Assembly (NCBI GenBank): GCA_029964075.1
Contig: CM057135.1
Coordinates: 29,439,366 to 29,503,365 of the forward strand
Direction: 5' to 3'
Origin: Patiria pectinifera
Lineage: Eukaryota > Echinodermata > Asteroidea > Valvatida > Asterinidae
Length of the DNA: 64,000 nt
Part shown: piece after piece, positions 1 through 64,000 of the stretch
Position numbering within the stretch: position 1 is the stretch's first letter
Layout: the number at the start of each line of letters is the position of its first letter
Notes under the pieces: model-generated
Seen by the model: the letters and a program-made list of their open reading frames with translations, nothing else
Told to the model about the DNA's origin: nothing
The model's database searches: none
Translations under genes and position numbers: made by a program

Positions 1-12
1 AGTTCATCATAT

Positions 13-403
13 ATTGTCCCACACAAATGCATCTGAACTCTTGGGCACGTTTTGGCGCTGTGACCGTAAACATGTTTCTGGTTCGCGGCCGTTTTGGCAC
101 TTCGGTTACACTGAAATGACGTCATTGTTTCGACCAAAGTTGAACCGAGGTTTCCGGTCAGTTCACTTATGTTTCAAGATGGCGGAAAGGTGAAGCTCAG
201 CAGACGACGTTACATTTTACCATAAATGGGGTTTAAATAGTGGGTTTTTACCTTCAATCAAACCTCCCACTTTTGCTTTGAATGTTATTGTTAATCACGT
301 CCACACACTCTCCCATCTTTAGTTTGCCCTAAAGAGGGTAGTCCATCTGGGTATCTCAACCTCGTAAGTAAATTGTCCCACACAAATGCATCTGAACTCT
401 TGC
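13..403. repeat. 31-bp direct repeat pair
   Basis: The same 31 bases, beginning attgtcccacacaaatgc, occur at 13-43 and again at 373-403 with no mismatch that I can see. The copies are 360 bp apart, start to start. The first lies almost at the window edge, so I cannot tell whether it continues into a larger duplicated block. They could be the flanks of an insertion or a remnant tandem duplication. Confidence 0.7.
117..185. promoter_or_regulatory. CRE palindrome and YY1-like motif
   Basis: A perfect cAMP-response element TGACGTCA lies at 117-124, and AAGATGGCGG, a strong YY1-type motif, lies at 176-185. The two together are common in animal CpG promoters, so this may be an internal promoter or enhancer within the cyclase locus. 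No start codon followed by a convincing protein is visible here. Confidence 0.35.
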
Positions 404-1349
404 TGATGGTAAATTTACACAAGGTCAATAGAGTGCGCTATTTAGGCATAGTAGTGGGAAAATTGACACCCTCCTGCTCGATAGACCAATCCAGGCACGC
501 TGTCACATTTATCACGGAGGCCCCCTTCAATGGCGAAAGCACTGTGCTAGCTATTGTTCAGATAATCCATTACGGGGCAGTTACATGTACTGTGAATAAT
601 AGCGAACAGTGTTGCACAATGGTTTCTCCATCGATGGGGGCCTTGTGAGTGTACATGTACAACCGGATTCGTCTGTAATTCAGATTGCAAACATTAAAGT
701 AGAGTCCATCATTTGTCATTTGTGATTATTTTTCGTTTGAAGCAACAAAAGTGCTCAAAATCTAAAGAAGGGTGTTTAGCAACTAACCTGATGAAGTTTC
801 AGCTCAGTGAATGCTGTACATTCCGACAAAACAATATTCTAGAATCTCAATTTTAATTCAAAAGTTGCCAAGTCATGTTTTGAATTGCGCCCAAAATCAG
901 CGTCCGGGGCACGTTCTCATTCAGCTGATTGCAGCTGCGCGATGTCGCGCGCTGAACTGACAAATAATAGCAACCGCGCGCGTGTGCGTCGTGTCAATGC
1001 TTGCGCGCACTTATTCACAGCTTCGCCAAATTAAAAACGAACTACAAATTTTACTAACTTTAGACGCATCTTTGGAAATGACCTTCTTTTATTGTTTTCT
1101 TCAAAATGACAGCATGCCAGAAATAATGATTTCACAGGGAGTTTAGTGCGATTGCTATATATTTAAACAAGTATGATTTTCATCAATAACTTTGTCAGTT
1201 ACTTTTTGGATAGCTGCAAATGATGTGCTCTACCTTAAATAAAAAATACTGGAATGGAGCCTTTACTGCCCAGCTCTGTTTTGGTGAAGTCATTTTAATA
1301 CATCTTGAAATTGTTTGTGCTGATGCTAATGTCTTGTTTTCTCTCATAG

Positions 1350-3200
1350 CTCCAGATTCCTAGCCATGTTAAAGGAGAGAATGGAGGTTTGGGGCCAAGC
1401 AGGACTCCCTCCGTCCGGGACCTCATCGCAGAGCACTCGGCCGACGGCACTCCTCTGCCTCTCAACATCTCCCGCCACAACAACCCCCAGAGCAACACCG
1501 ACCAGGACTTTGTGGACTGCATCAAGCAGGAAGGAACCACCGACTACTTCCACAAGCCTCCTATCAACAACCTAACTCTGACTTTCTACAACAGGAGTAT
1601 AGAGGCGCTATACCGGGCCCAGTTCCGGCAGGACACTTCCAAGGAACCCAGGAATCCTGAGGCTGGCCGCAAAAACCGGCGTCACTCGTCGGAGACCATC
1701 TCCACGGCCAAGTACAACACTGTGTTTGACGTGGTGATCTCGTTTGTAGTGTATCTGCTGATTTCAATTGGCAGCTTCTTAGTGTTCCAAGTACAGGTCC
1801 ACTGGTTGATTATTTTCCCCATTGCTGCTGTCCTGCAGCTGTTGGTGCTGTCCGCAGTGCTGCTGCAGGCTTTCAGCAAGCAGCGGTCAGGCTTTTACAT
1901 GGCCCTGTCTGGCTTCTTCCACCACTGGGGTCCCAGGCACATCCTAGGTGCCATCCTGATCAGTCTGCCCGTTCTTGCAGTCTACGCCAACTTCCTTTGC
2001 CAGTCAGATATAAGTGTCTACACCATGCAGTTCTTTTGCTTTCTTGTTGTGGTGGCCCTACTCCACTTCTGCAACTTTGTCCAGCTGAGCTCCTGGATGA
2101 AGACCATCCTGGCATTAATGTGTGCTGTCGTCATGCTTGTGCTGTTCATCATCAACCCGTGTCACCAGGATGAACGGCCGACCGTGATCCCGGCTTCCAA
2201 CAACTCGCTCAACGACTCTCAGGAGTTTGTCGGATACATGAAACTCCCCGACGCAAGCGAGTGCACCTTTGAGACAAACCTGAACATGGAGGTCATCATT
2301 GACATCTTCCTGCTGCTGATTCTGGTCCTGTTCCTGAACCGAGAGTTTGAAATCTCCTACCGGCTAAACTTCTACGGTGGGGTAGAGGCAGGGCAGGACA
2401 AGGAAAAGATGCAAATGGAGAAGGAGGAGGCAGAAGCCCTGCTGCATCACATCATCCCCCTCTTTGTCACTGAGCAGATGCGTAGCGACTCCAAGTTCTC
2501 CCAGAACCACGACAACGTGGCCGTCATCTTCTGCAGCATCGTCAACTTCATTGACTTCTACGAGGAGGCCTACCAGGATGGCATCCAGTGCATCCGCGTC
2601 TTGCATGAACTCATCAGTGACTTTGACAACCTCTTGTGTGACTTTGACCACCTCTTGGGTGAGACGAACTTCCAATCGGTCGAGAAAATCAAGACCATTG
2701 GGCCCACGTACATGGCGGCTTGTGGCCTGCATCCTCCCTCGGCCGAGGATGACGGCAACCCTTCCAAATGCCTGATCACCATGATAGAGTTTGCTACAGA
2801 GATGATCAAGCAGGTGAAAGTCTTCAATGATGAGATCCTTAGCATCACAAGCGGGGCCTTTGAGTTCATCCCCCGCATTGGTTACAACCACGGACGGCTC
2901 ACGTCAGGTGTCATCGGCACCACCAAACTCTTGTATGACATCTGGGGAGATACAGTCAATGTCGCAAGCCGGATGGACTCCACAGGCCTGGCCGGCCACA
3001 TCCAAGTCACTGAACACTCCAAAAAGGCCCTGGAGCCCTACTATATATTCGAATACCGCGGCCCTGTCAAAGTCCGAGGCAAGGGGGACATGACGACATA
3101 TCTTTTAAAAGGAAAACGCGACGCCCCTTTGCTAATAGGAGAGTGTAACTCAGTACCTGCTAGTCCCAATGGTCCCAGCACTCCAAGTAGAGAGGCATAG
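1350..3200 (+). CDS. ADCY9: Adenylyl cyclase type 9-like, C-terminal coding exon
   Basis: This membrane enzyme converts ATP to cAMP. The exon follows a pyrimidine-rich acceptor (ctctcatag) and runs 616 codons to TAG at 3198-3200. It begins inside the protein, so the missing N-terminal half lies before the window. In exon numbering, residues 1-120 are the C1b linker. About 124-330 hold six membrane helices, with NNS and NDS glycosylation sequons before the last. The C2 catalytic domain is about 386-590. Visible active-site features are the lysine in EKIKTIGPTYMAA, the aspartate of YDIWGD, and Asn and Arg in TVNVASRMD. NHDNVAVIF, GVIGTTKLLYDIWGDTVN and RIGYNHG match the type 9 subfamily best. 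The oddity is a 21-nt in-frame tandem duplication at 2617-2658 giving DFDNLLC then DFDHLLG. It is tail-to-head with the CBP gene downstream. Confidence 0.93.
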   Translation, partial: LQIPSHVKGENGGLGPSRTPSVRDLIAEHSADGTPLPLNISRHNNPQSNTDQDFVDCIKQEGTTDYFHKPPINNLTLTFYNRSIEALYRAQFRQDTSKEPRNPEAGRKNRRHSSETISTAKYNTVFDVVISFVVYLLISIGSFLVFQVQVHWLIIFPIAAVLQLLVLSAVLLQAFSKQRSGFYMALSGFFHHWGPRHILGAILISLPVLAVYANFLCQSDISVYTMQFFCFLVVVALLHFCNFVQLSSWMKTILALMCAVVMLVLFIINPCHQDERPTVIPASNNSLNDSQEFVGYMKLPDASECTFETNLNMEVIIDIFLLLILVLFLNREFEISYRLNFYGGVEAGQDKEKMQMEKEEAEALLHHIIPLFVTEQMRSDSKFSQNHDNVAVIFCSIVNFIDFYEEAYQDGIQCIRVLHELISDFDNLLCDFDHLLGETNFQSVEKIKTIGPTYMAACGLHPPSAEDDGNPSKCLITMIEFATEMIKQVKVFNDEILSITSGAFEFIPRIGYNHGRLTSGVIGTTKLLYDIWGDTVNVASRMDSTGLAGHIQVTEHSKKALEPYYIFEYRGPVKVRGKGDMTTYLLKGKRDAPLLIGECNSVPASPNGPSTPSREA

Positions 3201-6200
3201 CATTTTACAGTTTTTCATCTGACTTTCAGCAAAGTAGTTTGAGCATTTGTAGTACTTAGATTAGTGGACTTACCAGTTTTGATATAGAATTAGTGTGATT
3301 TGGGAGACAACTTCACATGCATTTTAGAAAATTAGACATAATTTTCTCCTGAGCTCTTAGAATTTTCTCCTGAGCTCTCCTTGTCATCTTGTGTCCTAGT
3401 TTAAATGTTCGGCTTCCAGAATGCCAATAGCTGTACCTTAAAAACAAGAATTGGGCTTGATAATCTGTAAAATGCCTAGGTTTGGAGATTTCTACAAAAG
3501 GAAGGTCAAGGGATAACTTAGACTGGAGACCTTACCTTGTGGACTGAGGAGAGACAACGGCTTAGCTGTTTTAGAGATGTTGTCGGTTGTTTAATGCTTC
3601 CGTTGCTTTGATAGGCCAAAAACACAAGCTGGCATAGTCACGACATGCAGAACCTATGTGTAGGCAGGTAATAGACAATTATCTTGTTGCGGTCATCTTG
3701 ATTTTTTCCCCATTCAAATCAATGTAACCAAAGCGAGACTGGAAGGAAAAATAGTCTGGTTCCTTTTTGCACAAAAACCATTATCAGTCAGTGCTGTTGT
3801 TGGATACAGGGAACATGACTGAAATGGTGGCAGCATGATAAAGGTCTATTGATTCGTTCCCATGACAGGAGTCATCAAACCAGAAAAAAAAATGCTTTGA
3901 AGTGTTTGCTGTTAACTAACATGCATCCAAATAATGAAGGATTCATCATGCAAATGGGAATGCGGAGCAAATTTTGACGTCACAAAACACTTGCGGCAAA
4001 TTTTGATGGAATTGAAATGTTTTCAACCATGATGAACTGGCGTATGTCTGCACCGTGTATGAGCTGGCCTACAGACAGTGACCAGACAAGGGCGCTACAG
4101 CTCGTCTGTAAACCAGCTCACAAATCCCTGCTTCCATTGATAATTCCGAAACTGGTCCTTGTTGGACAATATTTTCAGAAATCCTTTATTGACAACTTTT
4201 TGCTTGCTCACTCATTCTTCATTTAAGAACAACATGTACTTGTAGGGGTCATTCAGAAGTTGTCAGAATGTGGAGTGGCCAGTTTGGGAAATCTTTTGTC
4301 TTCTAGTAACTTTTTTTGCATGCAAAGGTTCCACATAATTTGCACGGATCAGGTAATTAATTTCAACCATGAAAATCAACCATTAATCTTCCATGTTTTA
4401 CTTTGCCAAATTCATCGCCAAAGACAGCTAGTGTTTTTCATTTATTGAGTTTGTTCTCATATTATTAACGAGCTTCCAAATTTTCTTCAGCAGCAAGTAC
4501 ACGTCCTAGGATTACACTGTAGTTGACACACATCAACCGGTATTCGCAGAGTTCGCGTCGTGTCTGCCATGGCAACAGCGACCCTAATCGGTTCGGTGAC
4601 TGGTGACCACGATTCCCACTGCATTATGCTTAAAGAGGTCCAGGCACCGGACATTATTGTCTGGTTCCTAATAGCTTACTACTGACAAAGCCTGCTAAGG
4701 AGAGGACATGGACCCTGCATCATGTGGTAGACTCGCCAGTGAGGGCGCTTTACTGCATGCGAGGTCTATAGAGCCCATGTTTGAGCACGTCTTTAACTGA
4801 GGTGATGTCTGTCGATAGAAGCATTTAAAGGTTGTGTGATAAGGCACCCGATGACTCTTGGTTCAGTATATTGCTGTATTCTGTAAACCACCAACGCTCT
4901 GTACATTTCCAAAAAACTAGACACAAGAGTACTTCAAAAATTGTTCGTGTTCTAACTAAACGTTTTTCCTGTCCGTTGACTAGTGTGTGTATATAAGTGT
5001 ACATACATATTGCAAAACTGTAGGGATGATCATGGTTTTAGTGGTATGCAATGTGTTTTTGAGGCATGTCTTGAAGTTTGGCATAAGGACAAAAATATTT
5101 AAAAAAATTGTATTCAGACATTAAATTATTTTAAGTGCCTCTTTATATGCTTCTTAAGATATCAGTTGATTCATGGGGGGTGGATTTTTATTGATGTGTG
5201 CTGTAAATACGATATGATTTGGGGTTGTTTTTTTTGAGGGGCAATTTTACCTTTTGTTGATAAATTTACAGTGTTCCCATTGTACAAATAGTGATCTTTA
5301 ACTTGCCAGTTCAAAACTTCTCGTAGTAAAACAATTGAATAATCAGTGACTATTTTGGGAGCAGTGTCGTCAACATGTACATTTTGGTTCTAGGTATATT
5401 TGTCACTAGATTGTCCTGACGAGTGTGACATCTCGTTTGCAGTGGGATTGATCAACATGTGACGGACATAACTCAGACGATCTTTACGTGTGATTAAAAG
5501 CAAACGTGATCCAGGGAGTAAAGAACTCTTAACTCTAGATTGGTTCCTGCCCCTTTCCTGTTAAACTCTGAGCTCTATATGATGGAAAGACTGGGTACCA
5601 GCCTGCTTGGCTGTCATTGCAAATTTGTGTAAAATGCCTAAGGCCATGTTCAAATTATGGCTACGGCTTGAAATTACACACGAGTCAATGGTAAATAGCT
5701 GCAGCCGCTGCCATAGACTTGCGTGTTTTTTCAAACCGTAGCAAAGTAATTCGGAGGCGGCATTGGCTTCATGGGCATTGAAAGATGGAACACAATTTGG
5801 GTGATTCCCAAGTTTTTCCACAAGGCACTAATTTGTCAGTCCCTGGGACTATTGACCAGGACCTCCCTCCTGCCCATCCCCCTCCCCATCCCCTCCCCAT
5901 TCCCCTCCCCATTCCCCCCCCCCCCCGGTTTGCCCCATCTACCCACTGCTGTCATATCTTGTATTCTGTCTCTGGCAGTCAATTCAAACTCAAAACAAGC
6001 GTCATGAAAAAAAAAGTTGATCATAAAACAACCCAGATATTTAGCAGGCATGGCTCTATACTTCGTGGGAGTTAAAAGGGAATCAGCTAGGCATGGGACT
6101 TGAAAAAAAAGGCAAATATTTGAGGAAAAAAATGGCATTTTAGCTAGGTCAAATGAAATAAAACACCCCCCCCCCTCCGAAAATTAAAAATATATATATT

Positions 6201-6653
6201 TAAACAAATTTCTAAGAAGATACCTGGGTAGGTCTCTCTGACTTAAGATATTGTGAAATTTTAGTGGGAAGGTGACAATACAGAATCTTTAAATAACAGG
6301 TTTAGTGTTTAACATTGTCGGCCAAAGTTACTGTATAGTATTCCCATTGTAAACTGTACATAGAGGTGTGCATTGATTTCAAGAGGTGTAGCTTTTTTTA
6401 TAGGGCAATATATATTTAAATTAAGATAAAAATGACTTTTTATGAATTGTATCATGATTTTGTATTAATTGAAAGTTTGTCGTTGTGCGTGCTTCCATTC
6501 TTTTCATATTTTGTTTCCAGCTAGCTGTACAGCAGTTAGGTAAACACTCACAAGGGCAAATAGGTATTTTAAATTTGCACATGATTCATGTTTGATTTTT
6601 ACACCACATTCAAATACCTACTTTGTCTTTTTGCAGGTTGCAGGCCATGGACC
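3201..6653 (+). other. Cyclase 3' UTR and following intergenic DNA
   Basis: No further coding exon is visible after the cyclase stop codon. Vertebrate ADCY9 has a very long 3' UTR, so much of this may be transcribed. AATAAA at 6157-6162 is one possible polyadenylation signal. A C-rich low-complexity tract with repeated cccattcccctc lies near 5868-5930. The short open frames here have biased composition and no domain signal. Confidence 0.4.
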
Positions 6654-6753
6654 CTTCCTGCCCATTGACCAATGACATCACAGCATTTGGTCAGGTGACC
6701 ACCATGGCCCGCTGATCTCTATATGAAGACTGGATAGCGTATGCCCATACACC

Positions 6754-7055
6754 CAAGGGCGGATCCAGGGGGGCCAGGGGGGCAGGCCCCCAAAAGAAAA
6801 CCATTTTTTTTTTTTTTTTTTTGGCATCCCAATAAAGGCAGGAAAAGAGTACCCCCCCATCTTTTATAAAAAAAAACATTGGTTAAAGTGGTCAGAAATT
6901 GCCTCAGATCGCACCACAGAGCATCTAGAATCCAAAAAAATCTCGGGGCCCTTAAGCGGGCCCCGAACCCCACGCCGTAATTATTTTGACCCACTTTTTT
7001 GGGGGACCAAAATATTTTTGGCCCCCCCAAAAATTGTCTTCTGGATCCGCCCTTG
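6754..7055. mobile_element. Non-autonomous hAT element with 8-bp target duplication
   Basis: The ends are perfect 15-bp inverted repeats, caagggcggatccag at 6754-6768 and its complement at 7041-7055. They are flanked by identical 8-bp direct repeats catacacc at 6746-6753 and 7056-7063. An 8-bp duplication and CAAGGG-type ends are typical of hAT transposons. The 302-bp body has G/C runs and no coding capacity. It shares an internal module of about 50 bp (6884-6938) with the larger element at 14881-16165. Confidence 0.9.
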
Positions 7056-7384
7056 CATACACCGTACATTTTGACCAGTTTGCCCCAGTCTTCCAAAACT
7101 GGCTGCCCATATACGAACATTATACGTGTACTTACAGTGTGCGCTGTGACGCGCATTTGTTCAGTACACGTATTATGATGTTCTAAAAAGGACAAGTTTC
7201 CGTCTTGATTATATTTATCCAAACATCGCAAAAAGTGAACTGCGGCATTCAAAAAGTGAACCTCCACGTTTGACAAATTGTGAACCAAAGTCAGTGGTGG
7301 TGGACAGAAGGTCGACCAGGTGAACCACGATGTTACAAAAGTGAATCAGTACTGGCTATTACAGATGGCTGCTTGTCCGTTAGG

Positions 7385-7683
7385 CAAAAAAAAAAAGTCT
7401 CCGGTTTCTGGTATGCGCGCGCGCCAGCCATACATACGTCGCGAAATGAAGAAGTTTTTTCAATGAAAGCACAATTTTAACGTGTTTTTAGATGGGGTTA
7501 TGATCGAGAATATTTATTTGGCTTCCTCTGGCCTCTCCCCATAATATTATTTGCAAGTTTATTTTGCACTTGCAGTCAGTCATCAGCCGATAAAAAAAAA
7601 AAAACAAAAAAAAAAAAAAAGCCACGTCGCCGTACCACTTTCTGGGCAAGCTCCATACCAGAAACCGGAGACTTTTTTTTTGG
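7385..7683. mobile_element. MITE with 27-bp inverted repeats
   Basis: The left end near 7387-7415 reads an A-run then gtctccggtttctggtatg. The complement closes the element at 7654-7682. The body of about 300 bp contains a GCGCGCGC stretch and A-rich runs and encodes nothing. The outer boundaries are blurred by the A/T runs, so I cannot assign the target duplication or superfamily. Confidence 0.8.
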
Positions 7684-10430
7684 CCTTATAGAACACCAAC
7701 CAGTCTCCCCAATATGGCTTCAAGTGGCTTTCTTCTGCGGCTCTCTGTACCCTATCCAGTCTTTATATCGAGACCAGTGCCATGGCCTGGTCAGTCTTGG
7801 TCACACGCACTGTGAGACAGGGACGCAAGTGGGTGGGGCTTATTGTCTTATGCTTATTGTGGGCCTATTGGCGGCATCCATTACCATGGTTATGTTTTTT
7901 CCTTTCTTCCCACGAACAAAACATTGCAAACCAAAACTTTAAACAGGACAGCTGTTTTTTTTTCTAATATACCCACACCAACAGAAAAACAATTGGTCCG
8001 TGTTTGATCTATTCAAAACCTGTTGCCATGGTAACAAAAGTTTCCAAGATGTGTTTACAATGTGTTTAATATAAACCTGAATTTTGAACAGCAAAGTGTC
8101 ACACACTTATGAATGAACTATTAAAATTTAATGGTATTTTTCAATCCGTAACAGCAAGTTAATATATATATTCTCTATTTGATCTTTAATTCAGTGCAAC
8201 TGTGTAGAAACCTGTATAATGATAATCTTTATCCGACTGAAGTAACTAAAATATTTTGAAAAAAAAAATAAAGTATTAAAAGACTTGTCGTGACTTTTGT
8301 ATAAGTTAGAATCAAATTATATGTATATCTGGTGATATTAGCTGAGGGTAATCATGAGTGACACTAAATCTGAGATACTCTTACGGTGAAATTCTAATTG
8401 AAAATGTTTTGATGTTGAATTCAAACAAAGTACTACTAACAACAATGTTTTGTATTGCCTAAAGAGTGGAGCATGTACAAATTATTAAGTTGTCTTTTGC
8501 TGGAAAGGCCCATTATAGAGCTAATCTAGAAATTGGAGTGACTTGTCTTTCAGAGACAAAACAATTAAGAAAAAGGGAAAACAAACTGGCCAGTTATGTG
8601 TTCAGATTTAAAGTCAGCCTGTACAGACCAAGTATATTTAAATGAGTAACAGTAATACAGTCCATGATTTCCTAAGTAAAATTTGTGATGTCACTGATGA
8701 ATATTCATACAAGGAACTTATGCTGTATGATTGGCCCAAAAAAAATAGATAATTAAGTCTTGAATATACATAACAGCCCAAAATCCTTAAAATTCATTCA
8801 TTTCTTATTTTAGTTGAATATAAAATTGCCCTGGCATATCTTTATGCAAACTAAAACAATTATATATCACCACAATGTTTTCCTTGTTATCAGCCTGAAA
8901 TAATGTTACCAAAAGTCATGTCACCCAAAGAATATTTAGTGATGGGTGTGTCATATCAAATTGACATGCAAAATAAAAGTAGATCCTGGTTTTCTTGAAT
9001 TGGTCTTTTTTTTTCTTACATGACATAACAACTTGAGTAAAATCTTCACTGTGTTTGTTATGGGTCACCTCCCCTCACGGCCAACAGAAGCAGTTTGTGA
9101 AACCATGGAGGTAATTCTACCTCCATGGTGAAACAGTGGCTAACTTAAGGCTGTCTGAATGGCTATGGATGAAGATACAGCAAGCCATTAAAATTAGCCA
9201 CAAGCCATATGAATAGCTTTCTGAGCCGGGGCTATCTTAGTGTTTTAGCATTTTCCCCTCTGATATGGAAGCTATAGACAGGCTATCTTTAAGGTGTGAG
9301 GTTGCAATTTTCTGCAACAAAATAATTTTACTAATTATATTTACAATTTTATCCAAGAAAAGGACAAGTGGAGACAGTTATAGGTAATGTAAAAACCAAA
9401 ATGCTTGGTTTAGTTTGTGCACTGGGTAAAAAAGTGTTATAGCACTGAATGTCATTAAAACAAAAATGGAAATTTAAACTGTGTCCACGGTGTCGGATGT
9501 TACGTTTATGTGTGAGAAGTGTGCATTCTTATTTTTTGTCTTGTAAATGCAATTGCAAAGCCATAACCACACCCTCCCCAAGTTTCTTAAGAATTTTTTT
9601 TTTAATTGTCGCTTGTTCCATAGTGGGACTCGGTGATAAATTGTTCAATCCAAATTTATCATGTTTGAAAGGTGGGTGTGGCTTTATGGGATTAAGTTGA
9701 GGGGACAATTTTAATTTATATTCAGGGCAGATGAAAATTGTTTTATCAAAGCTGCATTCCCCCCCCCCCCCATAAAACTAGTGAGTTATTCTACGTCAAT
9801 ATATCATCTACATTTGAGGGATCGGGGGGGGGGGGGAGATTTCAGGTTGCTTGGTACTTGTTCAGCCTAATGTGTGTATCAGGCATATTCCAATTCTAGC
9901 TAGCATGTTATGTGCAGTAATACCAAAAACAAACAAAAACTAAACAAGTCATAATACTTTTTTTTAAAGAACAATATAACCTCAATTATCAACACTGGCC
10001 AGTGTGTGTCGAGAAACAATTTTCCCAAGGACTAAATGAACTTTCTCTAATGTGCAAAATGTCCCGACATTTTTTTATTGCTTAAATTTTTGGGACAATA
10101 AAGTATCAGTAGAATGTCCAAATATGTATCGCCAACAGCTTAAAATAGTACTGATTGAATGTGTTGCTGAATGTGTAGGTCACAAATAGTGGGGGAATAA
10201 CCATTGGTGTAATTATATGCTTGACCCAAAATTGAAGCTTTCCCCTTGCATGTTACATACCGAATTGATTTTCTTTTCAATTTAGATCATTTAAAAAATA
10301 TCCAAATAAGGATAAAATCGATGGAATCTTGGACCTATAACCTAAACTATGTGTGAATGTATGATTTTCGCTATGCTACGTTTTTTTCTCCTTTTTTTTT
10401 TAAATGAAGAAGAAAACCTAGGCGCTGAGG
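7684..10430. other. Intergenic DNA before the CBP promoter
   Basis: I see no gene. Small features are a perfect RFX-type X-box palindrome GTTGCCATGGTAAC (8022-8035), AATAAA at 8268-8273, and a 12-bp-arm hairpin at 9102-9129 (accatggaggta, 4-nt loop, complement). C-run and G-run low-complexity tracts lie near 9760 and 9825. Any of these could be unrelated to gene control. Confidence 0.4.
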
Positions 10431-11118
10431 CCGCTGGGTATTTAAAAAGCTCCCAGCATGCCTTTCCCCCAAATTCCGAACATTCCCGAACGTAACGGTC
10501 TTTGCCGAGTATTAATCACCTGCCAATCTTTTCACGCGTCGGTCCCGACGCACCAATAACAGCCCGAGCCACGTACCGCGTGACCTCATGCTAATAAGAA
10601 AATTATGAATAAATTATTCTACGGCACTCGGGTTTTCCCGGAAGCTTTCCTTGTTAGTCCTCTGACAAGCGTAAAAAGTTTTCATCAACAGCCGCCATTT
10701 TGAGCGAATTCGGTCGGGGAAAAACTGGCGTTTTCGACGGAAATTTCTCATCATTTTGGCAATCATCTCATCTGGAACCCCTTTCGGTATTTTATTTGGT
10801 TATCACTTCACCCCTAGCGACTGAACGGGAACTCCTAAGTCGTTTCATCATGTAACGAAAACGATTTGAAATCGGCGATCGTTTTCACACTCGGCTTTGT
10901 ACACGGGAAATTAAGGTTGAACTGCACAGGATACGTCGATTTTAAACCATTTTTAGCAACGCAGTGGTGAATCTACTTTTTGTTTATCCGGAGTCCTCAC
11001 CCAGCAGACAACCGATGGATCATATTAACGCAAAACTGGAACATTCCGGTATCAAGTAAGACTGAAATAGTGACTTCTTCGTATCACTGCGAACACGGAG
11101 TCGTCAAATTTTTTCAAC
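10430..11118 (+). promoter_or_regulatory. CpG-rich promoter and 5' UTR of the CBP gene
   Basis: This interval is richer in CG dinucleotides than its surroundings and ends at the CBP start codon. It contains TCCCAGCATGCCTT (10451-10464), which fits the core of the ZNF143/Staf element. It also holds a reversed CCAAT box (accaataac, near 10551) and GCCGCCATTTTG (near 10690), a YY1-type site. No TATA box is evident. This pattern is typical of broadly expressed animal genes. The exact transcription start cannot be read from sequence. Confidence 0.65.
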
Positions 11119-11197
11119 ATGGCCGACCTGGAAGGTCCGCCGAACAAGAGGGCGAAACTATCGGTGCCGATTTCGACGCCGAGTAGCGACAACACAG
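11119..11197 (+). CDS. CREBBP: CBP exon 1
   Basis: This exon encodes the start [20 protein letters not shown] and ends in phase 1 at a gtgatt donor. It resembles the vertebrate N-terminus, in which GPP, then KRAKLS or KRPKLS, serves as a nuclear localisation signal. The ATG follows ttcaac and is the only start that gives this conserved beginning. A 5.3-kb intron follows. Confidence 0.93.
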
Positions 11198-14100
11198 GTG
11201 ATTGGATACTTTTCTTCAATAGCTAGAAAATAGAATAAATGTTAAAACACGATATGATAAAAAGTCATACTTAAATAACCAATATTGGTGAGAAATTATC
11301 ATTCGAATAATCCAGGCATTATAAATTTCATGAAATTGTATGTGAACTTTGGCCCTTGCTATATTTCTTTTGCCCTGGATTTCTTTCTGATTCTAGGGCC
11401 TTTCTAATTCTAATAATTCAATACGACACCAGACTAAAATAATAAGACATGTTTGACTGAAATCTCAGTGGGTGTTTCCATGAAACCTATGTATGTTGTT
11501 GGTTGTCATGTTTGTAATGACCGGTTCATCGTTCTGTTCATCGTCATACTTCATGCGAATGCGATGCGACGTCACAAAGCATTGCGAAATTAGCCGGACT
11601 TGAAATGTGTTTGCAGCGCGATAACTTGCCCTGACGTCACAAATTTGCATTCGTGTTTGCGCCGAGCATGCCGAGTGTGAACCGGCCTTTATATAGATCT
11701 CTGCAGTTCAGTTTAAAAAACAAGTCCATGTTGCAGCAAGTGAGAATGGCTTTTTTTTTTTTGCTTATTCTTTTTTTCACATTTGACAAGTCATGCTAGT
11801 TGCAACGTTGATCCATTTCAAGAACTCCACAGTTTATATTGGTCGTTCATTTCTTGTTAAGTAGTAAACTCTCTGCTTAGGTAATTTATTATTTAGCTTC
11901 ACTTGTCATGCTAGTCCGAGTAACAAGGATTCTACAAATTGCCTTTTTAAACATTTGGTCATAATTTGGCAATAGTAGAATCGGAAGGAATACTTTTCCT
12001 TGGAGTGCCAACAAATTATCGCGCACTCATCGCCCACCAAAACCATAACAATTTTACCCCCCAAAACAGACCCCAAAGTGCCAAATGCACCTCCTTGGGA
12101 TCAGGTAGAGATTGATAATTAAGATGGTGGTTTAATTCCAAGAGCTGCAGTTCATTCGTTGACACATTGAGTCACGATTCATATGAATGGCGAAGCAGTG
12201 ACTTCAAGCCCAGTGTTGATATGATCCCCCGAAGAGCAGTGCGGATTCTGATCGTGTAAGGCCTCTTTTAATTGGGGATGACAAAGTGTGTTTATTTGTG
12301 AAATCCGCATTGACTGGACACCCTTTTTTATGTATTATTGGCTTACACTTTATGATGTAGTCGATCCAATCAGAAGGCAGTAGTTATACATAAAGCAAGG
12401 AAGTTTTTGTTGGAATGTCAGTTCATCGCCATTTTGACGAAGTGACGAATCTGCCCAAAACCAAGATTTTAAGCAGTTTGAGATTTTTGGTTATTTTAAC
12501 ATTTTATGATGTCTTGTATGTACATCATACATGATTACCAAATTACTAGACACAAAATTGTGTACGTTAATTACGCTAATTGCACAAAGTGCCGAATGTG
12601 CAACAACTTATTTTTTTCCGTTTTGACGAAGTGACGAATCTCGTTTCGTCACTTAGTCTCGTTGAATTTACACATGTACTATATTTAGATTTATGTAATC
12701 TCTGCAAGTTGTGTTTTGATGAAGTAACGAATCTGCTTTCAAAAATGTATAAATTTTATATACATGTACACATGCGTGGGACGAACCTGTGTACAAACAC
12801 AATGCTACATACGTTTGACCAAGTAGCATTTCCGTTTTAACGAAGTGACGAATGTCTTTAGTAATATCTTATCCTGATTAAACATGCCTTCATGAAAACA
12901 GAGAAAATTTTTTGGCTATTAACTAAAGGGCTATAGCATCAGTAAAGATATTTTTCAATTTTGGGGGAGAAATGCAGGCGAACATGCAATTTGAAAAATC
13001 AACCAACTTCATACGCGATTTTCTCAAAACTCAGTTTAGCAGCTGATTGCGCAAATTTGTCACTTTGTCAAAATGTTGAAGATTTGTGTGCCATCTAGCT
13101 TGCATTTTTAAATGAAATGCAAGAGTCTATTTCATTATGAATATTACTGTAAATTGAATAGAGGTCTCTCTCAAATGACGTCATTTCCTACAGACCAGCC
13201 ACGTGCACCGGGTTTTTTTAGTGTCAATTTGCATAACGCGCATCGACTGCATTGTATTTCGAACACATTTTGAGCAACAAGCGCGTGTTTGGAACATTTT
13301 CAACACAGCGCAATGCGTGCTTGATTGCGTACAATACGCAGTTGCAGTTCTCCTACAGAGATGGCCGTCTTTGAGAGAGACCTATTACATAGAACTAGAG
13401 GCTACATGTGCAAGTGAGAATTTCTTGGGGTTATTTTTGTGCAGTTTCATTGTAGTGCCTTGTTCAAATTGAGCAACCCTATATCCATCAAAATCAACTC
13501 TTTCTTTTTGCAGTATTTTGATGTCAATCTTAAACCCCAACCATCGCATTGTCCAACTATTGTTGGGATTTTCCCAACTGTAGTTTGGGCCATTGCTATC
13601 CGGTTCGTAAGTGTGACGTCATCTCAACTTACTGTACATGGTGTAGCATGGCACCAATGGAACCGGAAGTTAACGCAACTTGAGTGTTTATCCAATGGGC
13701 GCTCGTAATCAGTGGTGCGTGCGCGTGTATGACGAAGTCACTTACGAACCGGATAGTAACATCCACATTACAAAGAAGAGCCAGTTGGTTTAGTTTGGAT
13801 CTTGGTTTCTCAGTTTTCTGAGGAAATACCCAAGACTTTAGGCTTTAATTTGTACATCTAGTGCTATTTTCAAGACAATGTCATTTACAGATTTATTACT
13901 AAATCTTTTTAAATAGAAACAAGGTTCCCTGAAAAGAATATTGCATCCTGACGCCTTTTTTATTATCTCACTGATGGTCACTTATCGCCAAAATGTTGAA
14001 AAGACATGAATCTGGGACTGAGAAACATTTCCAATTTTGTTAGAAAATACTTTGAAAATGCACTCAACTCGTCATAGACTTTGTACACGACCAAAGAAGT

Positions 14101-17100
14101 GGTGTCTGGATACTTCAATTTTTTCCGGTTCCTCGAACTGTATAGGTTAATAGTATAGCTCAGTTCTTCCATGCCCGTTAACAGAAATTACACAAATTTA
14201 ACCTTTTCCATCCAAAACCCACTTGCTTTTAATTGGGCATTATTGGTATTTAAATTTGTTTGTAACAAAAGTCAAAAGTGTGTTCACAAATGCACATCAG
14301 CTTCAGGCACATGTGTATGTTGCATACATTTTGTACCAGATTTGCTTTGAAGCGTAAAATACATGTTAATCCTAACCTCCCAGCTACCATCAAAATGCAT
14401 CCCCCATTTTGGTGGATTTTGGGGGACTTGGTCCTGCTGGGCTGGTGTGACTAAATATTGATGGAGTTTGATGGACTTGGGTCAGGAGGCCTAAAGCAAA
14501 GCATGCATTGGAAGCAGTGTGATTGATGGATTTTGGCAAACATGGTCCAGTACTTAGTAAAAAAACCAGTAGGGAGTTGGGGTTAAAGCATAAAAAGCAT
14601 TTATATCCATCCTCATAATGGATACTCAACCCCCAGAATGGTGATGGAGTGCTGGTAGCCATACGACTTGCAAAAGTTCTTCACAGCACACTCGCTTGTC
14701 AAGGGAAGAGAAAAATGCCGTATTTGTTTTTAGATCTCAATATTGCAGTATATTAGGTATGACTGAGCTGTAACCATGTAAAACGGCATGTTTCTTCTGA
14801 ATTGCCATTGAACCAAATGCCCTGGATATTTTGCTACAAAGCCAAAAACGAACACTGCATTTAACCAAAGGCACATAATACAGTGTTCTAGCCAGGCATC
14901 AAATAGCGCTAGCACCCGCTACGCTTTCGGAAATAAGCGCTACGCTTAAATCGCGCCGCTACGCTACCGCTACGCTATAAATTTTGGTTGCGAAAAAAAA
15001 ATATCTGCCCTTTGTTCGTATACAAGCGCAGCGACTTTGAGCATTGCGCACTGGCCGTACGACACAGCGAAAAATAAACAACGATCCCACCGCACGTACC
15101 CCGTACGATACCCACGTACCCCGTACGATACCCCTACCGTGATGCTGCGCCACACGCATTCGCTATGATAGCAATAAGCACTTGCTGTTTTGTGCTGCGT
15201 AGATACAGCGCTCCGTACGGACGTACGTGTCACCAACATGTCACGTACAAAGCGCTATGTGGACCACACCATTTTGCGCTATCGGGTGTGCTTCCCTAAG
15301 GTCAATATTTACAAGCATTTCAACTGTTTTAAAATTATAAATAATACTTTTTAACAAGTCCGAAACATATAACTGTTTGAAAATAAGTCCTTCAACGTCG
15401 GAACATAATTTTCGTAAAGGATTTATTCGAGAAACGATGTCCAAAGAAAGGTTAAGCACCCCTACGCCCCGCACGCCGAGCCGGCCGGGCCGGCCGCGGG
15501 CGGGATAGGAAGCAATTCCCGGTGATTATTTCTCATCGTCATTATCTACAATTATATTTTTTAACATAACAAAAATGAGATTTCTCCTTCACATTGTGTT
15601 GTAGCATATTGAAATTGCAATCGCCGACGACTTTTTATGTCTGAGACTGAGACCTCCATGGTTTTACAATTTCTCTCCCTGCCGATCGGATGGTTTTATT
15701 TACAAATGTAAAATCGGAACTACTGCTACTACGGCAGCGCTACACAACACAAGGCTTCTTGAAATATGAAATGTTCATGCGATTTGTTCTCACACTTAAT
15801 ATTGACAAAGTAAATCCCAATTTTTTATAAAACATTGAGGAACTACTAAAAATGGTTAAACATCAGAAAGCATCGATCTTGGAACAACTTATACATTGTA
15901 AACGTAATCTAAAATTTTAAAAACAGAAGAAACTTTACAGGAGCAAGAGTATTAATCATTGAAACAAATAAAACAAAATTTCTTATAATTTTAAACACTT
16001 CTGCTAAAAAAAATCAGGGGAAAGTGGCAGGGAATCGCCTCAGATTGCACCACAGAGCATCTAGAGTCCAAAATTTTGCCGTAAGGGCTCCGCGCTCCAC
16101 GCTCGCATTAGTCGCCGAACCAAAAATTACCCCTGCGCTATAATTTCACCCTGGCTAGAACACTGCCTGTATACAGAAACATCTGGCCCCATGAAAAGGA
16201 ACAGAGGCTGTATTTCATGTTCCGTCCTGAAATTGTTAAAATGCTCAAAACTAAATTTGTTCTTTGTTTCCTTTTCCCTGTTTTGATTGTTGTTGATTTT
16301 TGGTAAAGAGTGCCAAACATGTGAATTGATATTTGTGGAATGAGTTCATCTGTTTGAATTGTTGGCATTTGTGTGGTAGTTTGTAAACCTTGTTTGCCGA
16401 TAGCTCAATCATGTAATGTGTTAAACTGAAGCTTGACCCTGAGCAATGATGGAGCAAATCTTGACACACAAAAAATATTTCAATATGTGGTGCTAAATGA
16501 TTGTCATCCTCATTTTACAGAGTTGCTGAAGTTACTGGATCTGTCCGAAGAACTCATTGGACCCAGCTCTAACAATGCCAGCTCTTTGTCCGTCGGGGTC
16601 TCCATGGGGTCCTGTACCCCAACCAATGGAACCACCTCTGCCGCAGTCAATGCAGACCCCCACCCCGCGGACGCGATGCAGAAGAACAAGCAGCTCACCA
16701 AACTGCTGCAGTTCACCCCACGCAGTGTCGGGGGATCCCCAACAAACACCAACACAGCCAGCGCTAACAACAGCCCCAAGCCCAACCAGGGAGGCGGTAG
16801 CCCTGCAGTGGGTGGGGCTAGTAACCCTATGGCCAACAGCTTAGCAGCTACAGGCTCCACTGGCATGACTATGGGGTCCTTCCCAGGCCATACCCAGACT
16901 GGCAGGACAGTACCCAATGTGACCAGCTCCCCCATGGTAGCCAACACCATGGTCAGCTTCTCCACGGCCGCTTTCTCTTCGACGCCCCAGCTGAACGCAA
17001 GTGCAAACTCGCCGGGCAACCTCATCTCCAGTGCCAGTCAGGCAATGATGAACGGACCCTACTCTATAAATAGTGCAAATAACTTAGTGGGCGTTCGGAA

Positions 17101-20100
17101 CACTGTCACAAATAGCACGGCCATGATGGTCACCCAAAACGCTGTCAGCCAGTCATCGCAGGTTCCCATGCTGGGCAATATGACGTCGGCCAACCCACAA
17201 AACCCATTGCAGAAGGTAAATGTCTAACCTAACAAAAAACTTAAAAGGCATCCCATTTGATTTTATATGAAGTTTTCTTGTATAAATATATAATTGATGC
17301 GTATAAATATGTAATTGATGGTACATTTGCAGCGCTGATTCACCTAATTTGCATATTTGATTACAGATTGGAAGGCCCTCAAGCACCCCTCCTGTCGGCC
17401 AGTCCAACCTCACCAATCCCTTTCAGGTCTTCTCCTCAGTGGGCTCCACCGCCTCAACTCCTTCCCTTCAATTGAACGCCATGTCCACATACACACCCAC
17501 CAGCGCCACCACAACTCTCTCAGGTGGCAGCGGCGGTGGCGGCAGTATCCTGGACAGCCTGAACATGCCCAACGTCAACATGACCCCCAACCTGGCCAAT
17601 AACCTGGCGGCCAGCCTGCCGGGTAATCTGACTGGTGTGACAGCAGCCGGCGCCAACCTGCCCAACATGGCCGGCGGCATGCACGGCAACATGGTCGGGG
17701 GCTTCAACTCCTCGGGGAACCTGGGCGGCAATCTTGCCGGCAACCTGCCCTCGTCCAGTCTGCCGTCCAACATCACCAGCAATGTGCCTGGCAACATGGC
17801 TGGAAACATGGCAAGCAATGTCAATATGAATATTTCAGGTGGCATTTCTATGGTAAGCGGGTTGCTCTGCTTTCCTACCTCCCTCTCTCTCTCCCGTTCT
17901 TTCTTTAACTGCCCACCCTGTCTCAGCTACTCTAAACTTCTACTCAAGCTTTACTAACGTCATGCTTTCATGTGTGCATAGCTTCAAAAAAAAAAATCAG
18001 AGTTTCAAAGTTAATTTCACGACTTTAGTTTAATCTGGCACAAGTTTCAGTGCACTATCAAGCCTGTGTCGAGATTTTGTGCAGTCAGAAAACTCTACTC
18101 ATCTAAACATTCAAGTTGCCAAATCAGCTGTTTTGATCAGATGCTGATATAACATATGACTTTCTCTTCCACTGCTGCTTTGGACTGTTTACATCACATG
18201 TATTTATCATAGTTTCTATGTTTATGTCAGCACTTGAATGAACATTTCCTAATGTTGTCTGGGATTTGTTTTTTTCAATCACAGGGAGGCATCAGCCAAG
18301 GTGCTCAGCCTGCCATGCCTGGTACCCAGCCTGGGGCGGCCGGTGGGACCCAGACCTCCCAAGCCGACCTGGGCAAGCGCAAGCTGATCCAGCAGCAGTT
18401 GGTGCTGCTGCTGCACGCACACAAGTGCCAGCGGCGGGAGAACCAGGCCAACGGGGAGAACAAGCAGTGCGGCCTGCCCCACTGCCGCACCATGAAGAAC
18501 GTGCTCAACCACATGACCAATTGCCAAGAGGGAAAGTCTTGCCAAGGTGAGTGGTGGTCTGACAATCCTCTTGAAAATCGGATATGCTTGAAACATTCCC
18601 ATTCAAATGAGTAAAATGAGTACTTTCTCATTCAGGTCAGCCCTGAAATACAGGGTGTTCCCATACTGAAAAGCTGATCTCTACATGCATACTGACTATG
18701 AGAGTCCTTCAAGTTAACATGTTGACAAAAATAAAAAATTTTAATAACTTGATTTTTTTTTCTTTTTCTGCAGTTGCCCACTGTGCCTCATCAAGGCAGA
18801 TTATCACTCACTGGAAGAACTGCACACGTAGTGACTGTCCAGTTTGCTTGCCACTCAAGCATGCGTCCGACCGACGACACGGTAACTATCATAAGAAATC
18901 TTGGAAGTTTGGGCCATGCAGACTGTAATGCTGAAATAAGCATAAAGGAAATTTTAAAAAACATCGGATAATGAAGTTGAGAAAACCTATCTGTGGGTAT
19001 TGAAATTAGACATTTTGCATGCTAGATATTGTTATAGTTTGGAACAATTTGCAATGTGAGCATGACCAAAAAAATAATTCATTTAAAAGTTAAGAATGTT
19101 GCTAATTTAGATTCCTAGCTTTTGAACTCTGTCCTAGAGTTCATTGATTGGAGTTTGTTGGTACACATTTCAAATGCCTTTAAATTAAAACGCACTCTTT
19201 TTGCAATTCAATCTTCAAGCAGAGAAATTGTTGCACAGCGCCATGGCCGGCCCTTTGCCTGGCTCCACTGCCATCACCACAACCATTGATCAGAACTCAA
19301 TGCAGCGGGCCTACCAGGCACTGGGCATCCCGTACAACACCAAGAATCAGACCAGGCCACCGGGAATGCCGAACACTCTCAGTAAGTAGAATTATAAGAC
19401 TTTAGGTCTACTCAAGTTTTAAAAAGCCTTCTAAATATAAGGCATTGTTCCGTTTAAAATGTGTATATAGTAGACATCAGATGCATTTTCATGGTACTGA
19501 CATCCAGTAACACATTCTCCCTCATGTTATTGTGCAGATACCTCTGGTAATGTGCCGGGTGCTTTCACTGGTCCCCTGACCAACGCTGGTGCCCAGCAGC
19601 AGACAGAGGCCATGCTGCAGTCCTTCAATCCCGGCGGCAACAATGGCGGCAATGCTGGCCCCAACATGGGCATTGCAATGCCCATCAGCGGCACCACGCA
19701 GCCTTGGCAGCAGTTTGTCACCCAGGATTTGCGGAATCACCTTGTCTTTAAATTGTGAGTAAACAATTCTGGCAACAGTTCTGGTAAAGAATTCACCCAT
19801 AGTGGGCTCTTCTTCAGAAACTGGAATTTTAAGTTCCTGAAGTAAAATATTTTCAAACATCCATCATAACCTTATTTAAAAGTTGACGATATAAATCTAA
19901 TCTTGTTAACCGAGATTATGTTAACATGTTTACTTCGTTTTGATCTATCCTACAGAGTTCAAGCAATATTTCCTTCGCCGGACCCCCAGGCCATGAAGGA
20001 CAAGCGAATGGGGAACCTAGTGGCCTATGCCCGCAAAGTAGAAAAGGACATGTACGAGCAAGCCAGTAGTAGGGTAAGTGCTGGACAAAACTTGAGCTGT

Positions 20101-23100
20101 GCCCAGTCACTCAAAATACCAAAGTAACATTGGGAGATTAAAATGCTAATTACCCCACCAAGTGATATCCAATATGAAGTTGAAACTTGTTGGTTGTTGC
20201 TTATGCTGCAACCATTTACTCTGGCTTTTAAGTAGTTTTCATTTTTTTTTTTTATGTTAATTGTATCTTTTATGTAACAGGAGGAATACTATCACCTCTT
20301 GGCTGAAAAGATTTACAAGATCCAGAAGGAGTTGGAGGAGAAGCGACAGAAGCGGATGCAGGAGACAGGAGGTACCAACGCTGCTGGAGGAGGTGGCATC
20401 CCAACAACAGCAGCGGCAGCACTGGCCCAGCTACAACCTCCTCAGCCACTGACTCAGCCCAGATTGCCCACACAGAGTACGTCACTTTTACAATTGCCTC
20501 ATTTAGATCAGGATTCCAGATTTGTAGGGTATTAAACTGTTGCACGCAAAAGTGTTTGGGTAATTAAACAGTTTGTGGTTTCTCTGAAGATCTGAGTTTA
20601 TTTTTTTTATCTCTTTCCGTAGATGGTCCGATGAGCGTTGCTCCAGCCACCCCGGCCCCACCCTCTGTCGGCCCCAACTCAGTCCCCCAGATGTTGACTC
20701 CCCCCTCCAGCATGGCCCCCGCCAGCCAGCTCACCAACCAGCTCACCAACCAGATCACTCAGAACCCCTTCACCCAATTCCCCCCGCTGCCCACCACGGC
20801 CAACAACAACGGCAACAAGCAGCCCCCGTCCAATCTGGGCATGCAGGTACTGACCCCGCAATCACAACAGCCGCAGCAGCAGCAGCCTTCGATGCCAGCT
20901 ACGCCACAGTCGCAGGCAAGCCAAGTTGGCAAACAGGTATGAACCAGCTCTGTTGTATTCTACAACCCTTTGATCTTTAATCATTGTGGATACACTTACA
21001 TTTCAGTTCCTGGAAATAGTATTGCTGGATGATGTATTTTTGGAAAATGAGTAAGTTTTAGTGCATTTATATCAGTGTGAGATACGAGGTTTAGAACGAC
21101 ACATGAATAATTCAACTCTTGTATAATAAAAAAAAAAATGTTCTCATTTTCTTTGCAGGGGATCATAGGCAGTGCTAACTCCACCCCTCCAACGCAGACG
21201 GTGGGTGTGAACTTGCCGCAACCCAATGCCATGGCCCCCAACACCACTACTGATTCTGCGCTGGCAGAGGCAAATCAACAGGTGAGGATTCCAACATAGC
21301 TCTGCTAAGTTCAGGAGATTGGTACAGATACCCTACCTTCCAAACGAATCTCCTGATGATTTGTTGTTTATGAGTGGCTCAAAAGGCAAATCTCATGAAG
21401 CTCCTTAACACAAACATTTTCTAAGCACAGAAAATATAGGCTCAGCAGAAGCAGGTAACCAGCCAAAATTCCATGTAATGTTTACTGCCCGTGACTGGTA
21501 ATCGGTAGATTTGTGCTTAAAGCATAATTTTACTAAGCGCTGTTTTCTGCTGAACAGATATTTTAAGGTGGGTCCGGGTCTCCACACCCTAGCCACTGTT
21601 GTAAGTGGGGAAAGTTTCTTCAAATTTCTGAGAAGACTTTGGTCTTGGGAGAAGCCTGTCACACCAATGTTGCATGTTTGATTCCAAACAGGTTCAGCCA
21701 GCCACCATTGGCAAGCAGCCACCTTCCACCGAGCAGACTGCCCAGCCCTCCTCTGAGACCACCACACCCGCCGCCACGCCCCAGCCCAAGCAGGAGCCAG
21801 CCCTGACCCCCAAGGGAGGCAAGCAGACCCCGGCAGGGCCATCCAGCTTGGAATCGGGAGTCAAACAGGAACCCGGCGACAACGGCAACCTATTCACCTG
21901 CGGTTTCAACAGCGCGGCCCCCTCCCAGCCGGACGGCATGAGCGGAGTTGGGAAAGGCAGTGGCAAGGGCTCTGGCAAGGCTGGTAATGGCAAGGCCGGT
22001 AACGGCAAGGCTGGTAACGGCAAGGTTTTGATAAAGCAGGAACCAGGCGAGAACCAGGACGTAGTGGTGAAGTCAGAACCGGGCCAATCGGCCAGTTCAC
22101 AGGTGCAGCAGAAGCAGCCTGTCAAGACTGAGCCAACTAAAGCCCCTAGGTCAAAGAAAGGTAATTAGCCTTTACTATATACAAGTAATTTACTTTTGAG
22201 TCTTTTGTAACACAGCACAGTCTTTTGCATCAAGACGATCTCTTGCAACAACTCAATAAAATGTACTTTTGAAAGTTGGCTTTTCGTTTTGTCTCATGAA
22301 AACAACTCCTTTTGTGCGTCCGGGCCAATTTTCATGAGGTAGGCAATACCGCATTTCTATGTCTTTTTTTGGTCAACCGACTTTAAATTGCAAAATATTC
22401 AAGGAGGTTTAGTTAACATAAACCCTGTCTGATGTTTTTTCCCACTTGCAATAGTTTTCAAGCCGGATGAGCTTCGGCAAGCCTTGATGCCAACCCTGGA
22501 GAAGCTTTACCGTCAGAATCCGGAGTCCCTTCCCTTCCAGCAGCCGGTGGATCCCAAGACCTTGCAAATACCGGTTTGTGCTGATCCCTGTTTTGTTCTT
22601 TGTCCTCAGTTGTTCTGAGAAAAAGCTCAGCTACCCATGCCTTGAGAAGATACCTTGTGCCTGTTGTGATATTAAAAATGGAAAACTTTTAATTTGGCAG
22701 TTAATATGAGTACTTTGCTCCCTTTTCCTCTTTTTTTCCGATACAAACTGTGTGACTGATATGAGTTTTTGTAGTTTGTGATGACTAACAGCCTATCATT
22801 TCCACATCTTTTTCCTGCCTGGTTAGCAGCCAGTGGTGTGAGTCTGCATGCTGGAATGGTTCTGTCACATTTTTCTTTCTGTAAAATTAGGATCTTGCTT
22901 TTTGACACCGCGGTAGTCTTGCTCAACCAAATTCGGCAGTGCCCAAAACGCTACTGATAAAAGGTGTTTTTTTCGCCATGCTTCAAAAGATAAAATGCCA
23001 GCACTTGTCTTTGTTTTTGTCAACTACCACTCAGCCTAAGAACTCCCCCGTCAACGGAACTCGAGCCAAGAAACCCAACCCCAAACCCTGTGAGGTATGT

Positions 23101-26100
23101 CTTTTCCCCCTACAAGTTTTTTTTTTTTGGCTGTCGCCACCACCGACACCACCAACCCCTTCCTCGGCTGGACTGGGACGCGCTGGTCTTGAGCTGCGCT
23201 CGGACGAGTTCCGTTCACGAGAAAGCTGTCAGTGTTGTAGTATTCGTCTTGCATGTTGCTAGAAGCTTGTGTGCTTGTGCTTAGCTTGGTACTAGACTCG
23301 CTAACAGGGTTGTGTGTGTAATGGGAATAACTAATGGACAAGTATTGTGATGTATCAGGTTGTTTAGTACTGGTTGGCAATGAATTCCGTTAACCTCAAA
23401 ACTAAAAACGGAATAGTTTTGTGATCTATTGCTTGTGAGTACACAAAATATAATCTGTTTTGTAACTTATCACTCATAAAAGCTATATTTGATAGCCATT
23501 CAAATATAGTATAGCATTCACAACCAATTCATCACAGTGGTTGTCAAAGGTGAAACATTGCACACACTTCCCTTCAACTAACAAGAGCAAAAAAGAAACA
23601 GCCAAAAATATTCATCTATTTTGCGGTATTTTTTCTGTTGAATTTTACTCCTCCAGGACTACTTTGACATCGTGAGGCAGCCCATGGACCTGTCCACCAT
23701 CAAGCACAAGCTGGACACCGGGGTGTACCAGAACCCCTGGCAGTATGTGGACGATGTCTGGCTGATGCTGGAGAATGCCTGGCTGTACAACCGTAAGACG
23801 TCCCGCGTCTACAAGTACTGCTCCAAGCTCGCGGAGGTATTTGAGACTGAGATTGACCCTGTCATGCAGATGCTGGGGTACTGCTGTGGCCACAAGGTAG
23901 GCATCCAAGCACTCTATCTTACCCCCACCCTTAAGCCCCACCCTTCTCAATGTCTTGATTTTTTTAGGGGATAAGGGAACTGTAATTCTTCCTCTGAAAA
24001 CAAGTGCTAGTTTGAATGATTCTGACAGCAGTATTGTTTTACCGCTTCCCTGTTTGCAGTTTGTTTTCCACCCGCAAGTGTTGTGCTGTTATGGCAAGCA
24101 GCTCTGTACCATCCCGCGTGACGCTGCGTATTGGAGCTATCAGAACAGGTAAGAATTCAAAATGCAAAATCATTTTTATGCTCGGAAGCGAGCATAACAA
24201 TAGTAGGTTTTTGTTGGGGGGGGGGCGATTTTAGTCTAGTTTGAGGAGCAAATGGCAAAATGAAAAGTTGTCAGGGGAAAAAAGTTTCAATATTTAATTT
24301 CTGTGGAACACTGATTTTCATGATATATTTTCATCATTACTCCAAGAAAATTTGGTCGGAGAAGAATGATCCTCATGAGTATGTTTGTGATTTCCTTTTT
24401 CTAGGTATCACTTTTGTGAGAAATGCTTCAATGAGATCGAGGGTGACTCAGTGACATTGGGAGATGACCCAACGCAGTCACAGACGTAAGTAGACTCGCT
24501 TGTCTTGAACGTAATTTCGCAGGTAATTTTCACGTCTGTTGAAGATACTAGATCAGGGCTTCACCCTTCTAACACTCTTCTGTCAAAAAATGACAAACTA
24601 ATCTGAATGACTTTTCCTACCTTTTCAGTCCCGTACTGTGGATATCCCATTAAAGTCTTGCACCCAGGATACCCCAGGTTATAGGGTTACACACACATAA
24701 ATGAACCCGAAACCCAGTCTGTTCTAAGAAGATGTCGTCGTGAACATTAATGAATGTGGTCTGTCTAAATGGGCTAACTGTACACATTATGAAATGAGGC
24801 AACATTGAACTTATTATGACCCATTCGTCCCTGTACTGCCCCAAAGCGCCCTGCCGGTTGCTTCCTATAACGCCCCGAACCGCCCAACACTCTGGGGTTT
24901 TTTTTTATTCATCAAGGATTAAATACAGTGTAGTACAATGTATCACAAGTTCTAATGGGTTTAATGACGAACTTTTATCACGATTTTATGTGCACTACTT
25001 TTTGTCAAACTCGAAACATAACTAGTGCTACTAACCCCCCATTAGTTTATGTACATACCTAATGGTACAAAACCCAGTTAGTTTTGTAATTGTTGGGTTA
25101 ATCAGAAATCTATTACTTGCTCAAACGTATGCCAGTATACTTCATGAACTACGTGTGAATTTGACACTAGTAATATATCGGCATTGTTGGATTCACTGCT
25201 GGGTTCTGAAAATGTGTTTCATAGAATCTTTCAGTAGTTTCGTAAAATTAGGGCTGTGTATTGGAACTGGGTACCCGAGTACTCTGCCTTTCATGTCAGG
25301 AATCGGTTCCAGATTATGGGATCGGGTACACGTAGCCGACTTTACAAATTACTTTAATAGTAACTTCTCAGACAATGAAAAAGAGAGGTTGTGAATGTCA
25401 TGTGTGGATAATTTTCAAAATGAAAGCCAGGCTACGTGGGAAAAACAAAAGAGATATCACGTTTATGACTCTCGTGAAAATTCCACTTTTCACCTTTTCA
25501 GCTAAAGACCTCACTGTTCACACTTGTATCTTGCTGCATTGATGTGGCAGTATCAATGTACGGAACTTTATGAAAAATCTGAACAGCAACTTCTGAGATA
25601 TGAATTTTGGGGTTAGGCTTCTTTAACAAGTTCCCGGGTACCTGTTTGGTTTTTTTTTTGGTTTTTTTGTGGTTTTTTTTCGTTTTGGTACCCAGTTCCC
25701 ATATTATCTGTAAATGCACACCCCTATCGTAAATGCAAGCAGGCTGCACATGATTGATAGATTTACAGATGCGCCAACATTCCCAGCATACTTTGGTTTT
25801 CTCAGGAAATGCCCCCTTGTTGGCCATACCAAGGAATACATATTCCTAGATAAGCTAAAAACACCTTTGTGAAGAAATTTGTCTTTGCGAGAGATTGGAT
25901 GGCATAGTAAAGTGTGAGCACTGACTGGCTTACTTGTCGGAAGTAATAGATTTCTGGTAACGCTTAACTGTTTGCACTTACTCCAATAGGTTCTGGTGGA
26001 CTGGCAATGAAACAAGGTTCAACCATTCTAAGCAACTGGAAAGGTAAACACAGTGGGTCACTAGGTTGAATGCCTCTCAAACATAGAAGGGGATGCCATC

Positions 26101-29100
26101 TGATGAACAACCTCAATACAAACACACATTGACAACAAGCTTCCTAACAACAAAGCAGCGGAGCTGTGGATCAAACGCCAAAATTAAAATCCAGAACACT
26201 CACGCCCCCTAATCCCATATCGTAACATTGAAATTTTGTTGTTTGTTTTGAAAAGGTTTTTTTTTGATAACTAACACAATATGCACACAGTGGTCATTTC
26301 ATTGAAGTCCACTTTAATACAACTTGTGTCCTGCCATGACTCTTTGAATTGAAATGATCATATTTTGTTGGTGTAACACACCTTCCCTTTCTACAAAATT
26401 GAATTGTGAACATGTTTAATATCCCAAGTTTGCAGTTTATTTGAATCATTTGCTTGTGATGTTTCCTTTGCAGTACTATCAAAAAGGAGAACTTTGTGAA
26501 AATGAAGAACGATACCCTGGACATTGAACCGTGAGTTTGGCTCGTTGCCTTTTATCATTTGGTGCTGAATAAAGTCGAAAATATTAAAAAAGAAACTTAA
26601 TACATTGAACCGTGTAGAACTACAAACCATTCCTAAGCTGATCGAAACAAACCAGAATATGCCCCCCAATCAAAATAAAAAAGAAATTGCTGTAAGGCAT
26701 TTCAATTAGCTTTTTCTTTTATTGTTAATCACAAGTCAAAAAATTATTTCAAGTGACAATGCCAAATAGAAGGTTCTGAGTTCATCAGCACAGCTCAACA
26801 GGTTTATTAGTTATGATGGAGCAGAAAGAAATCAAAGGTACATCAAAGTGGTCATGAGACAATTTTGTCTGAAGATCAAAATTTGAATAATACTACTGTC
26901 TGTTACAAATAAGGGGAGAAAGTAAAATTAAACAAGATGTAACTCTACATTTTTACTCCGAGGTACCCAGAGGTAAACCGTTAAACCTCCAGGTAAACCT
27001 CCAGGTAAACCTCCAGGTAAACCTCCAGGTAAACCTCCAGGTAAACCTCCAGGTAAACCTCAAGTTACTGCCTATTTAATTTCGCATTCTTCCCTCATTA
27101 AAATGCACACCGAGAGAAGAAGGCTTTTTGAAGATTTTCAAAATGCTGAAAGGATGTTAAATTGTAATCATAAATTCTTTCAAAACTTTTACGATATAAG
27201 AAAAATACCCAATAATTTTGATATGGAACAAAACCAGTTAATAAAATCAATCATGTTAACTTCCTTTTAACAACAGGTTTGTAGACTGCTTAGAATGTGG
27301 GAGGAAACTCCACGTGATATGTGTCCTGCACAATGAGGTCATCTGGCCTGAAGGGTAAGCACAAATTCACTGTTTAAACCTACCTGAAAGTCTACAGGTT
27401 CCTTCCAAAGGACATGCTGAATTTGGTACTCTCATTTCATTAATCTGTGAATGACTAACATTTTGTCTGACGTGACTATTATTTCTCCTTACCTCCCTTC
27501 AGCTTCATCTGCGACGGTTGCAGAAAGTCCAAAGGCATCAAGAAGAAGGAGAACAAGTGTAACGCTAAGAGTGAGTAACATATTAAAGCCAGGAATATTT
27601 GCTTCAGCATGTTAAAAAAAAAACACCGGGATTGGTCACATGAAGCAGTCATGTGATGTGTTCAATTAACAGTTCAAACAAAAGATCTACCATTGACAGT
27701 CTTAACTTTTCGATATGGAGTCAGTGTGTGTGTCCATCATTGTCAAATATTGTGTAAACAATAACTCTCTGTTTCTCTAAACACTACAGAAATGTATAAT
27801 TATGAATTGTTACTGATGTTAATTCAAAATTGCTGCATAAAACCTGTCAGAGCATTATTTTCCAGCATCCCTCAAAAAAAAAATGCTATATGTACAATGG
27901 AATTGAAAGTTTATGGTGGAAATACTGCATTTTTTTGCTTGTCTGTCGTCAAACAGAACTGCCGTCATCGAAGCTATGCACCCACTTAGAGAGCCGAGTG
28001 AACAAGTTCCTGAAGTGTCGCAATACGGGAGCTGGGGAGGTAACCATCCGGGTGCTAGCCAGCTCTGAGAAGACGGTGGAAGTCAAATCAGGCATGAGAA
28101 ATCGGTAAGGGACTTGTGAATTGCGAGGGGGGGAGGGCTGTTCACATTTTGTGCTAACTGTTGAACGGTCTTTTTGTGGTGTACTCATGAGAACCAAGTA
28201 AAAAGCACTTTACGTTTCACTGATGTCTGTGACTGTCTGTGATTTTCTGTCTGTGTCCTTTCTGTGATTGTCTCTGATTGTCTTTGAATGTCACTGCTTG
28301 TTGTTTAATCGTTTTTGCATTTTTAAAATTTCCCTGCAAGGTTTGGAGATGACCTACCGGAAACATTTCCCTACCGGGCGAAGGCACTGTTTGCCTTTGA
28401 AGAGATTGACGGGACGGACGTGTGCTTCTTTGGCATGCATGTCCAGGAGTACGGCTCGGAGTGTCTCAGGCCAAATCAGAGGTATGAGAAATACTAGCCC
28501 AGGGTGTTTTTTTTTTGAAAGGAAAAATTGTCTCAAGCAGTTTCAGCTTTACTGAAAAAAATTCCGGAAAAGCCTCTTTCATCATCATTTTTTGTTTCTT
28601 TGTTTTCTTTTTGTACTGCTTTCTCAAATCCTTTGCATTTTGTACACAGTTTTGAGTGCTATTTTCCCTTGTATTATCTGATGACATGCCTAAAAGAGCC
28701 ATTTATGTTGATGCTTAAATGCTTAAAGCAGATATTTTCTCTTCTTCCTTTTATTTTCAGGCGTGTGTATATATCGTATTTAGACAGTGTTCACTTCTTC
28801 CAACCCCGTGCTTACCGAACAGCAGTATACCATGAAATCCTCATCGGCTACCTTGATTATTGCAAGTTATTAGGGTAAGTGAGATTTTGTTGCTTTCTAT
28901 TTTCATCAAACTCCAGACTTGGAGTGGATCTGCTTGTTGCATTCAAAGACTTAAGGCCAGAAGACCTTTTACTGGTGTGTGTCCTCAGTTTTGTTAAATG
29001 GAATGCCGATGCCTCCTTTATTCAGGTATGAATGGGCCCACATCTGGGCGTGTCCCCCGAGCGAAGGGGATGACTACATCTTTCACTGTCATCCCCCGGA

Positions 29101-32100
29101 GCAGAAGATCCCTAAGCCAAAGAGACTGCAGGACTGGTACCGTAAGATGTTGGACAAGTCTGTGACGGACAAGGTCGTTGTGGACTTCAAGGTTAGATAT
29201 GGACGCCCCATACCCCATGCCATGCTTGCTATATGTTTCCCTGTCCCACGTTAGTGTGCCCGGGTCCTTAAAGCATTTCCCCTACGTTATCTTGAGGCAT
29301 CACTAATCATTCTTTACAATGTTAAGAATCTTTTTGCTCTTGAAAAACTTCTTCAGTGAAATCAAAAGACTATTCTAAACAAGTTCTGAAATGAAGTGGA
29401 TCTTTTAGTAGGAATAGTGCTAAAAATCCCAAAATTTGCCGCCTGATTTTACAGACGATGCTCAGTTTCTTCCTGAATTTTAAAGCGCTCTTTGGAGCTA
29501 ACAGATTTGCTCAGCCTTAAAGACCTTTCCAACTTGGTTCTCTGCTTACCAATATTATGCAATATTTTTAGTATGAAATGGATTTTTGGTGTAACTGTCA
29601 AATAGGGAAGTGTCATTAACACACCCTTTATTTCAACCAGAGTTTCTTTTTTCCTAGGATCACAATGTTTCATATTAATTTGTTTGAATTGTTCAGGACA
29701 TCCTGAAGTCGGCAATGGACGACGGCATCACCTGCGCGACCGAGCTGCCGTACTTTGAAGGCGACTTCTGGCCCAACGTTCTGGAAGAGAGCATCAAGGA
29801 ACTGGACCAGGAGGAAGAAGAGCGACAGAAGGCAGCGGAGAAGGCCGCCGCGGCCAGCGCAGGGGAAGAGGTTAGACAGCTTGAACGTATTCCACGTATA
29901 GATTGTTTCTGGGTTGTCATACCAATGTAAAGAGGAGTGGACTGTGTTCATGGAAAGTAGATAGTGTTTGTGACCACTCGGGGAAGCCATGTTGGGGTGC
30001 GGAACATTGCATGAGCGAGCGCTGGTTCTGGCGCATAATTTATTATTAACCCTAACTCCCTGGTATACTTTACCAGGTACCATATTCATCCTGGCAAATT
30101 GCAACCCCATATATGGGAAACTGCACACACAGATTTCTGACTTTGATTCTGGAGGTGTGCCCAACCCAATTTAAAAGACTGTCAGTTTAGGGGTGCTGTA
30201 CCCATCCCGACAGATTCCAACAAAACGTTGGGCTTTGATGGGTTGGGGAGGTTAGGGTTAATGAACACAAACCCATATCGTCGTTATGTGAATGCTTGGT
30301 GTATTGGCAATGCGTTTGTGTCCCTCCTTATTTTCTCTTTATTACTGAGTCTTGAACCTTTGTATGGAATCTATGGAATTTAAACAGTATAAGGGTGGAT
30401 TGGATAGAATTCATTTGTCTCTGTTTTTGTTTTCCTTTCTAATGCAGTCTGTACCGATCGGCAGCAAGAAGTCCCAGAAGAAGTGCAAGAAGAACAACAA
30501 GAGCAAAAGCAGCAGCAACCGCAAGAATAACAAGAAGACTAACTTCCCCCAGCAAGGCAACGACCTGTCCCAGAAGATCTTCTCCACGATGGAGAAGCAC
30601 AAAGAGGTGAGCCATCGCTCAGCCCGGAGATAGTCTGAACAGCATTACCCCCTCATTGTTTAGTGCGGTCAAGTTGCCACAGAGTAAAGACTTAGGAAGT
30701 TTGGCACTGGGAGCCAGGAAATTCTTAGCAAACCTCACGTACACGTATTTGCTTAAATCCACTCCTCAATGTAATCTCTGTTTTACGTTCCAAAATTCAT
30801 GTCCTCCTTGTTACCTTTCATCAATTGACGCTGAAATCTTTTTGCCCTACAGGTGTTCTTTGTCATCCGTCTGGTGCCCAACCCCGGCCAGAACCAGGAA
30901 CCCATCCAGGACCCGGACCCCTTGGTGTCCTGCGACTTGATGGATGGCCGGGACGCCTTCCTGACCTTGGCAAGGGAGAAGCACTATGAGTTTTCCTCAC
31001 TGCGACGGGCCAAGTACTCCACCATGTGCATGCTGTGTGAGCTGCACAACCAGGGACAGGACCGCTTTGTCTACACCTGCAATGAGTGCAAGCACCACGT
31101 GGAGACAAGATATCACTGCACCGTCTGTGAGGTAAGTGCCACCAATTTTCTTTTATAATTCAAGGGGTTTTTTTTTCAGGCAAGGAGATATTTTAAGTGA
31201 AGTTTTTTTAACAAAACTTGGAAAGTAACTTCCGAATTGCCGTTGTAAACTTGACTTGTTATGATTGTTTTGGGACATTGACACGTATTCTTTTCATTAT
31301 TTTCCACAACAGGACTATGACTTGTGCAGTAACTGCTACCGGAAGATTGGTCACAATCACAAGATGGAGAAATGGGGACTGGAACTGGACGTGGACTCCA
31401 ACAGCGGTGCGTCGCGCAACCCACAGGAAGCCCGTCGCCTGTCCATTCAACGCTGCATCCAGAGTCTGGTCCATGCTTGCCAGTGCCGAGACGCCAACTG
31501 CCGCCTGCCCAGCTGCCAGAAGATGAAGCGGGTGGTGCAGCACACCAAGGTCTGCAAGCGCAAGACCAACGGGGAGTGCCCCATTTGCAAGCAGCTCATC
31601 GCCCTCTGCTGCTACCATGCCAAGCACTGCCAGGAGCAGAAATGCCTGGTGCCATTCTGCCTGAACATCAAACACAAACTCAAGCAGCAGCAGCTGCAGC
31701 ACAGGCTGCAGCAGGCACAACTGCTGCGCCGACGCATGGCTACCATGCAGAGGGTGACTGCCCCAAACCAAGCCATGAACCCACAGGCTTCCACCACCGG
31801 TGCCAATCCCATACAACATGGTGCACGACCTCAGCAGGCCACAGGAGTGGCACCCCAGCAGCAAGGGGGTATGAAACCTCAGAACAATGCCATTGGCCCA
31901 CCACCAGCTGCAATACAGGCGGCTAAGCAAGTACAAGAGGCCGCAGCCAAGGTGGCCCTAACAAATCCCCAAATGGTGCCCCAACAGCAGCAGCCACAAA
32001 GGACTGTCTCGCCCTCACAGGGCCAAGGGAGGGGCATGAAGCCCATATCATTACCTAACCAACTGGGCCAGGTGAATCCAATGCCGCCACCACAGCAGAT

Positions 32101-33454
32101 CAGCCACTTGCCCAAGTCGCTCTCCATGCCCAATCCGGGGGCCTCTGCCGGCCAGATGATGTCTCCCATGGACCCGTGGAACCAGACCCAACCACAGACT
32201 GTGCCTGTCAATGTGACAAGTATGCATGGCATGCAGAACATTCCCAATGTGCCAAATATTCAGAACATTGCAGGAGGCGTGGGCATGAACATGTCAGGCA
32301 ACGTAGGAGTTGTGCAACAACAGCAGCTGAGCCCTGGTGGCATTGGCCAGCAGGGTCCAGTCCGTGCCAACAGCTTCCCACCTCAGGCGCTCCAGCAACT
32401 GCTGCAGACGCTCAAGTCACCGCAATCGCAGCAGCAACAGAAGCAGGTTTTGAACATACTCAAGTCCAACCCTTCGCTAATGGCAGCATTAATCAAGCAG
32501 CGTTCACAGCTGCAACAGCAGCAACAAGAAGCACAGGCCCAGCAGCAGCAACAACAGTAGCAGCAACAGCAGCAACAACAGCAGCAACAACCTGGGCAAC
32601 AGCAGGCAGTTCAGCAAGCCGGCAACCCGCAACAGGTATTCAATCAACAGCAGCAGCAGTGGCTGCAAATCCAGCACAGACGGTGGCTGGCTAGACAATT
32701 CCAACAGCAGCAGCAGCAACAGCAGGTCCAGCAACAGCAGGTCCAGCAACCATTCCAGCAGCCTCAGATGCATGGCAACCTTCCACCTTTCAACCAGGCT
32801 ATTGCCTTGCAGCAGCAGCAGCGGCGGAATGCAATGGCCCAGCAGGGAGCAGGCTCACAGCTCCTGCCGCAGCAAATGCAGCAACTTCAACAGCAGCAGC
32901 ACCTCCAGCAGCTGCAACAGCAACAACTGCAACAGCAGCAGCTGCAGCTGCAGCAGCAACAACAGCAGCAGCAACAAAATCAGGGTGACCCCATGGCGAG
33001 CATGCAGTACCAAAAGCTGCTCCTGCAGAAGCAGCAGCAGCAGCAGATGCTTGCAAACCAGAACCAGACAGGAGTTCAGCAGCAAGGCATGTTGCCTAAC
33101 CAGTCACCGCAGCATGTTATGCAGCAGGTGCGTTCACCGCAAACAGCCAACACCCTGGTGCAGGTGCGATCGCCCAATCCTAACCCCTCACCGAGGCCTC
33201 AGCCCACCCCGTCCCCCAGAACGCACTCTGCCCAGCCATCACCCAGGCCCATGCAGCAGATAAACTCCCCACACCCTGGCAAGCCTGAACCTATGCAGAC
33301 GGACCAGCCAATGCTGTCACAGAACCCACTACAGCATGGGACCATGGCACAAATGAACAGTCCTGCCAATGCTGCTACGTTAAACCAAGACGATTCAGAC
33401 ATGACCCCCTTGGATCCCCAGGACCAACTGACAAGATACGTGGAAACCTTGTAA
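11119..33454 (+). CDS. CREBBP: CREB-binding protein / p300 histone acetyltransferase, whole gene
   Basis: This nuclear coactivator acetylates histones and transcription factors and bridges CREB and many other activators to chromatin. I traced 27 coding exons, all with GT/AG borders and matching phases. They total 7,281 nt, or 2,426 residues plus stop; human CBP is about 2,442. Approximate domains are TAZ1 451-540, KIX 648-730, bromodomain 1080-1190, PHD/RING region 1196-1370, HAT about 1370-1700, ZZ 1697-1745, TAZ2 1754-1842 and NCBD 2071-2110, followed by a Gln-rich tail. It appears to be the single ancestor-like copy of the vertebrate pair. Oddities are an in-frame TAG at 32558-32560 within polyQ (reading to TAG gives 2,128 residues), a candidate extra exon at 23035-23094, and a duplicated fragment of exons 11-12 at 61.9-62.8 kb. 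The first ATG matches the family N-terminus. Confidence 0.97.
12431..12854. repeat. Four dispersed copies of a 24-bp motif in CBP intron 1
   Basis: The motif ttttgacgaagtgacgaat occurs near 12431-12453 and 12618-12642. Diverged copies lie near 12713-12735 (ttttgatgaagtaacgaat) and 12831-12854 (ttttaacgaagtgacgaat), all in the same orientation. An inverted partial copy (cgtttcgtcactt) follows the second. Spacing is irregular (about 187, 95 and 118 bp), so this is not a simple tandem array. Confidence 0.75.
13162..13383. mobile_element. Small inverted-repeat element, 222 bp
   Basis: The sequence aggtctctctcaaa at 13162-13175 is matched by its complement at 13370-13383. The interior has a CRE-like tgacgtca and no open frame of note. 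The target duplication is unclear. Confidence 0.5.
13596..13756. mobile_element. Mariner-like MITE, 161 bp
   Basis: There is a perfect 18-bp inverted repeat, ctatccggttcgtaagtg at 13596-13613 with its complement at 13739-13756. Reading the ends as tccggttcg leaves TA on both sides, which fits a Tc1/mariner-type TA target duplication. It has no coding capacity. Confidence 0.75.
14366..14586. mobile_element. Small element with TTAA-type ends, copy A
   Basis: The left end ttaatcctaacctccc (14366-14381) and right end gggagttggggttaa (14572-14586) are diverged inverted repeats. A second element with closely related ends lies at 30046-30261 in another CBP intron. The bodies are only weakly alike. 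The family is unassigned. Confidence 0.5.
14881..16165. mobile_element. hAT-like non-autonomous element, 1.3 kb
   Basis: There are perfect 16-bp inverted repeats, cagtgttctagccagg at 14881-14896 and the complement at 16150-16165. CAG-type ends suggest hAT, although no clear 8-bp flanking duplication is visible. The body has a tandem pair of cacgtaccccgtacgatacc (near 15092-15131), a GC-rich patch near 15475-15505, and no intact transposase. Positions 16021-16072 repeat the internal module of the 6754-7055 element. Confidence 0.75.
16521..17215 (+). CDS. CREBBP: CBP exon 2, N-terminal low-complexity region
   Basis: The acceptor is cattttacag. Phase-1 entry completes a Glu codon, and the exon ends in phase 0 at aag/gtaaat. 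It begins [13 protein letters not shown], which takes the place of the vertebrate nuclear-receptor-box region. It continues as a Ser/Asn/Thr/Pro-rich segment including [15 protein letters not shown], close to the KHKQLSELL motif of vertebrate CBP. LTKLL fits the LxxLL receptor-binding pattern. Confidence 0.92.
17367..17852 (+). CDS. CREBBP: CBP exon 3, Asn/Gly/Met-rich linker
   Basis: This is a phase 0 to phase 0 exon of 162 codons between ttgattacag and a gtaagc donor. It codes for a disordered stretch with repeated NLAGNLP and NMAGNMA-type motifs. Its length is a multiple of three, so skipping it would keep the frame. Confidence 0.88.
18285..18881 (+). CDS. CREBBP: CBP exons 4-5, TAZ1 zinc domain
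   Basis: Exons 18285-18546 and 18774-18881 are joined in phase 1 through a split Val codon, at the same place as in vertebrate CBP. They encode the TAZ1 fold, with [49 protein letters not shown] and [11 protein letters not shown] supplying the three HCCC zinc sites. TAZ1 binds activators such as HIF-1alpha and CITED2 in vertebrates. Intron 4 is 227 bp with a good polypyrimidine tract. Confidence 0.96.
19223..19381 (+). CDS. CREBBP: CBP exon 6
   Basis: This is a phase 1 to phase 1 exon with acceptor cttcaagcag and donor gtaagt. It encodes the linker after TAZ1, including [16 protein letters not shown], which matches the vertebrate SMQRAYAALGLPY segment. That match fixes the frame and start. 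Confidence 0.94.
19538..20476 (+). CDS. CREBBP: CBP exons 7-9, KIX domain
   Basis: Exons are 19538-19754, 19956-20073 and 20281-20476. They encode the KIX domain that binds phosphorylated CREB and MYB. Visible sequence includes [47 protein letters not shown] and [20 protein letters not shown]. The tyrosines that contact the pSer of CREB (in AYARK and in EEYYHLL) are kept. The usual GWHEHVTQD is here PWQQFVTQD, a change at the first helix. Confidence 0.96.
20623..22160 (+). CDS. CREBBP: CBP exons 10-12, Pro/Gln-rich linker
   Basis: Exons are 20623-20936, 21159-21281 and 21692-22160. They encode the disordered region between KIX and the bromodomain. Exon 12 carries VKQEPG, IKQEPG and VKSEP, which resemble SUMO-acceptor motifs (psi-K-x-E) of the kind that repress p300 in vertebrates. 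It also has a 15-bp minisatellite at 21974-22025 coding repeated GKAGN. A genomic copy of exons 11 and most of 12, with the intron between, lies at 61860-62752. Confidence 0.93.
21974..22025 (+). repeat. 15-bp coding minisatellite in CBP exon 12
   Basis: Three units of ggcaaggctggtaac with one or two changes (21974-21988, 21989-22003, 22004-22018), plus a partial fourth, code for GKAGN repeats. The homology with the duplicated fragment at 62743-62752 stops inside the first unit, so a duplication breakpoint lies here. Confidence 0.85.
22455..23896 (+). CDS. CREBBP: CBP exons 13-14, bromodomain
   Basis: Exons 22455-22573 and 23657-23896 are joined in phase 0 between IP and DYFDIV. They encode the acetyl-lysine-binding bromodomain: [18 protein letters not shown] (helix Z), LPFQQPVDP (LPF shelf of the ZA loop), [32 protein letters not shown] (with the conserved binding Asn) and the C-terminal helix to GYCCGHK. 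The 1.1-kb intron between them holds the candidate cassette at 23035-23094. Confidence 0.97.
23035..23094 (+). CDS. CREBBP: Candidate 60-nt cassette exon in the CBP bromodomain
   Basis: A pyrimidine-rich tract and tcag acceptor (23031-23034) precede 60 nt with no stop, followed by a strong gag/gtatgt donor. The exon is phase 0 at both ends, exactly as needed between exons 13 and 14. It would add 20 residues, [20 protein letters not shown]. They would sit in the ZA loop just after the LPF shelf, a place where I recall no insertion in vertebrate or fly CBP. It is coding-like in composition against an AT-rich intron. It may be an alternative exon or a pseudo-exon. Confidence 0.45.
24060..27570 (+). 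CDS. CREBBP: CBP exons 15-19, RING/PHD region
   Basis: Exons are 24060-24148, 24405-24485, 26474-26530, 27277-27354 and 27503-27570. They encode [31 protein letters not shown], the [20 protein letters not shown] linker, and the PHD finger [20 protein letters not shown]...GFICDGC. Cysteines and histidines are in place for the interrupted RING and PHD zinc sites that regulate the HAT. Intron 16 (24486-26473, about 2 kb) carries a small inverted-repeat element, and intron 17 carries a 12-bp tandem array. Confidence 0.95.
25249..25727. mobile_element. Probable small DNA transposon in CBP intron 16
   Basis: The left part has ggaactgggtaccc near 25263-25276. The right part has ggtacccagttccc at 25687-25700, followed by tgcacacccctat (25715-25727), which partly mirrors agggctgtgta at 25250-25260. 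The interior has a T/G-rich homopolymer stretch near 25645-25685. Ends of the form TAGGGGTGTGCA are common in animal hAT elements, but the boundaries here are imperfect. Confidence 0.45.
26971..27062 (+). repeat. 12-bp tandem array with donor-like motifs
   Basis: Six units of aggtaaacctcc run from 26991 to 27062, after a degenerate unit at 26971-26990. Each unit contains CAGGTAAAC, a good match to the 5' splice-site consensus. The array lies in CBP intron 17, about 210 bp before exon 18. Confidence 0.9.
27957..29870 (+). CDS. CREBBP: CBP exons 20-24, catalytic HAT core
   Basis: Exons are 27957-28104, 28341-28481, 28761-28874, 29026-29191 and 29697-29870. They encode the acetyltransferase fold with [104 protein letters not shown] and [20 protein letters not shown]. 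The Trp-Tyr pair in LQDWYRKM (catalytic Tyr1467 of p300), the Asp of YLDSVHFF and the Trp of HIWACPP are all kept. The exon 22-23 junction reads LLGYEWAHIW, while vertebrates have LGYVTGHIW. Confidence 0.97.
30046..30261. mobile_element. Small element with TTAA-type ends, copy B
   Basis: The sequence ttaaccctaactccc (30046-30060) and the near-complementary gggaggttagggttaa (30246-30261) bound a 216-bp segment in CBP intron 24. The ends are related to those at 14366-14586. No coding capacity is visible. Confidence 0.5.
30448..31131 (+). CDS. CREBBP: CBP exons 25-26, autoinhibitory loop, HAT end and start of ZZ
   Basis: Exons are 30448-30606 and 30853-31131, both phase 0. Exon 25 is rich in Lys, Asn and Ser and corresponds to the HAT autoinhibitory loop that is autoacetylated in p300. 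It ends [16 protein letters not shown]. Exon 26 completes the HAT with [16 protein letters not shown] and [16 protein letters not shown]. It then begins the ZZ domain with [19 protein letters not shown]. Confidence 0.96.
31313..33454 (+). CDS. CREBBP: CBP exon 27: ZZ end, TAZ2, NCBD and Gln-rich tail
   Basis: This large last exon starts after tttccacaacag with [11 protein letters not shown] (ZZ). TAZ2 follows ([18 protein letters not shown] through CCYHAKHC and [10 protein letters not shown]), binding p53, E1A-type ligands and others. The NCBD ([35 protein letters not shown]) comes later. Then comes a long CAG/CAA-coded Gln tract and a Pro/Ser-rich end, finishing LTRYVETL at TAA 33452-33454. 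The end resembles the vertebrate terminus LEKFVEGL. A single in-frame TAG at 32558-32560 interrupts polyQ, and the frame stays open for 297 further codons. Confidence 0.95.
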
Positions 33455-34557
33455 TATAGCCATTTTTTTTAAATAAAAGAATACCATTGACGTTAAGTGA
33501 CCCGACTGCTCTACAATATCACAGAACGGCCACTATGCAATCTAGTGGTATAGCTTCATTAGTGTGGTTTTTTTTTTTTTTCAGAACAAATTCAACTGAA
33601 TTTTTGAAAAAGTCTGTAAAGTTTTATTGTTATTTTACTTTGTATTTTCTTCTCCATTCCTACTTTTGGATGATATTCTTAGGTTTGTAATAAATATTAA
33701 ATACAAAAAAAATTAATAATATAAAAACTTCTAAATACAAGTATATGCCTAGTACATAGGACTCGTCGTCGGTTGTAGATGTCGGGTTGTGTGCTGGACT
33801 AGGAAGCAATTATTTGTACAGAAATTTCCCGGAGGGGCAATTATTAAATATGTTGACTATGTAGTAGTTCAGATGTGAAAATGAGAGAGGAGCCTAGTTT
33901 ATCAAGGAAAAAAATATACAGTTTGTTCATTTGTTTAATATCTTCCTACGTCTTAATGTGCTGTAAGATTTTAGCTAATATGTAGACGTAGACTTGTCTC
34001 TTCTCCCTATTTTTAATAAAAAGCAACGACAAAAAAAATTACAGTGCTAGTACGGTATTAACTATGAAATGTTTGTGTGTCAGGTGTTTCTTTTATCCCC
34101 TGCGGCGTAGATAGTTGAATAATTTAATTGAATGATCATGCAGGTTCTGACATTAAAACTATATATGGTATGAATGACAAATCCTACGATGAAATCTTTG
34201 TACAAAGACGAGACAAGAGAGGGGCACACATGCTAATTTCCTACTTATATATCGTATTGCGTAAAAAGAAAAGATACAGAGGACGTAACTCGAATGAATG
34301 TGTGCACTTGACAGATTTGGAAGATTTTTACTTGTCACTTTCTGGTTTTTATCTCCATTGAGCTATTTGTATTAAATGTATATAAGATACAGTAAAATAA
34401 AACATGGACTGTGGAAGTTAACCATTTTGCAGCCTCGACCTGAGATACAATTTGTTTTTGTGTGTGTTATTGTTGATATTGTAACCTCATAGAAACTGTA
34501 CAGTTATTATTCCCTTCCCGGCTCATATACTAGTTACTTTTTCCTGTACAAAATAAA
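33455..34557 (+). terminator. CBP 3' UTR with polyadenylation signals
   Basis: This AT-rich sequence after the stop codon has several AATAAA hexamers (near 33471, 33689, 34014, 34395 and 34552-34557). The last, aaaataaag, is followed by a T/G-rich stretch and is a reasonable distal polyadenylation signal. No coding exon is visible. Confidence 0.5.
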
Positions 34558-34889
34558 GAACAGTTATATCGGAGTATTATTCATCTATTGTGGCTTTCAG
34601 ATTTGGAAATTTCCGCTGGGCAGTTTTGAAGCTTACAGCACAACACTAAATACATGTACATGTTTTATGTACGTTGTAGGTGTTAAACAGTGTTCTTATT
34701 CCTTACGATGTGATACAATATTTTCCAGCATTGTGATAAAGAGAAACCTGTGCATAATTGTACAGTATGTCCCCAAAAAATGTCCGTCTGACTGTTTTTA
34801 AAATAACTACAAAACCATGAAGTCAATTTTGAAAATGTTTGGTTTTGCAGATACATGTACTTCCAAGCCTTGGCCTCAACCCCTATGGG

Positions 34890-35276
34890 TTTCATTAATT
34901 TCAGTCACTCATCGCTGCACAGTTGTCAATTCAGCACTACAACATTTTTGGACACTGTGACCTAGTTCCATTCCTTAGTCAATATTAGTGCTGTGTTATG
35001 TAAGCTGTGTAAAATCCTGCGTTTTGAAAAAAATAAGGCTGATGTGGTTTGGGATTGGAATCATTTGCCCTTGAGCATTAAACTGAGGTCTTGCCATGAT
35101 GACTGATAGCCAGGCAAATGATTCCAATCCCAACTGCACCCCTTTTCACAACATGAAGGATTTTACACAGCTTACTTAACACAATACTGAAATTGAATAA
35201 GGCAAAGAACTTGGTCACAGTGTCCAACAATGTTGTGATCAACAGTTGTGCAGTCATGCGTTACTGAAATTAAATG
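34890..35276. repeat. Fold-back element with about 150-bp arms
   Basis: The left arm includes gacactgtgacc, gctgtgtaaaatcct and gggattggaatcatttgcc. The right arm carries their complements in reverse order (ggcaaatgattccaatccc, aggattttacacagc, ggtcacagtgtcc). The arms diverge by scattered changes and indels, and the centre is near 35075. It is a non-coding fold-back transposon or inverted duplication. Confidence 0.8.
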
Positions 35277-35397
35277 ACACTAACTGATAGAGTTACGCCT
35301 GTCGTGTTGCAGAAAATGTAGGGGGAAACGTCTCTGGTTCACGATTTTAATTGGGTAGGTGTTGACCAACTGTTGTGCAAGAAATTCCGAATGCAAG

Positions 35398-35645
35398 CAT
35401 GGGCGTCGCGAGGGGGGCGGGGGGCAAGGGGGGCACTTGCCCCCCCCCCCCCTGGAAAGGAAAAAAAAAAAAAAAAAAAGAGGCGCGAAGACAAAGTGGT
35501 GTAAATTTAATGAGTGGGAGGGGGGCAAAATGTCCCTGCCCCCCTTTAAAACTGATAAATCGAGAATGTGTTGAGAAATACAAACATTTTTTGGCAAAAC
35601 AAATTTTTTGCCCCCCTCTAGAAAATTTTTTTGGCGACGCCCATG
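35398..35645. mobile_element. MITE with catgggcgtcgc ends
   Basis: The inverted ends are catgggcgtcgc at 35398-35409 and the complement at 35634-35645. The sequence atgcaag flanks both sides (35391-35397 and 35649-35655), separated from the right end by 3 nt. The body of about 250 bp is mostly G, C and A runs. It is probably hAT-type. Open frames in it on both strands are low-complexity artefacts. Confidence 0.7.
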
Positions 35646-35655
35646 ATTATGCAAG

Positions 35656-36746
35656 TTTGTCGCACACCAGTCGCAAATCCTGGTTCCGGATTGGTCGAAG
35701 TATCAGTCACGTGCCATCACCACACACTTTCCAGTTCAGCAAATTGGGGACAAAGCAGGAACATACATTTTTATTGTGCTAGTCATGCACATCAAAACGA
35801 CAGCGGGGAAAAATGTTTTGTACGTCTGCCAAGGGCTATACATAATGCTATTTTACCGCGAACTGATCCTCAGATTTCCAAATGGAAAAGCCCGCTTTTA
35901 TTTTGAACACTTTGTATTTCCTTGTGTTGCGCAATAGGGATTTTCCATCATACCGATTGGATATCATCACAACTAGAAAAACAAATGCAGCGTAAATACT
36001 CCCATAAACGTATGTAAATGACAAATAAGTCGGAGCTCTGACGCCATAATATTCAACTTAACCAAGTTTCAACAATTTATGGTATTGGTGGTAGAAGGTA
36101 GTAGCAAATCGGAGCCAAGTTTGCGAGCATTTGATTTTCAAGACCCTTTCCCTTGGATGGACCTGTCACAGTAGTCCAAAGTGGGCACGGACGTAAACCG
36201 CGCACGTTTACGTGTGTATAAAAATACAAAAACAATGTACAGTGGAACACCTTTTTAACAAGGTACTTTACAAATTACCTTGTTATAACATGTACAGGTG
36301 CCTTGTATAATGGAAAACAGAGAACAATACAGACTTAAGGGACCTGCAGTTTTCCTTATTACAAAAGCAGGATGGAAATATTAGTGCCTTTCTTTGGGCT
36401 CGACTGTATGCACTTTTCAAACTATTTTCTGGACAGATTTTATTCAATTAACACCCTTACACATGCAAAGTATTGTTTATGGAGCCTCACCAGTGCCATT
36501 GAGTGTAAAATGCCTATTCATAGAGTTTCAGATGTTTTCTGTAAACCCCGAGTTCGCGGAACTTGGCACCCATAGTGTTCGTGTGAATGGCAGGGACTTT
36601 CCAACATTGTGTAAGACACATCGTTTTTATACAAAACATACTGGCTCTTTTCCTTTCGGTGCAAACGAACAAAATATTACGAGACGGCAACCTCATATCT
36701 CCGTAGAACGGTCTACACGTACCTACAAGCTTAATATTCATCGGTC
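35656..36746. other. Intergenic DNA before the 7TM gene
   Basis: I see no convincing gene, RNA or clear repeat here. The open frames are short and lack conserved features. The sequence just before 36747 may contain the promoter and 5' UTR of the following gene, but no recognisable core promoter motif stands out. Confidence 0.4.
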
Positions 36747-38374
36747 ATGGAGAAAGGCCCGTTATCGGTGCGGACCTGTCTGTGTATCTTGGGGCTTCTG
36801 CCCGGTCCCCGATCTAAGACGATTGCAGGTCGGTGCGCAAGCCTCTGGAATCGATGTTGGCGCCGAGATATACATGTATACGATTCGATGGAAGATGAGG
36901 AAATGAGTAAGTGAACCAAATGTTTGAGGCAAAGGTTCAACGGGGGATGTGGGTTACACGTAGGCCTACTTCCACAGTTTTTTTTTCTTATCAACGAGTA
37001 CTGGCATGGTAGGCCTACCTCATTTTATTTTGAACTGCATTGCTGCGACCAAGGAAATTCACACTTGGTACAAAATGTACTCGATTTTAACCCAATCATC
37101 AACCCTCCATCGAGATGCCTTAAAACTATATGGCTAGTCATCCGTAATCAACAATTACAAGCATGATATGGACAAGCAACAACCCCCTCCTCCGAGATAG
37201 CCGAAACGAGCGACGCCCTTGTGCCCCTCCTAACTCCATCCTCTCCTTAATCTGACTGGGTTTTTTTGTCATTTTTTTTTTAACAACAGGTTATGGCATC
37301 GTTTCTTTTCTGGCTCTTACATCAATCGTGTTGCTTCACTTCGTAGACCTCGCCATCATATGCGTGGATTTTGTGGGCAAGCAGAAGGACACTGTCTTCG
37401 TCCTTTCCTACTTGACGTACCTCCCTCACCTGACCATGACACTCTTGTTCTGTCTTGGAATGAGACTGTATCTGTCTTGCGTGTACGACCCAAACAGAGA
37501 TCGCCTGGCCGTGTTTTCTATAGACTACCTAAAGGCGCGCTCCGAGTACAGCCCCGGTAGCCTGTGGTTGCGCTTGGCCGTGTTCATGGCTCTACCCATG
37601 GTCTGCATTGTCATGAAGTTCTTGGTGTTCTTCAAGGAGTCCGGTAGTGCCTACTGCCCCCGGGATGCCTTCGTTTACATCAGGACCATAGGGGGCGTGG
37701 CCGGGTACGCCCTGTACGGCATCTTCTGCTTCGTGATCCACAGCCTCCAGATGTCGCATCGCGAAGAGTTTCACGTCGACGCGGTCAAGATCAGCCGGCG
37801 AGCTGCGTCTGAGATCGAGACCACCAAGAGCGACATACGAAAGCTATGCTTCGGCTTCCGGAGCTTTCGCGATTTCGTCGGGGCCTGGCTGTTACTGTCC
37901 TTCTCCCTGGCGGTCTTGGGCGTGTTCTTCATGATCCCGTACACAATGGACACACTGCCGGAGATCAGAAAGCACTTGAAGGGAGAGGAGTCCAACTTAC
38001 TGCTGTGGACCGTCTTCACGTGGTGCGACAAGATCCTCTTTCTTGCGGGTCCCCTGCTGGCAGTCTGGGGGTTGAACGTCGGGCTTCCTTGGCGCATCTT
38101 CAGAGACAGCATCCTCCAGGCGTGGGACCGGCATGGGGCCGAATACACCGAGGACGGCAAGGATGAAAGAGCAGACAGAGCGGACAGCAAGACGCTGGAT
38201 GAGATCATCACACACATCAGTCTCCTGAAAGACGGTGGGTCCTGGATCAAGTCAACTCTCATCTTCTCTATCATCAGCGTCTACCTGGGGACCACGCTGG
38301 ACCCTTCCCAAGACTTGGACCCTTGGATCGGTTTAGCTTGCAGACCATATTTCAATGACACCGATCCGCATTAA
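36747..38374 (+). CDS. Seven-helix membrane protein, gustatory-receptor-like
   Basis: Two exons (36747-36906 and 37290-38374) join in phase 1 (ATG A / GT TAT) and encode 414 residues. The ATG has a good context and an in-frame stop 15 nt upstream. Predicted helices are at about 56-79, 88-115, 146-168, 184-206, 250-270, 291-315 and 373-392, with a charged loop of about 45 residues between helices 4 and 5. The N-terminus RTCLCILGLLPG recalls the LLGLLPF-type start of insect gustatory receptors. Length, seven helices and an early phase-1 intron also fit gustatory-receptor-like proteins reported from invertebrate deuterostomes. The family's helix-7 TYhhhhhQF motif is only weakly echoed (SVYLGTTLD), so the family call is tentative. 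If right, it would be a chemosensory or developmental channel-like receptor. Confidence 0.75.
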
Positions 38375-38641
38375 ACTCCTGTTCGTCTCCGGGCCTGCTA
38401 TGAGACGCCCCATGCAACCCGAATACATACCCTTTCGTGAGTTTTTTTTTTAATCGTTGGTTTGTCGAAATACAAAAGTTTTTCGCTTTCGAAACACAAA
38501 ACGAACGAAAACGATCGTTGGCTGCGTTAAAAGTGGAGTAAAAAAAAATCCAGTTAGCGCAAGGTAGACTAGTTCCCACCTCCAATTTTGGGACCGGCGG
38601 AACCAGTGTGATCGCACGCGAACCCGTTGTGTTCAAATGCA

Positions 38642-38647
38642 AATAAA
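38642..38647 (+). terminator. Candidate polyadenylation signal of the 7TM gene
   Basis: AATAAA lies about 270 nt after the stop codon at 38372-38374. It is a plausible 3' end, with no downstream transcript evidence available. Confidence 0.35.
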
Positions 38648-40005
38648 AGAGGGTATACCAGACACCCTAAAACAAATAGTGTTTTCGTTAAAACTATATA
38701 CATACGAGTTAAAATATCGAACTGTTGAAGAGTAGGGGGCCTATATGGACACATAGTGAACCAAGTGGAGATTCATAAGAGACTGGACTGGGCGGGGCTC
38801 CCTTAAAAGCGGGACCAAGGGGGGGGGGGGAGACGTTAAGCGTCAAAGCAAGGGATGGATATCAACGGGAGATACAGACATGCTGTTCACCTTGTATTTG
38901 GATTCAAAAATTTAACTAGTGTATGGACTATTTGAATCGAGTTGAAGTACTTGTAGTCACGTAAACCAACGGCATAATAGAGAAGAATAATTCATTGAGG
39001 TAATAATTTTAGTTCATGCAAAATAACACATTTGATAACTGTAAAAATTATTGGTATGTGTAGGCCCATAGTGTTTTGCATGTTTGTTAACTTTTATAGA
39101 CATTGACATTCTTTCTTGTTTGTATGTTTTTACAATTGATTTCATTTGTTTTGTTTCTTCAAAAGCGTTCCCAAGTGGGGATTAAGCATACATGTATGTT
39201 TAGTCATATCGAATGATAACAGGGTAAAAAAAAGTTTTTTAAACCAATTTAACAGCTATATATACACACACAGAAAAAAGCTTTTAAATTTTAGCATAGT
39301 TACTTCTGCAAGTGCAAGTTTCGACAGCTTGCATTATGTCATGACACTGATCTAAATTGTACCGAGGTTAAAGGGAATGTACAGAAATAAATGGATTTCG
39401 AGGATTAGTATTTTATAGAAAATATTGTTAAACTGACTTGCTTCTCGTTTTGGGTTTGGAGATGCTGGAAAATCCAAGAAAAATACCAGCTGAGCTGTTA
39501 AATGCATAAAGCGCCCTCTATCTTAACGAACGGCGAGGGGCCCCCTTTTATTTTGATTGCGCACGATCGCACGTGCACCGTACAATATCTGCGCTTTCTT
39601 GGAATATAACATCGTCAAGACTGGAATAATTGCTGGTAAGGCTTTAAGAGAAAGGATGTTGCAACCTGACGCTGCTTTTTTCTTTATCATCCCAATGAAG
39701 ATCGTTCATAGCAAAAATGGTGAGACATAAATCGGTGTTTATGAGAAACAGGAAAGAAAATCTCTTGACTCTGCATAGACTTTATACACAACTGCTGAAG
39801 TAGCATCAGGTTGCACCATTATTTCCCTCCATATAGTATATGGATGTCAGTCATTGCAAAAATGTTTAAAAGACTGAGACATTTCTAATTTTATTAGAAA
39901 ATTAGGAAATGTTAGGATGTTCTTTGACGCGTACACAGGGCTGCCAACTTTGAGTATAAGAGCTGAGATAGCCCCATAAATGTGGCCAACTACCTCGGTA
40001 AATAC
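38648..40005. other. Intergenic, old repeat remnants
   Basis: No gene is visible. The stretch 39635-39920 is loosely similar to 13915-14110 in CBP intron 1; both have cctgacgc, then a T-rich run, atc-rich text, gagaaac and tagactttrtacac. This suggests an old dispersed repeat. A G-run lies at 38817-38830. Confidence 0.4.
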
Positions 40006-40376
40006 GCCACACTTCCACCATGTAGAAAAACATGTTGAACTTTGTCAAATTGTGATTTTCACATTTAGCCTTAGTTTGTAGCTTATTTTTGCTTTAGAAG
40101 CATACACACCCTCTTGATAGGCTAATCAGAAAGTGCTGCCTTTTTCAGATGTCTATTTTTCGTGAAATTTTCAGATTCGTTTGCACACGTTTGCGTATCA
40201 AAATGTCAACATGAAATTTCACGAAAATTAGATATCCGAAAAAGGCAGCACTTTCCGATTAGCCTGTTAAGAGAATGAGTATGCTTCTAAAGCAAAATAA
40301 ACTACAAACTAAGCCTAAATGTGAAATCAAAATTTGACAAAGTTCAACGTGTTTTTGTACATGGTGGAAGTGTGGC
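40006..40376. repeat. Fold-back element, 371 bp
   Basis: The outer ends are gccacacttccaccatg (40006) and its complement ending at 40376. The arms of about 165 bp continue through gttgaactttgtcaaat, ggctaatc and aaagtgctgcctttttc, and meet near 40185. Arm identity is high, so it would form a long hairpin if transcribed. Confidence 0.85.
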
Positions 40377-40954
40377 CATTCATGTTGTGCCAGGTAATAA
40401 AAATCAATCTGTTTATAGGGTGCACAGACCTAATTCAAGCGAGAATTTCTACGCCAGCTGATTAGCATAAAAAGTGCCCCCACAATTTCTTTTGAAAACG
40501 GAGACCGTTTGGCTTTAAAAACGGTGGAATTGTTTAAATATACCCAAGGATCAACTCCCTGGTTTTGGGGCTTCCATCTGAGGGAAGGCTTGATAAAATC
40601 ACGGACGAAAAAATGGGTTCTATTTGCCTGTGAAAGTGGAAGGGTGCCACTCTTAAAATGGCTACATGCAGGCTCGGGAACTATCACTTTTCGGCAGGTG
40701 ATTTTATTTGGGTGTGAATATTTAAAAAAAAAATGTAATTGGCTACGGTACGTAAAATTGAAAAGAAATGAAAAGATGAAAGACAAGACAATAGTTAAAT
40801 TTTTGTTTCAGAAACCCCAGTGATGTTGGCTTGCATGTTACTTGGCCCTGAACTTTGACCCTATATATTTCAAAATGGCGGCCTCTAGTTCTCATGCGGG
40901 CGGGGGACTTGAATACAGTTTTTTTGTGTTTACGTTCGTCGTAGAAGTCGATAG

Positions 40955-41975
40955 CAGAGTTGTAATGACTCGAGTCAATGACTCGACTCGAGTCCGACTC
41001 GAGTCACATTTTTTGGTGACTCGACTCGACTCGAGTCCCGACAGGTAAATGACTCGACTCGACTCGAGTCACTGCGAGCAAATGACTCGACTCGACTCGA
41101 GTCCCTCATCAGAATGACTCGACTCGACTCGAGGAAGGCTAATAAGACTCGAGTCCCAAAAATAAAAGCAAAACTTACTTGCGAAAAATATTTGCAATGA
41201 CTTACGCCGCGCCGTTCGCGTTGCCAGTTTTTGTTCACGTCACGTTATGTTCGCGAATTATGTACGTTCATATACAGCGGCCGTCTGTTTTCCTTCCTCC
41301 ATTATGATACAACAAACATACACCGTGTCGCGGACTCCCACCTTGTGGTTCTATAGCATGTAATGCTAAATCCGGAACCAGACTTAAAACGCATTTCTCA
41401 ATCCGTGGTTTCATCATTGGTTTCGGGCAATTTCTTATAAAGCTCTTGGTGGAACGCTGGCTAAATTTATGTCCCGATTTCACACACACAAAAAATGGAT
41501 ACGGATGGGACCACCTTTAAATAATCAGAAACAGTTTTGTATAATGTAATTAGGTTTTGACGTTGTCAGCGATCAGCGAACAACAAAATCTAAACCCGAA
41601 GCCAAAACAGTTATAAGACCGAAGTTTCACATCTTCTTATCTGTGACGTGAGTTAGCAATGGAAACTGTTGGTTGGGTACCTTACAGCATACTTTTTGTC
41701 TTTGGATTTTCGTAATAGACTGGTGCCTTGTATTCTTTCTCTCTTGTGTTTGTTGCTTTTTATTGTAATTTATTATATAGTGTTCAAATATTTGTGACTC
41801 GAATTGACTCGAGCTAAACACTTGACTCGACTCGACTCGACTCGACCACACACTGTGACTCGACTCGACTCGACTCGACCTTGCTGACCTAATGACTCGA
41901 CTCGACTCGAGTCACTTCTTTAAAATGACTCGACTCGACTCGAGTCACAAAAATCAGTGACTCGTTACAACTCTG
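40955..41975. mobile_element. hAT-type element with gactcgactcgag subterminal arrays
   Basis: The ends are cagagttgtaa (40955-40965) and the complement (41965-41975), flanked by perfect 8-bp duplications gtcgatag at 40947-40954 and 41976-41983. Both subterminal regions (about 40970-41150 and 41790-41955) are packed with tgactcgactcgactcgag units, the kind of repeated motif that hAT transposases bind. The 1,021-bp body has no intact transposase. Confidence 0.92.
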
Positions 41976-42112
41976 GTCGATAGAGAGTCAAAAACTAGCT
42001 TTGGGAGACAGTTTTCTGGATTGTGAACAGAATAAGGCCTGGATAGGGCATAGCCTCATCCAAAGTGTATTATTGATGTACATGTACATGATATTCAGAC
42101 TTAACTGGCTAC

Positions 42113-42300
42113 AGTAATATAACCCTAGCTCAGGCCGACTTCAACCCTAACGGAGGGTATAAATCTAATGGAGAGCACCCCTAACGGATCGTAACCTAGC
42201 TAACGGGAGGCAACCCTACCGGATCGTAACCCTAACGGGAGGCAACCATAACGGATCGTAACCCTAACGGAGGGCAACCTTTGTGAAACGTAACCCTAAC
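42113..42300. repeat. Degenerate tandem repeat with taaccctaac motifs
   Basis: About six units of roughly 31 bp are related to ggatcgtaaccctaacggg followed by aggcaaccctaac. Each unit contains one telomere-like ccctaa step, but the spacers differ, so this is not a true telomeric tract. A G-rich low-complexity run (42303-42400) follows. Confidence 0.7.
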
Positions 42301-42940
42301 TGGAATGGTGGTGGTGGTTGTGGGGGGGGTGTTATTGTTGAAGGGGGTACTCGGTGTGGGTGGTTGGTTAGGGGTGGGGATGGGGTGGGGGTGGATGGGG
42401 GTATCCTTTAAAGACATGAGCCTTCTAAGTAAAACCTTCAATGACCAAGAAGCATTTCCTCCCCACCCTTTTCAAGATAACCACGCCCACCCCACACAAA
42501 GGAATTTAATATTTAAATAATAAAAAAAAATCAAAGAAAACAAGCGAACAAAATAAAAATGCTCCCATGCCCTCAGCCAACAACCCATACACCCACACCC
42601 ACGCACATTTGGCAACAATAGAACTTTATTAAAATGATGCTATCATTATTTCTGAAGACACTGCAGATTCCGTGAGTGTGCTGGTAGTATCGGCCGAGAG
42701 CAAGTCACATGATACTTTCTATTTTTGCTTATACAAATATTGAGTGGCTCAGCGTGGAATGGGAGGAATTTTATCGCAAGGTAAAATCTGGACTTTTCCA
42801 TTTCAAGAGGCGATGTCGCGCAGAACGCACCTGGCGCGTTGCGTTTTGAATTTAGAACTATAAAATTCTGACTCCCTGGTAGTGTTGCGCATGCCTACGT
42901 GGGGATTGTGAACGTTCAACCAATGAAACGATATAAGAGG

Positions 42941-43020
42941 CATCTGTTATTGGCATATGTCCTACTACATGGGTCCACACAGTGATGGTCCGGTAACTGG
43001 TCACACACCCATCTGTTATT
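42941..43020. repeat. Isolated copy of the 69-bp satellite unit
   Basis: This 80-bp segment begins catctgttattggcatatg and ends with the next unit's catctgttatt. It matches the array at 48.3-51.6 kb with one or two changes. Further isolated pieces lie at 43723-43776 plus 45344-45375 (one unit split by an insertion) and at 46191-46239. Confidence 0.85.
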
Positions 43021-43145
43021 ACTATACCTCATACATATTCATGATCGAGAGCCGAACGTTCACTGGTCAATTCACCATCACGTGCCAGATGTTATTCTTG
43101 CTGTTTACCAAACGCGCGCGCGAGGATTCATGCACATTGTAAATA

Positions 43146-43202
43146 CGCATGCGTAGTAGACTGTCGCATGGGTTACCCGTGCGACAGTCTACTACGCATG
43201 CG
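43146..43202. repeat. Perfect 23-bp-arm hairpin
   Basis: The sequence from 43146 to 43168 (cgcatgcgtagtagactgtc...) is exactly complementary to 43180-43202, with an 11-nt loop. It could be a tiny fold-back element or a cruciform-forming site. Confidence 0.85.
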
Positions 43203-43556
43203 CTTTACAGAGCAATCGAGGAACTGTCGCACGGTTGCAGTACGCACGCGCGAACATCGCCCAGGAGAGATGCATGGTTGCATGGTTTGCGTAAATGTTA
43301 ATTTCCAGAGCTCAATGATGCCGTACTGGAGAAAATTTATAGACCGTGTAAAGATGTCTCCTGTACAAAAGAAAGTTGTACACATTGCAAACAACTGCAT
43401 TTACAACTGTAGTAAATATATTATATTGCAAACGAACCGAACCAGTAATTGAAGTTGATATTTTTGGTGAGCTGTACAAGTTTCCCCGAATTTTGTTTTA
43501 GGTGCATAATAATAAAACAAAATTCTGCAACTGAATATGTATGAGGTATAGTAAAA

Positions 43557-43722
43557 CAAATATAACATGGTTTATTTCGGGTGGACAGTCGATATTAGCT
43601 CCCCTCGGTATTGGAAGTTGACAAACTAGTTCCCTCGGCTTCGCCTCGGGAACTAGTTTGTCAACTCCCAATACCTCGGGGAGCGAATATCGACTGTCCA
43701 CCCTCTAACCATGTTATATTTG
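43557..43722. repeat. Fold-back element, 166 bp
   Basis: The arms begin caaatataacatgg (43557) and end with the complement at 43722. They continue through gggtggacagtcgat and gttgacaaactagttccc to a short loop near 43640 containing tcggcttcgcctcgg. Only a few mismatches are visible. It abuts a fragment of the 69-bp satellite unit. Confidence 0.85.
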
Positions 43723-43784
43723 TATATTGGCATATGTCCTTCTACATGGGTCCGCACAGTGATGGTCCTGTAACTGCGTGGTCA

Positions 43785-45341
43785 TGTTGTGCCCATTCTT
43801 GAAAATCACGCATTTTTAAGAATGTGCATGCACATTCTTAAGAATGTGCAACTGGATCCTTGCGCAATCTTCGCAAAAATAACTCTTCCAGATTGAGCGC
43901 ACATTCTTAAGAATGCGCGACAAGATAACGGTCTTGTCGATGCCGAGCACCGGCTGCGCTTGGCAAGTCTAGCTGCCTCCAACCTCGTCCCCAGGATGTC
44001 GAGCAGTACGCGCCCACCACTACCTGCTCTCTCACCCTGGTATTGGATCATTTGCATGTGCAAGATTTTTGCAGACGTATGCAAATGAGGAACAGTCTGG
44101 TGCCTGGATATGCGTTACACATTAGCGTTTGTTTTTGTATGCGGTGTCTGGGGTAAAAACAGTCAATTCGTAGCAGCGCGAGCACGGCGTAAGTTACGAA
44201 AACACGATTTTTGAAATCAAACTGTTACGATCTTATCAAGACAACATGCAGTATCATATTTCATATTAATATGAGCAAATTGGAAAGGAAATTAGTATTT
44301 TCGAGAAGGCGTGGACGAATGATCGCGAAAACACGTACTGCACGTTGTGAATATATAGCACCAAGTACACGATAAAAATCCATTACTGGCCAATTGCGGT
44401 ATCCAATCAGGATACAGGAAGAAAGTTTCCTATCCAGGGTTTACTATTGGAAACGCGGTTGGAAATGAAGTAAGCACTGGGGACGAGGTTGAGCTGCCTC
44501 CTCGTTCACTGATTCTCAATAATTATACTGTTGCAACGCGAGGCGTTGAAAAGTAGAGTGGACAGGCGCGGTTCTAGAACCAATATTTTGGGGTGGGCTA
44601 GCATTATTTTTTTTTTGGGGGGGGGCGTATTGATATGGGGGGGGGGGGCGTACGGGAAAAAATAAGAGACATAATAATACTAGTGGAAAGAATTCTGATT
44701 TTTGGGATAATAAAAGCGGGGGGGGGGGAACGTAAGAATGAAGAATGTGAAGAATGAGAATGAATACTGCGACATCCCATAGTGCTAATGCTATTTCCCA
44801 TTTAAATTGCCACCAATTTATTGTTCACACCCCACCATTACGTCGCAGAGCTGGATTCTATCTAGTCAAAAGAGCAATTTTGGCAGCTTCTGGACATCGT
44901 TTTTGTTTTTCGTGGTATGCATATGATACATACAGGGACTTGTAACTTGTCTAGTCTAAACAAAGCACTTCCCAGACTAGTTCCCAGTCCTCCGTTATTA
45001 CAAAACTTCCCATAGTGGGCAGAAAAAGCAATAATAACAGGTTTAATTTGATTCAAATTATCGTAGTTATACGAGTACAGAAGCATAGAACATTTTCTTT
45101 CCTCTTTATATAAATTGTTTCCCTTTTAACCGCTATACATTTCATTTAACATAATTATGTCGTGCAATGTTTGTTAAGATTGGGCAAAATTCATAAATTG
45201 TGCACGTGATATTCCCACCCAATCTTAAGAATGAGCGCTCATTCTTAAGAACGCGTGCGTGCTCGTTCTTAAGAATGGACGCTCATTCTTAAGAATGCGC
45301 ACACATTCTTAAGATTGCGTGATTTTCAAGAATGGGCACAA
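43785..45341. mobile_element. 1.56-kb TIR element with cattcttaagaatg subterminal repeats
   Basis: The ends are tgttgtgcccattcttgaaa (43785-43804, continuing atcacgca) and the complement at 45316-45341. A possible 4-bp flanking duplication gtca sits on each side. Both subterminal regions carry many copies of the palindrome-like attcttaagaat, two or more on the left (43815-43920) and four or more on the right (45225-45315). The element interrupts a 69-bp satellite unit, so it landed after that unit existed. No transposase is seen inside; the interior includes a copy of the caggcgcggttctagaacc repeat at 44563. Confidence 0.8.
44563..44730. repeat. caggcgcggttctagaacc repeat, copy 1
   Basis: The first 45 or so bases, through caatattttgggg and gggctagca, also occur at 63636 near the window end. 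Long G runs follow. The matching right end is not recognisable here, so this is probably a truncated transposon nested in the 1.56-kb element. Confidence 0.6.
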
Positions 45342-45379
45342 CAGTCACACACCCATCTGTTATTGGCATATGTTCAATG

Positions 45380-46560
45380 TCAGGCGTCATGCGTACCGCG
45401 CGCTGTCGAATGTCGAGTCTGCATCTATATCTCAGCCACACTTCAATCAGTTTTGACCGCGACCGGCTGCTTCAACTTAGTTCCGCACGACGTGTGCATC
45501 CGAAATGGGCTCTAAAAACACATTTTGCCTGAGTTTTTTTGCGCATTAACACAGCTTCCTGGATTCCTCTTGGGTGAAAAAAAGGATCTTCCAGCGTGGA
45601 TTGGAGCTGACTAATTAAACTGACAGTTTCGAAATCTTCATCAACGTTCACTCCCACCTCCTGAGCAGCAACGTTACACCAGTGGCCAACGTCACGGACT
45701 TAAACGTGCTTGGCTGAACTCGATAAGGACAATTATCTACGTTTCACTACATCAGTTGATGAACATTGACATTAATTGTGGATGATGCCGCGACCAAAAC
45801 GGAAGGCACCACCACCGTCACGTTTAGCGGACATCGACACGGACCATGGCCATGATGGAGTACAGCCTAGTAAGCGGCGTCGAGGGGCCAAATCGTCTAC
45901 CAGATCAAGTGGTCAAGAATCGTCTCAAGGTATTGGGCAAGGTCCCACTTCCCAGGGTCCACATAGTGATGTTCCTGGGAAAGATTTCCATATACCAAGT
46001 TCACTCAACACTCTGTGTACAAACCCTATGAGAGTGGACTGAAAAATTCTAAGTGTTTTCTAAGAAAATGCTTGCATTTTCTCACTGTTCAAATTGACTT
46101 TGATGACATGAAATTGCTATCTGGGGGCTAGTGTTAGTCGATACAGAGGAAAATTAGTGAACTTCGGATATGGTACTCTTGCCACATGTACATGTCCTAC
46201 CACATGTACATGGGTCCACACAGTGATGGTCCTGTAATGTTCATATTTGATATAATTGTTGCAATAATCAATCTTTGGACGTATTTGAAGTAGCCGTTGA
46301 AATAAACTAAATATTCATGAGAAATAAATATTCATAATGACGTTTGCACTATCATTGGTCGGCTCATGCGACGTCATGGTTGTCGATGTCATGCGTCATG
46401 CGTACCGCTGTCTGTCTGTCAGCGCAGCCGCACTTCAATCAGTTTTGACCGGCTGCTTAGTTCCGCACGACGTGTGCATCTGAAATGGGCTCTAAAAACA
46501 CATTTTGCCTGAGTTTTTTCCGCATTAACACAGCTTCCTGGATTCCTCTTGGGTGAAATC
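45380..46560 (+). promoter_or_regulatory. Duplicated putative promoter / 5' region of the zinc-finger gene
   Basis: The segment 45380-45583 recurs in the same orientation at about 46387-46556, with high identity in cacttcaatcagttttgacc, gttccgcacgacgtgtgcat, gggctctaaaaacacatttt and cctggattcctcttgggtga. The first copy lies just upstream of the predicted start exon (45785) and the second lies in intron 1. Either could be a promoter with untranslated leader; the second copy may drive shorter transcripts. This is inference from position. Confidence 0.5.
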
Positions 46561-49500
46561 ACAAGGTGAGGTGAAAATTGATGTGTTTGGCGGCAGGTAA
46601 AGTCGTGGCCCAGTATGGAATTTTCCCCACAGTGTCATTTAGAGTAATTGGTATTGGTATTTATTTTCCGATGAATTTGTGGACTTTTTCGGTGTTTTTT
46701 TACTACATTTTTCAAAAAAAAAAAAAACAATTATAAAAAAATCCAGGCGGCCTCCAAAAAGGAAGAGGGCGGGGTCGAGAATCTTGGGGGTTTTTTTGCT
46801 CTGCCTAATGTCAAGTTTGATAACACTTACCAAATTTATTTCTCTAACAGTTCCTGGTCTACCACCAGTGCCAAACCAGAAGGAACAGGTTAGTGTTTTT
46901 TTTCACAGCATTTACAGTCAGGTCTGATTGAAAAGAGTTGTGGTAGAAGTGCATTTGCTGAGTTACAGCTTATGGTTGCACAATGAAGGAAAACACTAAA
47001 TACGTGCTTCCGTAATGTGATAATTCGGTAGGAGAGATTGCTTTTTTAAGTATATTGCATTAAGATTCATTATATTGGGATTGCTGAAATCTTATCACTG
47101 GATCAATAGCAACTGCATGGGTGGATTGTGTGCGCTTGCCTCCATCACCACTGTGGCCCAGGTTCAATTCTCTGCTTTAACTATACACAAATAGACTTGT
47201 TCCTTTGTTTTTCTCTAGTCCTTTGTCATGAGGGTTCCCCCTGGGCCCTCTTGTTTTCCTTCTACAAAAAATTCCAAACTTTAATCTCTGGATGTGTTTC
47301 GTGGTCAGATGGGCATATGTGTTGTATGGTGGCAGCCTTGGGCATGTTAACTAATTGCCTTCAGGTCAACCTTGTTACATTTGTGTCATTTGCCATTAAG
47401 CCTCTCAGCTGTGACTAAGGACAGTTGGCTCCCATTTTGTACGTATTTATTTGGTCATCAATTGTGGTGATTAGTGGTTATTAGGCCTGCACCCTAAGTA
47501 AAAAGCAGCCACACATTATTTTCATTGCTGCCATACATACTGAAAAGTTGAGACAATGAATTTATAGTGCTCCCTAGCAGCTTGTTTCCTAACAGCAGGT
47601 CTTATGTCTGAAGAGAACGTTAAGTTGTTCAATTTTAAAAAAAAAAAGACAGAAAGGAGCAATTCTTGAAAGACGTCCTCAGGCTACTTTTACCTAGAAT
47701 GAAAATGTTTTGGATAAGAGAATAACAATTACGTCACTCCAGTATTAAGGTCTCGAAGGCTAGTGAATTGTAATAGTGCATGAAACACCTTGCTAGCTAC
47801 ACTTTGGGAAAAAACCTGGTCAGAATAAAACACCTTGATCTTCTCTCAAAAGTGAAATAAAATCACTCATTCTGCAATATGCTTAATGTGGATCGGAGCC
47901 AATAAAAGAACTTCCAAATGCCAAACACATCCGTAAAGAAATTACCTGAATAAAAATAAAGTCCATGCACGTAGATGGTACTTCAATACAAATCAAGTAT
48001 TAATGCAATTTAAAGGGTTGTTGCAGGATATTATCAATGTCATTTTACTGACATCATTATCTCTGTTTCCATGGTTACTATATATACAGATGTCTGCTTC
48101 AACAAGACCAAATAGTGAATCTGAGTCTGACTATGTGCCTGAATCAGAAGATGACAGTGACGATGAAGCAAGTGATATCATTAAAGGTACATAAAGATTT
48201 ATTGTCCCATTTTTCTTCCTCACAAACAGTATATATATGCAGCTGTTACTATAATTTTCAAGTTGATCATCTTAGGAAAATGGAATTATATATACGACAA
48301 GCAGGATCATATTCACAATGAAGGCCCTGTGGCTTAACCACACCCATCTGTTATTGGCATGTCCTACTACATGGGTCCACACAGTGATGGTCCTGTATTA
48401 CTGGTCACACACCCATCTGTTATTGGCATATATCCTACTACATGGGTCCACACAGCGATGGTCCTGTAACTGGTCACACACCCATCTGTTATTGGCATAT
48501 ATCCTACTACATGGGTCCACACAGCGATGGTCCTGTAACTGGTCATACACCCATCTGTTATTGGCATGTCCTACTTATATGGGTCCACACAGTGATGGTC
48601 CTGTAACTGGTCACACACCCATCTGGTATTGGCATATGTCCTACTACATGGTCCACACAGTGATGGTCCTGTAACTGGTCATACACCCATCTGTTATTGG
48701 CATGTCCTACTTATATGGGTCCACACAGTGATGGTCCTGTAACTGGTCATACACCCATCTGTTATTGGCATATATCCTACTACATGGGTCCACACAGCGA
48801 TGGTCCTGTAACTGGTCATACACCCATCTGTTATTGGCATGTCCTACTTATATGGGTCCACACAGCGATGGTCCTGTAACTGGTCATACACCCATCTGTT
48901 ATTGGCATATATCCTACTACATGGGTCCACACAGCGATGGTCCTGTAACTGGTCATACACCCATCTGTTATTGGCATGTCCTACTTATATGGGTCCACAC
49001 AGTGATGGTCCTGTAACTGGTCACACACCCATCTGTTATTGGCATGTCCTACTACATGCGTCCGCACAGTGATGGTCCTGTAACTGGTCACACACCCATC
49101 TGGTATTGGCATATATCCTACTACATGGGTCCACACAGCGATGGTCCTGTAACTGGTCACACACCCATCTGGTATTGGCATGTCCTACTTATATGGGTCC
49201 ACACAGTGATGGTCCTGTAACTGGTCACACACCCATCTGGTATTGGCATATGTCCTACTACATGGTCCACACAGTGATGGTCCTGTAACTGGTCATACAC
49301 CCATCTGTTATTGGCATGTCCTACTTATATGGGTCCACACAGTGATGGTCCTGTAACTGGTCATACACCCATCTGTTATTGGCATGTCCTACTACATGGG
49401 TCCACACAGCGATGGTCCTGTAACTGGTCACACACCCATCTGTTATTGGCATGTCCTACTTATATGGGTCCACACAGTGATGGTCCTGTAACTGGTCACA

Positions 49501-52500
49501 CACCCATCTGGTATTGGCATATGTCCTACTACATGGTCCACACAGTGATGGTCCTGTAACTGGTCATACACCCATCTGTTATTGGCATGTCCTACTTATA
49601 TGGGTCCACACAGTGATGGTCCTGTAACTGGTCACACACCCATCTGTTATTGGCATGTCCTACTACATGGGTCCACATAGTGCTGGTCCTGTAACTGGTC
49701 ATACACCCATCTGTTATTGGCATATATCCTACTACATGGGTCCACACAGCGATGGTCCTGTAACTGGTCATACACCCATCTGTTATTGGCATGTCCTACT
49801 TATATGGGTCCACACAGTGATGGTCCTGTAACTGGTCACACACCCATCTGTTATTGGCATGTCCTACTACATGGGTCCACACAGCGATGGTCCTGTAACT
49901 GGTCATACACCCATCTGTTATTGGCATATATCCTACTACATGGGTCCACACAGCGATGGTCCTGTAACTGGTCATACACCCATCTGTTATTGGCATGTCC
50001 TACTTATATGGGTCCACACAGTGATGGTCCTGTAACTGGTCATACACCCATCTGTTATTGGCATATATCCTACTACATGGGTCCACACAGCGATGGTCCT
50101 GTAACTGGTCATACACCCATCTGTTATTGGCATGTCCTACTTATATGGGTCCACACAGTGATGGTCCTGTAACTGGTCACACACCCATCTGTTATTGGCA
50201 TGTCCTACTACATGGGTCCGCACAGTGATGGTCCTGTAACTGGTCACACACCCATCTGTTATTGGTATATGTCCTACTACATGGGTCCGCACAGTGATGG
50301 TCCTGTATTACTGGTCACACACCCATCTGTTATTGGCATATATCCTACTACATGGGTCCACACAGCGATGGTCCTGTAACTGGTCACACACCCATCTGTT
50401 ATTGGCACATGTCCTACTACATGGGTCCACACATTGATGGTCCTGTAACTGGTCACACACCCATCTGTTATTGGCATATGTCCTACTACATGGGTCCACA
50501 CAGTGGTGGTCCTGTAACTGGTCACACACCCATCTGTTATTGGCATATGTCCTACTTACATGGGTCCACACAGTGATGGTCCTGTAACTGGTCACACACC
50601 CATCTGTTATTGGCATATGTCCTACTACATGGGTCCACACAGTGATGGTCCTGTAACTGGTCATACACCCATCTGTTATTGGCATATATCCTACTACATG
50701 GGTCGACACAGCGATGGTCCTGTAACTGGTCATACACCCATCTGTTATTGGCATATGTCCTACTTATATGGGTCCAGACATTGATGGTCCTGTAACTGGT
50801 CACACACCCATCTGTTATTGGCATATGTCATACTACATGGGTCCACACATTGATAGTCCTGTAACTGGTCACACACCCATCTGTTATTGGCATATGTCCT
50901 ACTACATGGGTCCACGCAGCGATGGTCCTGTAACCGGTCACACACCCATCTGTTATTGACATATGTCCTATTTACATGGGTCCACACAGCGATGGTCCTG
51001 TAACTGGTCACACACCCATCTGTTATTGGCATACAATGTATGTCCTTCTACATGGGTCCACACATCAGTGATGGTCCTGTAACTGGTCATACACCCATCT
51101 GTTATTGGCATATGTCCTATTTACATGGGTCCACACAGCGATGGTCCTGTAACTGGTCACACACCCATCTGTTATTGGCATACAATGTATGTCCTTCTAC
51201 ATGGGTCCACACATCAGCGATGGTCCTGTAACCGGTCACACACCCATCTGTTATTGACATATGTCCTATTTACATGGGTCCACACAGCGATGGTCCTGTA
51301 ACTGGTTACACACCCATCTGTTATTGGCATACAATGTATGTCCTTCTACATGGGTCCACACATCAGTGATGGTCCTGTAACTGGTCACACACCCATCTGT
51401 TATTGGCATATGTCTTACTACATGGGTCCGCACAGTGATGGTCCTGTAACTGGTCACACACCCATCTGTTATTGGCATATATGTCCTACTACATGGGTCC
51501 ACACATTAATGGTCTTCTAACCGTTTACACACCCATCTGTTAGTGTCATTTGTCATACTCCATAGTTCCACACATTGCAATGGTGAATGACAAATAACGT
51601 TCATTTGAAAGTAATGGCTGAGTATAAAAACCTTTCCCATATGCGGGGGCAGCAGAACTCGGGGGGCAACACAAAAAAAGGGCACTTGCTCAGAAAAGAA
51701 GAAAATTGGAGGAAAAGAATATCGTCCCAATCATTTCGCTATAATTTTGAATACGTTGTCCATCTTGCTCTTTGTGTTTCTTTGACGTATAGTTATAGAG
51801 AGAGACCATTTTTTTGTAATTATGATAGGGGCCTATTTGCTTCTGATAGCCAGTTTAGTGACCATTTTATTTGAATGAAGAGCTCTATTTTTTTTTAGGG
51901 GCCAGTTCCCCATCTTTAGAGGGGGTGCAAATTTAAACCTACCGGCACTAATAGTGCTTTCGAGGAAAGGTTTTCCATCTAGATGGCTTATTTGTCGCCC
52001 TATTGCAATAGGGGTATTTGTGCTTTTGTTTTTGTAGTGCGATCACATGCTTTCACACATGTGTCTTTGAGGGGCAGTTTTATTTTCATCTCGAAGGAGG
52101 GGGGGGGGCCAATTTATAAGCTTGAGAGGGACACTTTCGTAAAGGATAACAGATGCACATGGATTAATTTTTATTCTTGTTCTTAATTCAGAGGTTCGTG
52201 TTGTCCCTGGTGCAGAAAGGTCCTACGAGAAACGTCAGGCATGTTTGTTCTGCAGTGAACGCATTTCAAAATGCGCAAGACACTTGAAATCGAAACATAA
52301 AGAGGAAACACTTGTCAAGGAAGCAATGGCTGTAGAGGAAGCCTCTCGAGGCAGTAATCAGAGAAGTAAACCATTTGAGCTCCTCCGGCTGCAGGGCAAC
52401 TTTTACCATAATATGGAAGTCATTGCTACAGGGAACGGAGATTTGATTGTTGTCAGGCAGCCTCCGAAAGGTCAGGCAGTCAAGGTGTCTAATTATCTCC

Positions 52501-55500
52501 CTTGTCCAATGTGCCTGGGCTTCTTTGTGCGCACTGACCTTTGGCGCCACAAGAAAACTTGTCCGCACCAGAGAAATTCAACGAACTCACCAAATGATGA
52601 CTCAACGGTTGTCAAAGGTGATCCTTTGATTAAGGCACTAGGTGAAAGCTTGCTTCATAAGGTGCACTCTCAGAAATCACAGTACATCTCTCAGAGGCAG
52701 TGTCAGCTGGGACGGCTTGTTGTTGAATTATGTTCAATGGCAGGTGAAGAATCGAGCTACCTTGGTGACTACTTGAAGCCTGAGCGTTTTAAATGGGTCG
52801 TAACAGCAGTGCTGAAACCGAGTGACTGGAGTGAAAGTCGAGAAAGTGGCATCCCAGAGATTGGTGTTCCCTCTCTGTCACTAAAGCTGGGATTCTTTCT
52901 GAAAAAGTGTGTGCTCATCCTACAGGGCACAGCACTGCGGGAGAAGGACAGCTCCCTGCTGAAAAACTACAAAATGGACCCTCAACGTCACGAACATGAA
53001 GGGTCCGAGAAAGTCTCATCCCACGCTTTACCCACATGGACAGAATTGATTGAATATGAGGTTCTTCGTAACATGGCCCTTCGAGCAGGTGTTAAAGATC
53101 CAGACTTGATCACAAGCACCAAACTGCGTAAGTATAGCAAACTTCTCCTTGCTGTAGAGGGCGACCATGTCTCCAAATGGTCCGGGAAGAAGCTTGATGA
53201 CATTAATCTGTCAGGTGTTTTTTCATTTTAATGTATATTAAAATAATGATAATAATATTGAACATTTATATAGCGCCAAAACCCGCCTTCAAAAGATGCT
53301 CAAAACGCATCACAAGTATAAAAAAGACCATATTATATTAAACATAGAATACAGTGTTCTCCACATGTAGGTTTTGGGAGGGCGGGCCGCCCTCCTAAGA
53401 ATTAAGGCCGCCCTGCCAAAGGATTGGCCGCCCTGCCCAGAAAATTGACCGCCCTGCCAAAAATTTTACAAATCATGGATTTTCTAACGATTTTTTTCAC
53501 AAAATGTCATTTTATTTCAATCATAATTTTGAAGAAAAGTCGATGGAAATGGCACGTTAAAATCATCGCGAACGTAGTTTTAATCTCTTTCACCAGTCGT
53601 TAGTGGAGTATTTAAACGGTAGAAACACAGGGCATGACACTGATCAGAGCCTTCTGCGGCTGGACAAAAGGTTACACATTGACATGCGACATGGAAAAAT
53701 CACTGTGTCGCACGTGCGTGCGAATATGCAATGGTACCAGCGGCGCGTACGTACCGCACCGTACCGTCCGCTAGCACATGGCCGGTCGGGAACGGGTAGC
53801 CTTGTGAACGATCCAGTGGATAAAATCATTATGTTGTGCAATGTTCGGAGGTTTCAGATTTAGTTGTACAAAATGCAATGCTTTAAAAATCATGATGATT
53901 ATCTCGAGGATAGCGAAGAGAGCATTAGCGAAACATTTCACTGGCATTTGCTGGAAGAGAAAGACGATAATGCCTGATTTTTCCCCACGTATGAATGCAA
54001 GTGTAGTAGTGGAGTTGTGTGGTTGAATCATGGACATGATTGAAGCACCATGAACGGTGCCCTCTTCTTTCGGACTTTTCCCTCGACTTTCTCAAGTAAG
54101 AAGTGAACTCCTTTATTGATGACTCCATTACTCTAACCGTAATTCAGGCATTTTATGCAATGAAAACACTGACCTTTTTTTTTTTCATCGTAAAATTTTG
54201 TTTGAATCGAAAGTAAAGCAGGAGTTGGTGTCCGGAAATTGGGCATGAAGTGTATTGTACATACATGTACATGTACATGTGTGTAATGGCAGCGTGGACC
54301 AGATTTCGGACACATATTTTTGTTCGACCTATTTTCCGATTTTTTTTTGCCATATGCCAGTTCCGATGACGTCATGCCGCCCTCCCAAGGAAAAAGTCTG
54401 TGGAGAACACTGGAATATACAATTTGTTATGTAAAAAGGTGTGAAAAAAAATCAATTCTAAAAAGAATTAAAATGTCAAAGATCAAAATAGTAAAACAAC
54501 AAAAGCTGAATATGCATATATTCCAATAAGAGCAATTTAAGAGGAAAAATGCACTAGAACAATAAAAATACTCCCCCCCCCCCTTAAAATAGAAAATACT
54601 GCAATTATTTTACACAGCTGAAAGGAATCATTTTGGAAAAATATGGATATTATTTATAGGCTTTACAATCACGTATATCGTTATGTGCCTTAACATAGGC
54701 TTTGCCCAATGTACCATTGTTTTGTAATGGCAAAAACGCTTTTGATGTCCATGTGCAGACGAAGGGTCAGACGAAGGGTCAGATGGAGCTGACGCACAAG
54801 AGAAAGGTCAACCTAGGAGTGAGTACACCAAGTCTTTTGCCAATAAATGTGTTTATGCACTGTAGTGGGTACCAGTTGGTATCAATGTGCAATGTAGCTT
54901 TGTTGAAATAGGGGAATCATTCAAGGATATCACTATCAACACTAAACAGGCCTTTGAATATTAAGAAAATGAAAGGCCAGTATAAAATTTGTTGTGCAGC
55001 GTTATGGAGTTCCATTTTACCTGACTGGTAACCCCTCTCCCCCCCCCCAAAAAAACCCAAACAGCCAAGTTTTCAAAATATAAACCAACCCTCGAAAAAA
55101 ATGGTGCGAAAGACCCTCAAGCTTGTTACTGGTTGAGTGAACTTGTACTTAAATATTGAATGCTGTTGTGAATTGATCATTAAAAAAAAGGCAATAGAAG
55201 GCTGAGCCTTTGTTTTCATGGTCCATTTTAACATTACCATTAGGTGCTGCTCAAGAAGAAGCTGCTTCTTCATGTGTCAAGAGAAGGAGAAAAGGCCCGG
55301 TATGTAAAATTTTGTTAATTGCTTGCTCGCTCTTTTTAGTTAAAATTAGTGCATCGAGGGAAAAGATTGCTATATCCTCAGAATGGTGTCTCAGTCACAA
55401 GATATCATTAACAGTTTGTTCTTTAAAGTGACAATATCATTGCAATTCTTTAAGACCTACTTTAAAAAAAATGGTTGAATACCTGATTTGATTGTAGATA

Positions 55501-57350
55501 GTCTGCACCAGAGTTGTAACCACGTTTTCACGTCAAGTCACAAGTCAAATTTTTACAAGTCAAGTAGATTTTTTCTGAGTCAAGTTAAGTCGCAAATCAA
55601 TGTTTTTCAAGTCAAGTCAGTAAAAAAGTCACAGGTTTAAAGTCCCTTTTTTTTTTAAATCCATCTGAACATAGCAGTAGAGACAGGAACCAGTCACCAG
55701 GACATGTGCGCCACAGGGTTTATTATAGCTTGCATCCTGTAGTGAAATTTTTTAAATAAAAATTTTACAATTTTCAAGTTTGCTGTCTACAACTCCTTAT
55801 TTGCATTTAAAATAGTCTGAAAATGGGATTAAATATCTAGAAAACCAATTCAAGGTTCAATTTTTGCAGGACATTTATTATTCATTTGCCAAACATTTTT
55901 GGCAAATAAGGAAGAATTCTTGCTACGCCTTAGTTCTGTATCATGGCATGACGATAGTATTCGTTTTCAAGTCGTTTTAAGATGATGTCACTTCCTTCAT
56001 GCTTCTCTCCACTATTGAGTAATGTGCAGCACAATAATGTGGTACCTTGTAACACAACTATATCCAACGGCACTGATCTCCATGACAATGCACACCACAA
56101 ATACCACTTGGTACCTTTACGATCCCCACATGTACAATGTACGTGCAGCTTGCTGCAGGTACATCAGGTCTTTGGCTTTCTGCTCAACTGAATTTTGCAT
56201 GCGTCCAATTTTTCTGTTTATTTAAACAAAAGTGCATATGTCAGCAAGTCAAATTTATTCACGTGGACTCAAGTTGCAAGTCGTATTTTTCCAAATCAAG
56301 TCTCAAGTAAAAGAAATAATGACTCGATTTCAAGTTTACAATTGAGTGAAGAACACTGGTCTGCACTAACATTAAAAGATTAGTGACATCTGCTATGTCA
56401 GCAGCTTTATAAAGGTGATTGTATGGTAGACAGCACATGACAAATATTGGACAGCACATGAATATATTCAAACTCTTATCATTGTTGATGCATATATCAA
56501 TGATTGGAGTGAACCCTGTACATTATTTAATTACAGAAATCGACTGGCAAGAAAGGGAAAAAGCCCTCAGGTAATATAATCTTCTGATTCTTTACTCCCC
56601 ACCACAATACGTTATAACAACGAAGTTGCTGGATTTATTCCTTTCGATTATCTAAGTAAACCTATCGATGGTCAACTGTCCTCCTGCAGAGTGCAATCAC
56701 AGATAGATCTGCTTTTTTCCCAGTGTGGGCGAAAAACAATCGAACAAAAACATGTTCTTGAATCTGCAGGCGTGTTTGCATTACCACCAAGATCCTCTTG
56801 TGGCAATAATCCAGTTTTTGCATATCTTACGTAAAGACTTTGATAGCAAATCTCAATAGCAGGGTAATTACACAATCATATTCTTTGCCTTTTTAGTAAT
56901 AGCAGGCCTCGGGCATACCAAAGTACACCAGAATCACATCAAACAAGGTGCGTTGGAGTGAGGGTGACCACTAGTATGTCATACAATGTGACTCAACTTC
57001 ATGGACAGACCAATTAGGCCTATAGTTTTGATGCGCCCGCTCAACCTGGCGTATACAGGACGTTTTGTAAATATAAAGTTTGGAATTAGTATGGGCCCAA
57101 ATAACAGGAATCATCATTATCCAATCCATTTTTATTTGGGGGTGTTGTTTGTCCCATTTTTTTAAAGTTAAATTGCAAAAGTGTAGATTTATCACTTTTT
57201 GCCTGTTACTGAATTATAGGTGTTATTGTTACAACTCATACAGGAAAACAAGGCAAGCGTTCAAGGTGGACTGTTGAAGAGAAGCAAGCGATGTATGAAA
57301 CACAGCTAAAAGGCTTCATAGAAAATACTGCAATTATTTTACACAGCTGA
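45785..57350 (+). CDS. Unnamed zinc-finger protein gene with acidic, basic and Myb-like segments
   Basis: The predicted exons are 45785-45929, 46851-46888, 48090-48186, 52192-53214, 54759-54818, 55244-55299, 56537-56570 and 57244-57350. All have GT/AG borders and matching phases, giving 519 residues. The N-terminus is basic (MPRPKRK, PSKRRRGAK). Exon 3 is acidic (NSESESDYVPESEDDSDDE). Exon 4 has a C2H2/BED-like finger (C111, C114, H124, H129) and a second C2HC finger (C198, C201, H213, C217; CPMCLGFF). The 3' exons give KRRRKGP, KKGKKP and a Myb/SANT-like RWTVEEKQAMYETQLKGF cut short by a duplication junction. The organisation recalls a large unnamed family in marine invertebrates and fishes; function unknown, probably nuclear DNA-binding. 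The 3' exon set is present in three copies. Confidence 0.7.
46889..48089. other. Intron 2 of the zinc-finger gene
   Basis: I recognise no repeat or exon in this 1.2-kb interval. It ends with tatatatacag, the acceptor of the acidic third exon. The open frame at 47128-47418 has no domain features. Confidence 0.4.
48331..51583. repeat. 3.2-kb satellite array, unit about 68-69 bp, in zinc-finger intron 3
   Basis: About 47 head-to-tail units carry cacacccatctgttattggc, an atatgtcctactacatgggt type centre and ccacacagtgatggtcctgt, then aactggt. Variants differ in the centre (atgtcctacttatatggg, atatatcctactacatggg, or loss of one G) and recur in ordered groups, so there is higher-order structure. 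Near 51030-51330 a dimer period of about 149 bp is clear, with catacaatgtatgtccttc at 51030, 51179 and 51328. Units at the right edge decay. Open frames reading MGPHSDGPVTGHTPICYWH are by-products of a 69-nt period. Each unit can pair acccat with atgggt. Confidence 0.95.
51584..52191. other. Rest of zinc-finger intron 3
   Basis: This is unique-looking AT-rich sequence with G-run tracts near 52098-52108, ending at the acceptor tcttaattcag. No gene or recognised repeat is visible. Confidence 0.4.
53352..54412. mobile_element. hAT-like element in zinc-finger intron 4
   Basis: The inverted ends are cagtgttctccaca (53352-53365) and the complement (54399-54412). The sequence gaata flanks both sides (53347-53351 and 54413-54417). 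The left part has several gccgccctgcc units (53382-53455) and the right part has gccgccctccc. No intact coding region is visible in the 1,061 bp. Confidence 0.75.
55509..56358. mobile_element. 850-bp hAT-type insertion, copy 1
   Basis: The ends cagagttgtaac and gaagaacactg are flanked by the 8-bp duplication gtctgcac (55501-55508 and 56359-56366). The ends are rich in caagtca and caagtcaagt motifs, echoing the subterminal arrays of the 40955 element, with which it shares the start cagagttgtaa. The body is non-coding. It is carried along in the triplication. Confidence 0.85.
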
Positions 57351-57532
57351 AAGGAATCATTTTGGAAAAATATGGATATTATTTATAGGCTTTACAATCA
57401 CGTATATCGTTATGTGCCTAAACATAGGCTTTGCCCAATGTACCATTGTTTTGTGATGGCAAAAACGCTTTTGATGTCCATGTTTTGATGTTTGTGAGGT
57501 AACATTAATGAACGTGATCATTTGGTATTCAG

Positions 57533-60135
57533 AATTGGATGAAGACGAAGGGTCAGACGAAGGGTCAGATGGAGCTGACGCACAAGAGAAAGGTCAACCT
57601 AGGAGTGAGTACACCAAGTCTTTTGCCAATAAATGTGTTTATGCACTGTAGTGGGTACCAGTTGGTATCAATGTGCAATGTAGCTTTGTTAAAATAGGGG
57701 AATCATTCAAGGATATCACTATCAACACTAAACAGGCCTTTGAATATTAAGAAAATGAAAGGCCAGTATAAAATTTGTTGTGCAGCGTTATGGAGTTCCA
57801 TTTTACCTGACTGGTAAACCCTCTCCCCCCCAAAAAAAAACCAAACAGCCAAGTGTTCAAAATATAAACCAACCCTCGAAAAAAATGGTGCGAAAGACCC
57901 TCAAGCTTGTTACTGGTTGAGTGAACTTGTACTTAAATATTGAATGCTGTTGTGAATTGATCATTAAAAAAAAGGCAATAGAAGGCTGAGTCTTTGTTTT
58001 CATGGTCCATTTTAACGTTACCATTAGGTGCTGCTCAAGAAGAAGCTGCTTCTTCATGTGTCAAGAGAAGGAGAAAAGGCCCGGTATGTAAAATTTTGTT
58101 AATTGCTTGCTTGCTCTTTTTAGTTAAAATTAGTGCATCGAGGGAAAAGATTGCTATATCCTCAGAATGGTGTCTCAGTCACAAGATATCATTAACAGTT
58201 TGTTCTTTAAAGTGACAATATCATTGCAATTCTTTAAGACCTACTTTAAAAAAAAATGGTAAAATACCTGATTTGATTGTAGATAGTCTGCACCAGAGTT
58301 GTAACCACGTTTTCACGTCAAGTCACAAGTCAAATTTTTACAAGTCAAGTAGATTTTTTCTGAGTCAAGTCAAGTCGCAAATCAATGTTTTTCAAGTCAA
58401 GTCAGTAAAAAAGTCACAGGTTTAAAGTCCCTTTTTTTTTAAAATCCATCTGAACATAGCAGTAGAGACAGGAACCAGTCACCAGGACATGTGCGCCACA
58501 GGGTTTATTATAGCTTGCATCCTGTAGTGAAATTTTTTAAATAAAAATTTTACAATTTTCAAGTTTGCTGTCTACAACTCCTTATTTGCATTTAAAATAG
58601 TCTGAAAATGGGATTAAATATCTAGAAAACCAATTCAAGGTTCAATTTTTGCAGGACATTTATTATTCATTTGCCAAACATTTTTGGCAAATAAGGAAGA
58701 ATTCTTGCTACGCCTTAGTTCTGTATCATGGCATGACGATAGTATTCGTTTTCAAGTCGTTTTAAGATGATGTCACTTCCTTCATGCTTCTCTCCACTAT
58801 TGAGTAATGTGCAGCACAATAATGTGGTACCTTGTAACACAACTATATCCAACGGCACTGATCTCCATGACAATGCACACCACAAATACCACTTGGTACC
58901 TTTACGATCCCCACATGTACAATGTACGTGCAGCTTGCTGCAGGTACATCAGGTCTTTGGCTTTCTGCTCAACTGAATTTTGCATGCGTCCAATTTTTCT
59001 GTTTATTTAAACAAAAGTGCATATGTCAGCAAGTCAAATTTATTCACGTGGACTCAAGTTGCAAGTCGTATTTTTCCAAATCAAGTCTCAAGTAAAAGAA
59101 ATAATGACTCGATTTCAAGTTTACAATTGAGTGAAGAACACTGGTCTGCACTAACATTAAAAGATTAGTGACATCTGCTATGTCAGCAGCTTTATAAAGG
59201 TGATTGTATGGTAGACAGCACATGACAAATATTGGACAGCACATGAATATATTCAAACTCTTATCATTGTTGATGCATATATCAATGATTGGAGTGAACC
59301 CTGTACATTATTTAATTACAGAAATCGACTGGCAAGAAAGGGAAAAAGCCCTCAGGTAATATAATCTTCTGATTCTTTACTCCCCACCACAATACGTTAT
59401 AACAACGAAGTTGCTGGATTTATTCCTTTCGATTATCTAAGTAAACCTATCGATGGTCAACTGTCCTCCTGCAGAGTGCAATCACAGATAGATCTGCTTT
59501 TTTCCCAGTGTGGGCGAAAAACAATCGAACAAAAACATGTTCTTGAATCTGCAGGCGTGTTTGCATTACCACCAAGATCCTCTTGTGGCAATAATCCAGT
59601 TTTTGCATATCTTACGTAAAGACTTTGATAGCAAATCTCAATAGCAGGGTAATTACACAATCATATTCTTTGCCTTTTTAGTAATAGCAGGCCTCGGGCA
59701 TACCAAAGTACACCAGAATCACATCAAACAAGGTGCATTGGAGTGAGGGTGACCACTAGTATGTCATACAATGTGACTCAACTTCATGGACAGACCAATT
59801 AGGCCTATAGTTTTGATGCGCCCGCTCAACCTGGCGTATACAGGACGTTTTGTAAATATAAAGTTTGGAATTAGTATGGGCCCAAATAACAGGAATCATT
59901 ATTATCCAATCCATTTTTATTTGGGGGTGTTGTTTGTCCCATTTTTTTAAAGTTAAATTGCAAAAGTGTAGATTTATCACTTTTTGCCTGTTACTGAATT
60001 ATAGGTGTTATTGTTACAACTCATACAGGAAAACAAGGCAAGCGTTCAAGGTGGACTGTTGAAGAGAAGCAAGTGATGTATGAAACACAGCTAAAAGGCT
60101 TCATAGAAAATACTGCAATTATTTTACACAGCTGA
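57533..60135 (+). pseudogene. Second copy of the zinc-finger 3' exons
   Basis: Exons 57533-57604, 58028-58083, 59322-59355 and 60029-60135 have intact splice sites and frames. The first keeps the original acceptor tattcag and encodes ELDEDEGSDEGSDGADAQEKG. The last ends at TGA 60133-60135, after running out of the Myb-like sequence into duplicated intron. One change in the Myb-like exon makes Ala to Val (gcg to gtg). The three short exons together are phase 1 to phase 1, so they could be spliced in as an in-frame cassette after the first copy. It may therefore be used rather than dead. Confidence 0.6.
58294..59143. mobile_element. 850-bp hAT-type insertion, copy 2
   Basis: This is identical in structure to the 55509 copy, with gtctgcac on both sides (58286-58293 and 59144-59151). 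It is there through segmental duplication, not a separate insertion. Confidence 0.85.
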
Positions 60136-60321
60136 AAGGAATCATTTTGGAAAAATATGGATATTATTTATAGGCTTTACAATCACGTATATCGTTATGT
60201 GCCTAAACATAGGCTTTGCCCAATGTACCATTGTTTTGTGATGGCAAAAACGCTTTTGATGTCCATGTTTTGATGTTTGTGAGGTAACATTAATGAACGT
60301 AAGTGATCATTTGGTATTCAG

Positions 60322-60872
60322 AATTGGATGAAGACGAAGGGTCAGACGAAGGGTCAGATGGAGCTGACGCACAAGAGAAAGGTCAACTTAGGAGTGAGTA
60401 CACCAAGTCTTTTGCCAATAAATGTGTTTATGCACTGTAGTGGGTACCAGTTGGTATCAATGTGCAATGTAGCTTTGTTAAAATAGGGGAATCATTCAAG
60501 GATATCACTATCAACACTAAACAGGCCTTTGAATATTAAGAAAATGAAAGGCCAGTATAAAATTTGTTGTGCAGCGTTATGGAGTTCCATTTTACCTGAC
60601 TGGTAACCCCTCTCCCCCCCCAAAAAAACCCAAACAGCCAAGTGTTCAAAATATAAACCAACCCTCGAAAAAAATGGTGCGAAAGACCCTCAAGCTTGTT
60701 ACTGGTTGAGTGAACTTGTACTTAAATATTGAATGCTGTTGTGAATTGATCATTAAAAAAAAGGCAATAGAAGGCTGAGTCTTTGTTTTCATGGTCCATT
60801 TTAACGTTACCATTAGGTGCTGCTCAAGAAGAAGCTGCTTCTTCATGTGTCAAGAGAAGGAGAAAAGGCCCG
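60322..60872 (+). pseudogene. Third, truncated copy of the zinc-finger 3' exons
   Basis: Only two exons remain, 60322-60393 and 60817-60872, with intact splice sites. The lysine-rich and Myb-like exons are missing because the copy breaks off inside its hAT insertion near 61233. The second exon ends in phase 0, which matches the phase of the duplicated CBP exon at 61928. Confidence 0.6.
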
Positions 60873-61082
60873 GTATGTAAAATTTTGTTAATTGCTTGCT
60901 TGCTCTTTTTAGTTAAAATTAGTGCATCGAGGGAAAAGATTGCTATATCCTCAGAATGGTGTCTCAGTCACAAGATATCATTAACAGTTTGTTCTTTAAA
61001 GTGACAATATCATTGCAATTCTTTAAGACCTACTTTAAAAAAAAATGGTAAAATACCTGATTTGATTGTAGATAGTCTGCAC

Positions 61083-61233
61083 CAGAGTTGTAACCACGTT
61101 TTCACGTCAAGTCACAAGTCAAATTTTTCCAAGTCAAGTAGATTTTTTCTGAGTCAAGTCAAGTCGCAAATCAATGTTTTTCAAGTCAAGTCAGTAAAAA
61201 AGTCACACGTTTAAAGTCCTTTTTTTTTTTAAA
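61083..61233. mobile_element. Truncated hAT insertion, copy 3
   Basis: This is the left end of the 850-bp element after gtctgcac (61075-61082). Similarity to the other copies stops at a T run near 61220-61233, marking the right breakpoint of the triplicated block. Confidence 0.75.
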
Positions 61234-61859
61234 TTGATCGTCAGTGGAATGTTTTTGTTCTTACAGGGACACATGAAAAAAAAACCTACATGTAGTCTCT
61301 AACCTGTGATGCAGAAGGTCAAACAAACAAATACAAAATGTTATAAACTGATTGTGGCTGAAGTATCCCTCAAAGGCATTATACATACAGTTGTAATTGG
61401 TTTTTGCCATAAGTTTCAGAAATAGATGCATCTTGGTAGTGTAGATAACATTCAAATGTCGACCATGTCATACATTTGTACATTAATGTTGATAGACCAT
61501 GGGAAAAACAAGAAGACGGTGCCATTATTGTATGTTGAGGTTCCCTAAAGCGCGCACTGAACAGAGAAAAGCCAAGTTCCTACATGATATTGGCATCTGA
61601 CAATAATCTAAAAGAATTCAAAATGCACTTTTCTCTACAACTACTGAACACATGGTGCTCTAATTTCAGCAAATGATTGCTATTTTGCCGTACTTTTATC
61701 CAGGGTGGTCATTTTGTGATAACTGTAGGACCTTTAGGACTGTAGGATTTTGCTTGAAAAAAAGGAGGGGTGAGAGAGAAAAGAAAAGTAAAACTTTGCT
61801 ACTTTGAGCCCAAGTAAAGAATGCTTTAAACAGCGGTATTTCTTTCTTTTCCAACTAAA
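61234..61859. other. Unassigned spacer between rearranged blocks
   Basis: This sequence joins the end of the triplication to the duplicated CBP fragment. I recognise no gene or repeat in it. Confidence 0.4.
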
Positions 61860-62838
61860 ACTCTTGTATAATCAAAAACAAATTGAGAGCATATTCCTAC
61901 AACTAGATGTTCTCATTTTCTTTGCAGGGGATCATAAGCAGTGCTAACTCCACCCCTCCAACGCAGACGGTGGGTGTGACCTTGCCGCAACCCAATGCCA
62001 TGGCCCCCAACCCCACTACTGATTCTGCGCTGGCAGAGGCAAATCAACAGGTGAGCATTCCAACATAGCTCTGCTAAGTTCAGGAGATTGGTACAGATAC
62101 CCTACCTTCCAAACGAATCTCCTGATGATTTGCTGTTTATGAGTGGCTCAAAAGGCAAATCTCATGAAGCTCCTTAACAAAAACATTTTCTAACCACAGA
62201 AAATATATGCTCAGCAGAAGCAGGTAACCAGCCAAAATTCCAGGTAATGTCTACTGCCCGTGACTGGTAATCGGAAGATTTGTGCTTAGCGCATAATTTT
62301 ACTAAGCGCTGTTTTCTGCTGAACAGATATTTAAAGGTGGGTCCGGGTCTCCACACCCTAGCCACGGTTGTAAGTGGGGAAAGTTTCTTCAAATTTCTGA
62401 GCAGACTTTGGTCTTGGGAGAAGCCTGTCACACCAAAGTTGCATGTTTGATTCCAAACAGGTTCAGCCAGCCACCCTTGGCAAGCAGTCACCTTCCACCG
62501 AGCAGACTGCCCAGCCCTCCTCTGAGACCACCACAACTGCCGCCACGTCCCAGCATAAGCAGGAGCCAGCCCTGACCCCCAAGGGAGGCAAGCAGACCCT
62601 GGCAGGGCCATCCAGCTTGGAATCGGGAGTCAAACAGGAACCCGGCGACAACGGCAACCTATTCACCTGCGGTTTCAACAGCGCGTCCGCCTCCCAGCCG
62701 GATGGCATGAGCGGAGTTGGGAAAGGTAGTGGCAAGGGCTCTGGCAAGGCTGCCCTTACAGAAATGTCCCATGAGCATCCCATTCCCATGGTACCCCATG
62801 GGAAACCCATGGGGTCATCAAGAACACCATGTAAGTAA
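61860..62838 (+). pseudogene. Genomic duplicate of CBP exons 11-12 (partial)
   Basis: The segment 61860-62752 matches 21115-21983 of the CBP gene at high identity, including the intron, so it is a DNA duplication and not a retrocopy. The exon 11 copy is 61928-62050 (123 nt, splice sites intact, Asn to Thr and Thr to Pro changes). The exon 12 copy starts at 62461 and stays open through the breakpoint. It then reads 28 new residues to TAA at 62836-62838. No promoter or start is visible. Frame preservation suggests recent origin, or use in a chimeric transcript with the zinc-finger exons upstream. Confidence 0.9.
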
Positions 62839-63370
62839 TTAAAATGATCACCATGGGAGATTTTATGCTCATCATGGGAAACCCATGGGAACACCATGGA
62901 GATTACATGGACAACTTGGGAACACCATGGGGATTTTACGAGCTCCATGGGAACACCATGGGAACACCATGGGGATTTTATGAGCTCCATGGGAACACCA
63001 TGGGGATTTTACGGACACCATGGGAACACCATGGGGATTTTATGGACATCATGGGAACACCATGTGGAATTAATAAACACCATGGGAACACCATGCATGG
63101 GAATTTATGGACACCATGGGAACCCCATGGCGATTTTCTGGATACCATGGGAACACCATGGGGATTTTATGGACACCATGGGAACACCATTGGCATTGTA
63201 TGTCACCATGGGAACACCATGGGGATTTACTGGACACCATGGGAACATCATGGGGATTTTAGACACATGGGTACACCATGAGGATTCGGACGCCATGGGA
63301 ACACATAATGTGGGTTATATAAATTATGAACACAATGGGAACACCATGGAGATTTAAAAGGCAGCACGGG
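62775..63370. repeat. 31-bp minisatellite rich in CCATGG
   Basis: Units of about 31 bp read ggacaccatgggaacaccat then ggggattttat, with indels and unit loss. They start immediately after the end of the CBP duplicate. The palindrome CCATGG or a one-off variant occurs two times per unit. Open frames on both strands (HHGNTMGIL-type) come from the repeat and are unlikely genes. Scattered copies of accatgggaacacc continue to about 63635. Confidence 0.9.
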
Positions 63371-63635
63371 GACACTGCCGGGTTATACTGGAGAACATGC
63401 ATGTGCCATGGAAAACCATCATAGACCAATTGCACTCCCAATTAAGTTATAGGCAAACCTTTCTTTGATTTAATTACTTAATCGCCTAGCTGTAAATTTG
63501 AATTAAATTAAAAATATTTCCCTTGTGGTCATAGAGGTTATCAAGAATTCTATTTGTTAAGCTCACCGTGGGAAACTCCTGTGGATGTTCACCAATTGAA
63601 CACAATGAGATAAATACCATGGGACACCATGGGAA
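63371..63635. other. Spacer after the minisatellite
   Basis: AT-rich sequence with no gene. It contains stray ccatggg repeat remnants near 63408 and 63617-63633. Confidence 0.4.
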
Positions 63636-64000
63636 CAGGCGCGGTTCTAGAACCAATATTTTGGGGGGGCTAGCACGGTGGATCCAGAATGTTTTCAGGG
63701 AGGCGTGCTGAAATGTTGACCGGTTATTTTTTCCAGACACATAGGCCTCCGAAAATCAATAGGTGGGGGGGGCTCATGCCATATTTTAAATGGGGAGCGC
63801 CAATAAAATCCAAAAATTATTCACACTATATTAACTATAATGCACCCTTGTCATGGCTATTTCTTCTTTAGGGGAGACCGTTCGCATGTACATCACAATC
63901 CTTCGTTTTGCTAATACAATTTTTTTTTTACGGAATTTATTTTGGGGGGGGCTAGACAAAATTTTGGGGGGGGTACAGCCCCCCCCCTGGCCCCCCCCCC
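63636..64000. mobile_element. caggcgcggttctagaacc repeat, copy 2, running off the window
   Basis: This starts with the same bases as 44563 (caggcgcggttctagaacc, caatattttgggg, ggctagcac) and continues with G-run text and a second ttggggggggctaga near 63940-63957. The window ends in C and G runs before any right terminus, so type and length are unknown. Confidence 0.55.

Follow-up and report, generated by a model that had tools for sequence, protein, structure and literature searches.

A stop codon within the last exon of a CBP gene

Why does a CBP gene, which normally encodes a strongly conserved coactivator, carry a stop codon in its last exon with the family's own C-terminus lying in the same frame beyond it? 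The question arises in a stretch of 64,000 nucleotides from the sea star Patiria pectinifera, here called the window (C7:29439366-29503365, in a genome of 613.5 Mb and 1020 contigs). Unless stated otherwise, positions are those of the window.

The gene follows the CBP/p300 domain order: TAZ1, KIX, a core of bromodomain, HAT, ZZ and TAZ2, and then the NCBD (Table 1). Bromodomain, HAT and ZZ were identified through alignment to solved CBP/p300 proteins, not by a Pfam scan. When the core exons are stitched together, the resulting 784 residues align from end to end with the human CBP and p300 structures, with small gaps only, and 582 of the 771 residues aligned to human CBP are identical. Only homology-supported exons were used; the automated gene model (2714 letters when the stop is taken as sense) was set aside for its spurious small exons and unreliable 5' end. 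All 21 homology-supported exon segments that were translated are free of stops, in a set that leaves out 32521-33100, where the TAG is found.

According to the reading-frame check, the frame of the last exon is open on the plus strand from 31265 to 32557, and the next codon is the TAG, within the glutamine tract. The frame then continues for 297 sense codons (to 33451) and terminates in LTRYVETL before a TAA at 33452-33454. Compared with the human CBP C-terminus, the last 115 residues of this tail score 127, against a maximum of 92 in 2000 shuffles. The frame is interrupted at 32558, where that of an intact full-length CBP would run on, and the family C-terminus is present in the same frame, yet behind the TAG. 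These results agree with the original prediction, which had placed the stop in the glutamine tract of a CBP gene and the true C-terminus beyond it, 297 codons away. No solved relative of the tail was found, the search giving a single match with an E value of 0.18.

Table 1. Features of the CBP gene in the window and its divergence from the downstream copy (copy 2).
Feature	Positions	Strand	Observation
TAZ1 exons	18363..18880 (18363-18545, 18773-18880)	+	
KIX exons	19699..20358	+	
Stretch duplicated downstream as copy 2	21977..40380	+	Copy 2 (C7:29503828-29542924) carries large insertions; upstream of 31396 the two differ by 3.83%
Bromodomain, RING/PHD, HAT and ZZ exons	22455..31131	+	Stitched; whole-length alignment to human CBP and p300
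Final exon of the gene (ZZ end, TAZ2, NCBD, Gln/Pro tail)	31313..33454	+	
NCBD	32372..32521	+	S and L replace the Q and F of the five solved NCBDs shown
In-frame TAG stop, CBP glutamine tract	32558..32560	+	In frame; copy 2 and fragment f246 read CAG here
Open tail, 297 codons after the TAG, plus TAA	32561..33454	+	End homologous to the CBP C-terminus
Divergence, upstream segment	upstream of 31396		277/7229 differences, 3.83%
Divergence, segment within the last exon	31397-32053		14/626, 2.24%
Left flank, identical to copy 2	32054..32473	+	0/420
Divergent block	32474..32685	+	10/212 substitutions, 4.7%
Right flank, free of substitutions relative to copy 2	32686..33454	+	0/769; copies differ by one CAG repeat unit
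Divergence, downstream segment	33455-38734		61/5237, 1.16%
Divergence, far downstream segment	beyond 38734		54/1641, 3.29%

Other CBP copies on the same contig

With the last-exon protein as query, the animal's own genome yielded 11 matches, and every one of them falls on C7 between 29.47 and 29.69 Mb. DNA searches also gave CBP-like matches on C7, and the other matches listed look like CAG-repeat similarity elsewhere; with 40 of 226 candidates scored, this DNA list is a lower bound. Besides the window gene, the CBP region of C7 comprises a second copy that lacks the 5' half and a set of inverted fragments, both outside the window. For these we use cluster coordinates (the C7 position minus 29439365).

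Copy 2 occupies cluster positions 64463-103559 on the same strand as the window gene and extends from the bromodomain exons to past the 3' end; its last exon lies 63 kb downstream of that of the window gene. This exon contains a 12-kb insertion with retroelement-like frames, as well as deletions in TAZ2, so that with the 5' half absent, copy 2 looks broken. Its core, compared with that of the window gene, nevertheless has a dN/dS of 0.29, which is below the expectation for a long-dead copy; copy 2 may have been under constraint until recently, and the ratio gives no clean call on which of the two copies was constrained. Between 107 and 254 kb of the cluster, pieces on the minus strand correspond to KIX, the start of the bromodomain, ZZ-TAZ2, NCBD and TAZ1. 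One of these fragments, f117, has an open TAZ2 and a dN/dS of 0.29. Among the last-exon matches and the 264 kb examined, the window gene is the sole CBP copy with all domain exons.

The stop lies in a divergent block between identical flanks

The divergence between the window gene and copy 2 steps sharply at both edges of a short block that contains the TAG (Table 1), as is expected of a gene-conversion tract. In 200000 random draws, the ten changes never all fell inside 213 bp of a 1471-bp stretch, as they do here, which bounds the probability at 3e-7 for a test region whose limits were picked after inspection of the data. Between 32054 and 33454 the two copies differ by ten clean substitutions, and all length differences are in frame. 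In the non-coding tract downstream, differences likewise cluster in small islands, for instance 9 differences among 35 aligned sites at 35411-35469, so patchiness is not peculiar to the block. A two-state segmentation of the divergence produced many tiny segments and was kept out of the argument.

The block changes affect eight codons, which read, from copy 2 to the window, Q-S, F-L, A-E, A-A, Q-stop, T-I, Q-H and Q-W. Two adjacent doublets are among the substitutions, and nine of the ten are nonsynonymous or nonsense, compared with a ratio of 18:16 for nonsynonymous to synonymous changes across the core exons (Fisher p 0.06); the block looks free of any sign of protein-level constraint. Two of the altered codons lie in the NCBD, where the window has S for Q and, at Phe2100, L for F. 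The five solved NCBDs shown (8 were matched) read NPQLMAAFIKQR at the altered stretch of 12 residues. Phe2100 is described in PMC8967867 as the single Phe. It is buried in the core of two reconstructed ancestral NCBDs, where its packing is alike, and the free human NCBD packs it in the same manner.

Where other copies cover the block, they mostly differ from the window. Fragment f246 has the state of copy 2 at 10 of 10 sites, and at the codon of the TAG both have CAG. Fragment f212 covers five of the sites and has the window state at two, which are both bases of the Q-S doublet. The other eight of the ten changes occur in the window gene alone, as judged from the copies with coverage of each site. 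This shared doublet suggests that sequence has been shared among copies. Allowing up to three mismatches, a genome-wide search for the block pattern found four places, with zero mismatches in the window alone, and no donor of the whole block was found among the assembled copies.

The window gene and copy 2 form a reciprocal mosaic. There are 36 nonsynonymous codon differences in all, in counts that omit gapped codons (the last exon has 12) and an exon, 24405-24485, for which copy 2 offers no aligned counterpart. The 26 upstream of 31620 were polarised with reference proteins, and the CBP/p300 residue is in the window at 18, in copy 2 at two, and undecided at six. Three of the remaining ten (31868, 31949 and 32051) were left out, and seven are inside the block. 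There the polarity is the opposite, with the canonical residue in the window at none and in copy 2 at three codons (Fisher 0.0056, or 0.026 without the TAG), although these reference-polarised numbers are very small: the two NCBD codons and the TAG were added by hand, the other four codons are unscored, and the TAG was scored as a canonical Q on the basis of copy 2 and f246, not of human CBP. Outside the block, the window has one doubtful change, a G to C at 27977.

Possible origins of the block

We consider it rather likely, if far from certain, that the TAG is a copy-specific and probably recent defect inside a block that was left or placed there through exchange between CBP copies or through switching by the assembler. 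The block has the background level of divergence between the paralogues within a tract otherwise identical to copy 2. We infer that exchange was the cause and that the defect is recent. The exchange could have been gene conversion or recombination between CBP copies, in the animal or between its haplotypes; alternatively, the assembler could have switched between near-identical copies. We regard a biological and an assembly origin as about equally probable. Both halves of the reciprocal mosaic, a window gene intact upstream but damaged in the block and the converse in copy 2, could be produced by a single exchange or switch within the identical 420 bp, whereas a simple one-way conversion from copy 2 fails, because copy 2 should then still have the block. 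Several results count against this reading: a donor of the whole block is missing among the assembled copies, f212 shares just two of its five covered sites, the core of copy 2 has a low dN/dS, the window has the doubtful change at 27977, and islands of difference occur downstream as well. If f212 derives from the lineage of the window gene, the serine may be old and tolerated, not imported, and the block perhaps native sequence that was spared the homogenisation of its flanks.

Such native sequence is the starting point of the account that survives best after the preferred one, which we hold to be the less probable by some distance but worth weighing: an isolated nonsense allele, in which an old native haplotype acquired a late C to T and either segregates as genetic load or is tolerated, since only the Gln/Pro tail is lost. 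CAR codons make up 187 of the 714 codons in 31313-33454 and 110 of the 297 after the TAG, which makes the tail a large target for nonsense mutation; the divergence of the block is near background, so the block may be unconverted; and the serine doublet is also found in f212, so part of it may be old. However, a run of almost exclusively nonsynonymous or nonsense changes that includes two doublets and hits a buried NCBD residue is unlike a haplotype of a constrained CBP gene, and at every site copy 2 and f246 have one and the same state, different from that of the window. A single C to T had in fact been proposed; it fits the codon itself when compared with the CAG of copy 2 and f246, but as an isolated change it does not fit ten clustered substitutions.

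A local sequencing or consensus error at the level of bases in the CAG/CAA repeat is improbable. The low complexity of the repeat and the eight private changes would suit it, but the substitutions are clean, the length differences from copy 2 keep the frame, the block begins in the non-repetitive NCBD, and the doublet is found again in f212. Both polymorphism and an assembly error within a repeat had been named beforehand as candidate causes, and we judge that they were named correctly.

Programmed readthrough of the stop, which would yield an extended CBP, we reject as very improbable. It was suggested by the open tail with its homologous end and by the UAG-CAG that starts the leaky UAG-CAR-YYA context, in which the following codon, CAA, does not match YYA. 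The decisive observation is that CAG stands at this codon in both of the other copies that extend over it, so that the stop is not conserved between copies and the proposal of readthrough as the cause is left unsupported. Constraint on the tail cannot show in the comparison with copy 2, as there are no substitutions from 32686 on. A literature search on readthrough in CBP returned no papers, and among the papers listed on CREBBP last-exon truncation, CBP duplicates, NCBD evolution and gene conversion, nothing specific to the present case was noticed.

Removal of the TAG from the RNA, by splicing within the last exon or by A-to-I editing of the codon to UGG, can be practically dismissed: the gene's own donors score 3.1-8.2, and donor-like sites in that range do occur earlier in the exon, the strongest scoring 6.0 at 32071/32072, but all of them, from 31753 to 32292, precede the NCBD and their use would delete it, and from 32354 to the stop no donor-like site exceeds 1.0; UAG is a triplet favoured by ADAR, but local RNA folding is no stronger than in shuffles (z -0.33).

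Consequences for the protein

Read literally, the gene would encode a protein whose HAT and TAZ2 are intact, whose NCBD is changed, and which ends 12 codons past the end of the NCBD (32521). The original prediction that a truncated protein keeps HAT, TAZ2 and NCBD consequently stands for HAT and TAZ2, but not for the NCBD, which is altered by Q-to-S and by F-to-L at Phe2100. Stops in a last exon are not expected to trigger mRNA decay that depends on exon junctions, and the TAG, being in the last exon, is not expected to do so for the CBP mRNA. On a bolder reading, to which we give little credence, a living CBP gene would be undergoing reshaping by exchange with the array of partial copies, and the CBP that the animal truly makes would lack its tail and have an altered NCBD. 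Some KIX- and TAZ2-bearing pieces would then survive as small proteins that are expressed and compete with CBP for its partners.

Comparison with known systems

The observation itself is real, and its cause is most likely of an ordinary class, namely a copy-specific stop in an exchange-like block among the gene's own fragments. Given the usual conservation of CBP, an array of partial copies around it, together with a damaged block in the copy that has all the domains, is unusual. It means either that broken copies exchange sequence with a key gene or that near-identical tandem copies put false stops into assemblies. For a stop in a CAG tract, paralogues should be compared before readthrough is proposed. 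Like the conserved readthrough genes of animals, the window gene has an open homologous frame after its stop; unlike them, it has a stop that is absent from the sister copies covering the codon.

With CBP/p300 (CREBBP/EP300, KAT3), the window gene shares TAZ1, KIX, bromodomain, RING/PHD, HAT, ZZ, TAZ2, NCBD and the C-terminus, and it differs in the in-frame TAG after the NCBD and in the two substitutions within that domain. CYP21A2 and CYP21A1P are an example of gene conversion from a non-functional duplicate into a functional gene. The window gene resembles that pair in having a short divergent tract with several damaging changes beside broken copies; it differs in that the assembly is without a complete donor tract and that switching by the assembler is about as probable as an event in the animal.

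CBP copies, fragments and neighbouring features

The inverted pieces of CBP that lie downstream of copy 2, the second CBP copy, form an array of repeated units, each comprising the start of the bromodomain, ZZ and TAZ2, and the array also holds KIX units, NCBD and TAZ1. Among its fragments, f117 has an open TAZ2 frame with a dN/dS of 0.29 at a dS of 0.21 relative to the window gene; f170 is also open, with 9 changes that are nonsynonymous and 1 that is synonymous. In copy 2, the last exon is interrupted by a stretch of ~12 kb that contains long open frames, which resemble reverse transcriptase and endonuclease.

Features of the CBP cluster and the window (cluster coordinate = CM057135.1 position minus 29439365)
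Feature	Location	Details
Cyclase frame, upstream of CBP	window 1350-3197	open; adenylate/guanylate cyclase domain, PF00211, E 2.4e-46
Tandem array, 3.2 kb	window 48339-51574	unit 69 bp, ~47 copies, 90% matches
84-residue open frame, same frame twice	window 56580-56831 and 59365-59616	
Interruption of copy 2 last exon, ~12 kb	cluster 82603-94509	long open frames
CBP fragment array	CM057135.1:29546k-29694k (cluster 107-254 kb)	inverted

In the window gene, Cys replaces Gly at 27977, in the LGxHLE stretch of the HAT region; the residue is Gly in human CBP, p300 and copy 2.

A Pfam search of the 84-residue frame at 56580-56831 gave zero matches. The cyclase frame and CBP may represent an old synteny, since human CREBBP adjoins ADCY9.
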